NCBI GenBank assembly: GCA_964036295.1
Contig: OZ038473.1
Coordinates: 12,724,501-12,788,500 of the forward strand
From: Plumapathes pennacea
Lineage: Eukaryota; Cnidaria; Anthozoa; Antipatharia; Myriopathidae
DNA length: 64,000 bases
Reading direction: 5' to 3'
This document shows positions 1 through 64,000 of this stretch, piece after piece; the stretch's first letter is position 1; every line of letters starts with the position of its first letter. The position numbers were made by a program, and so were the translations under genes. The notes below the pieces were generated by a model. It was not told where the DNA came from and did no database searches. It saw only the letters and a list, made by a program, of their open reading frames with translations.

Positions 1-152
1 GAATCAAACGCTCTGTTGGCGTTTCTACGGTTTGAAGTTTTCTCGTTCAGCCGATTGTTGGAACCGCGAGGGTTGTGAAAGTAAACATCGCCGAGACAGA
101 ACGAATGTAGCAAAGAAAATACCACAACAGTGCTAAAAATAGACCACTCCAT
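1..152 (-). CDS. DD3-3-like secreted protein, gene D, exon 1 only (5' partial gene)
   Basis: The start codon lies at 152 and the exon runs off the window at position 1. It encodes a hydrophobic signal peptide of about 21 residues, then the family hallmark [16 protein letters not shown] and an Asn/Arg-rich stretch ending ...NRAFDS. Exon 1 of the three complete paralogues (genes A, B, C) has the same organisation and ends at the same Asp-Ser/Thr-Gln, so only a few bases of this exon are missing. The protein is expected to be secreted. It is closest in sequence to gene A. The rest of the gene lies outside the window, so whether it is intact cannot be judged. Confidence 0.85.
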   Translation of the reverse strand, partial: MEWSIFSTVVVFSLLHSFCLGDVYFHNPRGSNNRLNEKTSNRRNANRAFD

Positions 153-216
153 GACTTCCCTGGAGAACGGCGTTGCTTAGTCGAACAACTTGATCATGCC
201 CGACTAAACGAGCTCT

Positions 217-224
217 TATTTATA
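217..224 (-). promoter_or_regulatory. Putative TATA box of gene D
   Basis: Read on the minus strand this is TATAAATA, 65 bases upstream of the gene D start codon at 152. Gene A has a TATA-like element at a similar distance, which supports a shared promoter layout. No transcript evidence is available. Confidence 0.5.
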
Positions 225-1659
225 CTGAATTTCACGTGGCCAGTTCATTCCCATATTAGGCAAACACGTCGGATCTGCGTTCGCGGGGTATATTAGAGGT
301 CGCCTTAGTTTTACCACAAATTTCCGCCGAAATATCGGCTGGAGTGTAAAGGGAAAATTCCCGAAAAAACAGGTCATCTGTAAAGTTTGTTTGCTTTTCC
401 AACTTGGTACGTTTTGAAGGGACTTAGTTTAGCCTCATACAGAGTTAGCTTTGTATGACAAGGTTTTTTTTTGCTCGTGTATATGAGAACATTTTTGTGG
501 CCAAATTTCCATGGCAAATGCATTTGCTAGCTTTTCTATAACAAAGGAAACTTGTCACATGTTAAATTTGCTCGTCTACACGAAAACTTGTCAAAGTTTT
601 TCGGAAACTTTTAGTTCGCAGGTCTTCATTCGCACGGTCAAGAAGGTGGCGTCTGCAACATTGACACTAACAAAGTATTTGAATTGGTCAAAAAATGTCG
701 TACTTACTAGAAGCTTTGAGATCACGCAAAAGATTGTGGAATATTCCAAGTAAGAAGTGTAAAGAAACAAAAAAATTTTCTCGACCGTATACACGGGCAA
801 ATCATTTTTCACAGAAAACGTGCTCGTGCATGGGGCTTTACACGTTCCATTTGAACGTTCCTTAGGGCCCGGTTGCACTAGGAAGTTTAGCCGCGGCTTC
901 TTTAATGTTCGGTAGCAACTTGCTGACATATATGTCTGGTGACAAGCGCTGTTTGCGCTACAAATGATGCAAATGTCGATAGTAATGTCGTCAAAGTTAT
1001 GAGTGCGACCGGAGCCTTAGATCCTGAAAATGTGAATCACAACAGAATACGTTGGCCGCCCGTGAAAAATCAGTTTTTGACGTGCAAATATTAAATCTTG
1101 CTGTACAATATTTTTCGGCCGATTATAACAAACAGTTTGTTTGCTTACTTTCTAAACTTCACCTTGGGAGGCAAACATTAGATTTTGTGTTTCTAATAAA
1201 TTTTAAGTGACGGAGAAAGACAAACACTAACAGGTATATTGAAGGGCGGTAAAGGGAGAAGCAAATACAAACCAAGGCGGTTTCAGTCAATCAGTTTGTT
1301 TAGTCTTACAAAACGAGTGGGCAGCGACAGTCACTGACGCACTCTATCGGGCGCGGTTTCGACGCCGTGTCGTAAATCCGATGTGTACACAAAGTAATTT
1401 ATGGGAAATTCTATCGGGACAGAGCCAACACGTTTCGAATCTCGTGACAAAACCTGTATATAATTTTCTTTCAGAAGCCTGAGACAAACAAGAATTAATA
1501 ATCAAAACAGAGAACGGTAACTATACTGATCCAGAATCCCTGTGATATGAATGTTGTAGTATTATACGATTTGAGAAAATAATAGTGATAATATTTTATC
1601 CTAAATTTACTTGCGCACATTTCATATAGAACCAATATGATAAGAAGCCAATGGCATTT

Positions 1660-1870
1660 CCAACGCCCGATAAACGGAAAATGATTCAAATATACATGCA
1701 TTCCTAACGCCCGGGCTAAAAAGATTCAAATATACACCGCCGCATTCCTATATAACCCGCGGTTAAACGATTCAAATATATGTTCACTCCTATGTAAGCC
1801 TCCGTTAAATGTTTAACTATAGATGCATTCCTTACGCCTGGTAGAAAGATTCAAATATACATCCTCCAAC
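1660..1870. repeat. Degenerate tandem repeat, unit about 45-50 bp
   Basis: Each unit contains a GATTCAAATATA core followed by a CATTCCTA-like segment. About four to five diverged copies follow one another. It has no coding potential. Confidence 0.6.
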
Positions 1871-2774
1871 TATAAAACTTACTTTTTAAAACTGTCAAAA
1901 AGTATCCAACAAAACAGGCCTGACTCTAAAAAGACTTGGTATTAAAAGTCAATTTAAAACTATTTATACTATCGCTGCATGTCTGACATTTCTCGGCAGA
2001 GATTTCCACAGTATATGTGTTTGGGACTACTACGACAAATGTCCTATAGTAACCCTATGTAAAATAGTAAACCATAGTTTGAAGGCTACTTAATATTAGA
2101 TCACAAATGCAGCAAGGCAAGAGGACATGGAGAACTTTCTTTAAAATAGTAAGAGATCTTAAAAAGTGTTGTGGAGCAAAAAGTCTTATGCAAACTGCGC
2201 CGAACTTGTACCTTGGGAGCTTTTAACGATGACTCATATTTATGAGTTGAACTTGTTTATGACAGCAAAAGCCACGATTGTTTGAGCTGGCTTTCGTCTC
2301 ACGACAATATTACAGTTTGCCTGTTCAAGGTGCAAACCTTTTAACAAATGATTTATCTATTTGGAATCTATATTTAACTCCTTCCCTTTCGCTGTTTACA
2401 ATTTTCTCCCTGAGCTCTTCACAAAAGAACGATCGAGGTTCCAGTCAAATTAGTAAAAAACAAAAAGATCGCCAAGCCATGACCTATGTGCGGTGTATAC
2501 GATAACAACTGAAACCATCAATATCAAGTAATAGCTGTTTTTATATTATATTGCATCTCTCTCACGTATATAGTGCTCTTCAGTCAAGGTCAAGTACAAT
2601 GTGTGGGTGAGCAAGAGATCATTTGCGTCGCTCAGGAAGCCAGGCTATGTGGTGGATATTAGTATAATATATAAGTCCGCACATCCGGGAGAATGACGTG
2701 TCTTCACGGGAGACTCAAAGTTAGCCAATGTAAGCCGTATAAATTCTTTTTACATACTATCTATTTAATAAATT

Positions 2775-3190
2775 TCCACTGGTTTGCCGTGGTGTGGACT
2801 CTTATTTACCACGATTTACGTCATCACATGGTCAAAATGTTGTGGACTCTCGAGGCGCTTCGCCGAGTGAGTCCACAACTAATTCACAGTCCACAACTAG
2901 TCCACAACGTCATCACATGGTCAAAATGTTGTGGACTCTCGAGGCGCTTCGCCGAGTGAGTCCACAACTAATTTTGACCATGTGATGACGTAAATCGTGG
3001 TAAATAAGAGTTCACACCATGGCAAACCAGTGAAAATTTGTTTTTTACCACAATATTTAGAAATATACGGAAAAATATCGTTATATTTTGCTGCAAATTG
3101 TGAAATGCTGGCGTCAGCATCGTTGTCTGGACTATTATTTACCACGGTTATTCTACCAATCAGAGAGCGAGAAACTAGTGTGTTTTGTTA
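2775..3190. repeat. Foldback element with long inverted arms, copy 1
   Basis: The block starts with a TGGTTTGCCGTGGTGTGGAC arm, and its reverse complement follows around 2965-3030 to form a long hairpin with a GAGGCGCTTCGCCGAGTGAG loop region. The loop segment is itself duplicated here. A second, simpler copy is at 23825-24155. Downstream of the hairpin both copies share a tail carrying an ACCAATCAGAGAGCGAGAAA stretch. Long arms and dispersed copies fit a non-autonomous foldback or MITE element. Confidence 0.75.
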
Positions 3191-3291
3191 AAAAATCATT
3201 TACACGTTGTGTTTTACACAGTACTGATGTAACGGTAGAATGTTTAAGTAAAAAGGGCTTTTGGGGGGCAAATCTCCTCTTTCGTTAATTA

Positions 3292-3552
3292 TAAAGAGGT
3301 TATTACACGGGAAGGAGTGCAAATACGGCGGAGTATTTTTACGAGTTGGTTTTATTTTTTCGAGCCTGCTTCAGGCGAGAAACGAAGCAGGTCAAACGTT
3401 CTCGCCGCGCGCCAAATGGAACAAAAAATGACGCGTTCGTAAACTTTGCTTGCGAAAATTGATTACGTAAGCTAATAAATTCTGACGAGTGCAATACACT
3501 CCCATCTTTGCACTCGTTTTGGCCTTTATTTGCACACGAAAATGTGAAGTTG
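3292..3552. repeat. TIR element with TTATTACACG-type ends, copy 1
   Basis: This block carries GTTATTACACGGGAAGGAGT at one side and TGTGTAATAA at the other. A related block in the opposite orientation lies at 32395-32755 in the deaminase array. Shared internal sequence (a GAGTGCAATAC-type core and a GCGCGCCAAATGGAAC region) shows that they are copies of one element. Confidence 0.65.
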
Positions 3553-3564
3553 TGTAATAAATAG

Positions 3565-3850
3565 AGAATAATACATGGGTGCGCGGAGATATGAAATTTA
3601 TCTTCGAGTGTTCATGAACACGAGAAGATAAATTTCATATCTCCAAGCATCCGTGTATTATCCTATTTATTTCATAAACTCTGGTGTGATACAGAGATTT
3701 CCGCCACTAAGAAATGCAAAAACATGCAAGATCACTGCTTGGCTGATATTAACACACGTGAAAATATCGTATTTTTACGTGTGTTCAGATACGACACTTT
3801 CTCAGTGGCGGAAATCTCTATATAACACCGGAGTTTATGTAATAAAGCTC
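3565..3850. repeat. Two adjacent perfect-arm hairpins (MITE-like)
   Basis: At 3565-3665 a GGAGATATGAAATTTATCTT arm is answered by its reverse complement. At 3664-3850 a segment containing GAGATTTCCGCCACT is answered by AGTGGCGGAAATCTC, with an inner ACACACGTGAAAATA palindrome. Both look like non-autonomous inverted-repeat elements. No coding sequence is present. Confidence 0.6.
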
Positions 3851-4574
3851 CTTATCAAAACCAAATCTGAACACCGCCAAGAGTTACCGTAGTTCCTCGC
3901 ATAAAAAATGTCGGTTTTAATTTTAACCAAATACAAGTTGTAATGCAACTAGAGTGCCATTCTAACATTCTTGCCTTCTTACGATTTTCAGAAGGGGAAG
4001 GAGAGGGCGATTATTCGAGGGGAGGGGGCGGCGCTTATTTCAAATTGCGCATTCAACGGTGGCGCATCACGGAGGGAGGGCGCTCATTCGAGAAACAACG
4101 GTATTCAAAACCATTAACAGAGATACCTAACGCTAAGCCAAAGAAACAAGTGAGTCGGCTTAAAACCTAGCTTACGGCGTTAAGTTTATCCACATCAACC
4201 TAAGCTTGATAAAACATGGACTGAATCATGAGAGAAAACCAGTATGCAAGGTTTAGAAGAGAAATTTTATAAACAACATTTCGGCCAAACCTGAAAACAA
4301 ACAACTGTTTGCAAACGGAAAAAATAGAAAATAATACTTAATTAAGTGTACTTTGATACTATATGCCGATAAGTGTGTCGTCTATCTTTAGAAAATTAGT
4401 CAGTAAATGACATTTTCATCTGCACGCGTTTAGTTAGAGGCGCACGCGTTCCTACAACTAAAAAATATAGAGCGACTCCACAGCAAACGAACTTGTAAAA
4501 GTGTGTAAAAGTGACCCGAAGGATCCGAAGACTAAAAGAAACCATGAACAATACGTGTAGGACATATTTGACAT

Positions 4575-4716
4575 ACGGTAGAAACCAGCTATCTCGAACT
4601 CTAGCGGGGTTCTACCAAGGGAAATTTCTACCAAGTTCATTTCCGAGGGAAATTGGATTCTGTGTGAGATAGCAGGGAGTTCGAGATAACCAAGGTCGAG
4701 ATAGCGGGGTTCTAAT
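4575..4716. repeat. pogo/Tigger-like MITE fragment
   Basis: The block has GATAGCGGGGTTCTA at one end and inverted CTATCTCGAACT segments inside. The same type of sequence is found in complete form at 9593-9753. It is probably a degenerate copy. Confidence 0.45.
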
Positions 4717-6318
4717 GTATTTTTATATTTACAATACAACAGACGCTGCCCAGCTAGATTACTTAACATAGTTATTCTGGGTTTCATTATATACCTTATC
4801 CAAGTTTGAATTTCATACTTTGAATCATAGTTATGTATATCGGTAAAGGTAATAATAAAGTTTGATGGTGATGGTGATGATGAGGGGCAGCATTCCATAA
4901 GGTATCCAGGGCCTTCCTTTTGGGAAACGTTAAGTACAGACCACACAACAGCATCAAGCACAAAATTAGAAAGGTAAATTAATTATCTAGTCTGTTGGAA
5001 AATTACTCAGACTGCTGCAGCTCAGTCTAGAATTCATGACGTGTTTATCACGACATTAGGATTGTAAACTTTTATGATATATTTTAAAATAGATTTTAAT
5101 TAGATTTTAATCTGTACAAAATCTTAGATTAGGGCCGCGTTTAATTGGCTTCTATTCTGGAATAGGAATGGCGATACTGATTGACAAAATATTTTGCTTT
5201 GGAGTTGAAGTATGTCGATATGTATCGGGAGCTGTTCGAAATGTCAACGTGAATACTTTGAAAACAATCCCGAAAACAATTTCCCCAGAACAAGCAAAAC
5301 TTTGGATTATTTTAGCTTTTCCTATTCCGGAATAGATAGATATGCGCCGGTGCCCTAGCCCATTATTATAATTTAGAGTGCCCTCCATTAGCTCTATACT
5401 AAGCTAACACATGGACACTACAATAAAATTACTACTACTTAATCTAATCGGATAAATTTCGACAAAACTCTGCCCCTTAACACGTTTGACGCTTTTGAAC
5501 GTCGCCGTTTCAGTGGTTTTGGTGTTGACCTCGTTTAATAGTTTTCCTTCGTTTCGCAATCAGAACACTAATCAACTACACTTTCACCTCCTTTCACACC
5601 TAATCATAAATATTTACACTTAATACAAAGGAGAAAAGGGTTCCATTGAGTGAGAAGACAAAGAGACGAGATTACCTTACAATAGATTGACTTTGCAGCT
5701 GCAATTCAAGATTCCTTTCCCGACAGTCAGCTGTGTCCCTGTGGCAACATTTTAAGAGATGCATAAAAGAGGGTTATTTGAACTGCTGTAAACTTAAATT
5801 GTGTGCTAAGCTGGTCAACAATTGAGCTAATATTAGGTTGTACTGGATAAAATGTGTTTTCCATTCACGTTACAAGTACGGCTACATTGTATCCTCTCCG
5901 AGGGTGGAGGCTTTACAAAAATAATGCGACCATAAAATGTTTCAGTGGTTTTTGATAAAATTTTGCACAAAACTCAAGCACATGCAAAAAAATATGAGCT
6001 AAAAAAAAATAAATAAATAAAAAACATGTGTCGCCTCTGAATATACAAAAGAGTTTGATTTGAGATAAGAGATTTGAGAGATTTGAGACTTTTTAAGAAT
6101 TTGACTAAAAATGGGCAAATGAGTTAATGTAAGCAACTGGTTTCGAAAAAGTGCATTTCTTTCTGCTGGCTTGATCTTTTTTTTCTTTTCTTTCTCGCTC
6201 ACATAAAGTTGAGTAAAAGTACAAGACCTTATGTTTGCTTCCCACGGTGAAGTTTAAAGAAATAAACAAACAGACGGTCGGCCCTAATATGGGCATGAGT
6301 GGCCCGCCCTCCACCGCA

Positions 6319-6325
6319 TATAAAA
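6319..6325 (+). promoter_or_regulatory. Putative TATA box of gene A
   Basis: TATAAAA lies 102 bases upstream of the gene A ATG at 6421. A start of transcription near 6350 would leave a short leader of about 70 bases. There is no transcript evidence. Confidence 0.55.
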
Positions 6326-6420
6326 AGAACACAAAAAGCTCTTTATCTCGCAGTTCATCGAGTCGTCCTTGCTGAGCTTTTTACTCTTCTTGATTACGGA
6401 GGTGTTTCTGCAGAAGTGTC

Positions 6421-9400
6421 ATGAAGCGGTCTACTTTGAGCACTGTTCTGGTGTTCTGTCTTCTTTATTCGCTTTGTCTCGGTGATGTTTACCTTCACAA
6501 CCCTCGCGGGTCCAACAATCGGCTGAACGAAGCAACGCAAAACCGTAAAAACGCCAACAGAGTTTTTGATTCTCAGGCATGTATTAAGAGTAATGAATAC
6601 GTATTTCGTTTAGCTTCATGTATTTCAATGGAAGGATTTTTTTTATAATAATAATTTTACCCAGGAGGGCTACGTCACCCACTGAAAAGTGGTGATGGCG
6701 TGTTCTCGTCCGCTGATTGGTTGGTTTCTTGAGCGTCTCAGTTTTTAGTGATTTTGGTATAACGTTTAAGTTAATAATTAAACTGAACAAAGCGGTACTG
6801 ACCAAGCAGGGGAAGTTTATTTAACTCTCATAACAATTTTGTTTATCTTGCAGAAAAAATTATCTTTTATACAGAGTACTAATTAAAACGAAAGTAGCGA
6901 AAGTTTATTTAACTTCCATGATAAAAATTTGTTTATCTTGTACAGGAAATAACTTTTATACAGAGTACTAATTAAAACGTCAACCAGAGGAAGTTTATTT
7001 ACCTACCATACAATCCCTTCATCTTGCACAGGAAATTACATTTTATGCAAATAAACATAATAAAAACTAATTTTAGTTTATTTGCCTCTTGTAACCAGAA
7101 CAACAACCGTGGAGGGTACAATGTTGGTGATAAGACGGACAAGCCCTTTAAAGATGAAGCTGGCCAATATAACATGGTAATCATTGCTTTCAATAGTTTA
7201 TCTTGGACATACCCGAGCAATTCTTCATTAATCAGCCGCACCATTTTAAAATCTTAACTGATATTAGAATTGGTAGTTAGAATTCTCTCGCTAAGTACAA
7301 GAATTAAAGTTAAGTTTTAATGTGAGTTATTCACATTATTAACCATTTTATATAGTGTACCCAATTTTGTGGGAAAAAAAACTTAAATATTTTTGCTGAC
7401 TGGTTCATTACGAGTTGACTCCACCCCCTGTCAGTAAAGTATGAGTAACAAACTTACTGCCGAACAACAACAGCCCCACTCTACCCCTCTTCGTGTCGAA
7501 CAACAGTATATTGTATCTATAAATTGACCGTGAGTATGTCTAGCTTTATACTGAAGTTTGACAAGTTGAGTTATCTTTCTCGAAGTCCTTCAACTCTTAC
7601 AATGTCTCTGGTTTGTTCTTCAAGGTATATTTCCAGAGCGGCACAAAAGGAAAGTCTTACTTGACCATTGAGTGGACAAATCAACATGGCGGTGGCAGCA
7701 ACGACAAACTGAACTCAAACTTGGTGTTGCAATTCATGTGCCAGCCAGATGTGGCCCAGATAGATAAGGACACAATCCGCAATGGTCGCACTACTCGGAC
7801 AAACAAGTTCAGAAATCCAAAAAATAACGAAAATTATAGGCAGTACAGTGGGCGCCGGCGTGCTAACAACGTAAACGAAGCATTGCACGAGTCTTTTGAT
7901 ACGTACGACAGCTGCTACACACGAGGTCGCAATAAGGGTGAGTAAACCCCCGTGGAGGGGGAGGGAGGGGGGCACTCCCATTTATAAGTCACACGTATCC
8001 TTTTCAGCATGTTAGTCTGAAATAGGGTATCAATTTTGAGCCTTTGGTCTGAAATAGAGTAGGAGATTTTAATATATGGTCTGAAATAGGGTCGAAATCG
8101 CAAATTTCAGTCTGAAAAGGGTAAGGGTTTTCAGTCCCGGGCGGCATACTCCACCAAAAGTTTTGAGGAGTACCCCCGCTGAACCTTTTACTCCCAAGAG
8201 TGACCATTTCAATTTCAGTTTCTTACCAGTTATAAATACCATACAGAATGGAGAATCATCAATTCAGATTACTTCACTTATGCAATTTCTTATTAAAAGG
8301 TTGGGAGAATCTGCATTTTGAGTTTGGGAGTGAAAGGGTTAAAATATCAGGATACCTCTGTGAACAACATACGTTAAAACCGCCTTAAAGAGAGTTCACT
8401 GTAAAATAATCTGCATTTCCTCTTGTTCTGTTTCAGGTCTGTTTACTGCTGATCAGAATTTGAAAGGCGATCGTAGCATTTACACCCGGCAGAACCCTCA
8501 AGGAACCCGGCGGGGATATGAATGCCCAGAGGAAAGAGATTATTACCCATACTGGCACCCTACAGAGTGGAAGGACATCGCCATCTTAACCAGCGATACA
8601 TCTAGGTGTGACTATTATAAGAAAGAAAGCTTCAATGTCAAACCTAAAGGTATGTAAAACAATGCATGGTTCCTTTTTGGTTCATGGATCCTAAGGGCCG
8701 ATTTTCCTAAACAAAGTCTAACTTAGACCTGGTTTATCGCTAGATTGAATTTTAAAAAGATGCCGTAAAACAGGGTTAGTAAAACGTAAATTTCATTTTT
8801 AGAACATGGATCAGAGTCGCTTTATAAAGATGACGTTTGGCCGTTGTCCGTTAAGTATGGCCATTGTTTAAATCTTGTTTAGACCAGGACTTTCTTAACC
8901 GCGGTCTAAACCTTGTTTAAATAATCGGCCCTAAGGGTTTAAGCTGCTGAAACGAAAACTCCATCTACTTTGACAGATGAATGCGTGGAGAAATTCCCAA
9001 CAGGACAGCGAAAAAACTCAAAATACAACGAGAAGAAAAAATGCGAAGAAAATGGAGGCACCTGGACCGCTTTCACAAATTATCTAGAAAAAGCAGCCAA
9101 ATACACCACTAAACAAAGCTGTGAGAATGCAGGAGCCCAGTATATTTGGGGAATCCCGTATGGAAGTGACAAGGAAGAGTGCCTGGTAAAACTAGAAGCA
9201 CCTGACTGCCGTGAAGCACCGTGGTCACGTGTCAATCATAATGGAAACACTCTTGGCGGTGTACCGGCAAATTACACCTGGATCACTTCACATTTTCCGT
9301 CAGGCGAAGATCAGAGATGTGTTATCCGGATTAGGTAAACTAAGTGTGTGAAAGTTTGGTCAGAGACCTCACAGTTTTACAACGTGATTTACTTCACTCC

Positions 9401-11965
9401 CAAACTGTAAAAAAGTAAATTATTCATATATAAATTTGTTTTGTAACGGCTCTGTTTCAAAAAAGGTATTAGGTCTGATTCTATTTTTATTTCATTTTTT
9501 TCCCAAATAGATACAACATCTCAACAGAGGACTATGATGCGTGGAACACAGACAGTAGCTCCAATAATCAAAAGAGGTAATCTAAGATGGTACAGTAGAA
9601 CCCCGAACTCGGTTAATTCGAACTCTCCGCTATCTCAAACAGAATCCAATTTCCCTTGCAAATGAACTTGTTAGAAAATTCCCTTGGTAGAACCTGGCTA
9701 TCTCGAACTATTTCTTGCTTCTCGTTAGAGTTCGAAATAGCGAGGTTCAACTGTAATACCTTGATTACTGCTAACAAAAGTAAAATACGTGAAAAGGGAT
9801 CAAATTGTCTGAAAGTAAACATCGGTGGAATATATGCATTTGCCATCATGGAAGAAACCAATACACCTGTTCGTGTGTTACTCTAACCCTAAAAACCTTT
9901 TCTCTTGTCTGCAGTGTTATTGAAAACGACCCGAAAGTCAATGTGCTTGACACTGAATTGCAGTTGGCCATCAACACCGCTCAGTTTGGTCGCACTTTCC
10001 AAGATCGCAGCCACGTCTTCAAACTTCGTGGCCGCAAGAACAGCATTCCCGACGGAAACAACATCTATAACTTGAATGTTCGAGGCAAAAGAGGCAACAT
10101 TGTTCAGACGTATCCAGCAGTGGAATATGACTTCATTCCCAACAAACTGAACATCAAGAACGGCGACATGGTGCATTTTCAGTGGACTGGTGAGTAACCT
10201 GCGTTGAAGTTCGGTCAATTTTTAAATTTTAATTACTGCTGGTTTTAACCATCGAATTATAATTCACAGCGTGTGGGACAGCGCGAAAATACGTTTTTCG
10301 GCCAGTTTATTTTTGAGGCCCATTCATGAACAGTACAATTTCCAGTGTTATTGTAGCCACTTGCATCACACCCAAAGTTAACTTTTAACTTGCGTCCCAG
10401 CAACTTTTCCCATACAAATCTTAATATTTCTGAACTTTCAAGTCCTGCCAAATTTGATACATATATGCCATAAACATGAAATTTTGCGTGTCTACACATC
10501 TTTCGACGCTCTTTTCGTTTCTGTCACTCAAAAAGCCTTAGGTGATGAACTTTCAGTCACAAGGGGGATTTGGTCATGTGACCCGTCTGGTGCAAAGGAC
10601 CTAATCTCCAAAGGTTTCCACTAAAAACAGTGTTTGATTGTAATGGTTTTGTTTGCTGCATAAGTAAGCTGTGTTGATGGTAGCATGTTCTTGAATAATA
10701 ACAGCACCATTATTCAATAATTATCTAGAAAGCAGTGCTTGCTCTGGACAAACAAATGAAATTTCTGGACCAGAATAAATTCCAATCAAGCTAGTTGAAA
10801 AAAATGTTCTTTTGGTGTGCACTGAGAACAAATGCCCTAGCTTTGACTTGATCATGTTTTAACCATTTGATTAGAATTTGTTAGCAGTGCAACCTCTGTT
10901 TTCACATGCAGGTTCTAACACAAACAGTAAAGATGTTGCTGGAGAAGGAAAAGCAGGTGAAATAGAATTTTACAGTATGCCCAAATTCACAAAACTTGTA
11001 AATATGTATACCAACACATTTACAAAACTTTTAACTCCCAAGCTTCAAATACAAACTCTTTCAACCATTCAAGAAAATGGATGATGTAGTGAGAATTGCC
11101 TGACTGTCTTATCAGCTTTCATCTGACAAGTGATAAATTCTCCATACTGCATTACATTATATATCTCTAGTGAGGGACTGAAGGAGAAAAGGAGAAATTC
11201 AAAGTCTATCTGAAAGTAAAAGGGTCAAAAATTGTCAAAACTGCACCAAAGGTTCTCTAGAATCAGGGGCGGATCTAAAAAAAAAAAATATATATATATA
11301 TATGTATATACAGCAAAACTTGAGAATCCCAGCTATTAACACAAGTTTTTTTGTTTGTGCTTTACATATTTTTATTCACTAAAAGGCTAAAAGAAGTAAC
11401 TTTTAAAATTCTGGATGACTTTAATCAAGCTTGAAACACATTTGGGGTTAGAATTAATTTATACATTTGAAACTTTCTTGTTTTTCAATTTATGTTTCTT
11501 TTCTCAGATATATCAGCTTTTTAGCAACACTGTTAATCTGAATTTACAGAAGGTTTATGTACGTACAGCTCTGGGGAGTTAAAAGTTAAACTTCTCTGAT
11601 CTTTAAATTCTTTAGGCACCGACAGGAGCAACATAGTTGAATCTGAAATTCCAGCGAAAAACTACCCCCTCAAAACACCAAAAATGTTTGGTGGTGCCAA
11701 AGTGATCTGGTCCAGCCATAAAACGGGGAATCCCTCAGCTGAGGATGTCGCAGTGAGCATGGCAAGTGCTGGGTTCTACAGCTGCGCAAAGAGCAGTCCG
11801 TCGTGTGTCCAGAAAGGTTCACTAAACACGCTTCTTGACAATGCGGCTGCTTCATACCCTGGCATGGTATTGCAGTTTAAGAAGAAAGGCTGCTATCACT
11901 ACCTTTGTTCCAGAAATAATAACTTCACTAACCGAAGCCAGAAAGGAACACTGTGCATTGCTTAA
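6421..11965 (+). CDS. DD3-3-like secreted protein, gene A (9 coding exons)
   Basis: Exons: 6421-6576, 7099-7176, 7625-7937, 8437-8649, 8977-9334, 9511-9576, 9915-10189, 10912-10956, 11616-11965 (1,854 nt, 617 residues). All joins keep the frame. Residues 1-21 form a signal peptide, and the mature chain begins [16 protein letters not shown]. Further family landmarks are [10 protein letters not shown] (exon 2), IEWTNQHG (exon 3), [13 protein letters not shown] (exon 4), [16 protein letters not shown] (exon 7), GSNTN...GTDRSN (exons 8-9) and [12 protein letters not shown] near the C terminus. The family is named after Dictyostelium DD3-3, whose biochemical function is not known to me. The YPAVEYDF...[12 protein letters not shown] segment resembles a cupredoxin-type beta-sandwich, but that is inference. 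Intron 1 appears to start with GC rather than GT (CAG|GCATGT); paralogues B and C use GT at the same place. The gene is tail-to-tail with gene B. Confidence 0.88.
7955..8165. repeat. Tandem repeat in intron 3 of gene A
   Basis: Several diverged units each contain GTCTGAAATAGGGT, with spacing of roughly 35-45 bp. It starts just after the exon 3 splice donor. Confidence 0.7.
8182..8341. repeat. MITE family 1 copy (AACCCTTTCACTCCCAAG termini)
   Basis: This is a non-autonomous element with inverted ends. One end reads as a variant of CTCCCAAGAGTGATCAAC, and the other reads TTGGGAGTGAAAGGGTTAA. It is the most abundant repeat in the window, with about a dozen recognisable copies or fragments. This copy is in gene A intron 3. 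Confidence 0.8.
8695..8931. repeat. MITE with GGGCCGATT/AATCGGCCC ends
   Basis: The inverted termini GGGCCGATT and AATCGGCCC are flanked by TAA on both sides, a likely target duplication. The element sits in intron 4 of gene A. The inner arms (GTCTAA and GTTTAAA segments) are also partly inverted. Confidence 0.7.
9593..9753. repeat. pogo/Tigger-like MITE in intron 6 of gene A
   Basis: The element begins CAGTAGAACCCCGA and ends AGGTTCAACTG, flanked by TA on both sides. Inverted CAGTAGAAC-type ends with a TA target duplication are typical of pogo/Tigger-derived MITEs. A related element lies at 44949-45102. Confidence 0.7.
11029..11226. repeat. MITE family 1 copy, diverged
   Basis: It begins TTAACTCCCAAGCTTCAAAT and shows the family core (AACCATTCAAG, GATGTAGTGAGAATTG, TCAGCTTTCATCTGA). 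The right end is degraded. It lies in intron 8 of gene A and starts 73 bases after exon 8. Confidence 0.7.
11280..11310. repeat. A-rich / (TA)n microsatellite
   Basis: A run of A residues passes into alternating TA within intron 8 of gene A. Confidence 0.8.
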
Positions 11966-12148
11966 ATTTCTGTGCGTGGGGTTATTGTTCAGTTACCGTG
12001 AAACAAAAAAACTCTTTGTTTTTAAAGCCATTAGGTCTCTGGCTGGCACATTAATAACAATATGCGACGTCCGCGTGATCATCGTTATACCGTAATACGT
12101 AATTAATACCGCGGTGGTGGGAAGAGTAAGGGGATATGTAATACAGCG

Positions 12149-12154
12149 AATAAA
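12149..12154 (+). terminator. Candidate polyadenylation signal of gene A
   Basis: AATAAA lies 184 bases after the gene A stop codon. It is the first canonical hexamer downstream. Confidence 0.5.
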
Positions 12155-13138
12155 ATGAATTCTGGATATGCTTACCTGGATTATCTGAATCTCTGACTGC
12201 TTTATGAGGGATTTTGAACCATTCTAGTCAGTTTTGCTCGGAAGGGTTGCCCTACAGTAGTAAGAAACATTACAAAGTTGGAGTTCGGAAACTCCCCAGT
12301 TGGAAGCCCGATAAATTCGTTTAAAATGATCAAATCTCATAAAATTTTGCCGATTGTACATTAATATAAATTGCCTACCACTATTCTGCTCAATGGATTC
12401 CAGAAATCCGCCAGCAAGGTTCGCTAAGACCGACATCGTTTGCCATATCAGGAGCCGAGGAAGCGGCCATCTTGCTAATGCTTAGGCGCCGCGCCACAGC
12501 TTCCCGCGCCTTCGCACCAGTCTTTCGCGCGCCACTCTTTGCAGCCGTTTCTGTATCATGAGAGCCTGGAACAGGCTATTTTATGCAATGACCACCGACT
12601 GGAATGACGTTTTCCGAGGTGTTTGATCAACGACGCGGTTAATTCAGTGCTCGGCAGTAAACTTTAAATTGAGAGAATTGATACTGGATTTTTTATTGTA
12701 TATCCCTCAAAGTGCTGAAAATTACATTGCAATGTCTCGGGAATTCCCAGAGTTCATGGCGGCAGGCTACTAACAAGTTCTACAACAAATTAACTTGTAA
12801 AAACCAATAAACGCTGGTAAACATATCATAATAATAAACTATAAAAAAGTAGGCCATTTTATGACAGATACAGATATCTGTTTCAAAGCGAGGTCTCGCG
12901 CGAATCCTTTCTTATGAAAAACGAGTTTGATTTGCATGAAAACTGGACATGCCACAAGAAACGTTTCGAAACAGAGGAGGTAACAGGAATTTCAGGAATG
13001 GCTTGTCAATGAAGCACCTACATGTTTGAAAGTTCTACAATTTTTCGTCTCTTAAGCGCGTCACAAGTCACAGAAGTACGCTAAAATCGCCCTGTGTAAG
13101 CGAGCAAACTTCTTGGTGTCCTGTACACTAGGTTGGGC
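12155..13138. other. Intergenic region between convergent genes A and B
   Basis: I see no coding exon here. A minus-strand frame at 12224-12436 has no recognisable motif. A TTTATT at 12692-12697 (AATAAA on the minus strand) lies about 440 bases beyond the gene B stop and is a candidate polyadenylation signal for B. Confidence 0.5.
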
Positions 13139-16100
13139 TTACACGATGGTAATAGTGCCCTGCTGGTCGCGATTCGAAAAATTATTATTCCTGGTACATC
13201 CGTAGACAAATGTAGCCGGAGCCGTAGACCTTTTAGTACGCCTCCTTCGGCCTCTCCTGGTTCTGGTTCTGCTCCTGCCAGCTGTACTTCCGCCTCCCGC
13301 AGTGACCAACGACCCAACACCGCCTGGATCTTTGATCCTGAATAACGGAGCCTTGTAAGAGGCAGGGGCGTCATTGAGTAGCCTGTTAACACGAGTACCA
13401 GCGCCCATGGTCGCCATGTCACGGGCCAGGTTTAATCCTGGGTTTGGACCGAGAACTTCCACGCGCTCATTGAAGAATGAACCACCATTGGGGGCAGGCA
13501 TCGGAGTCGCGCCACTTTGATCCCACATCACAAAATTACTCCTGTCGGTATCTACAGACAAGGGGGGCAGACAAATAGCGAGACAGACAGAGAAACGGCT
13601 CAGCTACAAAATCCCACTTGAATTCAACACTTTTGTGCAATGACCGCTGACTAGAAAAAAAGGTGATAGCTGACTCGAAATATTACTCACTTCGCCTGCC
13701 TTGGCCGTCATCGCCAGTTTGCCCATCTCCACCATTCGGTCCGTTGTTGTGGCGATTCGAACCTATTACACAAGAAGATCAACGTCATCAAAAAAAAAAA
13801 CGTCATCAAAGAAAAAAAGAAGTCAAATCGGACAGAATCGGAACACGACTCAAAGTTCTCTGCACCCTTCCTCACGTAAATCAGACCTGTGGTATAGCCG
13901 GCTCAGAACCAGCTTGAATATAACCTGTTTGTCCGGTTTGAGCATAGCCGGTTTGTCTGGTATAACCGGTAACGTAAGTAGTGACCAGATACAAACTTCT
14001 ACTTAAGATACATGTTTAGGTTGATTATGGAGAAAATGGCGGGCAATCTATTGCCCTTGTTTCAGGCTCCCAAAATACGTTTTTGTAGGTTATTAACCGT
14101 CTACTTCTATTTCGAGATAAAATTTCACAACGTGTGCAGGCCATGTTTTTCGCGTGCAAAACTTGATGTGTTAGAACTAATTTATAGTTGAGTATCGAGC
14201 CCCGGTATCAAGCTTCTTGGTTAAGTCTTTACAGACTACAAAATCCGCACTTGAATCCAAAGTCTTGTAGAGTGACCGCTGACTCAAAAATAAAGTGACA
14301 GCACGGCCCTCACCTGCTGTTTGGAAAGCCACCACTTCGCCGGCTTTCACAACAAGATCCTTGGGGGAATAATTGTATTCAATAGCCGGGTAAGTCTGAC
14401 CATTGTTGCCGCGCTTTCCAATCGTCACAACGTTGTGAATCACGGTTCCCTCGGGTACGTCGGCCGGTTCAACGGAAAACACGTGTGAGCGATCTTGGAA
14501 GGTGCGTCCATGTTGAGCGGTGTTAATAGCTTGGTTAAGCTGTACGCCTGGTGCAAGCTGCAGTGGCTGATTGTTGTCGAGCCTAAAAAGGTGACGTCAT
14601 CATCAAAATAAAATCCTATTGACTTATGGGTAAAAAATCCCAAAATACTTTGAGCGCACATTCTCAGCATTTCTCGCTGCCGCGGTTTTCCGCAAAGGTA
14701 AGAGGGAAGCTTGCAGTGCGCGCAGATGATTGTGTGTTTTTTTTTTATAATCTTGCTTCCCAAAAGTTATCAGAATTTTGTGCAAAACAAGCGAGGGCGG
14801 GGAACTGGAATAGTGAGCGTGCAAAGGATCATGAGCTTTTTACCCATAAGTCAACAGGATTCGAGACACTGTGAAAATACAATTTTGACGTCCCTTCCGT
14901 TGGTCAACATTCAGCGTTATTACTATCTAACAAGAGGTAAAATTTTACATCATGTACGAGCCTCATTTTTTTTTGTACAATTGACGTTACAGAAGGTGCA
15001 TTGAACTAATACTTGGGTATCCAGTTAGAATTTTGAGTTTCCTGGCCCAGTCAAGAGGCGTAAAGCCTTGCACGAGCTACAAAAAGTGCAACCAAATTTG
15101 TTTTCATTTCTAATTTTGTGCAATGACTGCTGACTTGGAAAACTGATCGGGTAAGAAAACTTACACGTTGTTGTCTGATCTGTCCAAATTCCTCGTCACG
15201 TCCCCCGTTGTGATGTTGTATCTGCAAATGTCAGAACCATTGGAAAGAACTTGTTTCAGTCTTTTCCTGCGTTCAGCTTTCACTTCTTTCATCTTCCGCT
15301 CCCCCCTCCCCCTCTGCCACTTTTTGATCATCGGCTTACATCAGACCCTGGGCCACCGAAGTGTAACCCAATGTTCCCACAAATATTTGGTTATGTGATT
15401 TCAGTCAAACAGTAAATAATGCAAAACCATATTTTCAAATAATAATAATAACAAAACAAAACAGTATTTAGAAATGAAAAAAATGTAACACGACATAATA
15501 ATATATTAATAAAATATAACGTATATTAATAAATATATATTATATATTAATAAAATAAAGTAATAATAAAGACTTACAAAATTCGCGTTACCATCGATAC
15601 TCTTCCCTCCACTCGTGGAAGTGTAATGAACTGTCGGATAAACCCATTGTAATTCTCAGCGACAGTAGGCAGTGAATCTACTACCGGTGGTGGCGCGGGC
15701 ACCAAACACTCCTCTCTTGGCCCAACGACCATAGAACAGTCGACAGGAAAATCCCAGACTCCTCCATTTGCTTCACACGTGGTTTTAGTTGTCATGGCTT
15801 CACGTTTGTACATGTAAGTCCGACCCATTCTCCATTCTCCTCCTTCTGCCGCGCAGTCCTCGGCATTCCAGGGAATCAAATTGTTGTTATTCACTCTACC
15901 AGGTTTGTAACAGACCCCTTAGGAAAACGGGACAGAAGCCAGCATAAAAACTTCTCCCACAAACGAAACAAACGAAAAATTATTCCGTATTGGTATAGTA
16001 GAATCACCAAAATGTGCTTTCTGTCAAGATGAAGCCGAATCCATCGAGCATTTACTCTTCTCCTGTACGATATCCAGTGAGTTTTGGAAACACGTCCTGT

Positions 16101-18553
16101 CCTGGTTACGAGACAATAATATCTATATGGGAACTTTGACCGAAACAGATCTGATTTTTGGAAAATTTGATGTGAAAGAAGATGTTACCTTGATCAATCA
16201 TATTTTGTTGTTAGGAAAATATTATATTTACTCTAGGAAATGCCAGCATAGTAAGCCTTCTCTTAGAGGTTTTATCGCCAGAATAGAACGTATATTTAAT
16301 ATTGAGCTCTATATCGCCAGGAAAAGAGACAAGCTACCTCTTCATTATAAGAAATGGGAAAAGTTAAATCACATTTTTGTTTCAGATCAAATTGACAATT
16401 AGTAACTAGTCGGTTGTGATGAGCTTAGTTTAGTATATATTAAGTCAGCCTATTTTTCTATACTAGCCCTTAGTGTGTTTTGTGAATATGCGTGGGATTG
16501 ATCTTATTTTGTTTTTTTTTCCTGTGTATGTATGTATGTGAAACAATGTAAAGTGCAAAAAGAAATAAAAACTTGAAGTGATAAAAAAAAATAAAAATAA
16601 AAACTTCTCCCACTAACAGCTTACACTATCCTTGGCTTGCACGTGACGTCATAGTGGCCATGTTGGTGGAACTTTAACAAAAGATTACTCATTATCTCCT
16701 ATTTATACACAAAGCCATAACCAACGACCAGACCTGTACGTCAAAAAATTTGAACCCGATGGATTCAAACCAAATACCAAAATAAGCAAAATCTACTACC
16801 CTATCCAGAGACAAATTCCAAACCATATTTCAGGCTAAAATTCCTGAAAACGATACCCTTTGGGGCGGCACAAACCTGATGTGGCTTATATATGTACCGT
16901 CGAAGGGAGGGGGGGGGGGGGGGGGGAGGAATTTGCCTGACTTTACCTCGTCGCTGGACATTCTGGCTTCTTCCCGCAATATTTTGCGCTCTTGCGCTGT
17001 TAACGTCAGAGAATAAAACAGCGATGTCATGCCAACAAGATACTCTCCAGTAGGGCCAGTAGTCCCTTTCCTCGGAACATTCGTAACCACGGCGTTGCCC
17101 GTTGGGATTCTGTCGAGTGCTGGTTGCTCTCCGTCGATTCCCATTGTTTCCAGTCAGCTGGTCAGCGGTAAATAATCCTGTGATAGAGTGGCAAATAGAC
17201 TTTTATGCTTATATAACGCTTGGCCTATAAGAAAATTAGACACACCACTGAAAAATAGTCAACACACAAATTTTCAGCGTCATAAAACAAATGCCGCAAA
17301 GTGCTGCTACTTTCAAGATTGTAATTTTTATAAAGTTTTACATGGTTGAGTAGACTTGACAGGCAACCTTGCCTGTCGACCTTTTATATTAATTACAGTT
17401 TTGAAAACAGCGGCACTTCGACAGACAGACCGACTCGTAGAACGACGACCCACAAGTTGGTAACCAAAGCAGAGTAGCGGAACCTCACCAGTATTTCTTT
17501 TGGTATTCTGACACGATCGATAATTTGCCAACGGTTCGTTCAAACCTTTTCTTCTTTCGGCTCTATTAGTGTTTTGAGTGCCACCATCTTCACCATTACG
17601 CAGACGGTCAGCGGCAGTTTCCTCGCCAACCTCCTGCACCATCGCTTGGATCACAACGTTAGATTCCACCTTATCGTTCCCAGGGCCACTCCCATGCTGG
17701 TTCGTCCACACCATCTCCATCCTACTTCCACTAGCAAAAGACTAAGAGAAAAGTGTTGTCTTTTTTTTTCACGTAACATGTCTATTATAGTTTCTTTTTG
17801 AATGTACAGATGGTTTTACTACCTGTATAGTTACAATTTGTCTTTTTGGTTTCAGATAGCTTTACATTAACACAGTCTTGTAGCATCCCAATGGACATAC
17901 TACAAACGTTTAGAGCTAAGTAAAAAAAATTGGCCAAACAGGTACAACAAAAAAGAAAGCATTCGATGCGATCTGCTAACGTAAGCAAGTGGTTCATGTA
18001 GTTCCCCGCCCTGCTGACTGGCTTCACCAAACGCTATATTTGAGGGGAAAATCGTTTTTCCATGGTGCCTAGAAATAACAATGCACATACGTCTTCGTAC
18101 CTCTACATACTGGTTCGCGGTTCTGGTGCTTGTCGAAGTGGTCGCTGAGGCAACGTTGTAACCGCCTCGATCGTTGTTCTGACGAGACAACAATTATTAA
18201 TTATTATTATTAATATTAATTATCATTAAGCTGCGCTTGAAACAGCACGGGTCTCTTTTCCTCTTTCCCCTTTTCTTCCCCTCCCCTCCCCTCCCCCGTA
18301 CGCCGCTTTTTGCCCGCCGCCCCACGATCTGCCCCTGGGTCTCGGACGATGGTAAGTAAGACATATAAATACATGCATACATCACCTGCGAGTCAAACAA
18401 GCGGTTGGCATTTCTCCTTGTTGCACTGGTTTCCATGAGACGATTGTTGCTGCCCCTAAAGTTATGCATGTAAACGTCCGAGACACACGAGGCCGGAAAG
18501 CACAACAGAAATACAAGCAGAAACATGACGTCTGACTGAAATAAGAATGGCAT
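13139..18553 (-). CDS. DD3-3-like secreted protein, gene B (9 coding exons)
   Basis: Exons in coding order: 18386-18553, 18101-18178, 17489-17741, 16947-17177, 15578-15917, 15165-15221, 14314-14582, 13691-13762, 13139-13551 (1,881 nt, 626 residues). All joins are in frame, with intron phases identical to genes A and C. The start at 18553 gives a signal peptide before DVYMHNFRGSNNRL; an alternative start 27 bases downstream would give a shorter one. Family landmarks are present: [45 protein letters not shown] and [12 protein letters not shown]. Unlike A and C, the last exon encodes a strongly basic run, RSRTRTRRGRRRRTKR, at about residues 582-597, which could be a furin-type processing site in a secreted protein. 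Intron 4 contains a LINE insertion. A run of 18 G (16909-16926) starts the intron after exon 4. Molecular function is unknown. Confidence 0.88.
14100..14300. repeat. Dispersed repeat ending TGACCGCTGACT (copy in gene B intron 7)
   Basis: The block carries AAAATTTCACAACGTGTGCA near one end and GTGACCGCTGACTC at the other. The same pair of motifs is found at 14881-15140 and 27425-27775, and shorter versions of the terminal motif at 13600-13655 and 25870-26000. It is probably a SINE- or MITE-type family. It spans the exon 7 donor side of the intron. Confidence 0.55.
14881..15145. repeat. Dispersed repeat ending GCAATGACTGCTGACT (copy in gene B intron 6)
   Basis: This is a more complete member of the same family: a GACGTCC and TTGGTCAACATTCAGCG start, then GAGGTAAAATTTTACATCAT, ending GTGCAATGACTGCTGACTTG just inside the intron beyond exon 6. 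A related start (GACACTGCGAAAATACATTC) occurs at 48002-48115 in SRP72. Confidence 0.55.
15944..16613 (+). mobile_element. 5'-truncated LINE retrotransposon insertion with 17 bp target-site duplication
   Basis: The element (15961-16596) lies between two perfect copies of ATAAAAACTTCTCCCAC at 15944-15960 and 16597-16613. It holds only the C terminus of a reverse transcriptase reading frame (about 15962-16402, stop TAG). A Cys-x2-Cys ... EHLLFSC zinc-knuckle of the zf-RVT type is followed by a short tail. The 3' end is an A-rich tail with AATAAA. It is inserted antisense in intron 4 of gene B, about 25 bases from the exon 5 acceptor. The zinc-knuckle type suggests an L1/Tx1-like LINE, which is tentative. 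The perfect duplication implies a recent insertion. Confidence 0.88.
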
Positions 18554-18570
18554 GCCAAGATTAAACTGCT

Positions 18571-18748
18571 AATTCTCTCAACCTCTCAAGTAGAAAACCA
18601 TAAATGATGCAATGAGAAATGATAGTTTAATCAGCTCTTATCTAAGCAAGGTATCAAAAGCCAAGTTCTCCTTACTGTATGATATATCTTTGGTGAGAAA
18701 CTGAAGGAGAAAATTGACGTTGATCACTCTTGGGAGTGAAGGGGTTAA
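18571..18748. repeat. MITE family 1 copy upstream of gene B
   Basis: The right end reads TGATCACTCTTGGGAGTGAA and the core matches the family. The left terminus is degraded. It begins only 18 bases upstream of the gene B start codon, so it may overlap the leader or promoter of gene B. Confidence 0.75.
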
Positions 18749-21645
18749 TAATGAGAATCCGATACATTTTGATCATTTTAGGATGACTTTCGTAAAACTA
18801 AAAACCATGCAAAGAAAATCGACACGAGTTGAATTTATGGCAACACTCATGTTGAAAATCTAAGATTGTAAAATGACAAACAAACAAAAAAATGCAAACG
18901 TTACCAAGAATATTTGGGGAAGTTAGGATTAACAAGATGAATTGTAAACGGGACTGCACAAAAAAAAAAAAAAAAAAAAAAAAAATGAAGCACACACAAG
19001 AGAAAAAATAAAACAGTGAATCTTGCCTGTAAAGTCAAAGAACGCCAAGAAGTGTGCCAAGCACCGGTCAAGCAACAAATAAACCGCCTGATGACACTTA
19101 TTTCTTTATATAGAGCGAGGCAATCAAACCTTTAATAACAAAGCCTTTGTCAAAGTCACTAAATCACAGTTGAAACATTCAGCTTACCAAATTAAGAGGA
19201 TCTAATCAAAGCCTACTTCTGAATAAAACAAGTGTTATCATTATTTTCATAACATTTGTCAATGAAGCTTCAAATGATTCCTTTCTTTTGGGTTTTAAAA
19301 GAACTTAAAGAAGGTGCAGATTAGATTCATTGAAACCTAGCAGCTGTGAACACCAAACAAGGACACTAGACTTCAAACAGGAAATATTAAGTATGATTAA
19401 AGTAAAATTAATGCATTTCAGAATAAAACAAAGAACAGAAACTAATTCCAGTTCTCTATTTTTAGATGACTTTCGAGAACCAATAATTACAGCCATTTTC
19501 GACCACCCAGGAGTCAAAATAATTTGCAGTTGACCTTATTTTAAAGAAGAGATCAGTGGTGTAAGGAGACGCCACAGCAGTTTGCTTGCTTGCATGAGTA
19601 GATCGCAATCGGGCATTTTTATTGTAGTAGTATACTACCAAACGTGCTTGGGACGGCCAAAAATGCAAAACCAAAACAAGCACACAATTACTTTCGACAG
19701 TTATTCGAAAATCGCTCTACCAAGTTTTCGACAACAATTAAAGTAACGAACAAACCAAAGAGCTTGTTTTCAAGAATTCAAATAGTCGAGTCGAGGAATA
19801 TATAATCTTATTAACCTTCGAAGAGTAATATGCATTTGACTTCTATTGATAAGAATAAATAAACCTGTCAGAAAACAGCTTTAAAATGTGCCAGTTTCTA
19901 TCGTCATATTTGACAAGAAAGGGCAGCAAACACAGAAAAGCCTATTCAAACTAAAGACAGCTGAAAAGCAGGTGCATATAATAATTATATTTAAAAAAAA
20001 AAACATCTAGAAAGTCCTTTGCGAGGTTAAACTTTAAGTGAACGTATTGTGAACTGACAGAAGGTTGGTGTGGGAATTCTGAACGTTGTAGCGGTATGTG
20101 TCAGTTGATGTTTCGAGCGTTTTGCCCTTCGTTTGAGCAAGGTGGCAACGAAAGGCTCTTCTTTTACTTACAAACCCGGCCTGAGATCAAGCAGGTCTAA
20201 AAAAAGATTTTCGACCTCAACAGCTGCTAATTAAATGATCATTTAAATGAAATACTTTTGACACAAAAATGGTCTGTGGCATATGCGACGTGTAACGGCT
20301 TTATGTAAGAGCAATATAGCGACATCAGTACATTATCAGCTTAATCTCGAATTCACTCAGTAGAAGTATTAAACACAAAAAAGATCGAGCAATTCCTCGT
20401 ATATATTTATCACTTTTGTTCAATATGATTTCTGCCGAAACAGGCAAACGCCGTGCGAACCCGAAGGCCTATAAGTCTAATCTTAAAAAGTCAACTGGGA
20501 CAAGATGCAGAGAAGTAACTATTACCCTCAACAATGTACAAACACACGAAGGAAAATTAAAAAAGGAAACAATTCTTTTACAACCGAAAATAGAGGACTA
20601 AAAGTAACAGCAGAAAATATTCTATTTGCCACTTCAACAGTCGCTAATGATCATTCGAATGCAGGATGCACACATAGGATCCCTGCGTAAAACACGACTG
20701 TGTCTGTGCAAGAATAGAGACATCAACACCTATTAGCTCAGCCTTGAATCCTTTTGTATAATATAAATCAATTTTGTCATATAAATTAACAACGTCTCAC
20801 TTGAAATTATTACTTCCACTTTGGCCATTCCTCGCAAAAGCCATCGCCATCTAATTATCGCCACGAAAATTAGAAAAATAACGCATAAATATAGAACTAT
20901 TACTTGCAACAATATGCAGACACAAGAAGAATGGGCAATAAAAGAAGTGACATAGTTTTTAACCATAATGAGAAAAAAAAAACACTTTCTATCACTTAGT
21001 CCAATTTTGAATTATAAGTAACACATACGTGAGATCAGGCGTTGAAAAATAGCCAAATTAACGAAACAGTATAAAAAACAGAGAGCACAAACTATCTTCA
21101 TTTGTCTGTTTTGCGCTAGTTATCTCCAGGGACTCATCACCCGTTGGATACAAGTAAGTCGTATCTGTTGGCACCCAGACCGGTCGGAGGTACTCGATAC
21201 ATAGACATCTGTTTCTATATGATCTATATGCATGTACTTCACTATAATGTAGCAAATGGCATGTGGTCTCTGGCTTGCTTTAGTTCTGGCAAATGCAGTG
21301 ACCATTAGGTTGGTCATTTGAAGAAAAACAAAGACATTCACAGCCATCACATCCGGCGATGTGAAAAACTCTCACGTACCAACTGTGGCAAGCAAAGATT
21401 TGTTTTGACTCCCTTTTAGACTCGAACTCGTTGGACTCTGATCTGAAATACTGACTTCTAACTTGAAATGCTTTAAATCAAAACTGAAGAGTTGCCTTTT
21501 GATATGAAGAGTTTGTCATTTGTGACGATGACATATGTTTATAATACGCTAATGATTTATATACTAAAATGATGTTCCAAGATCAGATCGTGTGTACTAT
21601 TTTCCTTATCTCATAAAGTCCGTCTTATTGGTTCGCAGGGGTAAA
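18749..21645. other. Intergenic region between divergent genes B and C
   Basis: No coding exon is recognised. A poly(A) run lies at about 18960-18985. Short frames on either strand lack motifs and splice partners. The upstream control sequences of genes B and C must lie here. TATA-like sequences occur near 21539-21570, but none is clearly placed. Confidence 0.5.
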
Positions 21646-24600
21646 ATGATGGCTAATCTACTGAAGGCTTTGGTGTCCATGCTCGTTATTAAGTGCTGCA
21701 TGGCCGATGTGTATATGATTTATCCAAGGGGAAGCAACAATCGTTTAAACGGACAAAACAGAAACAGGCAAAATAACAATAGAGTGTGTGATACTCAGGT
21801 AATTCATATCAGTCCACAAGAGACACGAATGAAGAAGCAGCCACAAAGAACGAGTGGAGAGAGGCAGACAGATAAAGACTAGATATACAAGACAAGAAGA
21901 TAACAAAGGCATACAGACACGGATAAACAAAACAAAAAGAAAGAAACAAAAGCAGAAAGCCAAAGATAAACAAAACAGAAAAATAAACAAAAACAAAGAC
22001 AAACAAAACAGAAAAATAGACAAAAACAAAGACAAACAAAATAGAAAGATAGACAAAGACAAAGAAAAAAGATAAAGATCAACAAAGACAAAAGAAGACA
22101 CAAAGAAGACAGGGACAAGCAAAAGCAAAAATAAAAGAATGACTAAGTGAATTACGACAAAAGGACAGAGAGAAAGATATATAAGACGCAAAAGACAGCT
22201 AAAGAGATAAAAACTTTTCAGTGGCAGTTGTGAACAATGATTAATGATTAGTGTGGCATTTAAAATGACCCTGTATCTATTTCTCACTTAGAACAATAAC
22301 AGAGGTGGAGTTAACGTAGCAGACAGGACGGCAAATCGGGCCAACAACGAGGAACAACAATTTTCTGAGGTAAAAAACACACTCTTACTGGACTTTAACA
22401 CACTGACGTTGCTTAACCCGAGCTTTTACGGAAACGAACCGAATAAATACGACCAGAGTCCGAAGATGCTACGGCGCTTAAATGGGCGAATTACTTACAA
22501 ATCTTACAAATCCTGCAACAAAAACTCTAAACGCGGAAATTTTCGCTAAAACGACTGCTGATCACAGAATTTATTTTGCAGCAAATAAAAGTGCTGTTTT
22601 TTAACTTACAATCCTAACTCACAGTTGTGGTGTCGGTTTCAGACCTATTTCGGTGGAAGTACGTTGCCAGTGAAATTCTTCGCCCAACATGGCATGAACA
22701 TTCGGAATCTGCAAAGCACAGTAATTGTGCAGATGAAATGTCAACCTGTCACCCAGCCCGCCACGCGACTCGCTAGAGCCAATCGGATGAGAGATGGAAC
22801 CTCGACTCAAACACAACAGTTTAACAGAAACAGCCGACAAGAGGGGGGTGTCGGTACAGTGCAGAGAAACAGAGCAATGCAGGAGTCCTATGAGGAATAC
22901 AGGAGGTGTGCAAAGACAGCACGTAACCAAGGTAACCGAGAAACCTCACAAGTTCAAAGTGTAGATTCTCTTAACCATTTAAGAAGAAAATGTGTGAGAG
23001 ATGTGGGGAGAATTAATATTTCAATCAGCTGTCATCTTAGCAAGCTATCAAAAGCCAACTTCTCCATACTGTAATGATATATCTTTGGTGAGAAATTGAA
23101 GGAGAAAATTGAAGTTGATCACTCCTGGGAGTGAAAGGGTTGACGTGTGAAAACCAGCTCTACAGAGAACTAAACTGAGGTCGACTGAGAGTTAACCCTT
23201 TCACTCCCAAGCTCAAAATACAGATTTTCCCAACCATTCAAGAAGAAAATGAGTGAGACACGTGTGGAGAATTAATACTTCAATCAGCTGTCATCTTAGC
23301 AAGCTATCAAAAGCCAACTTCTCCATACTGTAATGATACATCTATGATGAGAAATTAAAGGAGAAAATTGAAGTTGATCACTCTTGGGAGTGAAAGGATT
23401 AAATATAATAATACACTTGTTCAAGTATTTGCGTTTTTTTTAACTACAGGCCTCTTTACCGCTGACCAATTGCAAGGAAACGGACGAAATGCTGCTATAA
23501 ATACACGACAGAACCCGAACGGAGGACGAAGTGGTTTGGAATGTCCGGAAGAGCGCGATTACTATCCATATTGGCGGGCTAGCGACTGGTGGGACGCGGT
23601 GATTTTAACTGATGACACGACAAAATGTGCACCTATGGTACGAGAGAGCTTTAACAACAAACCAAAATGTAAGGAGAAAACAATACATTCAAATCCGTTA
23701 AGGGGTCTATAGCTTTTGCCTGAGATACCTTCCGTGTAACGTAAGCAAAACCAAGAAATTAGCCAAGAAAGACACTTAGCCAAGAAATATTCATTACTAG
23801 GCCTGATACTCGACTATTTAATAAATTTCCATTAGTTTGCCGTGGTGTGGACTCTTATTTACCACGATTTACGTCATCACATGGTCAAAATGTTGTGGAC
23901 TCACGAGGCGCTTCGCCGAGTGAGTCCGCAACTAATTTTGACCATGTGATGACGTAAATCGTGGTAAATAAGAGTCCACACCACGGCAAACCAGTGGAAA
24001 TTTGTTTTTTACCACAACATTTAGAAATATACAGGTAACTTTCGTTGTATTTCGCTGCAAAACGTGACATACTGGCGTCAGCATCGTTGTCTGGACTCTT
24101 ATTTACCACGGTAAATCGACCAATCAGAGAGCGAGAAACTAGCGTGTTGTGGTAAAAAAAGTCAGTTCGATGTATTTTCTAAAACATACGTTGTGCACGA
24201 GAAAAACGAGGTTTGCAGATGACGTGAAAATGCATATAGTAGCTAATTAGTAATGGTGGCGAACGCTGACCAACGGAAGTGACGTATTATGACGCAAAAA
24301 CGTATTATGATTTTCAACTCAGGGCTCTGCGACCTACCCGCGGGTACTAGAAACAATGTACTTATTCCCAACAACCGCGAGGAATGCGAAGCAAGGGGTG
24401 GAACATGGGGTTGTGTGTACCACGAGGCGCCACCTACACTCGGAGGGACTACTACAGCCAACGTTCAAAATTGCAGGCCATACGACCCGACTAGAGCAAA
24501 CCAGTTGACAGGCGCAATCCCGGCAAGAATACGAACGGGAAGCCCGCCCGAATGCCTGCCAATTCCAAAGAGTGAGGAAAACCATAACGGCGTCACTGAC

Positions 24601-27005
24601 AAGGGAAACATGGCGACATATGACATGGCAGTCCCAAGATTTGCCACAGACCAGTCTTGTGTCACGCGATTGCGGTAGGTGCGACAGATGTTGCAAGCAA
24701 ATGACATTTCATTTCCTCGCACAGCTGATTCGTCTCTTTTCAAGTAAAAACCCAACCTCGTTCCCAGGCTCTTTCATCTCGGCTCCCTCTTTCTTTGGAA
24801 TGAAAGAGCCTGGAAACGAGGTTGGTAGAAGCCAATAGTAAATTACTTGTATCGGCTTCTAGTTCTCTAAAGAGCTTTTCTTTTACATCCAGTGTGATTG
24901 GTCAAACGAAAACTGCTCTTTGTGATAGTCGACGTATGTTTTTCTTCATTTTGACAGATATAACATGTCGATCACAGATGTGGAGGGCCTAGATGCTAGT
25001 CGAAACAACGAGTAAGTCATGTACCATGTGATCGGCAATTTGAATCCAGTTGACTTTTGGGTAACCTAGATAAATAGCCCATAATTCTTTGCGCGCACAC
25101 TTATACGAGATTCAGTAAAGTTTGCCTTGTCAGTCGCCACGCCGTATTTCCCCATGATACCACTAATACATTTTTCTCTTCAATGGTTGGAAAAATCTGC
25201 ATTTTGACCTTGTCAGTGAAGGATTAACTCTTTCTATTTTACTCGATACAGTGTTAGGTTGCACAGCCAATTGAAGTATAAGATCTCACTACATCACTCG
25301 TACGTTTTTCTCTTGAACGGTTGGAAGAATTTTACAATTCTCACTATATCACTTACGCATTTTCTTCTCGAATGATTAGGAGAATTTGTATTTAAAACTC
25401 AGGACTGAAAGAGTTAAACGAGTTTTGTAGAGGCATCCGTAAGTAGAACTGCCCGCTTGTACGAGACGAGAGTGTGCCGTCCAGATAGTTTCGACTGCAC
25501 ATTTATTTTACTCCTTGTTTGTAGATTCGACGACAATAATCCAAACATCCAGTACGAGGGTGTCACATTACAACTGGCCATTAACACGGCGCAAACGGGC
25601 CGTACCTTTCAGGACCGCAGTCACAAGTTCATTGTGAGCCCACCCCCTCCCACCGTTCCGCGCTCGGCAAAAATAAGAAATTTGAACGTAATCGGCAAAC
25701 GTGGGAACAATCAGCAGGTTTACCCTTCTATCGAGTATGGCTTCTCGACGGACAATCTAAGAGTCAGCACCAATGATTTCATTCATATCCAATGGGCAGG
25801 TGAGTTCAAAGTCTACGCATACAGTTCAAAACCACTAATATCGCACAGAAATTATATGAACCTTGTGGACACCGAATCAGCGGTCATCTTATTTTTCGAG
25901 TCTGCAGTCATTGTACAAAAACTAGAAAATCTGCGATCACTGTCACTGAACAAAAATTACACCAAGCCTGCGATCACCAAATCAGCGGTCATTGTACCTT
26001 ACGTTCGATGCAGGAGGTCATTGCAACTTGCAAGTTTCGAGTCGTTTGTTTGTTTTGTTTCCAAGGTTACTGCCAGGAAAAATGGCATTGGTTAGATTGT
26101 ATTCACTAATTTGAAACTGTTCCATAAAGACGTAAACTCGAATTGGAATGAAATTAAAAATAATAATTAAAATATCAGCAAAAATGGAATGTTCTCAAGA
26201 AAACCCAAATTAGAATTTCCAAGAATTTTTCCTCGAACACGGTGTGTTTCTAAGAAGACTGATAGTAAGTGTTTCACCAGGTTCAAACTCCAACCCACAA
26301 AACAATGCTGGCAACGGAAGAAGAGGTACAGTAAAATAAAACCTATAGACTATGTTGCTTGTAATATTCAGCTCTTAGTTTAGAGTATAAAGATTTGAAG
26401 ATTTTTAAGCTTGGTTTTCACGAGCCGGAGACGCTATCATAAGCGCAAACATAAGAGTCCTAATTCAGAATGAAAACGGGCTCGACGCAAGTGCAAGTAC
26501 GCGGATTAAATTTTTCTTTTTCCTCGTGCTTGCGGCTGCATTGATTTTTCGAAAATTTTCGTGACGTCACGCGAGCTACTCAGGGTCTTGCAAAAGAATA
26601 ACTCAATTTCTTTATCGTTCTCGATTTCTCTCTCTGTCTCTCTGTCTATCTGTCACAGGCACGGACAGAAGTAATATTGTTGGGATGAGGAACGCGGCTA
26701 CCAATCTTGGTTTACCGATAGCACAAACCCCACTCTTCAGGAACATGGTCGCAGTCGATGCGGCCAATGGACGAAGACTACCTTGGTATCGCGCCGCGAT
26801 GAAGCTAGCCACTTCTGATTACCCCCGCCCACGCAATAATGGCAACAACGGCTGGCTCGACAACTCACCCGCCTCGACTACAGGAGTGGTCGCTAGAGTC
26901 ATGCGTCCCGGAACCTACAACTACATGTCCACCAGGAACAACAACTTCTCCAATCGTAGCCAGAAAGGCGCGATCATTGTGAGCAGTGGTCGCAGAATTC
27001 GATAA
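21646..27005 (+). CDS. DD3-3-like secreted protein, gene C (9 coding exons)
   Basis: Exons: 21646-21798, 22292-22369, 22643-22931, 23450-23668, 24323-24674, 24958-25011, 25525-25799, 26281-26325, 26659-27005 (1,812 nt, 603 residues), with the same intron phases as A and B. The start was placed at 21646 because it gives a compact signal peptide just before [15 protein letters not shown]. Family landmarks include [47 protein letters not shown] and [12 protein letters not shown]. It deviates from A and B in exon 3, where the conserved WTNQHG is replaced by FFAQHG. The protein is likely secreted and its function is unknown. The gene is head-to-head with gene B. Confidence 0.88.
21960..22075. repeat. 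33 bp tandem repeat in intron 1 of gene C
   Basis: Three near-identical units of 33 bases, each built on ACAAACAAAACAGAAAAATA, lie in a strongly purine-rich tract. Because the period is a multiple of three, long but meaningless open frames run through it on both strands. Confidence 0.8.
22971..23142. repeat. MITE family 1 copy (first of a tandem pair)
   Basis: It lies in intron 3 of gene C and ends ACTCCTGGGAGTGAAAGGGT. It is nearly identical over its core to the next copy at 23191-23402, so the pair may stem from local duplication. Confidence 0.85.
23191..23402. repeat. MITE family 1 copy (second of a tandem pair)
   Basis: This is a full-length member. It begins GTTAACCCTTTCACTCCCAA and ends TTGGGAGTGAAAGGATTAA. 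It ends 47 bases before the exon 4 acceptor of gene C. Confidence 0.85.
23825..24155. repeat. Foldback element, copy 2, in intron 4 of gene C
   Basis: The arms of about 70 bases around the loop GAGGCGCTTCGCCGAGTGAG (23910-23930) are almost perfectly complementary. A second inverted pair, TTTTTTACCACAA and its complement TTGTGGTAAAAAA, bounds the tail at about 24006-24155. It is the same family as 2775-3190. Confidence 0.8.
24754..24827. repeat. Short hairpin element with AACCTCGTTCCCAGG ends
   Basis: AACCTCGTTCCCAGGCTCTT is answered by its near-perfect complement, AAGAGCCTGGAAACGAGGTT. A similar hairpin lies at 38305-38354. Confidence 0.7.
25165..25418. repeat. Degraded MITE family 1 fragments in gene C intron 6
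   Basis: Two partial copies show GGTTGGAAGAATTT, TCTCACTATATCACTTACGC and related core pieces without intact termini. Confidence 0.55.
25865..26000. repeat. Repeated TCAGCGGTCATTGTACA motifs in gene C intron 7
   Basis: The motif GAATCAGCGGTCAT / AGTCTGCAGTCATTGTAC / AATCAGCGGTCATTGTAC appears three times here, soon after the exon 7 donor and in the sense orientation. It matches the terminal motif of the dispersed repeats in gene B introns. Confidence 0.55.
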
Positions 27006-27157
27006 GTTGCTTGGAGGGAGTTCGTGATGTTATTTTGAACGGTGTTTTATCGCTTCTTTTCTTTGTTTGATTTAAATGCTAGTTTAGACCTGCACATGTA
27101 AGGCTTTAACCAGATTATAGTTCGTTTAGTGTTGTTAGAATAATGGTCCAACTTAAA

Positions 27158-27163
27158 AATAAA
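27158..27163 (+). terminator. Candidate polyadenylation signal of gene C
   Basis: AATAAA lies 153 bases after the gene C stop codon. Confidence 0.55.
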
Positions 27164-27424
27164 CGTGTAAAAGTTCATCGAGTTGTCCCCTGCAGGCTAC
27201 ATTTTATTGCCACAAAAAGTTGAAAAGTTTACAATACAATAGAAGCTAATGAGCTCAAAGGTAAAGAAGTTACGCCACAAACTACATGTACTCACATTTT
27301 TATGGTGTTCATATCTGCTTTAATAATCCATTCAGGGGGGCCATTGCTTTGGATCCCTAAACACTGGACGATAAGGAACATGATGCCCTTGCAAACCTAA
27401 AAAGAAAGAGTTGAACTCAGTAAA

Positions 27425-27790
27425 ATACACTAAAATACGAAATTTGACGTCTAACTGGGAGTTAAATTTCACATCGTGTGCAAACTCCGGTTCCCTTGTA
27501 CACAACTTTATAGAAAATGTATCGAACTAACTCAACCCTTTCGCTCCTGAGAGTGATCAACTTCAATTTTCTCCTTCAGTTTCTCATCACAGATTCTTGC
27601 TACGGTATGGAGAATTTGCCACTTGATAGTTTGCTCAGATAAAAGCCGATGGGCCTACCAATTCTCACTACATCATCAACAAATTTTCTTCTTGAATGGT
27701 TGGGAGAATTTGTATAAATGAGTTAAGTCAAAGTGTTGAATTTCTGGGCTGCGTGTTGTGCAACGACCGCTGACTTGATACAAGTTGATC
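27425..27790. repeat. Nested repeats: MITE family 1 inside the TGACCGCTGACT family
   Basis: The outer repeat shows TTAAATTTCACATCGTGTGC at its start and GTGCAACGACCGCTGACTTG at its end. It is interrupted at 27533-27726 by a MITE family 1 copy (CAACCCTTTCGCTCCTGAGA to GAGTTAAG). This ordering means the MITE moved after the outer repeat was in place. Confidence 0.6.
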
Positions 27791-27987
27791 GCACGGACGC
27801 TTGGAGAAAGACTTGGGAATGCGCCTACAGCGCGTGCGTTTCATACGTCACAAACACAACGTCACAAAGCGCGCAATGACATCATCATAATTCATGAAGC
27901 GAATTTAAAATTATAACTTTGGTCGTTAAAAACTCTGATTCAATAGAAAAGTTACTAATTCATAGTTCGATATATCTAGAGACACTC

Positions 27988-29301
27988 ATGGCACAAAACG
28001 GAGAGCAAAGCTGCGGTGATTTGAGTAACAGGATTAGCAAGAACGATTTGTTCGCTTGCCTGGCGCTGTGGATGGAGAAAAGTCCCTTAATAACATCGTC
28101 TTCCACAAATGACCAACAACAAGCACCCGACTCAAGCAAAGAACGCAAAAGAACCAACGCAATTGGCGTGGTTATCGTGGATTCGACGGAAACTGTTGTG
28201 AGTGTGGAATGCACGCGCGGCTTTCTGCATGGAGTGCAAAGCGCTTTGCTTGATAGTCACGGTCGACTCAAAGGCAGCGTGATTTTTGCGTCAAGGAAAC
28301 CATGTGCTTGTTGTACTAAGTTGATAATATCTGCTGGAGTTTCGCGAGTGTTTTATTTGCCGTTTGAGCCCGAGAATCCCAATGAAGCAGACATGAACTG
28401 CGTTGATAAGTTGTTTCAGACGTCACCTGTAGCGCAATCTATTTACCTTCCGAGTATTGAAGAAACTACTGTTCAAATATGTAGGGCAAAGCAGTCGCCC
28501 TATGCAAATGCCAACCACAAGCAGTTTACAGAAAACGACAACTGGGGAGAGAAAGTTTCTTCATCTCTTCTGGAATACGAAACTTCAAAGAACGAAATCG
28601 ATAAGAAGATATTTAATATGATCAAGTGGATTGATGGAGTCACCTTCGGTGATGTCCCAGGCAATATGACGTTTCATACAGACTACTGCCGGAGAGACCC
28701 GAACAGACCCCGAACCTCGACCGAGGAATGGCCGACTAAGCCCGAACCTAGAAACGAGAATTGGCAAAAGCTCGCGCTTCATTTATCGAGAATGGCGCAA
28801 ATGTTGTCACAGAGATCAGACGATCCAAAGCGCGGAGTTGGCGCGGTCATAACGAAGCAAAACCAGATTGTTGCTGTCGGTTGGAACGGCTACCTCCCAA
28901 AAACACAGCCTGGTGATTTTCCAACAGCTTCTCACCATGACAACGCTTGTCTCGAGAAGACGAAATATCCCTTCTCCGTCCACGCTGAGCAAAGCGCCAT
29001 TTTGAGGAGAAATACTCGCGAGATTGGCCATTGTTCCACCACGATTTTTGTCAGCAAAAAACCGTGTGACGAATGTGTGCCGCTGCTGCTCAAAACCGGA
29101 ATCCAAAACGCCGTCTATCCGCGCCCAGCACGAAAACGTCCGATTAACAACTGTCTGACTTATCACTTGATACGCAAGTGCATCAGAAAAGAGGAAATAC
29201 GAGGCTTCAAGAGCACTCAGTCCAACGGTACAAATGCGGCAGCAAATTCAGACATCGAGGACAACAGAACAACAAGGTACGCAAGGAGAAAAAGAAATTA
29301 A
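27988..29301 (+). CDS. CDADC1-like protein with two deaminase domains, copy 1 (intronless)
   Basis: A single uninterrupted frame encodes 437 residues from the ATG at 27988; the in-frame stretch before it has no ATG. The N-terminal domain (about 20-140) has His81 followed by Gly-Val, and Pro105-Cys106-x2-Cys109. Zinc ligands are therefore present but the catalytic Glu of the His-x-Glu motif is absent. The C-terminal domain (about 255-385) has His332-Ala-Glu334 and PCDEC with Cys360 and Cys363, the full zinc-hydrolase site of cytidine/dCMP deaminases. The two-domain layout matches CDADC1, whose vertebrate member has been described as a dCTP deaminase. The substrate here is inferred only. The tail is basic (TRYARRKRN), a possible nuclear signal. 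Copies 2 and 3 are closer to each other than to this one. Confidence 0.85.
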   Translation: MAQNGEQSCGDLSNRISKNDLFACLALWMEKSPLITSSSTNDQQQAPDSSKERKRTNAIGVVIVDSTETVVSVECTRGFLHGVQSALLDSHGRLKGSVIFASRKPCACCTKLIISAGVSRVFYLPFEPENPNEADMNCVDKLFQTSPVAQSIYLPSIEETTVQICRAKQSPYANANHKQFTENDNWGEKVSSSLLEYETSKNEIDKKIFNMIKWIDGVTFGDVPGNMTFHTDYCRRDPNRPRTSTEEWPTKPEPRNENWQKLALHLSRMAQMLSQRSDDPKRGVGAVITKQNQIVAVGWNGYLPKTQPGDFPTASHHDNACLEKTKYPFSVHAEQSAILRRNTREIGHCSTTIFVSKKPCDECVPLLLKTGIQNAVYPRPARKRPINNCLTYHLIRKCIRKEEIRGFKSTQSNGTNAAANSDIEDNRTTRYARRKRN

Positions 29302-30110
29302 GAGAAAAAGCTGTGTTCACGTTTTCACTATAAGACCAACGAGGAAGCTTGAAAATAGACGGGTGATCTCTGGACTGGAAGAAAAACACTTCTCTTAGTT
29401 CGTGAAGACACCTGGATGTAATTTGGCAAAACGAAGGTGTATAGCTGGATCAGCTGGCTGCGGTGAAAGTTATCAGGTGCCAAGTTCTCCATAGCATTTA
29501 CGAAAAGACATGTAGCGGTTCCTAATTGGTTCAGCTGCTAAGTTCTCTATATGCATTATATCATTAGTTATGACGAGATAATTTGGGCGACACAAAAACA
29601 ATTGAGCGTAACATTCTGTAAAGGTTTATTGGTCTCGCTTAGAACACTAGAACACTTAAAGTAAAAGCAGACAAAAAACAAATGTGCCTTTCTTTGCTCA
29701 GATTACCGTAAAAACTAAAATTATAAACCAGTTCTCCATCGGGTGGCTATTTAGCTAGAATCTACTCAAATAAAGTGTCTTTAGAAATAACTCCTCAAAG
29801 CTTATATTTCGTTCACACCGGTGGGATAAACAAAATAATATCCGTAGCATCTCAAAACAGTATGCAACAACTAACCAACATTCATAAAAAGCAGCAAATC
29901 ATCTCTTGCTTTGTCACCTGGTTTCTTAGAAACATTAATTTTTAAGAAGTGAATAATCAGTCAAATATTGGGGCGTTAGAGCTTTTTTCACAACGTTTAA
30001 AATGAACGAAATGCTTTGAAAGAACAGGCATTGATTAAACAGTTTGTCGACACAAGAAATTCGAAAAACATCATTTTGCAATATCCAGACTCGATCATTA
30101 ATGTCCACGC
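29302..30110. other. Intergenic region between deaminase copies 1 and 2
   Basis: No gene is seen. AATAAA at 29769-29774 is a candidate polyadenylation signal for copy 1. Confidence 0.5.
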
Positions 30111-30118
30111 AATTACCT

Positions 30119-30175
30119 GCAGTTTTGTCATCAAACTCAACAAAACATTGAGTCCTTAGCAACCCGGTCCACAAA
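30119..30175 (+). promoter_or_regulatory. Upstream repeat shared by deaminase copies 2 and 3
   Basis: The segment containing AACAAAACATTGAGTCCTTA followed by GCAACC recurs upstream of copy 3, twice (about 34312-34367 and 34599-34655). All three lie within about 440 bases of a deaminase start codon. This shows that the promoter region was duplicated with the gene, and it may hold control elements. Confidence 0.5.
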
Positions 30176-30271
30176 TTAAAACTTCGTCATTCGCACTTCA
30201 CGCCGTGGCACTACAAACTGTCGCCAATCGAACTAACCGAAAAGAACGCAACGAAAGGCGTAAGAACTAAA

Positions 30272-31636
30272 ATGGCCGATTCTAAAACCGATGTAAAAGG
30301 TACTTCATCTGGACGTACGGGTCAAAAAGTGAAGAAAAGTGACTATCAGTATCAGAGACGCGTAAGTCGAATTTCGAAGGAGAACGTCTTCATGGTTCTT
30401 GCCATGTGGATGGAGCAGTCTCCTCTGGCCGAAGCAACAGCAGAGAAAGCTGGGGCAGTGCTGGTTACTGAGGATAACCGTCTTTATGCAATGGACTGCA
30501 CAAGGGACAGTGTTCACGCTATGGCGCGATTGCTGATGCGTCACTCGCAGAAATTGAAAAACTCCACTATTTACACATCGAGGAGGCCTTGTTCCTTTTG
30601 TGCAAAACTGCTGGTCCAGTGTGGAGTCAGACAGCTGTATTATCTGCCGACCAAGCCAGAGAACGCTGATGACAAAGAAGACCTGTACAGAGTTGACAAC
30701 CTCCTTAAAGTCGCACGGCTCGCTCACAGCTACTTCGTGCCCAATCTGGGTGAGGAAGTCGCTCACAAAACGGAAGAATTGGAAAAGAAAATTGACAAGC
30801 CTGGCACATCAAAATTGATAAAGGAACTTCAGGACGACCTAATGAGTCTGTATTGGAAGGAAGATTGGATGAAAGAAGCCGCAAAGAAACTTCACTGGAC
30901 TGCATGTGATGATAAGATGCTGCCCCAATTCAAGATAGACTTTGAGACGATAATGAAATGGATATCAGCAGTGACAGTGACCGCAAGAGAGTGCCATGGC
31001 TTTGTCCAATACTGCCCGACTCCAAAAGAGGGAGCTAACGGGGTACTCAATACTAAAGACGAGAGCTTTTATCGCCACTTGTTGGCAATGGCACAAATCT
31101 TGGAACAAAGGACGGACGACCCGAAAAGAGGCGTCGGAGCCGTTGTTTCGAAGGAAAACGAGATTGTCGCCACCGGATGGAACGGATTCCCCACTAAAGC
31201 TTTGTATGGCGAATTCCCCAGGGCTTCAGATAAAGACAAGGAAGCAGCCCAGGAACAGAAGAAGTACCCATACGTCATCCACGCCGAGCAAACCGCTTTC
31301 CTGATGAAAAATACTGCAGACATCAGTGGATCAGTTCTGTTCGTAACTAAAGTACCATGCCATGAATGCGTTCCTTTGCTGAAGCTGGAAAAAGTGACGA
31401 AGTGCGTCATTGGAATTACCGAACAACAAGCTGAAGAGGAATTCAAAAGGAAAGGCGAAGGCGAAAATCTCAGTTATGAAGTATTCTCCAAAGAGGTAAA
31501 GTTGGGAACCTTCACTTGCTTCGTTGCAAAGGAAGCGAACCAAGCCGAAAGGCACCGCAGCACCAGGATAGCAGTTAAAAGACGACAAGAACTTTCCCAT
31601 CAGAACTCCTCGAAGAACAAAAGAAAGAAATCATAA
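30272..31636 (+). CDS. CDADC1-like protein with two deaminase domains, copy 2 (intronless)
   Basis: One frame of 454 residues. The N-terminal deaminase-like domain has His82-Ala-Met84 where an active enzyme has His-x-Glu, plus Pro106-Cys107-x2-Cys110 (RRPCSFC). The C-terminal domain has His337-Ala-Glu339 and PCHEC with Cys363 and Cys366, preceded by DDPKRGVGAVV and TGWNGFP, the usual substrate-pocket strands of dCMP-deaminase-like proteins. It is therefore predicted to be a zinc-dependent nucleotide or nucleic-acid deaminase with one inactive, possibly regulatory domain. The C terminus is highly basic (KRRQELSHQNSSKNKRKKS), likely a nuclear signal. It lies 970 bases downstream of copy 1 on the same strand. 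Intronless structure suggests amplification of a processed gene. Confidence 0.85.
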   Translation: MADSKTDVKGTSSGRTGQKVKKSDYQYQRRVSRISKENVFMVLAMWMEQSPLAEATAEKAGAVLVTEDNRLYAMDCTRDSVHAMARLLMRHSQKLKNSTIYTSRRPCSFCAKLLVQCGVRQLYYLPTKPENADDKEDLYRVDNLLKVARLAHSYFVPNLGEEVAHKTEELEKKIDKPGTSKLIKELQDDLMSLYWKEDWMKEAAKKLHWTACDDKMLPQFKIDFETIMKWISAVTVTARECHGFVQYCPTPKEGANGVLNTKDESFYRHLLAMAQILEQRTDDPKRGVGAVVSKENEIVATGWNGFPTKALYGEFPRASDKDKEAAQEQKKYPYVIHAEQTAFLMKNTADISGSVLFVTKVPCHECVPLLKLEKVTKCVIGITEQQAEEEFKRKGEGENLSYEVFSKEVKLGTFTCFVAKEANQAERHRSTRIAVKRRQELSHQNSSKNKRKKS

Positions 31637-31758
31637 TATAGGTTCAGTATATACCAATATCACCACCTCCTCTATAATCTCGTATTATAACCCCCACCCC
31701 ACCTTTTTGCTTATGTATCATATGGGTGAAAAAGGTCGACTGTCGATTGACAAGTATA

Positions 31759-31764
31759 AATAAA
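31759..31764 (+). terminator. Candidate polyadenylation signal of deaminase copy 2
   Basis: AATAAA lies 123 bases after the stop codon. Confidence 0.55.
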
Positions 31765-32394
31765 TATAAAAAAAAGAGAAGAGCCTTCAATCATAGATGC
31801 TGTATTTACGGAGGCAAAAGGTTTTCATTTGCGGTTCGCAGAAGTGGCCATTTGATATTTCTGCTGGCCACAAAGACGTATAGATTTGAGATGCTACAGT
31901 AGGTTGCTAAATTCATGGATGTTTGAAATACTTTTACACACTAGAATTATTAGTGTTGGGCCCTTCAGTCTTTTCACTGCTCGAACCATATATTGCATAC
32001 ATGGCCATACATACTGTAGAACTGCCAAGTGAAGGTGAGGTCACAAGATAAACAGTCTTACCTCTGATGACTTGATGAAGATACATCCAACGCGATTGAG
32101 TTCGTATCATTTGTACACTTTAAGGTAAACCTCATCACCACCAGTACAGGTTCCTTAACATCCCCTACATCAGGAAACAGAATGAGGTTGAAGGTTTTTT
32201 TTTAATGGGAATAGAATCATCTACTGACTCTACAAATAATTAAAGAAGTTACTCTTGTGTGTGAATTAATCCGGACACACCCCCTCCCCCATACAAGTGC
32301 TTAGTCAGAGCATGAATTATATGTTTGAAAACTTATCCAAAAAAAGAGAACTGCATGAGACTGCACTCTTAAGAACAAAACTGAATTACAAATA
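31765..32394. other. Intergenic stretch after deaminase copy 2
   Basis: I see no coding sequence or clear repeat here beyond short A/T-rich runs. Confidence 0.5.
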
Positions 32395-32755
32395 CACACA
32401 TTTATTACACGACTTCACATTTTCGAGTGCAAATACGGGCCAAAACGAGTGCAAAGATGGGAGCGTATTGCACTCGTCAGGAACCAGATCAACTGGTTTA
32501 TTAGCTTACGTGATCAGTTTTCGCAAGCAAAGTTTACGAACGCGTCATTTTTTGTTCCATTTTGCGCGCGGCGAGAATATTTGCCCTGCTTCGTTTGTCG
32601 TGTAATAAACAATTTATTACACGAAAAGTCGTGCAATACGGCTGTATTTTTACTCGTCAGTTTTATTTTTTCTCGCCTGAAGCAGGCTCGAAAAAATAAA
32701 ACCGACTCGTAAAAATACTCCGCCGTATTGCACTCCTTCCCGTGTAATAACCTCT
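32395..32755. repeat. TIR element with TTATTACACG-type ends, copy 2
   Basis: It begins TTTATTACACGACTTCACAT and ends CCGTGTAATAACC, with internal CGTGTAATAAACAATTTATTACACG-like palindromes (about 32600-32628). It is the inverted counterpart of 3292-3552. It abuts the truncated deaminase fragment at 32820, so the insertion may have accompanied loss of that copy. Confidence 0.65.
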
Positions 32756-32819
32756 TTATACTCATGCCCATAACAGCCTTTAGGGATATAATCAGTTTGG
32801 TACCACTAAGTGTAGAGTA

Positions 32820-33110
32820 AATCCGTGAGATTGGCGACTTTTCCACCTCAATATTTGTCAGCAAAAAGCCGTGTGACGAGTCGTGCCACTGCTGCTGAAA
32901 ACCAGAATCCAAAACGCCGTCTATCCGCGCCCAGCACGAAAACGTCCGACTAACAACTGTCTGACTTATAACTTGATACGCAAGTGCATCAGAAAAGAGG
33001 AGATACGAGGCTTCAGGAGCACTCAGTCCAACGGTACAAATGCGGCAGCAAATTCAGACATCGAGGACAACAGAATGACCACAAGGCACGGAAAGAGAAA
33101 ACGAATTTAG
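32820..33110 (+). pseudogene. Truncated, frameshifted fragment of deaminase copy 1
   Basis: From about 32826 this matches the end of copy 1, starting just before the strand that leads to the PCDEC motif and running through the basic tail and stop. A base is missing within the second Cys region (GACGAGTCGTGCC against GACGAATGTGTGCC in copy 1), which breaks the frame. No upstream part of the gene is present. The residual C-terminal frame (32883-33110) is still highly similar, so the duplication is recent. Confidence 0.85.
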
Positions 33111-33356
33111 AGGAGAAGCTGCATTCGAGACCGAAATCCAAGTTCTCACTTTAAGACCCACGAGGAAGCTCAAATATAGACGGGTGGTGAAAAACAATTC
33201 TTACGACTTTTATAAAAAGACAGTAAGGTTCATAATTGGATCAACCGCCTACTTTGCGGCAAAACTAGTAACTGAACTTGGTAGCAAAAGTGACCGTGCC
33301 AGATCGGTGAGAGCTACAAGTTTGCCAAGTATGAAACAGCGATAACACTTAATCAC

Positions 33357-33461
33357 TACTGGATCCTAGCATGTGAAAACCATGTGATTTACCATGTGAA
33401 ATTGGGTTAAAATTCACAGGCTTTTCTCATGGTTTTAACATGCAAGGATCCAGTAGTGAAT
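33357..33461. repeat. Hairpin element with CACTACTGGATCC ends
   Basis: CACTACTGGATCCTAGCATG at the left is answered by CATGCAAGGATCCAGTAGTG at the right, with complementary inner arms. It is a MITE-like foldback between two decayed deaminase fragments. Confidence 0.75.
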
Positions 33462-33504
33462 GACCAGATGCAAGCGCGTCACTTAACAGCAATGGTCGCG
33501 GATG

Positions 33505-33775
33505 CGGGCGCACAAAGGACGTCGGTAAAACGGGTATGGGAGCTGTCTTTCTAAATCACAACGAGATTGTCGCAAATGGGTGGAACAGATTCCCCCCTAG
33601 AGATGGGTATGGTGAATTCGCTCGGGCTTCAGACGACGACAAGGAAGCAAACGAGAATCGAAAAATATACCCATACGTCATCCACGCTGAACAGAACGCG
33701 TTACTAATGAGTAAAGCAGGCCTGTTCGTGACAAAAACACCGGGTCACAAATACGTCCCTTCGTTGAATTTGTAA
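33505..33775 (+). pseudogene. Decayed fragment of a deaminase copy 2/3 C-terminal domain
   Basis: The fragment covers the GVGAV strand, a NGWNRFP motif and an intact HAEQN, but the PCxxC zinc motif has become PGHKYV, so both metal-binding cysteines are lost. The region before 33536 shows CAAAGGACG-type similarity to copies 2 and 3, with a frame break. The frame stops at 33775, well short of the normal C terminus. It cannot be an active deaminase. Confidence 0.85.
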
Positions 33776-34310
33776 TAAGTTACATGTGTTATTGGATAAA
33801 ACAAGAGAGATGGCACTCTTAGTTACAAATAGTTCTTCGATGAGATAAACGAAGCCCACTTGAAACAATGAAACCACCTGCTCAAACCAGGTCTCAAGCA
33901 ATAGCTGATAGCCGACAGCTGCATTTACCAACAACATGCAATTTAATAATACTTTCATAAATATTCATTGTGCTTCGCGAGTGTCTCCTAATCAAGATAA
34001 CAAAAAAGCTGTTTCCAAACTAATTAAGTTAAAGGAGTTTCGCCTGAACTTTGTCAAAAGAATATTCCAACAGCGAACTTGTATCTGTGTTTGAAACTCG
34101 TGGAAAATGGTAATATACTTTACTTCACTTCGGGCGACTGAAGGGCGACTTAAGGCAACCTTAGGACCCGGAGTAGGCCTAATATGTCATTACGGTGCAT
34201 TTCTTGGTACAAACTGAGGCAACGTACTTATGCACCAGTAGACCTCAGCTTCAGCTTCTGCTTCCGCTCGAAAGTAAATGAAAATTGCTGGATTTTCTTA
34301 ATAGTCGCTT
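33776..34310. other. Spacer between the deaminase fragment and the copy 3 upstream repeats
   Basis: I see nothing coding here. The part just after 33776 may be further degraded deaminase sequence (AGTTACAAATAGTTCTTCGA resembles the copy 2 region AGTTATGAAGTATTCTCCAA). Confidence 0.4.
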
Positions 34311-34311
34311 T

Positions 34312-34655
34312 CAGTCAACAAACTCGACAAAACAATGAGCCCTTAGCAACCGGATATTATATTTAAAGGTCGAAAAAAATAAGCCTTGACCTTGTCTCTC
34401 AGAATGATAAAAATCTGAAGTGGCTATGGATGAGCGATTTTGCCATGTATTTTCCCACGCAACATTCGAACTGAACGAGATGAATTAAAGAACATATAGA
34501 TCCAAGAAATGTACACACTTAATCCACGCTAATAAATTGAAAAATTATGCAGTACGAAACTGATTTCGAAACTTAAGTCCACACGGTTTCGTGCAGCATT
34601 GTCAACAAACTCGACAAAACAATGAGCCTTTAGCAACCGGATATCAATAATTAAA
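34312..34655 (+). promoter_or_regulatory. Duplicated upstream segment of deaminase copy 3
   Basis: A segment carrying AACAAACTCGACAAAACAAT and GAGC(C)CTTTAGCAACCGGATAT occurs twice, at 34312-34367 and 34599-34655. A related segment precedes copy 2 at 30119-30175. The second copy ends about 90 bases before the start codon of copy 3, in the expected promoter position. Confidence 0.5.
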
Positions 34656-34742
34656 GTCCAGCAGTCGCACTTTACAAATAACACCTTATCGTCGTCAATC
34701 AAAAGAAGAAGTCGAAAAGAATCGTTCGCAGTAAAAACTAAA

Positions 34743-36071
34743 ATGGACGATTCTAAGCCCGTCACAAATGCTAGTCCATCTGTAGGCATTACCGATGACT
34801 CTCCGTACAATCGCGGCAGACGAATTTCAAAGGAGGATGCTTTCATGGTTCTTGCCATCTGGATGGAGCTGTCTCCTCTGGCAAAGATTGTCGAAAAGGC
34901 AGAGAATAAAGTTGGAGCAGTGCTGGTTACGGAGGAGAACCGTCTTTATGCAGTGGACTGCACTAGGGACGGCGTTCACGCCATGGCGCGACTGTTAATG
35001 AAGCACTCCCAAAATTTGAAAAACTCCACTATTTACACATCGAGGAGGCCTTGTTCGTTTTGTGCAAAACTACTGGTCCAGTGTGGAGTCAACCAGCTGT
35101 ATTATCTGCCAACGGAGCCGGAGATAACTGATGTTAAAGACCTGCCTAGAGTCGAAAACCTTCTGAAAGTCGCACGGCTTGCTCACAGTTACTTCGTGCC
35201 CGAAGTAGACGAGAAAGTCATGCAAAAAACGAAGGTAAAGGTAGAAAAGAAGAGCACATCAAACACTCCAAAATTAACAGACGAGCTTGAAGCTGACCTA
35301 GTGAGTATGTACCTGAACGAAGATTGGATCAAAACTGCCGCAGAGGAACTTCGCTGGACTGCATACGATGATGAAGGCATGCTGGACAAAATCATGGGTG
35401 ACTTCAAGACACTAATGAGATGGATATCAGAAGTGACAGTTATAGCCTATAGAGAGGCGGCCATCCTAGGCTTTGTCAAATATCCGAGGTCTTCGAACGC
35501 GGAAGCCCTCGATGCTGATGAGGAGCTCTGTCACCACTTGTTAGCAATGGCAGAAATATTGGCAGAGAGGACGGACGACCCGAAGACAGGCGTCGGAGCC
35601 GTTATTTGGAAGGAGAGCGAGAAACAGATCGTCGCCACCGGGTGGAACGGATTCCCCGCCAAAGCTCTGTATGGCGAATTCCCCAGGACTGCAGATGCAG
35701 AGGAGAAAAAGTATCCATTCGTCATTCACGCCGAGCAGAACGCTCTACTGATGAGAAATACGGCAGACGTCAGCGAATCAATCTTGTTCGTAACAAAGAT
35801 TCCGTGCAACGAATGTGTCCCTTTGCTAAAGCTGGAAAACGTAAACAAATACGTCGTTGGAATTAAAGAACAAAAAGCAGTAGAAACTGAAACGCAAGCG
35901 AAAATTAAAGCCACCGAAACGCCACAGAAAGATGACGGAAAACTCAAATATGACAAATTCTTCACAGAGGTAATGAAGGAAGGGGAAGGAAAATTCATCT
36001 GCTTTGTTATGAAAGAGGAGAAGCCCCCTGCAAAGCTAGGTTCCGGTGCATCCATGAAACTTGACTTGTGA
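34743..36071 (+). CDS. CDADC1-like protein with two deaminase domains, copy 3 (intronless)
   Basis: One frame of 442 residues. The N-terminal domain carries His79-Ala-Met81 and Pro103-Cys104-x2-Cys107: zinc ligands without the catalytic Glu, as in copy 2. The C-terminal domain has DDPKTGVGAVI, TGWNGFP, His329-Ala-Glu331 and PCNEC with Cys355 and Cys358, a complete active site. The linker between domains is Lys/Glu-rich and helical in character. The tail is less basic than in copies 1 and 2. It is clearly the sister of copy 2. Prediction: active zinc deaminase acting on a cytosine nucleotide or nucleic acid; substrate unknown. Confidence 0.85.
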   Translation: MDDSKPVTNASPSVGITDDSPYNRGRRISKEDAFMVLAIWMELSPLAKIVEKAENKVGAVLVTEENRLYAVDCTRDGVHAMARLLMKHSQNLKNSTIYTSRRPCSFCAKLLVQCGVNQLYYLPTEPEITDVKDLPRVENLLKVARLAHSYFVPEVDEKVMQKTKVKVEKKSTSNTPKLTDELEADLVSMYLNEDWIKTAAEELRWTAYDDEGMLDKIMGDFKTLMRWISEVTVIAYREAAILGFVKYPRSSNAEALDADEELCHHLLAMAEILAERTDDPKTGVGAVIWKESEKQIVATGWNGFPAKALYGEFPRTADAEEKKYPFVIHAEQNALLMRNTADVSESILFVTKIPCNECVPLLKLENVNKYVVGIKEQKAVETETQAKIKATETPQKDDGKLKYDKFFTEVMKEGEGKFICFVMKEEKPPAKLGSGASMKLDL

Positions 36072-36312
36072 AGCCACAAGACACCAGCCAGAGTTCAAGC
36101 AGCTAAACAAGTGCAACCAGAACCCTCCAACTAACAGTCCGCTAACAACATGTAAAAGAAGCAGCAAATTAAAAGATGATAGGAAGACCTGAACAAGTAA
36201 GGTTGAGGATAATTAACAAAGAGGTCGACTATTACAAATCGAAATCCATGCTTTTGTTAATCTTTTACACGTCTTAGCATATTAGAACGTTAATGTACTG
36301 CTTTTTAAAGCA

Positions 36313-36437
<125 letters not shown>

Positions 36438-36777
36438 TAATCATATTTATCCTGGCAGTCTGACATGTCATGTCACCGTTCAGCAAACTATATCTTTGTC
36501 AAAGCAAAGACAATATTTTGCAGTACACAGATAAGAAAACAGGCCCATCTTTGCTCAATTAAATTGCAATCAGGGATGCAGCTGATTGCCATTTAATGGT
36601 ATTTGGCATTTGTTTTCTTCACTGATTCATTTTGAATAGTGCTATCTAAGAGGATATCACAACAAGAAAAGCTGAGCCTCACCTGTGGGTAGTGATGACT
36701 GAGTCATCCAAGTGTGCCTAGTACTACATCAGGGAATTTCTATCCCTAGATAAGGAAACAGAATGAGAAAGTAAGGG

Positions 36778-36988
36778 TTTAACCCTTTCACTCCCAAAGG
36801 CAAAATGCAGATTCTCACAACCTTTTCAGGGGAAAATATATGAGTGATGCAGTGAGAACTGGTAGTTTAACCAACTTTAATCTGAGCAAGTTATCAAAAG
36901 CCAAGTTCTCTATACTGTGTGATATATCTCTGGTACGAAACTAAAGGAGAAAATTGAAGTTGATCACTTTTGGGAGTGAAAGTGTTAA
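36778..36988. repeat. MITE family 1 copy, full length
   Basis: It begins TTTAACCCTTTCACTCCCAA and ends TTTTGGGAGTGAAAGTGTTAA, with intact inner core. It is a good reference copy for the family. Confidence 0.85.
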
Positions 36989-38304
36989 TAATTAACATGG
37001 TACCCCCTCCATCATAGAACTACATACATTGATCATGCAGTTAATTGTTGAGTGGAGGGGAGGGGTGCATAATCTGGTAGCCCTGGGTAAACAGAGGAGG
37101 TTTTCATTGTTCTCTGACCAAAATTGTGATGACTAGAGCATTTCAGAAGATTTAAAATTTTTAATAATAACATTGTTTTAGGGCTAAGGTAGTTTACGCT
37201 AGTGGTTGATGTGTGAAAGCTAGATGCTAATAAAAGTTTGAGCTGACTTTTCGAGTGTTAGCCCTGCAACATAGTCAAAAACTAGTTCTCTAAAGTCATA
37301 GCATTCCAATGTAGTTTATACATGTATTTCTTAGAATAGAAACTATCGATTTTGTCTGGTGATTTTATGAGCTGTTTTATGTACTGATACATTTTAAGTA
37401 CTATCCTGTAAAGCACTGTGTTACAGTAAGCGATTGATAGCTTTCCTGAATAAAGATGATCACTAATAATATGCAAAAGTCAATTACTTTCATCTTTTTA
37501 TTGTGAGTTTTATGGAGAGTCCAGCAAGTTTGCTTTGCCATTTATCAGAATAATGCAGGCTTTACGTAAACACAAGTCATGTTTACTTTTAACATTTTAA
37601 CCCTTTTACACCCAAGACGGGGGAGGGTGTGGGGCTGGTCACATGAGAATTGACCATTATTGACAAGAACTTCCAGTACCCTTTGACATTAGGAAAATGT
37701 TTCAAGTCCAACCCTTCCCATCCGCCATATGTTTTTTTATGAATGTATGGTCAATTATTTCAGTATGGAGAAGACAACATGTGATACATTGTTGGGTAAA
37801 AGCTTATAAGACAATCTATTATTCTCACAATGCTCATTCGTTTTTCTTAGAGCAGGTTAGAAGAATTTTCTTGGAATGAGGATATATGCAATTCTGTGAA
37901 GGATTGCAATAATTTTTACCTTAATGAGAAGACACTCAGTCTCTGTTCTCTTGAAACATACTTATGTAGGTCATTAAATCCATCCAATTTCTTTATTTCT
38001 GGAGTGACGGGGGTTACTTTTGAAAGCAAAACCCAACAATTTTTTGGACTTTAGGTTTCCATTTTACAACTAAAGCTTCTATTATTGCTTTATGAAAGTC
38101 ACACTTTCACCAGCAATGAAAAACTTGCAAGACTAAGACTCGAGGAGTAAAAAGCAATACATGTATTCTTGTATCTTACCTGTTCTAGAGTCTGCAGAAT
38201 GTGCGTGTCGCTTTACTCAATCGAACAAACATGGCGCCTTTTTCCAAAAGAGACTGGTAACGAGATAGTTAATTGATACCCAGTCTTCCAAGCTAAGCAA
38301 AACA

Positions 38305-38354
38305 ACCTTGTTCCCAGGGCCTTTTCCTTAAAGGCCCTTGGAACGAGGTTGAAG
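38305..38354. repeat. Short hairpin with AACCTTGTTCCCAGGG ends
   Basis: ACAACCTTGTTCCCAGGGCC pairs with GGCCCTTGGAACGAGGTTG. It is the same type as 24754-24827. Confidence 0.65.
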
Positions 38355-38645
38355 ACAGGAGTGAGAACTTTAAGCAATCATTACAACTGACCATATTTGT
38401 CCGTTATTGATATTTGGTCATCTTTATTAGGGAATACTAAAAAAGGAGACGACACAGAAGGTGAAAATAAAAGTTCAAAGCTGTGAGACGTGAACCAACA
38501 TGTAATCTCAGGCCGGAATCTCTACCGTGATAAAAACTTCGAAAATATTTGCCGAGTGTAAATGGTCTCTAAAAAATTTTTAAATGCTTCAAACGATAGG
38601 ACTCCCAATAAATTTACTTTCCAGATACAAAACAATAAACTGTTT

Positions 38646-41600
38646 TCATTTTGACGAAGTCGACTTTGGTCGTCGTCTGCGGCGAAGTCGGATAGTGGTC
38701 GGAGTCGACTGAACGACAGCGTAGTTTTCTTTGCGGCGACGCTTTGATGGTCGGCTTGTGCTCGGCTTATTTTCGGGGCTGCTTCGTGTCCTCTTGGCAC
38801 GCACGACAGAATATCGACTTTCTGTAAATCGGACAATTTTGACCGGGGTCACTCGAATTTTGGTTGGAGATGTCGACTTGCTTTTGCTGTTGGTCTCAGC
38901 AGGACGCGTCGATCGCTTTGGTGTTTGTGAAACTGTTGAACTCGACCTGCAAATAAGATATTCCTAAAAATTAACTCCCAGCAACAGCTATAAAACACTG
39001 GCCAAACGGACTGGCAATTGAGCCAACCCAGGGTTTTACTTTTTCGTAAACTGCGCATCGCTTGGTCATACTGCACTTGGGTCGGCTAACGCAAATTTTG
39101 GTCTAGATCACATTTACACGTCGACGCAAGTTTTTACCGTTTAACCACCCGTACGCAAGCTAAAAATAAACTTTCCCAACCTTTTGAAAAGAAAATATAT
39201 GAATGATGTAGTGAGAATTGATTGTTTAATATGCTTTCGTCTGAAGGTTCCACACCTTAGCCTTGTTTCGAAACGGAATATATTAAAATTTGTAGAAGCC
39301 ATTTAAACGTACCTTTTCGTAGCAGAGGACGCCTTTCGAGAGCGAACCTCCGCCACAAATTGCTGTAAGTTCTTCCCTCTCCTGATAAGTCGATCAACGC
39401 CAGAAAAACTCCCCGCTTTGGCCGCACTGGACCGGTGCAGTTTGCTGTGCACGTGCGACCTCAAACTCTCATACGTCACATCGCATAGCTCGCAGTACCC
39501 TCGCTTAGGTGACTGGCGTTTCGCCGGCGCATTCCCTCGCGGTTTTGCGGCATTCCGCGCAAGGGGTAATCGCGGGCTCTTGGGTGAGCTATGAGAGCGA
39601 GTGCGCATGGCAACTGGCTCGTCAAACGGACTGTAACCAGGCGGGGTGTCGAGATTCAGACGAGGCCACGATTTCATCTCTTTGAACAGCGGTCTGTATT
39701 TCCTGGCGATGAAAACAGAATGTCTAAAGCGTGAGATTATGAGATTGCACTTTCCGTGTAGCCTATTCCAGGCTCTCAGAAACTGGAGGAAAGACGCGGA
39801 GGAAAAACGCGCTGAGAGCCTGGAACAGGCACAGTATCTCCATTTTTTCCAAGATAAGATTTTAGCTATTTGAAAATTTCGTCCCATAGTTCTTCTCGAT
39901 CATCGTACAGTTCACGCATGCGAACTTTGTCAGCGAACCAATGGAACCCCTCCCCTTCCCCTGAGGTAATAGTGCTATCACTCAGCTCGCTTTCAAAAGA
40001 TGTCATACTCATTTACCCATCAAAGGTCACATGTCAGCCCGAAGAATTGGATCCTCGCGTAATGCCGAGTGTACACAACAAGTTAGGCCTACAATACCCA
40101 TGCTGTATCCTTCTCAACATATATGTCCAATACTGTCGACTCGTCACGACTAGTAAAAATAAAATTACGATACGTATGGTTCGTATAAAAGAACAGTTGT
40201 CGACCCGCGTGGATCGTAAAGCTCGTTCAAGACTCATCCCAATAGCGGGACTTTCAACTCTCTTTCCTAACACGCATTTCATAGAGCGGTTTTCGGATGA
40301 CTGTCGGAATAATTGTGTGATTGTTTTGGCTTTGCATTTGCTTCGCTTTCGGATTGGTCCACACAAGTATGGCAGCATTCTCAACCAATCAGGAACAAAA
40401 CCAAAACCAAAACCAAAACCAAACACTTCTCACGCAAGCGATGGCGTGTACTCGCACTGCTGATTGGAAAGTAAAACCAAACGCAAGACAATTACTTTGG
40501 CTTCCAATTGGCTGAACTGTTTTCTCTCAGTCTCTGTGATTGGCCTGTGTGATTACTTTGGTTTTGGTTTTCGACAGTCATCCGAAAACGGCTCTATACA
40601 TGCTACTATCACTTGCGTCGCCTCAAGTAGACATCTCATCATTCTCACAGACTTACCGACTGCGGTCCTCAACTTTAATAAACGATCCTCTCAGCATGCG
40701 CACATTGCCTTGCGACCTCTCCTGGTCACGTGACAGCCGCTTTTCCCGAGACTCGATCCACTTCAAAACCCGTCCAACCGGTTTGATCTCGATTTTCCAG
40801 ATGCACGCATTCTTCAGCACGTCTGTGGAGCTTGCCTTCTGTTGCTTGGCGGCTTTTTGAAGCATGAGTTGCGCACGAGTTTGCTATGAGAGAATAAGGA
40901 TTCAGAACAAGTACGCACGCTTGCACAGGGCACAGAGAAATGACTTCATATGACACTACAATTCATGGAATTTGCAAGAACAAGAGAGAAGTGACGCATA
41001 AGTTCTCGGAAATTATGTAACTCGATAAGCAAAACGTTCGCTAACTTATTAACGAAAAAGTAAAGTAAAACGGGCAATATGTTTTCGCAACAAGACGCGC
41101 GGCGACACTGCATGGCATCTAACAGTACTTTGGCGTGCGTATTTTAACGCAAAACCCAATTCTACGACGTTGCTGCAACTTGCAGCACGGGTCAAGATAC
41201 GCGCCAAAAAGTTCGACATACTGCAACTATTGCCCGTATTACTTCTAGAAGGGTGCAAGTTTTCTTTACTGACGTCAGAATGACGTAACAATGCTCATAG
41301 TTTAACCAATCAGATTGTCAGATAGTTCATGTGAGACGTGTACTATACTACCCTGGGTTCCAGAGGTTTCTCGCTCTCGGAAATCCGGGCTGCGCGGCCC
41401 CGTAGAGCTGGGGCCGAAATCACGGGCGGCGGGGGGCTGGGGGCGAGGCGAAGCCGAGGCGAGAAACCTCTGGTAACAAACGTCGTTGTCTTTGAAAGTG
41501 CCGCTCCAATCACAAGGCGTTTTAAAGCTCCCGAGTCAAAATCTGACCCTGGCACTCTCATTGGCTCAACCAAGATTGTTTTCTCACGAAGTCAGTGATT

Positions 41601-43551
41601 GGTCTAATCTGATGAGTTGGTAAAACCGGTTTTGAAGCAAAACCAAAGTGTCCGTCGAAGAAGTGTTGTTTCTCGAAGCGAGTTTAGCAATCGTTGAAAC
41701 GATTCACTCGAAGTTTCCCGAAATCGAATGTTTAAAACCCCAGCAGCGAGACGCAGTTCTACAGTACATTTTGAGGAAGGATGTATTCGCAGTGCTTCCT
41801 ACCGGCTTTGGAAAGTCTCTCACCTTCCAAGTGATTCCTGACATCTGTCGACATTTTCGCTGCACGCGGTTTTATATATCCTGACAGTCCATATTGCTGG
41901 TTATTTGCCCACTTGTTTCCCTGATTACTTCTAACACGAAGGAACTCGAGTCGCACGGCATATCATCGGCTTGTTTATCAGGAGATGCAGTGGACGGAGA
42001 AACGGCTCCGCAAAGGAAACAGCGCTTGAAAGCAAATCGGGGGCTTCAGACGCCGTTTTGTGTTAAACTCAGATACTTATTTAGAAAGGACAAGCAACAA
42101 AGGTTAGTCAGTGGAAATCGAACAATCACCGTGGCAAATATATTCTATCCCGTATAGCTTGTAACTCGATCACTTCAAGAATGTATTAAAATCTGTATGC
42201 TGATCATTTTCCCTCGAAGTATTGTTTTACTACGCTTCTGTCGCCAGTTTCGGCTACCGTATTCGCTCAGAGCAGGAACTTGAGTCTTGAATGATTTAGT
42301 CAGATGTCTTATTTTTCTGTAATCTGACAGGCGGTGCTGCAGCGAGAATCGTTCACAAACCCTTAGAAGTAGGACTAGGTCTGCTTTTGTCACTGGCATG
42401 TCCAACACCTTGGACAGTCGGTCCGCTAACTTTTCGTCCAGGGATTTTTTCCCGCTGAATAAGTTACATTTTCCCCTGCCAAGTACAGCTGGATCACATC
42501 TGCACACTCGACAGAAATCGTCCGGTTTGATGACTTTCGTAGGAGTTTTTTTATGCAGTTCGCTGTCATTGTTTTTGCATTTCGCCACGAACGAAACACA
42601 ATTTTGACAAGTATCAACCACGTGAGCGGAAACCGGTTTTTTTATTATCCAATTAAAATAACTGTCAATCATCGTGACATGGAAGTGAGATCAACGACGT
42701 TTGTTACCAGAGGTTTCTCGCCTCGGCTTCGCCTCGCCCCCAGCCCCCCGCCGCCCGTGATTTCGGCCCCAGCTCTACGGGGCCGCGCAGCCCGGATTTC
42801 CGAGAGCGAGAAACCTCTGGAACCCAGGGTAGTACTATACTCACCGCTTTAACTTGCATCAGTGAGCCCGCGCTACCCCGCGCCTGAGGTTTTCCCTCCA
42901 CTTGATCAGTCACAACACAAGTCACATCCTTGCTAAGAAATTTCTCAACAGTCTGCAAATACAGTGACAAATAACAGTGAGTGCGATCTTATTTTAAATG
43001 GTGTTGTTTGAAGAAGAAACCTCCATAATACAAAATCCTTATTCTCTCACGCAGCAAAACCAACAATTCAACTCACCCCTCCCAGGATGCGCAGTCTTCT
43101 CTCGAGATCTCTCACGTTGGCGTCACGTCCCAGTAAATGCAAGTAGAAAGACTTCCCCTCAAGAGGCTTCGGCGCGGAATCTAATGAGATTATAGAAAAC
43201 AGAATTAGATAGCTAAGAGTTTAAGAGAGAGCGTTTCAAGATAAAACAGACAAGGACCCAAATATCCAAAACTAAACAGAAAATCTTAACACCAGTGGCC
43301 ATTTTGCTGCAAAGAACCCAGAATATTCAAACAAGCCCTTAAACTGTTCAAAGAAACCTAAAGGTATTACCACTCAAACGAAAGCTCCTGTGTTATAAAG
43401 TACATTCTAATAGCAGTGTTCACGGTTGATGTTTAGCGGAGTTTGTTTCTTGGATCGATCTGGACAGAAGCTAATCAGTAATTTAAAACAGCACTTTCTC
43501 ACCTGTCTTTCCAGCTTGTCCAGCGTTCCTTAGTTTCGACGGAGAAACCAT
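38646..43551 (-). CDS. DBF4: DBF4-like regulatory subunit of Cdc7 kinase (6 exons)
   Basis: Exons in coding order: 43503-43551, 43077-43180, 42845-42952, 40657-40883, 39313-39702, 38646-38946 (1,179 nt, 392 residues), all in frame. Residues about 20-160 match the N-terminal BRCT-like motif (KPLEGKSFYLHL, VEKFLSKDVTCVV, then FIKVEDRS). KYRPLFKEMKSWPRLNLDTP from residue 164 is motif M. Cys233, Cys236, His246 and His252 form the DBF4-type CCHH zinc finger (GYCELCDVTYESL). DBF4 binds and activates the Cdc7 kinase, which phosphorylates MCM helicase to start DNA replication in the nucleus. The C-terminal third is Ser/Arg/Lys-rich and low in complexity. At 392 residues it is much shorter than human DBF4. 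Intron 3 holds the 41349-42831 transposon-like unit, whose right TIR and target duplication end at 42840, five bases before the exon 3 splice boundary. Confidence 0.88.
40283..40595. repeat. TIR element with AGAGCGGTTTTCGGATGACTG ends
   Basis: The left end AGAGCGGTTTTCGGATGACT is mirrored at the right by AGTCATCCGAAAACGGCTCT. The interior carries several AACCAAAACC and ATTGG motifs. A related element lies at 60074-60376 and a partial one at 45720-45835. It lies in DBF4 intron 4, 61 bases from exon 4. Confidence 0.75.
41649..42100 (+). pseudogene. Broken RecQ-type helicase fragment carried by the element
   Basis: The first frame contains LKPQQRDAVLQYILRKDVFA and the Walker A segment LPTGFGKSLTFQ, typical of RecQ-family superfamily 2 helicases. 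It stops at 41884. A second frame just downstream resumes with the expected motif Ia region (LVICPLVSLITSNTKELESHG), so the coding sequence is interrupted by a stop or frameshift or by an unremoved intron. The DEAH and later helicase motifs are absent. It cannot make a functional helicase as it stands. Confidence 0.75.
42175..42672 (-). CDS. Uncharacterised ORF inside the element, ZAD-like cysteine pattern
   Basis: An open frame of 165 codons on the strand opposite the helicase fragment. It contains DTCQNC and FCRVCRCDP followed by LFSGKKSLDEKLADRLSKVL and LLLRVCERF, an arrangement that recalls the ZAD zinc-associated fold, although the second cysteine pair is incomplete. It ends in a Lys/Arg-rich segment. 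It may be part of a transposon-encoded DNA-binding protein or a captured exon. I do not recognise it with confidence, and whether it is expressed is unknown. Confidence 0.35.
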   Translation of the reverse strand: MIDSYFNWIIKKPVSAHVVDTCQNCVSFVAKCKNNDSELHKKTPTKVIKPDDFCRVCRCDPAVLGRGKCNLFSGKKSLDEKLADRLSKVLDMPVTKADLVLLLRVCERFSLQHRLSDYRKIRHLTKSFKTQVPALSEYGSRNWRQKRSKTILRGKMISIQILIHS

Positions 43552-44300
43552 TTTGTTCCTAACACAAGTGATTCGCTACGGATTCTTTTTGTCATTAGTG
43601 AGATCACAATGAGCGCGCGATACTGACGTCAAAGCGACAATTACGAAACCAAACTCGCGCTTTTGAGAAATCAAGATAACAGGCCAACTTCTCCTTTCAA
43701 TGTGCAGTCACGTACAGGTAGTTCCTTTCCTGTTTGCGTGAGAAGCTACTGATAGGGAATGCGCGTCCACGACTCACACGGCAGTCTGGACAGCGGTACC
43801 ACTTAGTCAAATACCTTCTACATTACTGTCAAATGAAACCTAAAGCTCTCGAGTACATCATAATAACAGTGTTCACTTCTACCTCCTGAACTATCAAATG
43901 AAGAACTAAAGGTGAGAACACTAAAAGATAAGTCTTCGATGAGCACACTGTAATAGCAGAGTTCACTTTCAACTCCTGAACTGTCAAATGAAGAACTAAA
44001 GGTGAGACCACTAAAATATAAGTCCTCAATGAGTACACTGTAATAGCAGAGTTCACTTTCAACTCCTGAACTGTCAAATGAAACCTAAATGGTGTGTGTG
44101 ATCAAAGGTTGTTGAGAGGATTTCACGACTTTGGTATCTTGAAGTTTAAGTTGCACGAAGAACATGACAGTAAAAGGTAACTAAGGAGTACACAAGACAG
44201 TTTAACATATGACACTTTGCGATTTATTAGGATACTGCTCTTTTACATCATAATTTCTTCTGAAACTTCACCTCAGAACTGCCAGTGTCCACTCGTCCAT
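43552..44300. other. Spacer between DBF4 start and SRP72 end, with 90 bp tandem repeat
   Basis: At about 43826-44085 roughly two and a half copies of a 90 bp unit occur (AGAGTTCACTTTCAACTCCT, then GAACTGTCAAATGAAGAACT). TTTATT at 44223-44228 gives AATAAA on the minus strand, 73 bases beyond the SRP72 stop, the likely SRP72 polyadenylation signal. The DBF4 promoter must also lie here. Confidence 0.65.
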
Positions 44301-47300
44301 CTACCAGCCTTTCTTCTTCTTTGGTCGCTGCTTCTTTTTACTCGCTTGCGGCTGCTGTTGGCGAGGTGGCACCACATTCGACACCGGGGCCGCGCTGCCT
44401 CCGGGGGTACCTGGTGGCGAAGCTGGCTTTGGACTCCCCGGTGTTTTGGGGCTCGAGCTGAACAAGAGCAAAAAGAAAAGAAAAGAAAAAAAAACGCACA
44501 TAAATATCAATCACACGCAAAATACTGCTTTCTAAACTACATACTAGGGTTTGTGGAAATGAACGACGTGAAGTGTGGCCCGTCAAAACTGTGAGCGCAA
44601 AAACAACCTTGTGAAAACGATCTCGTAATAAACAACAGTGTCTAATGTTCTCGTTATGTACCAAGCATCGAATCAAACATTAACAAGAAGTTTCACCCTT
44701 AAGTCAGAAACTTCTCTGATTTTGGATATAATGGCGAGTTTCGCAAGGCAGATGATTGAAGTTTCCTAGGACTGGTCCGCTGTTAGTTCAAAGAAACTAC
44801 TCGCCTTCCTGCTCCGGACGGTACGGATGCTCCTTGAGTTCCTTTCCCTGGGAAGCCGACAACACTTCGGTTTAATGCTTTATCAAGTCAACTACCACAA
44901 GCGCAAGAAGCACTTGCCACTAACATCTCTCCCACATTTCTTCTAGTACAGTGGAACCTCCATTAAGGGGACACCCTCGAGACAAGGAAAAGTGTCCCCT
45001 GATTGGAGGGTACGAGCGTTTTTTTTTTTCGGGACAAGGAGATGTGTCCCCTTAAAGAAGGTGTCCCCTTATTGGAGGTGTCCCAAAGTAGAGTTTCCAC
45101 TGTACTATCTTTTTCTTTTCCTCTGTTTGTGTAACAGTCGGTAAGGCACCTTTCGGTCTTAATAGTTCGTTTCCTGTTACGACACCCCCACCCCCAAAGT
45201 ACGTTTTACGACCATGTGATCACCTTGTTTTAGAGTCAGCGGCCACTTATTACAAAACATTCATGCTGTGAAAAACGACAGCAATTTCTATTTCCTAGTT
45301 GATGTAACGCTCGTAAGACCACAAGATTTAGCCACGAAATAAGAAACTATAGGACTCGTTATTCAAGTATAAGTTAGTTCAATGCATTTTCTATAGCGAA
45401 AGTCGTGCACAAAATAAATAAATAAATAAATAAAAATCAGGCTTGCACACGATGTGAAACTTTACCTCGAATTGAAACAAGTTAGATAGAAATGGCAACG
45501 AACGCTGACCAACGGAAGTGACGTCAAGGACGTGTTTCCACGTCATAACTACTCACCAACGGCGCCTTTTTTGAGCCGTTTTCCTTTGTAGTACGACCTC
45601 TCTCGACGCGGGAGCCAGCGCTCTGGGTCTGGGTCGACTTCTGCGTTGTAGTTCTTGGGGAGTTTTCCTGCATCAACGAGAAAACGTTAGCAAAACAAAA
45701 GCTTCAATCAAGTTTTGCTTCTTGACTCTGATTGGCCGAGAATGCAGCTAAACTTGTTTGCACCAATCAAAAACGTACAAAGCCAACGCAATCACACGAA
45801 TACTTCTGACAGTCATTCGGACACGGCTCTGTGATGGCTTCGTTTGCATTCCACTCACTTCAAAGCACAGAGAAGCAACGCCTCACCTTTCTTCTTTTTT
45901 CTTCTTCGTTGCTTTGCTATTACGTTTTGCCTGCAACAATTTGACAGAATGACTGAATGTACTAGCACACTAGCCACATCCCATAAGTCCCGACTTCCCA
46001 TAAAACAACTTTACATATCTAAGATATCTCTCTAAAATGGCTCTAAAGGTATGAATAATTTAACAAAAGAAACCTTTACCTCAAATCTTCTATTGCTCCT
46101 TCGGTAGCTTTGGCTTTGACGCGAGGATAGCGCGAACCCATAGACGTCTCAAGTACATCCAAATCAACCGGTTCATCTCCAGATAGAGTTTCTAACGCAG
46201 GCAGGAGATTGCCGTATCTTTGAGTATATGTTAAGGTTGAACGTCTTAAAGTTTTCTACTAATCCCTTTTTTCAAGTACATAGTTAACGACGGAAGGCTT
46301 TCACTGACAGCTAAGGTTGATGTGGATTTCCTGAACGCCGTAAATAATGCGTTGGCTGATGTTTAGAGCGGCAGCTGGAGAAAGATTGAAAGCCAGAATG
46401 TGTGTATTGCATAAAAATAAAGTCATATAGGATACTGTTCGGCTTTCTGTGGGTTCAGACGAGAGTACGCCATGACCAACTGTCCCAAGGTCTTCGTGTC
46501 TTGCGGGTCCTCCCTGGAAGATACAAGATGTTTTACTGTTGTTGTTGTTTTGTTTTTTTTTATTATTATTGTTGTTGTTGTTGCTTTTTGCTCTTTGCTC
46601 AACTGTTCATGCTGCAGATTCTCCTAACAATTAAAGAAATAACTGCAGTAATGACGGAATGAGAAATGCTAGTTTGATCAAGTGCTAAAAGCGCACTAAG
46701 ACGCCCAGTTTAAACCAGTTTTATCCGGGTTCATTACCTGTGTAGTTTTTCCAGCATTTCAACAGCTTCCTTGGCCTTTCCGTGTCGTATCCTGTAGGAA
46801 ACATTTTCTCGCATCAAAGCGATGAGTTCTGACTGCGTGAGAGCCCCCTGTGAAAAAAAACAAGGCATTCACAAGAGGTGATCAAGCTGTTGAAAGAACA
46901 ACCCCACAAGAGGTGACTAAAGTGACAGCCCCATGGAACAAGTGGATAGTACGTGCAATCTGATTGGCTTACACGTCTTTGCGAGCCTTTCTTTTTGTCT
47001 TATTATATTAACCCTTTCACTCCCAAGCTCAAAATGCATATTCTCCTAACCATTCAAGAGGAAAATGTATGAGTGATGTGGTGAGAATCAATACTTTAAT
47101 CAGCTATCATCTGAGCAAACTATCAAAAGCCAAGTTCTCCTTACTACAGGTGTATAATATATATTTATATATTTATCCATATAGTGAGGAGAACTTGGCT
47201 TTTGATAGTTTGCTAAGATGAAAGCTGATTAAACAATCAATTCTCACTACATCATACATTTTCTTCTTAAGCGGTTGGGAGAAATTGTGTTTTGAGCTTG

Positions 47301-50300
47301 GGAGTAGAAGGTTAAAGAAATGCTCACCTTTCTCTGCTGGGAGTTCTCAATCGCATCGTCCAACACTTTGATGGCGGCATTGAAATCTCCAAGGTGAGTA
47401 TGAAGTGCCACGAGAGCCGAGATCTACAATGAAAGACACAGTACCAAGTTTGCACTCGCTTTTCCCTCGAATCTCCCGCGGAAGTCACAACAATCTGTGA
47501 TCACTGATAAAGTTGAACAATGCACAGAGAATGAATCATCAGTGCACAAAGAATCTATGATCTGTCATCATTAATGAACCTTAGCTATAACTTCAATCCC
47601 ACAGGACCCACTTTTTTAACATTGGAAGGGGAAAGGAGTCGACGTAACTATGTTATTATGGGAAGAGCAACATATCAGATGCATAAGTGGTCGTCCTAAT
47701 TCTCGCTTCCTGCCCTGAACAACACACACGGAAACAAATCGAAGTGGTAATGCGAAAAAAATGAGCAGTAACTGCAGGTAAAGATTGGCTAAGTGATCTG
47801 TTGCCCTTCCTCACAGATCCTTATCGGATAATCCATGGTCAATATTGTGCTTCTCAAACTCACCACTCCAAGTCTCAGTTGTAGTTCTGCTATGGAGTGA
47901 AGCAGCTCACAGGCACTTGCGACATTTCCTGTGTATCGAGAAAGAAAACATAATTATGTTGTGCTGTGTGTCCACTCGATTGGAGTTACACCATGTTTTG
48001 AGAGACACTGCGAAAATACATTCTGGACGTCAATTTTGTTGGTCAGTATTCATCACCATTTCTATCTAACTTCTCCTAATTTGAGGTGAAATTCCACATT
48101 GTGTGCAAGCATAGCACAACATGAATGACAACAAATCACATCAATTTCCTCACAAACCTTGAGACAGATAAAGTTGTACAAGGGTCAGCTTGACATTTGT
48201 AGCTGTGTCAGAATGATTCTTGGCAAATGTCTGTAGAGAAACAAATGAATTCAGAATACATACACCTGCACAGATCAGGGCATTAACTTGGGTGAAATGC
48301 AATGTCTGTATTGGTTTCAAAACTCTACGTGACATTCAAGGCCATCAAATAAATTTTATCCTCACCTTCAATAACTCAATAGCCTTATCAAAGTGTTTCT
48401 CCCTGAAGAAAAGCGACGCCCTCATCAAACAGTGAAAGTCACTCTTTGGGTAACTTTGCTCCAACTGAGAGATCATATTGCGACAAGCCTCAAGCTGTTC
48501 AGAGAAAAATCAAAGTAACACATTAGTTTTTTGTTCAATGGGCCCTTGGCCAGAGGTAAAAAGTTGGCATGAGTTACAAGTCACAAATCAGAAGTAAACA
48601 ATCTCTAGCACATCTAGGTTGACACATAAATCAAAAGAATACAATAGTAGTAAATCTATACTATAACCTAAAGTACTGATCTGCTGTATAAATCCCAGGC
48701 CACAAGTTAGGTGGTTAGAGCTCAGAGGTCGCATAAGGCATTGATCAAGAGTCAAACTGTACAATTAGTGCTTTAAATTTTACTTCTTTGACTTCAGTTT
48801 GAACACTACAGTTTGTGCAAAATTCAATAACAAGGATAGAGGTCATGGGTCACCTTAGACAGTCTAAAGGTTCTATTGCCTATTTAGTTCCCTTCTTTAC
48901 ATAAACACTGTGTGGTAAACAAAGGCACACCTGGTTGCTATACAGGAACAGCAAACATCTGTTGAACTGGATCATCTTGGATTGTGACTTGGTCAGCTTG
49001 TATTCCAAACCCTCTACTGTTGTTGCCTTCACCTTCTTCTTGGAGTCAAACACATCTCGGTCCTAAACCACAAACCATAAAACGTTTAGACACCTAATAA
49101 GCCTCTCACAAAGACTGAACTTTCAGGAATATTACTACAGTAGTTGGACACCCCTAAAATATGGTGATCTGAATTTTTTGAATGCAGTTTACAGTGTTAA
49201 AGTACAAACATCTCTGCAGTGCTTGTACCACTCAACTGTACCCGACTCGCCCAATCACCAATCGATCAACATATCAACATCAAAATCTTCCTGTTTTTCA
49301 AGCATGCAACAGTATCAGCCCCATATCAGTAACCTGACAGCTCAAATTCTCTTCCTAAACTCATTTCTGATGTCCAAAAGAACGGTGGTCGGCATACGAG
49401 GCCAATATTCATACGTCACATAACCTACATGTACTGTACACACAGTAGACTCAAAATAGAATTAAACAAATTATGAAGGCTGCAATGTCACACAAACCAC
49501 CAACAAAGAAAGAGAAGTATCAACAGTTTCACTTCCTGTTCATAATATAGCAACAACTCAAAAATAGAATGTAGAGATGATGTAGTGAGAAATGATAAAT
49601 CAATCAGCTTTAATCTCAGCATGCTATTAAAAGTTAGGTTCTCCAAACTGTATGAATTTGATGTAGTTTGGTTAGAAAATTGAAAAAGGAAGTTGGTAGT
49701 TGGAAGTTGGTCATGGGAAATCCCCTGTTGCAGTAATAAGCTCTCTTGAATATCAGTTTCTGTTGTGTCAAACACAATACATACTGTATCATATTCTACA
49801 TCAATCTGTGTCAACAGAAATGAAAACCAATGTGTACATAAAGATCTAATATAAACTGATTACTTGTACTGGATTCATATGATTGAGACTGAGACATTAT
49901 TCTGTACCTTGTTCAAAGTGATGACGTTATTGGATGCCACAGCAACTAGGGCAATGTCATTTGGCCTGAATAAAAGGCAACAAGAGAAAGGAAGAGAGAC
50001 AAAACAGTAATTAAACACAAAGACAAAGACAAGTGGAGATAAGGCAAGCAAGTTAAAGGGGTCCTCTCAGCTAATTCTATTGTTTTTGTTTACCTGGAGG
50101 GTAATCTAGAAGTGTATAAAAAAATCTTTTAAAATATTGCATGGCTCCTAAATCACCAAGATTATTTTGTCACCCTTACCTTGACTTGAGCACTTGATTA
50201 TACAGTTTCATGGCTTCATCATTCTTTCCCTGTAACTGGTGAGCATAGCCCAGTTGAGTCCTGCATAAAAAAATATCACACAACACAACTTAAAAACTAG

Positions 50301-53286
50301 AAACCAAAGAATACAGTACATCACTTTTGACAGGGAAATGAGACTTGGATAGCAATATTAGCAATAGCATTCTGTAGAATGATGTAGAGTAACTTACCTA
50401 ACAATGCCCAGTTCAGATTCAATTTCTTCCTCTGTGATATCCTATTGGCATGACAATATGCAATGTAAATTACAATATTTATTGAAACAGTTCCATGCAA
50501 ATGTTGGCTGTTGGCCATTTAATGGCTACTGCAAAGCTTCATCATAGACTAAACTCTCATTACATGAAAGATGCCTTTGGAATTCTGCCCTTCATACTCA
50601 CAGGGTCATCCTGCAGGCTTTTCACACAAAGGTCTGTAAAAAAGGAGCGAGAGAGTCAAAAAGTTAAAAAAAATGTTTTACCAGTTGCTAACATGAAAAA
50701 AACTGAGGACTGCTCAGGAGTGCAGGCTTTTCACACAAAGGTCTGTAAAAAAGGAGCGAGAGAGTCAAAAAGTTAAAAAAAAATGTTTTACCAGTTGCTA
50801 ACATGAAAAAAACTGAGGACTGCTCAGGAGTGCTCAATCGCCACACAGTATGCTCTATATTTCTGGTTTAGTTTGCATGTGACTCAGACACACTGTACCT
50901 TCAGCTTGCTTTAGCTTCTCTTCAGCATCTTTAATCTTATTCTCAGCCAAGGATAAGCAGGCTGAGTTGTAGCACAGTTCATAAGTGTCCTCACGTAGAC
51001 CTGTCACATCCTGTAAGTTAAACAAGAGTGTCCAGCCATGTTCTGTCAGATTTGTATAGGTAATCGCATGATTTCAAGTGCAATTTGGAATAAATTAGCA
51101 CTCGTAAATTTTTCAAAGACCACAAAATTGCATGAGCACCGTGCGAGTGCAATTTGTGGTCTTTGAAAAATTTACGAGTGCTTATTTATTCCAAAATTGC
51201 ATGAGACATCATGTGATTACTTGTTAATAACATACATATAATAATTTACGTCGCACAATTTTTTTCAATTTCGTTACAATTCACAAGTGTCTCTCAAGAA
51301 CTTTGTTTTCTCGCAAACAGAATTGGAATCATCCTGAGGAAAGAAAACATGCCCCTTTGTTTTGTTTGGCTTCGCAAATATGCACGCAAGCTGTCGGGCA
51401 ATTTTAAATTTCAAATTTCTGCACTGTTAATTACACATTTTTGCACTGTTTGGGATAAATTGATGTGTGCTCAGCCAATCAGAATGAAGAAATTATTGTA
51501 TGCATGTTATTAAAGGGGTAAAACAAGGTAGAGTGTCAGCTTCAATAGTCTGGAGTTCAACCTACCAGTTTGTCTTCACTCCACTGGCTTGCTGCAGCAA
51601 TCACGGCTGATAAATTAGCCTCTCTTTCATCTCCATACTGATCCTGTGGAACAAAAAAATATATATATGAGGAACTATGTAATTTCTTTTCACATAGTAT
51701 ACAGTACAGTTTAAAACTACTGTACACAATAATTCGTGGTTTTGGATGACTGACCCAACTAATTTCAAGTAAAATGGATGAAACATGACTGATGCATTGA
51801 CCACACTGACTCCAACAAAACTGATGACTCATTAACATGATGTTAGATGGTGGAAGTGGTGATTTCATCAAGTTCCATGGTTTTGAAAATAACTCAACCC
51901 CTTCTAAGAAGGCCACAATTGAGACTAGCTCCATCTGTCAGTTTTTGACAGTAGAGTAAATGACTAAAGACTTCGTCCTAAGAGATGTGCCTGTCTTAGA
52001 AGGGTGTCCAGAGTTGACTGTAATATCACATTGTTTACTCACCTGAGAATTTTTAATCAAATCCCTGTAGAGCTCTTGACATTTTTGGTACTCCTCTAAA
52101 CGATAATACTAAAGGCACAGAAAAAAAAAGCAACCATTTCATTTAGCCCTTGAAATACCAGCTTCTTTACGGCATCTTCATTTCACACATTGATCGAATG
52201 TCAGTCAGTCAATTCATTATTCACAAAAATGTCAGTCAATTCATTATTCACAAAATTGAGTCAGACTTGAGCCTGGCTTAACAAGATTGAATTAGGCATA
52301 ACAGGATTGAGTCTGACTTAACAGGATTGAGCCAGGCAATATAACAGCAATGAGTCAGGTTTATCAGGGATAAATCAAGCATAGTAAGAATGAATATGGC
52401 TTTTTAGTTTCAGTACACTTACTATTTGTGCCATCAATTCCTTGTCCCGTGCTGTTGGTTCAGGCATGGCAGTCAACACATCCAGGGCTTCTCTAGTCTT
52501 ATTTAGTCGATATAAACAGTAGGCCTTCTCAAATGGCAACTCTACAATTCTGAAGTAGAAATTGCAAGACTTCACTAAATGTTGGAGTTGACTGATGAAA
52601 AAATGGCTCAACTAATTCCTGATGTACAGTGATCCCTTTAGCAAGGGTGATCAAAAACAAACTTCTCCTTTCAATACATAGTCAACTACATGTTGTTCTG
52701 TATGAGGAAATGGCAGGTGATACCAAACTGGTCAGACTACATCAATGTTCAAGACAGATTGGAAGTTGTATATGGGGGGGGGGGGGACAATGATACTACT
52801 TGCTACCTATGATAGAAATGAATCCACCTGGCCAAAACACTCTATTTTATGGCCTTTATAAACAATAATAAAATATAAAAGAAAGGCACCAGCTCTATTT
52901 ACAGGGAATAACAATGTTTCATTCAACATTAACACGCGAACAAAACCGATTTTCCTTTTACTTCTTACACAAGGCTCTTCGTGCCGGTGGACAACATACC
53001 CTTTCTTTGCACCCGAGTTGATAACGTCCAGTGCTTCTCTGAAGCACGACTGCTGAACAAGGCACACGACTTTACAGCAAAACGCGTCTTTATCATCAGG
53101 GACTTCCTGTAAAACTATCACATGGGAAAGAAAGACAACCGTGAAATCACAGTACAACTGTCGAAGCTCCAAAAGTCTGTACTTACTTTTATTTGCGACC
53201 TTCTGCGCTTTGGCGTAATTCCCATCCTTTCCCAAGCGTTGTAACTCAGTGAATAACTGAGGAATTGAAGGAGACGTGGCGGCCAT
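44301..53286 (-). CDS. SRP72: Signal recognition particle 72 kDa subunit (22 exons)
   Basis: Exons in coding order: 53187-53286, 53000-53114, 52423-52549, 52043-52108, 51566-51643, 50899-51010, 50602-50633, 50398-50441, 50180-50260, 49908-49965, 48931-49062, 48366-48494, 48158-48230, 47864-47928, 47328-47423, 46738-46847, 46436-46513, 46080-46217, 45887-45930, 45557-45667, 44805-44847, 44301-44457. They total 1,989 nt, 662 residues, close to the human protein. N-terminal TPR-like helices include CKVVCLVQQ, FEKAYCLYRLN and NLSAVIAA. From about residue 561 comes the RNA-binding region (KLPKNYNAEVDPDPERWLPR), then a Pro/Ser-rich tail ending KKQRPKKKKGW. SRP72 pairs with SRP68 on 7SL RNA in the particle that targets ribosomes to the endoplasmic reticulum. 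Exon 7 is a 32 nt microexon. Intron 21 starts with GC (AAG|GCGAGT), and a GC donor is the only in-frame solution I found. Confidence 0.93.
44949..45102. repeat. pogo/Tigger-like MITE in SRP72 intron 20
   Basis: It begins CAGTGGAACCTCCATTAAGG and ends GAGTTTCCACTG with TA on both sides. The interior repeats GTGTCCCC blocks in inverted order. The ends and TA duplication are typical of pogo/Tigger MITEs. Confidence 0.85.
45720..45835. repeat. Partial copy of the GTTTTCGGATGACTG TIR element
   Basis: The right end, TTCTGACAGTCATTCGGACACGGCTCT, and the ATTGG-rich interior resemble 40283-40595; the left end is missing. Confidence 0.5.
47008..47315. repeat. Palindromic pair of MITE family 1 halves in SRP72 intron 15
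   Basis: The left half starts TTAACCCTTTCACTCCCAAG and runs to AAGCCAAGTTCTCCTTACTA. The right half repeats the same sequence in reverse complement, ending GCTTGGGAGTAGAAGGTTAA, with an AT-rich centre (about 47150-47185). Both ends are therefore the same terminus, so this is a head-to-head derivative and not an ordinary element. Confidence 0.8.
49550..49705. repeat. Degraded MITE family 1 fragment in SRP72 intron 10
   Basis: Core pieces GATGTAGTGAGAAATGATAA and CAATCAGCTTTAATCTCAGC are recognisable; the termini are lost. Confidence 0.55.
50612..50831. repeat. 109 bp tandem duplication covering the SRP72 microexon 7 acceptor
   Basis: Two near-identical copies begin TGCAGGCTTTTCACACAAAG at 50612 and 50721. 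The unit covers most of the 32 nt exon 7, its polypyrimidine tract and acceptor. The upstream copy (in the transcribed sense) has the acceptor and about 21 nt of exon but no splice donor. Confidence 0.9.
51059..51222. repeat. Foldback element in SRP72 intron 5
   Basis: The arms GTAATCGCATGATTTCAAGT and ACATCATGTGATTAC bound an inner pair, CACTCGTAAATTTTTCAAAG and CTTTGAAAAATTTACGAGTG, which is perfectly complementary. It is MITE-like. Confidence 0.8.
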
Positions 53287-55231
53287 TTTGATCACTATGA
53301 GCCTCTTATATATGTGGACAGCGGATAAATCTAATATTACTTCATCTACCGCTAAATACAGTGTGAGAGACGAACCACCGTACACAGTAATACACTAGGG
53401 GGAGAGGGTGGGGGACTCAAAAATAGTTCTTTCGGGAACTACATATACCGGCGAATTTCGTGATTTGCCCGAAATGTACTATAAACGATTTTTCGTTATT
53501 TACTAAACCCAGTGCATAGTGTATACCACATATCACTATTACAAATCACATACATGGTAAATGATTTTTCGTCTATACACTGGGTTGAGTAAATCACGAA
53601 AAATCGTTTATGTTACATTTCGCACTTTTCAACCGTTCTTTCGAACCAGAAAACATTCAGCGCGCATGTGGTTATTTTGTCAAAGTATGTAATTTAAAGC
53701 AAATGTTAACACGTTTTTGTCCGAGGTTGTCGATTATAAATGTGTTAAGTATAATTTTCACTTGAGGGAGTAAATGGTTCACAAGTCGAAAATTAGGAGC
53801 CACTTTATTACAGTTTGTGACAAACAAATAGAGCTAGAATGGACTGTCTACAATTTCCGAGATGAAAATGATGGACCACTCTTGGGGAAACCCCCTTACT
53901 GAGAGATTTTCATTTCAGTTACACCTAACCCTTTCGCTTCCAAGAGTGATCAGTTTCTCCTTCAGTTTTCTCATCTGAGATATATCATTCGGTATGGAGA
54001 ATTAGATTTTCGATAGCTTGCTCTCAGCTTTTTCCGGGATCAACGTTCGAAAGTGTCTAAAGAGTACGTCGGTTTCCTATCGTCATTGTCCAAAAAGTCC
54101 CATCCCATAAAGAAATTTGCGTCATAAGGAAGAAGATTAAAATAATCAATTTCAATTTCTGGTCCACATTACTGTAAAGTGTATGCAGTCGATAACGTAT
54201 TGTTTCTTAGTGGTTCAGCCAACATCAAAGTACAACAGGGCCTTCCCGAGTAATTAGCCCTTTACGCATTGGCGGATTGATTATTATTTTTTTTTTTTTT
54301 GGAAATTTATAAGCACTATTAGTTTAGTTTCGAAAATTATCATAAGCTACGACCCTACGAAAACGAAGATCGAACCCGCCAAATAAACCAATCAGGAAAC
54401 CATATTAAGTTACGAACCTATAATCAACTTCAAGCGCTGATACCAACTTCCGCATGCACTTGATATAAGGGTGGCAGATCAAGGGATGTAAGACGTACGA
54501 CAGTTGTGTTGAAGTCTTTATACTCCACTGATGAAAAGTCTGTGAATCACATTCTGAGTCAGTCCTGATGAAAGGTACGTCGCTTTGTCTGTTATGTGGA
54601 TATTTACGTTCATCGTAGAGTCGCTCGTTAATGGACACAAACAAACTCAATCAAACACTGTTATCATCATGGTAGACTCGTTGTATATATCGCATTGGCA
54701 ATGAAGACACGAGGAGCTAATGCCTGAAGAAAAATTCAGTGCTGTAGTTGCGATGATATGTCAAGCACCATTGACGCAGAGGATACGTTTCAATAAAACC
54801 CCAGGAAATTTCATCATTTGAACAGGGAACAAACTGGGGTCTGCCAAAACGGCATTTCTTTGCTTTATTTTCTTCGCTGGACATTCTCGGAAATCTTATC
54901 GTCTTTTCTTATTCTGCGTGGTTTTGTTTCGTACTAAAACTATGCAGTTGATTTTATTGGCGATTTTGTACTTTTAACTTTATAATAGCATTACCAGTTA
55001 TTTATAGGTCTTTCGGTCACTAAAAAGAAACTGGACGCAAATCAAAAATTATTAACGGGCCATCGACATATTCTCCAGTTCCCTGCTTGACGTAAAGAGG
55101 ACACAGGTTAACTGTTTATACTTAAATCAATTTCTTTTAAAACTAATGGTTACCACACCCGACTTAGACTAACAATTGTATCATCCTTTTCAGAATATTA
55201 CAGTTGATTACAGCATCGGCTGCACACCATT
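53287..55231. other. Intergenic region between divergent SRP72 and TPR-CHAT genes
   Basis: No gene is seen. A hairpin element lies at 53463-53632 and a MITE family 1 half-copy at 53926-54031. A TTTTCAG acceptor-like site at about 55187-55193 suggests that the TPR-CHAT leader may be spliced. Another T-run is at about 54289-54300. Confidence 0.5.
53463..53632. repeat. Hairpin element near the SRP72 start
   Basis: ATAAACGATTTTTCGTTATT with ACTAAACCCAGTG is answered by CACTGGGTTGAGTAAATCAC with GAAAAATCGTTTATG. The imperfect long palindrome lies about 180 bases upstream of the SRP72 start codon. Confidence 0.75.
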
Positions 55232-58200
55232 ATGGAGAAAATAAGTTCTCTAATGAAGTCTCTGAAAATCGCAGAGGCCAAAGAAGACAAGGCACTTCAG
55301 GGGGATATACACGCACAACTTGGTAACCATTATCACACCCTTGGCCAGTACGACCAGGCTATAAAACATCACGAAATGGACCTGAATATAGCAAAGCAGA
55401 TGAGGGACAAGGCAGAAGAAGGAAGGGCTTATGCAAACCTTGGGATATGTTATCGTGCACTCGGCCAGTGCGACAAGGCTATAAAGTATCAAGAAATGCG
55501 CCTGAATATCGCAAAACAGATTGGGGACAAGGCAGGAGAAGGAAGGGCTTATGGAAACCTTGGGGTTTGTTATCTTTCACTCGGCCAGTGCGAGAAGGCT
55601 ATAAAGTATCAAGAAATGCACCTGAATATCGCAAAACAGATTGGGGACAAGGCAGGAGAAGGAGATGCTTATGGAAACCTTGGGACCTGTTATCGTTCAC
55701 TCGGCCAGTACGAAAAGGGTATAAAGTATCAAGAAATGTGCCTGAATATCGCAAAACAGATTGGGGACAAGGCAGGAAAAGGGCGTGCTTATGGAAACCT
55801 TGGGAACTGTTATCTTTTACTCGGCCAGTACGACAAAGCTATAAAGTATCAAGAAATGCACCTGAATATCGCAAAACCGATTGGAAACAAGGCAGGAGAA
55901 GGAACTGCTTATGGAAACCTTGGGGTGTGTTATCGTTCACTCGGCCAGTACGAAAAGGCTATAAAGTATCATGAAATGAACCTGAATATCGCAAAACAGA
56001 TTGGGGACAAGGCAGGAGAAGGATATGCTTATGGAGGCCTTGGGATCTGTTATCTTTCACTCGGCCAGTACAACAAAGCTATAAAGTATCAAGAAATGCA
56101 CCTGAATATCGCAAAACCGATTGGGGAAAAGGCAGGAGAAGGAACTGCTTATGGAAACCTTGGGAACTGTTATTTTTCACTCGGCCAGTACGACAAGGCT
56201 ATAAAGTATCATGAAATGCACCTAAATATCGCAAAACAGGTTGGGGACAAGGCAGAAGAAGGAACTGCTTATGGAAACCTTGGGATCTGTTATCTTTCAC
56301 TCGGCCAGTACGACAAGGCTATAAAGTATCAAGAAATGCACCTGAATATCGCAAAACAGGTTGGGGACAAGGCAAGAGAAGGAACTGCTTATGGAAACCT
56401 TGGGAACTGTTATCTTTCACTCGGCCAGTACGACAAGGCTATAAAGTATCAAGAAATGCGCCTGAATATCGCAAAACAGGTTGGGGACAAGGCAGGAGAA
56501 GGGCGTGTTTATGGAAACCTTGGGAACTGTTATCTTTCACTCGGCCAGTACGAAAAGGCTATGAAGTATCAAGAAATGCGCCTGAATATCGCAAAACAGA
56601 TTGGGGACAAGGCAGGAGAAGGAGATGCTTATGGAAACCTTGGGATCTGTTATCGTTCACTCGGCCAGTACGAGAAGGCTATAAAGTATCATGAAATGCA
56701 CCTGAATATCGCAAAACAGATTGGGGACAAGGCAGGAGAAGGAACTGCTTATGGACACCTTGGGACTTGTTATCGTTCACTCGGCCAGTGCGAGAAGGCT
56801 ATAAAGTATCAAGAAATGCACCTGAATATCTCAAAACAGACTGGGGACAAGGAAGGAGAAGAAGGTGCTTATGGAAGCCTTGGAAACTGTTATGCTACAC
56901 TCGGCCAGTACGACAAGGCTATAGAACATTATAAACGGTTCTTAAGTATTAGAAAACAAACTAATAAAATAAATGAAGCATTTTTTAATTATAACCTTGC
57001 TAAATCTTATATGGCCATACAGCAGTACGAAAACGGAGGATGTGCATGTGAAGAGGCGTTGAAATGTTTCGAGACATTATTTGAGAATGTCGGACAGAAA
57101 GATCCAGAAAGAATCTCATTTATCGATATTTTCATTAAGACCTACAAACTCATGATCCTAATTCTCCTCATCCAAGACAAAAACGAAGAAGCTCTCGTTG
57201 TTGCTGAAAGGGGACGCTCGAAAGCCTTGGCACAACTTATGCTTACCAGTCATCATATCCAGTGTGCTGATGTCACTACAAGCAAATGTTTGCACCTGAG
57301 TGAAATTCTTGAGGTGGTCAAAGCCCTGAGTGATACAGTCCTTTTCTATGGACTCGACGTGGGCGATATAATCATTAGGTGGGTGATACAGCCGTGTGGA
57401 AATGTCCAGACGTCAGTTAGTGCGAATGCTCCACTGAAAGTTCAGAAAAATCCGCCAGAGAACAGTCTAGTTGTAAAACTTGCGAATCTAGACTCACTGA
57501 TCAAGAAGGCCATGGGTTTACTAAGATCAGGTTGCACTACTGAGTGTGAGGACCGCTCGTTATGGTTTCTTTATCCAGAAGAAGTTTCAAAACAGGCTAA
57601 GAACGATGCCAGGCTCGTAATGCAGTCTTTAGCAATGCCTTCAGTTTGGTCTAGTTTACAACTATCTGGAAATCAAGCTCGCCCTCTCGATGCTTCTCAA
57701 ACTGACCAAAAACCAACTGAAACGCCGTCTAGCAGTGAGGCAGCAACTGCAGGCTCAGATATAGAAGCGGAGCTGAACAGTGTGCTAAAAGAACTGCATC
57801 AGATTCTTCTTAACCCAGTGCTTCAGTTTTTAAAAGAATCATCCGTTGTCATCGTGCCCGACGGCTCTATCGCTTTGGTTCCATTTGCCGCTCTGATGGA
57901 CGAAAACGGACGCTACGTGGTAGAGACCTTGCGAGTAAGACTGGTTCCCTCGTTAGCAACAGCGAAAACTATCTTAGAGCATCCTCAGGACCTGGAAGGT
58001 GCAGTACGTCCTTTGATCATTGGAGATCCAGAGGTGGGTTACATTGAGAAAGACGGAAAGACAATCCCTGTGCCCAGATTAAAAAATGCAAAACTGGAAG
58101 CCAAAGCAGTTGCTGGTCACATTGACGGTCAGATCTTCACTGGGAAATACGCGACCAAAATAAAATTCTTGGAAAAATTTGAAAGTGCCAATTTAATCCA

Positions 58201-58636
58201 CATTGCGGCTCATGGTGATAGGGAGAGGGGAGAAATCTTGTTTGCCCCAAGTCCTGGTACAAAAAGAACCAAGGAAAATGTCATGTTGACGATGTCTGAT
58301 CTTGAAGGCAAACGCATGAGGGCATCACTGGTTGTCCTCAGTTGTTGTCATAGCGGCCGTGGAGACGTCCGAGGCGAAGGAGTAGTCGGCATCGCTCGGG
58401 CGTTCCTCGGAGCTGGAGCTCGGGCAGTTCTCGTGTCGCTCTGGGCAATTAGCGACAAGGCCACCGTGTTCTTCATGAAGGAGTTCTACGAGCATCTGAC
58501 TGAAGGAGAAAGAGCAAGTGAAGCACTCCATAATGCCATGACAGCCATGAGAGGGGACACGAGGTACAATCATCCCTGTTACTGGGCTCCTTTTGTCCTG
58601 ATCGGTGGCGATGTCGTTCCCTTCCGTAAGTCATGA
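55232..58636 (+). CDS. TPR-CHAT protein: 14 TPR repeats plus caspase-like CHAT domain (intronless)
   Basis: One uninterrupted frame of 1,134 residues. Residues 24-583 are 14 consecutive 40-residue tetratricopeptide repeats of the form AYGNLGxCYxSLGQYxKAIKY, followed by a degenerate repeat and a helical linker. The C-terminal part, about 850-1130, is a CHAT domain: VVIVPDGSIALVPFAAL, then IHIAAHGD with His994, then VVLSCCHSG with Cys1039 as the likely catalytic dyad, then RAFLGAGARAVLVSLW and a final CYWAPFVLIGG. CHAT domains are caspase/separase-fold cysteine proteases, and TPR-CHAT proteins occur in bacteria (including CRISPR-linked Csx29) and in expanded families in some invertebrates. Both catalytic residues are present, so protease activity is plausible. 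The repeats are homogenised at DNA level. Role in this animal is unknown; a signalling or immune role is inferred from relatives. Confidence 0.9.
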   Translation: MEKISSLMKSLKIAEAKEDKALQGDIHAQLGNHYHTLGQYDQAIKHHEMDLNIAKQMRDKAEEGRAYANLGICYRALGQCDKAIKYQEMRLNIAKQIGDKAGEGRAYGNLGVCYLSLGQCEKAIKYQEMHLNIAKQIGDKAGEGDAYGNLGTCYRSLGQYEKGIKYQEMCLNIAKQIGDKAGKGRAYGNLGNCYLLLGQYDKAIKYQEMHLNIAKPIGNKAGEGTAYGNLGVCYRSLGQYEKAIKYHEMNLNIAKQIGDKAGEGYAYGGLGICYLSLGQYNKAIKYQEMHLNIAKPIGEKAGEGTAYGNLGNCYFSLGQYDKAIKYHEMHLNIAKQVGDKAEEGTAYGNLGICYLSLGQYDKAIKYQEMHLNIAKQVGDKAREGTAYGNLGNCYLSLGQYDKAIKYQEMRLNIAKQVGDKAGEGRVYGNLGNCYLSLGQYEKAMKYQEMRLNIAKQIGDKAGEGDAYGNLGICYRSLGQYEKAIKYHEMHLNIAKQIGDKAGEGTAYGHLGTCYRSLGQCEKAIKYQEMHLNISKQTGDKEGEEGAYGSLGNCYATLGQYDKAIEHYKRFLSIRKQTNKINEAFFNYNLAKSYMAIQQYENGGCACEEALKCFETLFENVGQKDPERISFIDIFIKTYKLMILILLIQDKNEEALVVAERGRSKALAQLMLTSHHIQCADVTTSKCLHLSEILEVVKALSDTVLFYGLDVGDIIIRWVIQPCGNVQTSVSANAPLKVQKNPPENSLVVKLANLDSLIKKAMGLLRSGCTTECEDRSLWFLYPEEVSKQAKNDARLVMQSLAMPSVWSSLQLSGNQARPLDASQTDQKPTETPSSSEAATAGSDIEAELNSVLKELHQILLNPVLQFLKESSVVIVPDGSIALVPFAALMDENGRYVVETLRVRLVPSLATAKTILEHPQDLEGAVRPLIIGDPEVGYIEKDGKTIPVPRLKNAKLEAKAVAGHIDGQIFTGKYATKIKFLEKFESANLIHIAAHGDRERGEILFAPSPGTKRTKENVMLTMSDLEGKRMRASLVVLSCCHSGRGDVRGEGVVGIARAFLGAGARAVLVSLWAISDKATVFFMKEFYEHLTEGERASEALHNAMTAMRGDTRYNHPCYWAPFVLIGGDVVPFRKS
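55301..56980 (+). repeat. Coding minisatellite: 14 tandem 120 bp units
   Basis: The units are nearly identical at nucleotide level, each with a CTTGGGA-TGTTATC block, CACTCGGCCAGT and CCTGAATATCGCAAAAC. The first and last units are the most diverged. The period of 120 keeps the TPR frame and leaves other frames open as well (for example 55447-55974, frame +1), which are not real genes. Confidence 0.95.
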
Positions 58637-58660
58637 GACCACGATAAAGTGCTGTATGGC

Positions 58661-58868
58661 TTAACCCTTTTACTCCCAAGAGTGATCAACTTCAATTTTC
58701 TCCTTCAATCTCTCATTAGCAATATATGACACCGTATGGAGAATTTGTCACTTGATAGTTTGCTCAGTTGAAAGCTGATTGAACAATCAATTCTCACCAC
58801 ATCACTTATACATTTTCTTTTTTCTGGGTTGGGAGAATCTGCATTTTGAGCTTGGGAGTGAAAGGGTT
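58661..58868. repeat. MITE family 1 copy after the TPR-CHAT gene
   Basis: It begins TTAACCCTTTTACTCCCAAG only 24 bases past the stop codon and ends TTGGGAGTGAAAGGGTT. It probably lies in the 3' untranslated region. Confidence 0.85.
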
Positions 58869-59710
58869 CATCAAATAACCAGTGCAAACACGAAGAAATG
58901 TCGACTTTCTTTTGTGAATGAAGGAGCTACCTAACACTAATTGGGCCGATTATTGTTAGATGAAGCTTCTGTGATGTATTATTTCCAAAATATTTTTTGT
59001 ACTCCCTTACAGTTTTTCAGTTCAATTTACAACTGAGTTATGGTACTTTAGACATTTGTCAATCCAGAACATTACAAACATTATTAAGTTAACAACTGAT
59101 TCACACTCAGCCATCTATGCCTTACTTATAGGAAGCCCAGTTCAGGCGGCACACTTTTCATGAGCCAAAAGCGATGCACATTAGCTCAAACAGTGGCTTT
59201 TGCTCTTTTGCACTGAGTTCGGGTCATGGAAAGTTCGGCGTCTAACTTTTGAGTAGACTGCGCCCACTCCCTCCTTTTCCCGCCAAAATCATATTACAGA
59301 AGCCCACAAGTGTGGCCCCATTCTCCGCGCGCCATACTCTTCCGCGCTCACGACTATAGGCTTCCACAATACGATCCTGGAGGGAAATAGAGGGACATAT
59401 CTAGGGTTCACACAGAGACATGGGCATCAAAATCCCATGACCTGAACACGTTTTCCTGATATCCATGACTCTTCCAAGCCTGGAATTTCGTGGCTTTCCA
59501 CGAACATGTGAACCCTGTTATCTCTTTAGAATGAAGTAAACACTAGATTACATTATTTTGATTTTACATTTACTTGTATAACTTTCCCATTTTGTCGCGA
59601 GACGTTTTTTCAGTCGGCTATCACAGGACTGCAAGTGTTTGCTGTCTTTGTATTGTGCAAAAAATCCCCCATCTATCCCACCCCCTGTACAATAGTACCC
59701 ACGTGATTGT
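58869..59710. other. Spacer between convergent TPR-CHAT and DYNC2I2 genes
   Basis: No gene is seen. A segment at about 59256-59355 containing CTCCGCGCGCCATACTCTTC recurs at 61887-61995 in a DYNC2I2 intron, marking another dispersed repeat. Confidence 0.5.
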
Positions 59711-62700
59711 CTACTCCGTCGTTTGCGCATTCGCAAGGTCCGTGAGAACGTCCATCTCCCTAGCTCCCTGATTGGTCAGCTCGTCACCAAGTCTCCAGAT
59801 TTTGACGAAGCCTTCGGCGTCTCCCGTGGCAACCAGCTGACGCCTGGAGAAAAAACAAACAGGTTACTTGCGCACCCTCGTTCCCAGGATACTCTCCCTA
59901 CGCAAGGTGGAGTATGAGCCTGGTAACTAGTATGCGGCTTCAATTGGCCACCCACTTGGGTAAACTCGTATTGACTTGCGGTTTCTTTCGTTGCCTTTGG
60001 TCGATCTTTAGGTGAAGTTCACACTCGAGCTAGCGCACGTTTCTCACCGACCACCCGCACGTCATTGTGGATATTAGAGCAGTTTTCGGAAGACTTTCGT
60101 AAAACCAAAACCAAAGTAATGTTACAAACGCCAATCACAAAGGCTGTAGGAAAACACTTTTAACCAACAAGAAACAACAAATTTGCTACTAGGTTTACTT
60201 CGAAGAAGACATCAATTAGCGAGAATGCTTGAGTTAGCATATCGCAACCGTGATTTGCTTTTGATCCTGATTGGTTAAAAATGCCGCGGAACTTTGGACC
60301 AATCCAAAAGCGTAACAAACACAAAACCAAAGCAATCATGCACACGATACTTTCCACAGTCATCCGAAAACCGCTGTTGTAACAATTACTATCGTTTAAT
60401 ATCCTTTTGTAACTATATATTGCTATGTATACAGTTTGAAGTTTACTTTTACCAAGTAAACGTTTTTACTTTAATGTCAGTTTCATTCCTACTGCTGATT
60501 GTAACTCATGATTTATCGAAAACATTTCTTATTCATAGTTACTCTGTAAATCTGAGTTTAAAATAAACTTCATGTTGTAAACAATACAAAGTGGTCGCAT
60601 CAACTGTTGTTAAGGGAATTGAATGATCCTTTAGTAACTTCTCTGAGCTTATGAGTAGACTTGGGTATGTGAGTCAATACAGTCTCAAAAGCTAGTGACC
60701 GCTTTTCCACTTGTCCAAATACAGAAAAGGTTAGATGTTTCAAAATATCAGGAAAACATGTAGGCGTATGCCACGTTATCCGGGTGGTTCACATCCAGCA
60801 GAGGGCGGGGAGAAAAAAAGGGGGCAAGTGTTACACAAAGACTGACGTAAAATTCGAGCGTTTGTGGTGTATAGTGATGATATTGAGCACAGAAAGAGCA
60901 AGTTTTTCGTGAAGAATGCTTTCTCTGACCGTGGTCGTCTGTCAGATCGCGGAAGCGCTTCTAGTATCTCCCACTTGATTTACAAAATTTCACCAGACAT
61001 ATCTTAAGTTACAATATTGGTGACAAGTGTTTTATAAGTGCCGGGCGTACATTTACCTGTTAGTATTGTGTTCTAACGCGTAAACTGGACTTTGAGGCGA
61101 CACATCCAGAACCGTTACGGGATTGATACGATTTACCTGCAACAAAGGGAAAATGAAGAAGAGTGAGTTACTGAGGTAGCAGACACACATTTTTTTAGCC
61201 AATCTTAGCCAGAGTTAGTCAGTTACATTTCATATTTCGCTTGTTCACATTTGTGTAGCCTGTTATATATGTCTAGTGTCCCCGATTAGAAGTGATGCTA
61301 AAGGACTTATGACACTATAATAAAGTTCATTCATTCAATGTTTAGGACAAGGCGAGAAGGCCACGGGACAAAAGCAACGAGAACAAGAGTTCAGACTAAG
61401 AGATTTCTTTAAGTTAAAACTTCCGGCCATCACCTTCAGATCATAGATCAGGAGTCTTCCATCAGCAGTGACTACGGAGAACACAAGAGGTCGAGAGGGA
61501 GACCAACGAACTTTGAACAGATAACCAGCAGCAGGATCCAGCGACAGCAGGGGCTTGGACTGAAAACACACCAATCAGCAATCAGCGCTTTAACAACAGG
61601 TGACACATGCGCGCCGCTGTCGCGTAATGTATGTTTCACCCCCCCCCCCCCTCCCCCATCTGCTTCCCCGCCTGTCCCGCTTTAGTGCAAATGGCCTTCT
61701 AGTCTTCACGAACAACAAAAGCACAAAGAAAATATAACTCTTGATTCTTGTGCTTTTGCGCTTACGTCGAACCTGTAGTTTTCGCTGTGAAATAAGGGCT
61801 CTTCTGCTTGCGCTACTCGTGGAAACCAGGCTTTACATTAAACATGAGTTCGAACCAAAAGCATAAAAGGCGACGCTGGCTGTAGACTGCGAACAGTCCT
61901 CTCCTTTTCTCCCCAAGGCATATTGCGGAAGCCTAGTTACGAGCGCGGCCCAATTCTCCGCGCGCCATACTCTTCCGCGCTCGCGACTGGGCTTTCTTGG
62001 GGTGGGGGGGACAGTGGCTGCCTCTGCTTGTCTAACTGACCTGTAGCATGGAGTAGAGCCTGATAGAGGCATCCGTGCCGCACGACAGAAACAGATTCCT
62101 GTGATAAGGCGAACAGTCCACAGAGAAGACAGGGCCGTAGTGAGGAGAAAAGGCGAACGTGACGGGAGAGCGAAGATCTACGGAACTCTGAACATCTGCA
62201 AAATGGATTAGAGATGTAGAAAGTTGAGATAAAACGGCAAAAATTGCGAAGGAACCGTTGTACCATCTGAGCATGCCAAGAGCAACAAAGGGCCTAAAGA
62301 CAGGTTTGAATTACAGGGCTTCATTCTTGGAAAAAAATTTACCCGTAGCCCTAGGTCCTCTGGAGTTCGTGGAACATTTGAAGACGCCACCCGCTTCAGA
62401 CCCCAAGACAAACAAACTCTTGTCCTCGTGTGAGAAACACACGGATGTCACTAAAAACAAACAAACAAAAATCAACACCAGCAAGTACTGTGCAGCTCGG
62501 ACAAAACGCAAACAAACAAAAAAAAAACAAAGAAACTCAAGTTATAAAATCAGTATATAGGATGGGGCAAGTCGCACCTCCCATTTCAGCCTCCCCTCTC
62601 GCTTTACTCAGCCGCATACTACGAGGAACACTCTCCGTTTGTAGTATGAAGCCTTTGACCAGCTTCAGATCACGCAGGCCAGGCAACATCTGCCAAATGA

Positions 62701-63872
62701 GAACTTTGCCGTCTCCACTGATACTTAAAACCTGCCAAAGGAAGAGAACTTGCCATAAACATGCAGGTAAAACACTGGCCGGAGGGAGGACAAGGGGCGG
62801 AGGAGGAAATGACAACAGTCTACAATAATGTACAGGTCGATGTGAATCTTCTGAACGCTGTAAGTTGTGTGTTGATTGACGTTTCAAGCGTTACCTTTGG
62901 GTAGACAGGTTCTTTGAGGAACTTGGCTCGAAATGTCGGTGCACACATTCTTCCACAGCGATCAGCTTATCCATATCAGCCTCACAGATACATGTTAAAG
63001 CGTACACCGTAAAGAATGTCAACTCTTTGTCCGAGCGAAAAGGGTCTCTCTTAGCTCTGACGAAAGACTGACGCTCTAAATCTCGGCAAATACTTTCTTT
63101 ATAACGTCCATTTAATCCGCCCCAGCCTTACGTTGAAACGTGATTCCGCGTTTTAGCGTCAAAATTTTGAAGAAAGTTGCTACACTGATGCAGACCAAAT
63201 TAAACTAGTTCTTGCAATGGCATTAACGTTTGTACCTGGTATTTTGTTGCTTTGGAATCGGTGTCTAGAACCCACATGACCTGATGAAAGACAGTGCAAA
63301 AATAAACAGTAAATTGTTAGCAAAGACAACTCTATCTATACACTGTGAGTGTGCTAACTGTGTTAATCTGACTGGGTAGAGTGCAGGGGACGCGTGGAAG
63401 GAAAATCCCGTTGGAGTTTATACCGCTGCTTGGTCGCACTGGTGACTGTGACGACAATAACGTCGACACTTACAACTTCTCTAGTGCAAAAGACGCTTTG
63501 TCTCCGAAAAAAATGTCAGTGAGTTGCTACAAACTTTAAAGAAGCGGGCAGTTTTCTCTGGAGGCTCAACTAGTATCAACTACACATTCTGGTGTGACCA
63601 TGTCCTAAGTTGTAACGTCCAAGTGTCTGAGCACCACATAAGTTGTTTGGATGTTCAAAACATATTTTAAAGATTAAACTTGGGTTCATTTTATGCACCA
63701 AAAATTTGGAATCAAAAACAAATTTTGAACCATAACGGTTTTTCATCGAAGCTTCCCCTTTGTATTAGTAAGATTACCTTGGTTACTGGCTCTCGATGTG
63801 AATCTGAACCTAACCCAGAGCTAGCCACGAGAGTTTCATCTTCATTGCCAATATTCCACACCTGAACTTCAC
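59711..63872 (-). CDS. DYNC2I2: Dynein-2 intermediate chain 2 (WDR34), last eight exons, 5' end outside window
   Basis: Exons in coding order: 63778-63872, 63236-63280, 62578-62731, 62343-62450, 62041-62195, 61434-61559, 61057-61136, 59711-59843 (896 nt of coding sequence; the first exon shown starts in phase 1). Read through, they give a WD40 propeller: [85 protein letters not shown] and [19 protein letters not shown]. The order and spacing match WDR34/DYNC2I2, an intermediate chain of the dynein-2 motor that drives retrograde transport in cilia. The chain ends shortly after the last blade at a TAG. The N-terminal part, which binds light chains, is not in the window. Confidence 0.9.
60074..60376. 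repeat. TIR element with GTTTTCGGA(T/A)GACT ends in the last DYNC2I2 intron
   Basis: The left end, TAGAGCAGTTTTCGGAAGAC, is mirrored by CAGTCATCCGAAAACCGCTG. AACCAAAACCAAAGTAAT-type sequence inside links it to 40283-40595. Confidence 0.7.
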
Positions 63873-64000
63873 CTGAAACCAAACCCAAAGCCCTCGAGTT
63901 TATACCACATGACATTTTCACAGATAGAACCTGTGCTACATGCAATAAATCTCAACATAGTAAATGTGCATCAGCCTGACATGAGCTTGGCACCAGTCTG
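63873..64000. other. DYNC2I2 intron sequence at the window end
   Basis: The acceptor at 63873-63874 and the phase-1 start of the adjacent exon show that the gene continues beyond 64000. No further exon is visible here. Confidence 0.6.

Follow-up and report, generated by a model that had tools for sequence, protein, structure and literature searches.

Here we report an expanded family of intronless homologues of human CDADC1, found in a window of 64,000 nucleotides of genomic DNA and at further loci of the same genome, in which a zinc-locked scaffold probably carries a putative (d)CTP deaminase. Judged from the sequence comparisons below, the two-domain protein, with its dead N-terminal domain (N-domain), is descended from a fusion common to it and human CDADC1. 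The carrier is probably a non-vertebrate animal. Two PNAS papers of 2025 describe CDADC1 as vertebrate-specific; because copies occur in an animal genome of non-vertebrate appearance, both the enzyme and the dead domain within it seem to predate the vertebrates, given a non-vertebrate host.

The window holds three uninterrupted genes and two decayed fragments on one strand, as stated in the initial annotation: the genes are open frames on the plus strand, and both fragments are real (Table 1). The first fragment matches the 3' end of gene 1 and its flank (29017-29365) with 86% identity over 365 aligned DNA positions; the second shares 54% protein identity with gene 2 over 114 aa and contains three stops (genome-search match, window positions 33518-33826). 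For all three proteins the best Pfam family was PF00383, with two matching stretches per protein. The residues read as that annotation had claimed, with a dead triad in each N-domain (H81-G-V83 and PC106xxC109 in gene 1, H82-A-M and PC107xxC110 in gene 2, HAM and PCxxC in gene 3) and an intact site in each C-terminal domain (C-domain), namely H332-A-E334, K357 and PC360xxC363 in gene 1 and HAE, K and PCxxC in gene 2, the gene 3 site being intact as well. All three N-domains carry a Glu at the position of human E157 (E129 in gene 1, E130 in gene 2).

Table 1. Features of the window discussed in the text.
Feature	Position	Strand	Remarks
CDADC1-like gene 1 (W1)	27988..29301	+	437 aa, intronless, ATG at 27988
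CDADC1-like gene 2 (W2)	30272..31636	+	454 aa, intronless, ATG at 30272
CDADC1-like gene 3 (W3)	34743..36071	+	442 aa, intronless, ATG at 34743
Decayed 3' fragment, gene-1-type, including 3' flank	32824..33186	+	DNA comparison
Decayed C-domain fragment, gene-2-type	33509..33829	+	Protein comparison
Upstream stretch of gene 2	30098..30201	+	Resembles upstream stretch of gene 3
55-56 bp element, first copy, upstream of gene 3	34314..34368	+	
55-56 bp element, second copy, closer to gene 3	34601..34656	+	

Gene 2 alone matched human CDADC1 with E=4.7e-37, so the array is not a chance resemblance. Searched against PDB sequences, a profile of the nine copies in the genome found human CDADC1 (9HFQ) with E=4e-68, the match running from position 5 to position 420 of the 443 in the profile and so taking in both domains; the next PDB family, DCTD (dCMP deaminase), followed at 1e-21 and matched in the C-domain only. 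In the trees, the ten N-domains (nine copies and human) formed one clade (100/100), as did the ten C-domains, both with the N-domains in the tree (95/96) and against 64 viral and two DCTD rows (100/99); human DCTD and the genome's own DCTD grouped together (98/93; 100/98). An independent fusion or duplication was also considered, and three contrary groupings were rejected with p-AU values of 5.1e-5 to 3.0e-4, for groups named after the first tree was known and with human rows that are long branches. On the trees and these p-AU values, both domains share common ancestry with human CDADC1, and the profile search and the trees together back the initial CDADC1 assignment. Positions identical in human and in all nine copies number 21 in the N-domain, 18 in the C-domain and 0 in the linker (human 58-86 and E400 uncounted).

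A recent acquisition from bacteria or viruses would account for the absence of introns too, and single-domain phage dCMP deaminases do match the C-domain. We nevertheless consider such an origin of these intronless genes highly improbable, since the trees group the family with human CDADC1, none of 635 matching phage records had a single place that spanned 80% of gene 2, and no frame with two separate matches to the C-domain model was present in 80 viral loci, retained from a set of 245. In bacterial and archaeal genomes, a single pattern-based scan gave 132 pattern matches, none confirmed as a relative.

The human CDADC1 gene is single and contains introns, and database records may already call some invertebrate proteins CDADC1-like. 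In the literature, no paper was found that joins dCTP deaminase with cnidarians or a dCMP deaminase domain-containing protein with coral; the sole match for CDADC1 and invertebrates was a rockfish longevity paper, and CDADC1 was absent among the matches listed in broader searches. The word 'deaminase' is absent from the main text of a coral poly I:C study (PMC3723955). Excerpts of a coral growth study mention one uncharacterised gene bearing a deoxycytidylate deaminase domain (PMC8973463), and those of an Acropora annotation paper contain one cytidine deaminase in a list and no 'dCMP' (PMC3750612). If the host is a non-vertebrate, the present family corrects two recent statements of a CDADC1 origin in vertebrates and traces the dead, zinc-capped domain back to a far more ancient ancestor.

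The initial annotation had seen part of a larger family. Nine intact two-domain intronless copies, the three window genes and six more (G1 to G6), lie at four loci of the genome; at least five decayed family copies were found as well, and the birth-and-death turnover proposed earlier is thereby upheld. 'Intact' here means an open frame carrying both domains, since G4 ends in ~30 residues that do not resemble the ends of the rest. All nine are 25-30% identical to human CDADC1. Among the best candidates scored, the genome gave 26 matches to PF00383, 18 of which are both domains of the nine genes; the remaining eight are two exon pieces of DCTD, two family fragments already known, an unassigned stretch at C1:0.369 Mb and three matches labelled by eye as ADAT2-like, cytidine-deaminase-like and guanine-deaminase-like. 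No further two-domain or intron-containing CDADC1 was seen in these 26 matches and 21 gene 2 matches, again the best candidates scored. The genome's own DCTD gene, at C1:37.55 Mb, is split over exon-like pieces. Going by the missing introns alone, the founder of the family would be a processed (retroposed) copy, which may then have spread via tandem and dispersed duplication.

In all nine copies the N-domain lacks the catalytic Glu and retains the zinc ligands; the Glu is present in all 64 viral rows and both DCTDs. The position of human E157 is occupied by Glu in the nine copies and human, by His in both DCTDs, and, among the 64 viral deaminases, by Glu in 3 and a gap in 54. According to excerpts of a study of the human enzyme, E157 caps the zinc and blocks the N-domain site, and the N-domain is assigned an architectural role (PMC12088426). 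In the W2/W3 pair, a dN/dS of 0.26 indicates that the N-domain is under purifying selection; the C-domain value is 0.33. We infer that the N-domain would serve as a zinc-locked structural block aiding trimer and hexamer assembly, as in human CDADC1. The initial annotation had instead proposed a nucleotide sensor, in which the dead N-domain would control the C-domain by binding a nucleotide. Retained zinc ligands in nine of nine copies and purifying selection in W2/W3 would be expected also of a sensor, but every copy has the residue with which human CDADC1 blocks its N-domain pocket, the human N-domain is deemed architectural, and the authors of the human study were unable to identify an allosteric regulator and assign a putative DCTD-type allosteric site to the C-domain, not the N-domain (PMC12088426). 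The sensor proposal is thus not supported, and we rate it as unlikely.

The C-domain motifs HAE and PCxxC are present in all nine copies, as is K423, which is Leu in both DCTDs. Five triphosphate lysines (K337, K392, K423, K450 and K452) are described as conserved from sharks to humans in excerpts of the human study (PMC12088426). The window genes retain K337, K392 and K423 and offer no clear match for K450 and K452. Copies elsewhere have fewer of these lysines, with K337 confined to the window genes (3/9) and K392 found in 7/9 (absent from G4 and G6), so substrates may have diversified. Of the 23 Lys/Arg residues in the human C-domain, five have a basic residue in all three window genes; three of these five are triphosphate lysines, with a hypergeometric P of only 0.048. 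N367 is replaced by Ser in G3 and G5, a Tyr at 457 aligns in five of the nine copies, and where the human protein has its substrate-response loop the copies differ greatly in length, G6 bearing a tandem repeat there. The C-domain is predicted to deaminate (d)CTP to (d)UTP, a role best supported for the window genes; the unmatched K450 and K452, the copies without K337 or K392, the Ser at N367 and the Tyr aligned in only part of the copies weigh against it. Variation would fall mainly in the linker and the loop matching the human substrate-response loop.

It is quite possible, if less likely than not, that (d)CTP is the substrate of the window genes and that the C1 and C2 copies have turned to other substrates or lost activity. 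The loss of K337 from six copies and of K392 from two, the Ser at N367 in two, and the differing loop lengths with the G6 repeat all point this way; HAE, PCxxC and K423, retained in nine of nine, argue against it. For the window genes, this division is compatible with the best explanation.

In the C2 cluster, synonymous divergence of the N-domain is low between lineages with strongly diverged C-domains: between G3 and G6, same-residue codons differ at 9 of 118 sites in the N-domain and at 36 of 67 in the C-domain (Fisher 4.5e-12). This contrast is absent from W2/W3 (Fisher 0.32). From these codon counts, the N-domain looks homogenised by gene conversion in the C2 cluster. The younger C2 pairs are under little constraint (dN/dS 0.92 for G3/G5 and 0.74 for G4/G6), and the G3/G5 C-domain value of 1.26 is not significantly above 1. 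In a speculative extension, to which we give a rather low probability as a whole, the family would be a modular enzyme system: a common N scaffold kept by gene conversion would allow paralogues to co-assemble while C-domains, linkers and substrate-response loops diverge, and mixed hexamers with several nucleotide substrates would form an innate antiviral nucleotide-depletion arsenal.

Upstream of gene 2, a stretch is 75% identical to one upstream of gene 3 over 105 aligned positions. A 55-56 bp element occurs twice upstream of gene 3, in copies that are 93% identical, and 38 bp of the element recurs upstream of gene 2 (30127-30164, 89%). A simple pattern scan gave no ISRE- or NF-kB-like matches in the 600 bp preceding each of the nine genes, and human CDADC1 is not consistently elevated in virus-positive tumours according to excerpts of PMC12088426. 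The family may be used in nucleotide-pool control or antiviral depletion. If the host is a non-vertebrate, and so lacks adaptive immunity of the vertebrate type, the expansion with its turnover would open the antiviral hypothesis to testing, and the nine naturally varied sequences would be material for studying the function of CDADC1, a question that both PNAS papers leave open.

Nucleic-acid editing, with the copies deaminating DNA or RNA like AID/APOBEC, is a quite improbable function. A tandem array and the pairing of a dead with a live domain would suit it, as would matches to PF08210, which, with E values of 3.8e-4 to 0.032, do not reach the curated cut-off. Against it, PF00383 far outscores every other family, no APOBEC is among the 12 PDB rows that the nine-copy profile reached at E<=0.001 (the trees covering CDADC1, DCTD and viral rows), and a bacterial assay showed no mutator effect for human CDADC1 (PMC12184417).

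Among known systems, the closest is human CDADC1 (NYD-SP15; PDB 9HFQ, 9HFR, 9HFS, 9HFT), which likewise has two CMP/dCMP-type deaminase domains with a long linker between them, an N-domain that is dead yet has the zinc ligands and E157, and a C-domain, live in the human enzyme, with HAE, PCxxC and K423. The present family differs from it in its nine intronless copies, the 25-30% identity, the variable substrate-response loop, the want of a clear match for K450/K452 in the window genes and the absence of K337 from six copies. DCTD (human 2W4L and the genome's own gene) resembles the C-domain, including the HAE/PCxxC site, but is a single domain with Leu at the K423 position and His at the E157 position and falls in a separate clade. 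Part of each window protein matches the PADLOC model dCTPase (PDLC02373) of anti-phage systems with E values of 1.1e-15 to 1.9e-19, the best stretches lying within positions 349-486 of the 630-position model; the suggested use would be comparable. Some AID/APOBEC proteins pair an inactive with an active domain, and their genes form arrays. These double-domain deaminases differ in belonging to another Pfam family, PF08210, which the proteins described here match only under the cut-off.

The three window genes (W1-W3) are uninterrupted plus-strand open frames, 437, 454 and 442 aa long, each with two PF00383 stretches in a Pfam search, and the deaminase motifs that the initial annotation had ascribed to their dead N-terminal (N-) and live C-terminal (C-) domains were seen as described. 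Two decayed fragments lie in the window, both between W2 and W3. A PF00383 search of the genome (290 Mb, 24 contigs) gave 26 matches, 18 of which fall, one for each domain, on nine two-domain genes, W1-W3 and six intact homologues elsewhere (G1-G6); each of the nine holds both domains in a single open frame. With W2 as query, the genome gave 21 matches, each being one of the nine genes, a known fragment or a piece of DCTD, which is a separate gene of at least two exon-like pieces. Because introns are missing in all nine copies, a retroposed founder of the family is suggested. The final ~30 residues of G4 differ from those of all other copies.

Features of the CDADC1 family and the window (at C12:12724501-12788500). 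C1, C2 and C12 are contigs and L009-L022 stretches taken from the genome; G1-G6 are from the PF00383 genome search.
Feature	Position	Strand	Remarks
W1	27988-29301	+	
W2	30272-31636	+	
W3	34743-36071	+	
Element with TTAGCAAC	30127-30164		before W2, once
Element with TTAGCAAC	34314-34368, 34601-34656		before W3, twice
Exon-like frames	9805-10197 (+), 13139-13561 (-), 25457-26095 (+), 26685-27005 (+)		no Pfam match
DBF-type zinc finger frame	39303-39887	-	PF07535 E=3.6e-13
TPR-CHAT gene	55232-58636	+	intronless 1134-aa frame; TPR repeats and CHAT domain, PF12770 E=3.3e-56
G1	C1:20.48 Mb, L013:2475-3980		
G2	C2:35.60 Mb, L014:4736-6070	minus	
G3	C2:36.11-36.13 Mb cluster, L015:8467-9840		
G4	C2:36.11-36.13 Mb cluster, L016:5334-6836		
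G5	C2:36.11-36.13 Mb cluster, L017:1759-3000		
G6	C2:36.11-36.13 Mb cluster, L017:3737-5290		in-frame GANQAPGEVPAS-type tandem repeat in the substrate-response-loop stretch
Decayed copy	L016		broken by ~2.2 kb insertion (about 1430-3695) with GGTATCAGGATACC-like sequence, whole or partial, at both ends
Decayed copy	L009		two pieces; frame between them resembles reverse transcriptase by eye
Decayed copy	L012		frame broken
DCTD-like exon or fragment	C1:0.369 Mb, L022:4387-4581		HAE and PCxxC present; very long tree branch

The element upstream of W2 and W3 is perhaps regulatory. On visual inspection, the four exon-like frames seem to belong to a duplicated gene family, with motifs such as TRNNNFSNR recurring in pairs of them. 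PDB matches of the TPR-CHAT frame are TPR proteins; intronless TPR-CHAT genes are typical of cnidarians.

CDADC1 is described as vertebrate-specific or evolved in vertebrates in passages of PMC12184417 and PMC12088426. The genome size, the TPR-CHAT gene nearby and an identity of only 25-30% between the copies and human CDADC1 suggest that the host is not a vertebrate. Human CDADC1 was matched by W2 alone at 4.7e-37 and by a nine-copy profile at 4e-68 (positions 5-420 of 443); the profile matched DCTD at 1e-21, in the C-domain only. In the trees, which carried a long-branch warning for the human rows, the ten C-domains (nine plus human) clustered together and so, separately, did the ten N-domains, with human DCTD and the genome's own DCTD paired apart. 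The nine C-domains came together in two trees (94/90 and 93/75), and the N-domain group gave no firm branching order for human, W1 and the eight remaining copies. Three contrary groupings, picked once the first tree was known, were rejected: one joining the nine C-domains to both DCTDs (p-AU 1.7e-4), one uniting this genome's N-domains with its C-domains (5.1e-5) and one pairing the two human CDADC1 domains (3.0e-4). Given these trees and rejections, the two-domain fusion would most simply be common to human CDADC1 and this family.

Between W2 and W3, dN/dS was 0.26 in the N-domain, 0.51 in the linker and 0.33 in the C-domain, and dN exceeded dS in fractions of 0.00, 0.01 and 0.00 of 300 bootstraps, respectively; the younger pairs are weakly constrained (G3/G5 0.92, G4/G6 0.74). 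Between the G3/G5 and G4/G6 lineages of the C2 cluster, dS was 0.15-0.22 in the N-domain vs 1.5-4.4 in the C-domain, with a step visible in a windowed comparison; the four comparisons gave Fisher p of 8.3e-7 to 4.5e-12, and no more than 15 of 2000 shuffles produced identical runs as long in any of them. The low N-domain divergence in this cluster is probably due to gene conversion. The N/C contrast was weaker for W2 and W3 against G2 (Fisher 3.0e-4 and 2.7e-4; run test 143/2000 and 527/2000) and absent between W2 and W3 (Fisher 0.32), and G1 vs G6 was the sole remaining pair below 0.05 (0.03).

By homology, W1-W3 most likely deaminate (d)CTP, and the dead N-domain would help to build the scaffold on which this takes place. 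Pool control and antiviral depletion are both candidate uses; sections of PMC12088426 report that virus-positive tumours show no consistent rise in human CDADC1 and that mice tolerate loss of the gene well. HAE, PCxxC and K423 (human numbering throughout) are present in all nine copies, K392 and N367 in seven each, Tyr at 457 in five and K337 in three, only W1-W3. The K450 and K452 positions fall inside a stretch whose length differs among copies, and the stretch matching the human substrate-response loop is widely variable. Keeping three of the five triphosphate lysines (K337, K392, K423, K450, K452) is barely above chance among basic residues (P 0.048).

In the human N-domain, as described in part of PMC12088426, Gly replaces the catalytic Glu, and E157 binds the zinc, barring access. 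The catalytic Glu is missing from all nine N-domains, with Val in W1, Met in W2, W3 and G2, and Ala in G1 and G3-G6; Glu is present at the E157 position in every copy. The human sequence and all nine copies agree at 21 N-domain and 18 C-domain residues and at none in the linker, counted outside human residues 58-86 (not printed) and E400 (mutated in the construct). Among 64 viral deaminases the E157 column is a thin control, with Glu in 3 and a gap in 54, and the K423 column has no Lys among the residues printed for 60, the other 4 not being printed. Both DCTDs, human and the genome's own, have His at the E157 position, whereas the nine copies have Glu, and Leu at the K423 position, where the copies have Lys; both also have Lys at K392, which thus does not separate DCTD from CDADC1.
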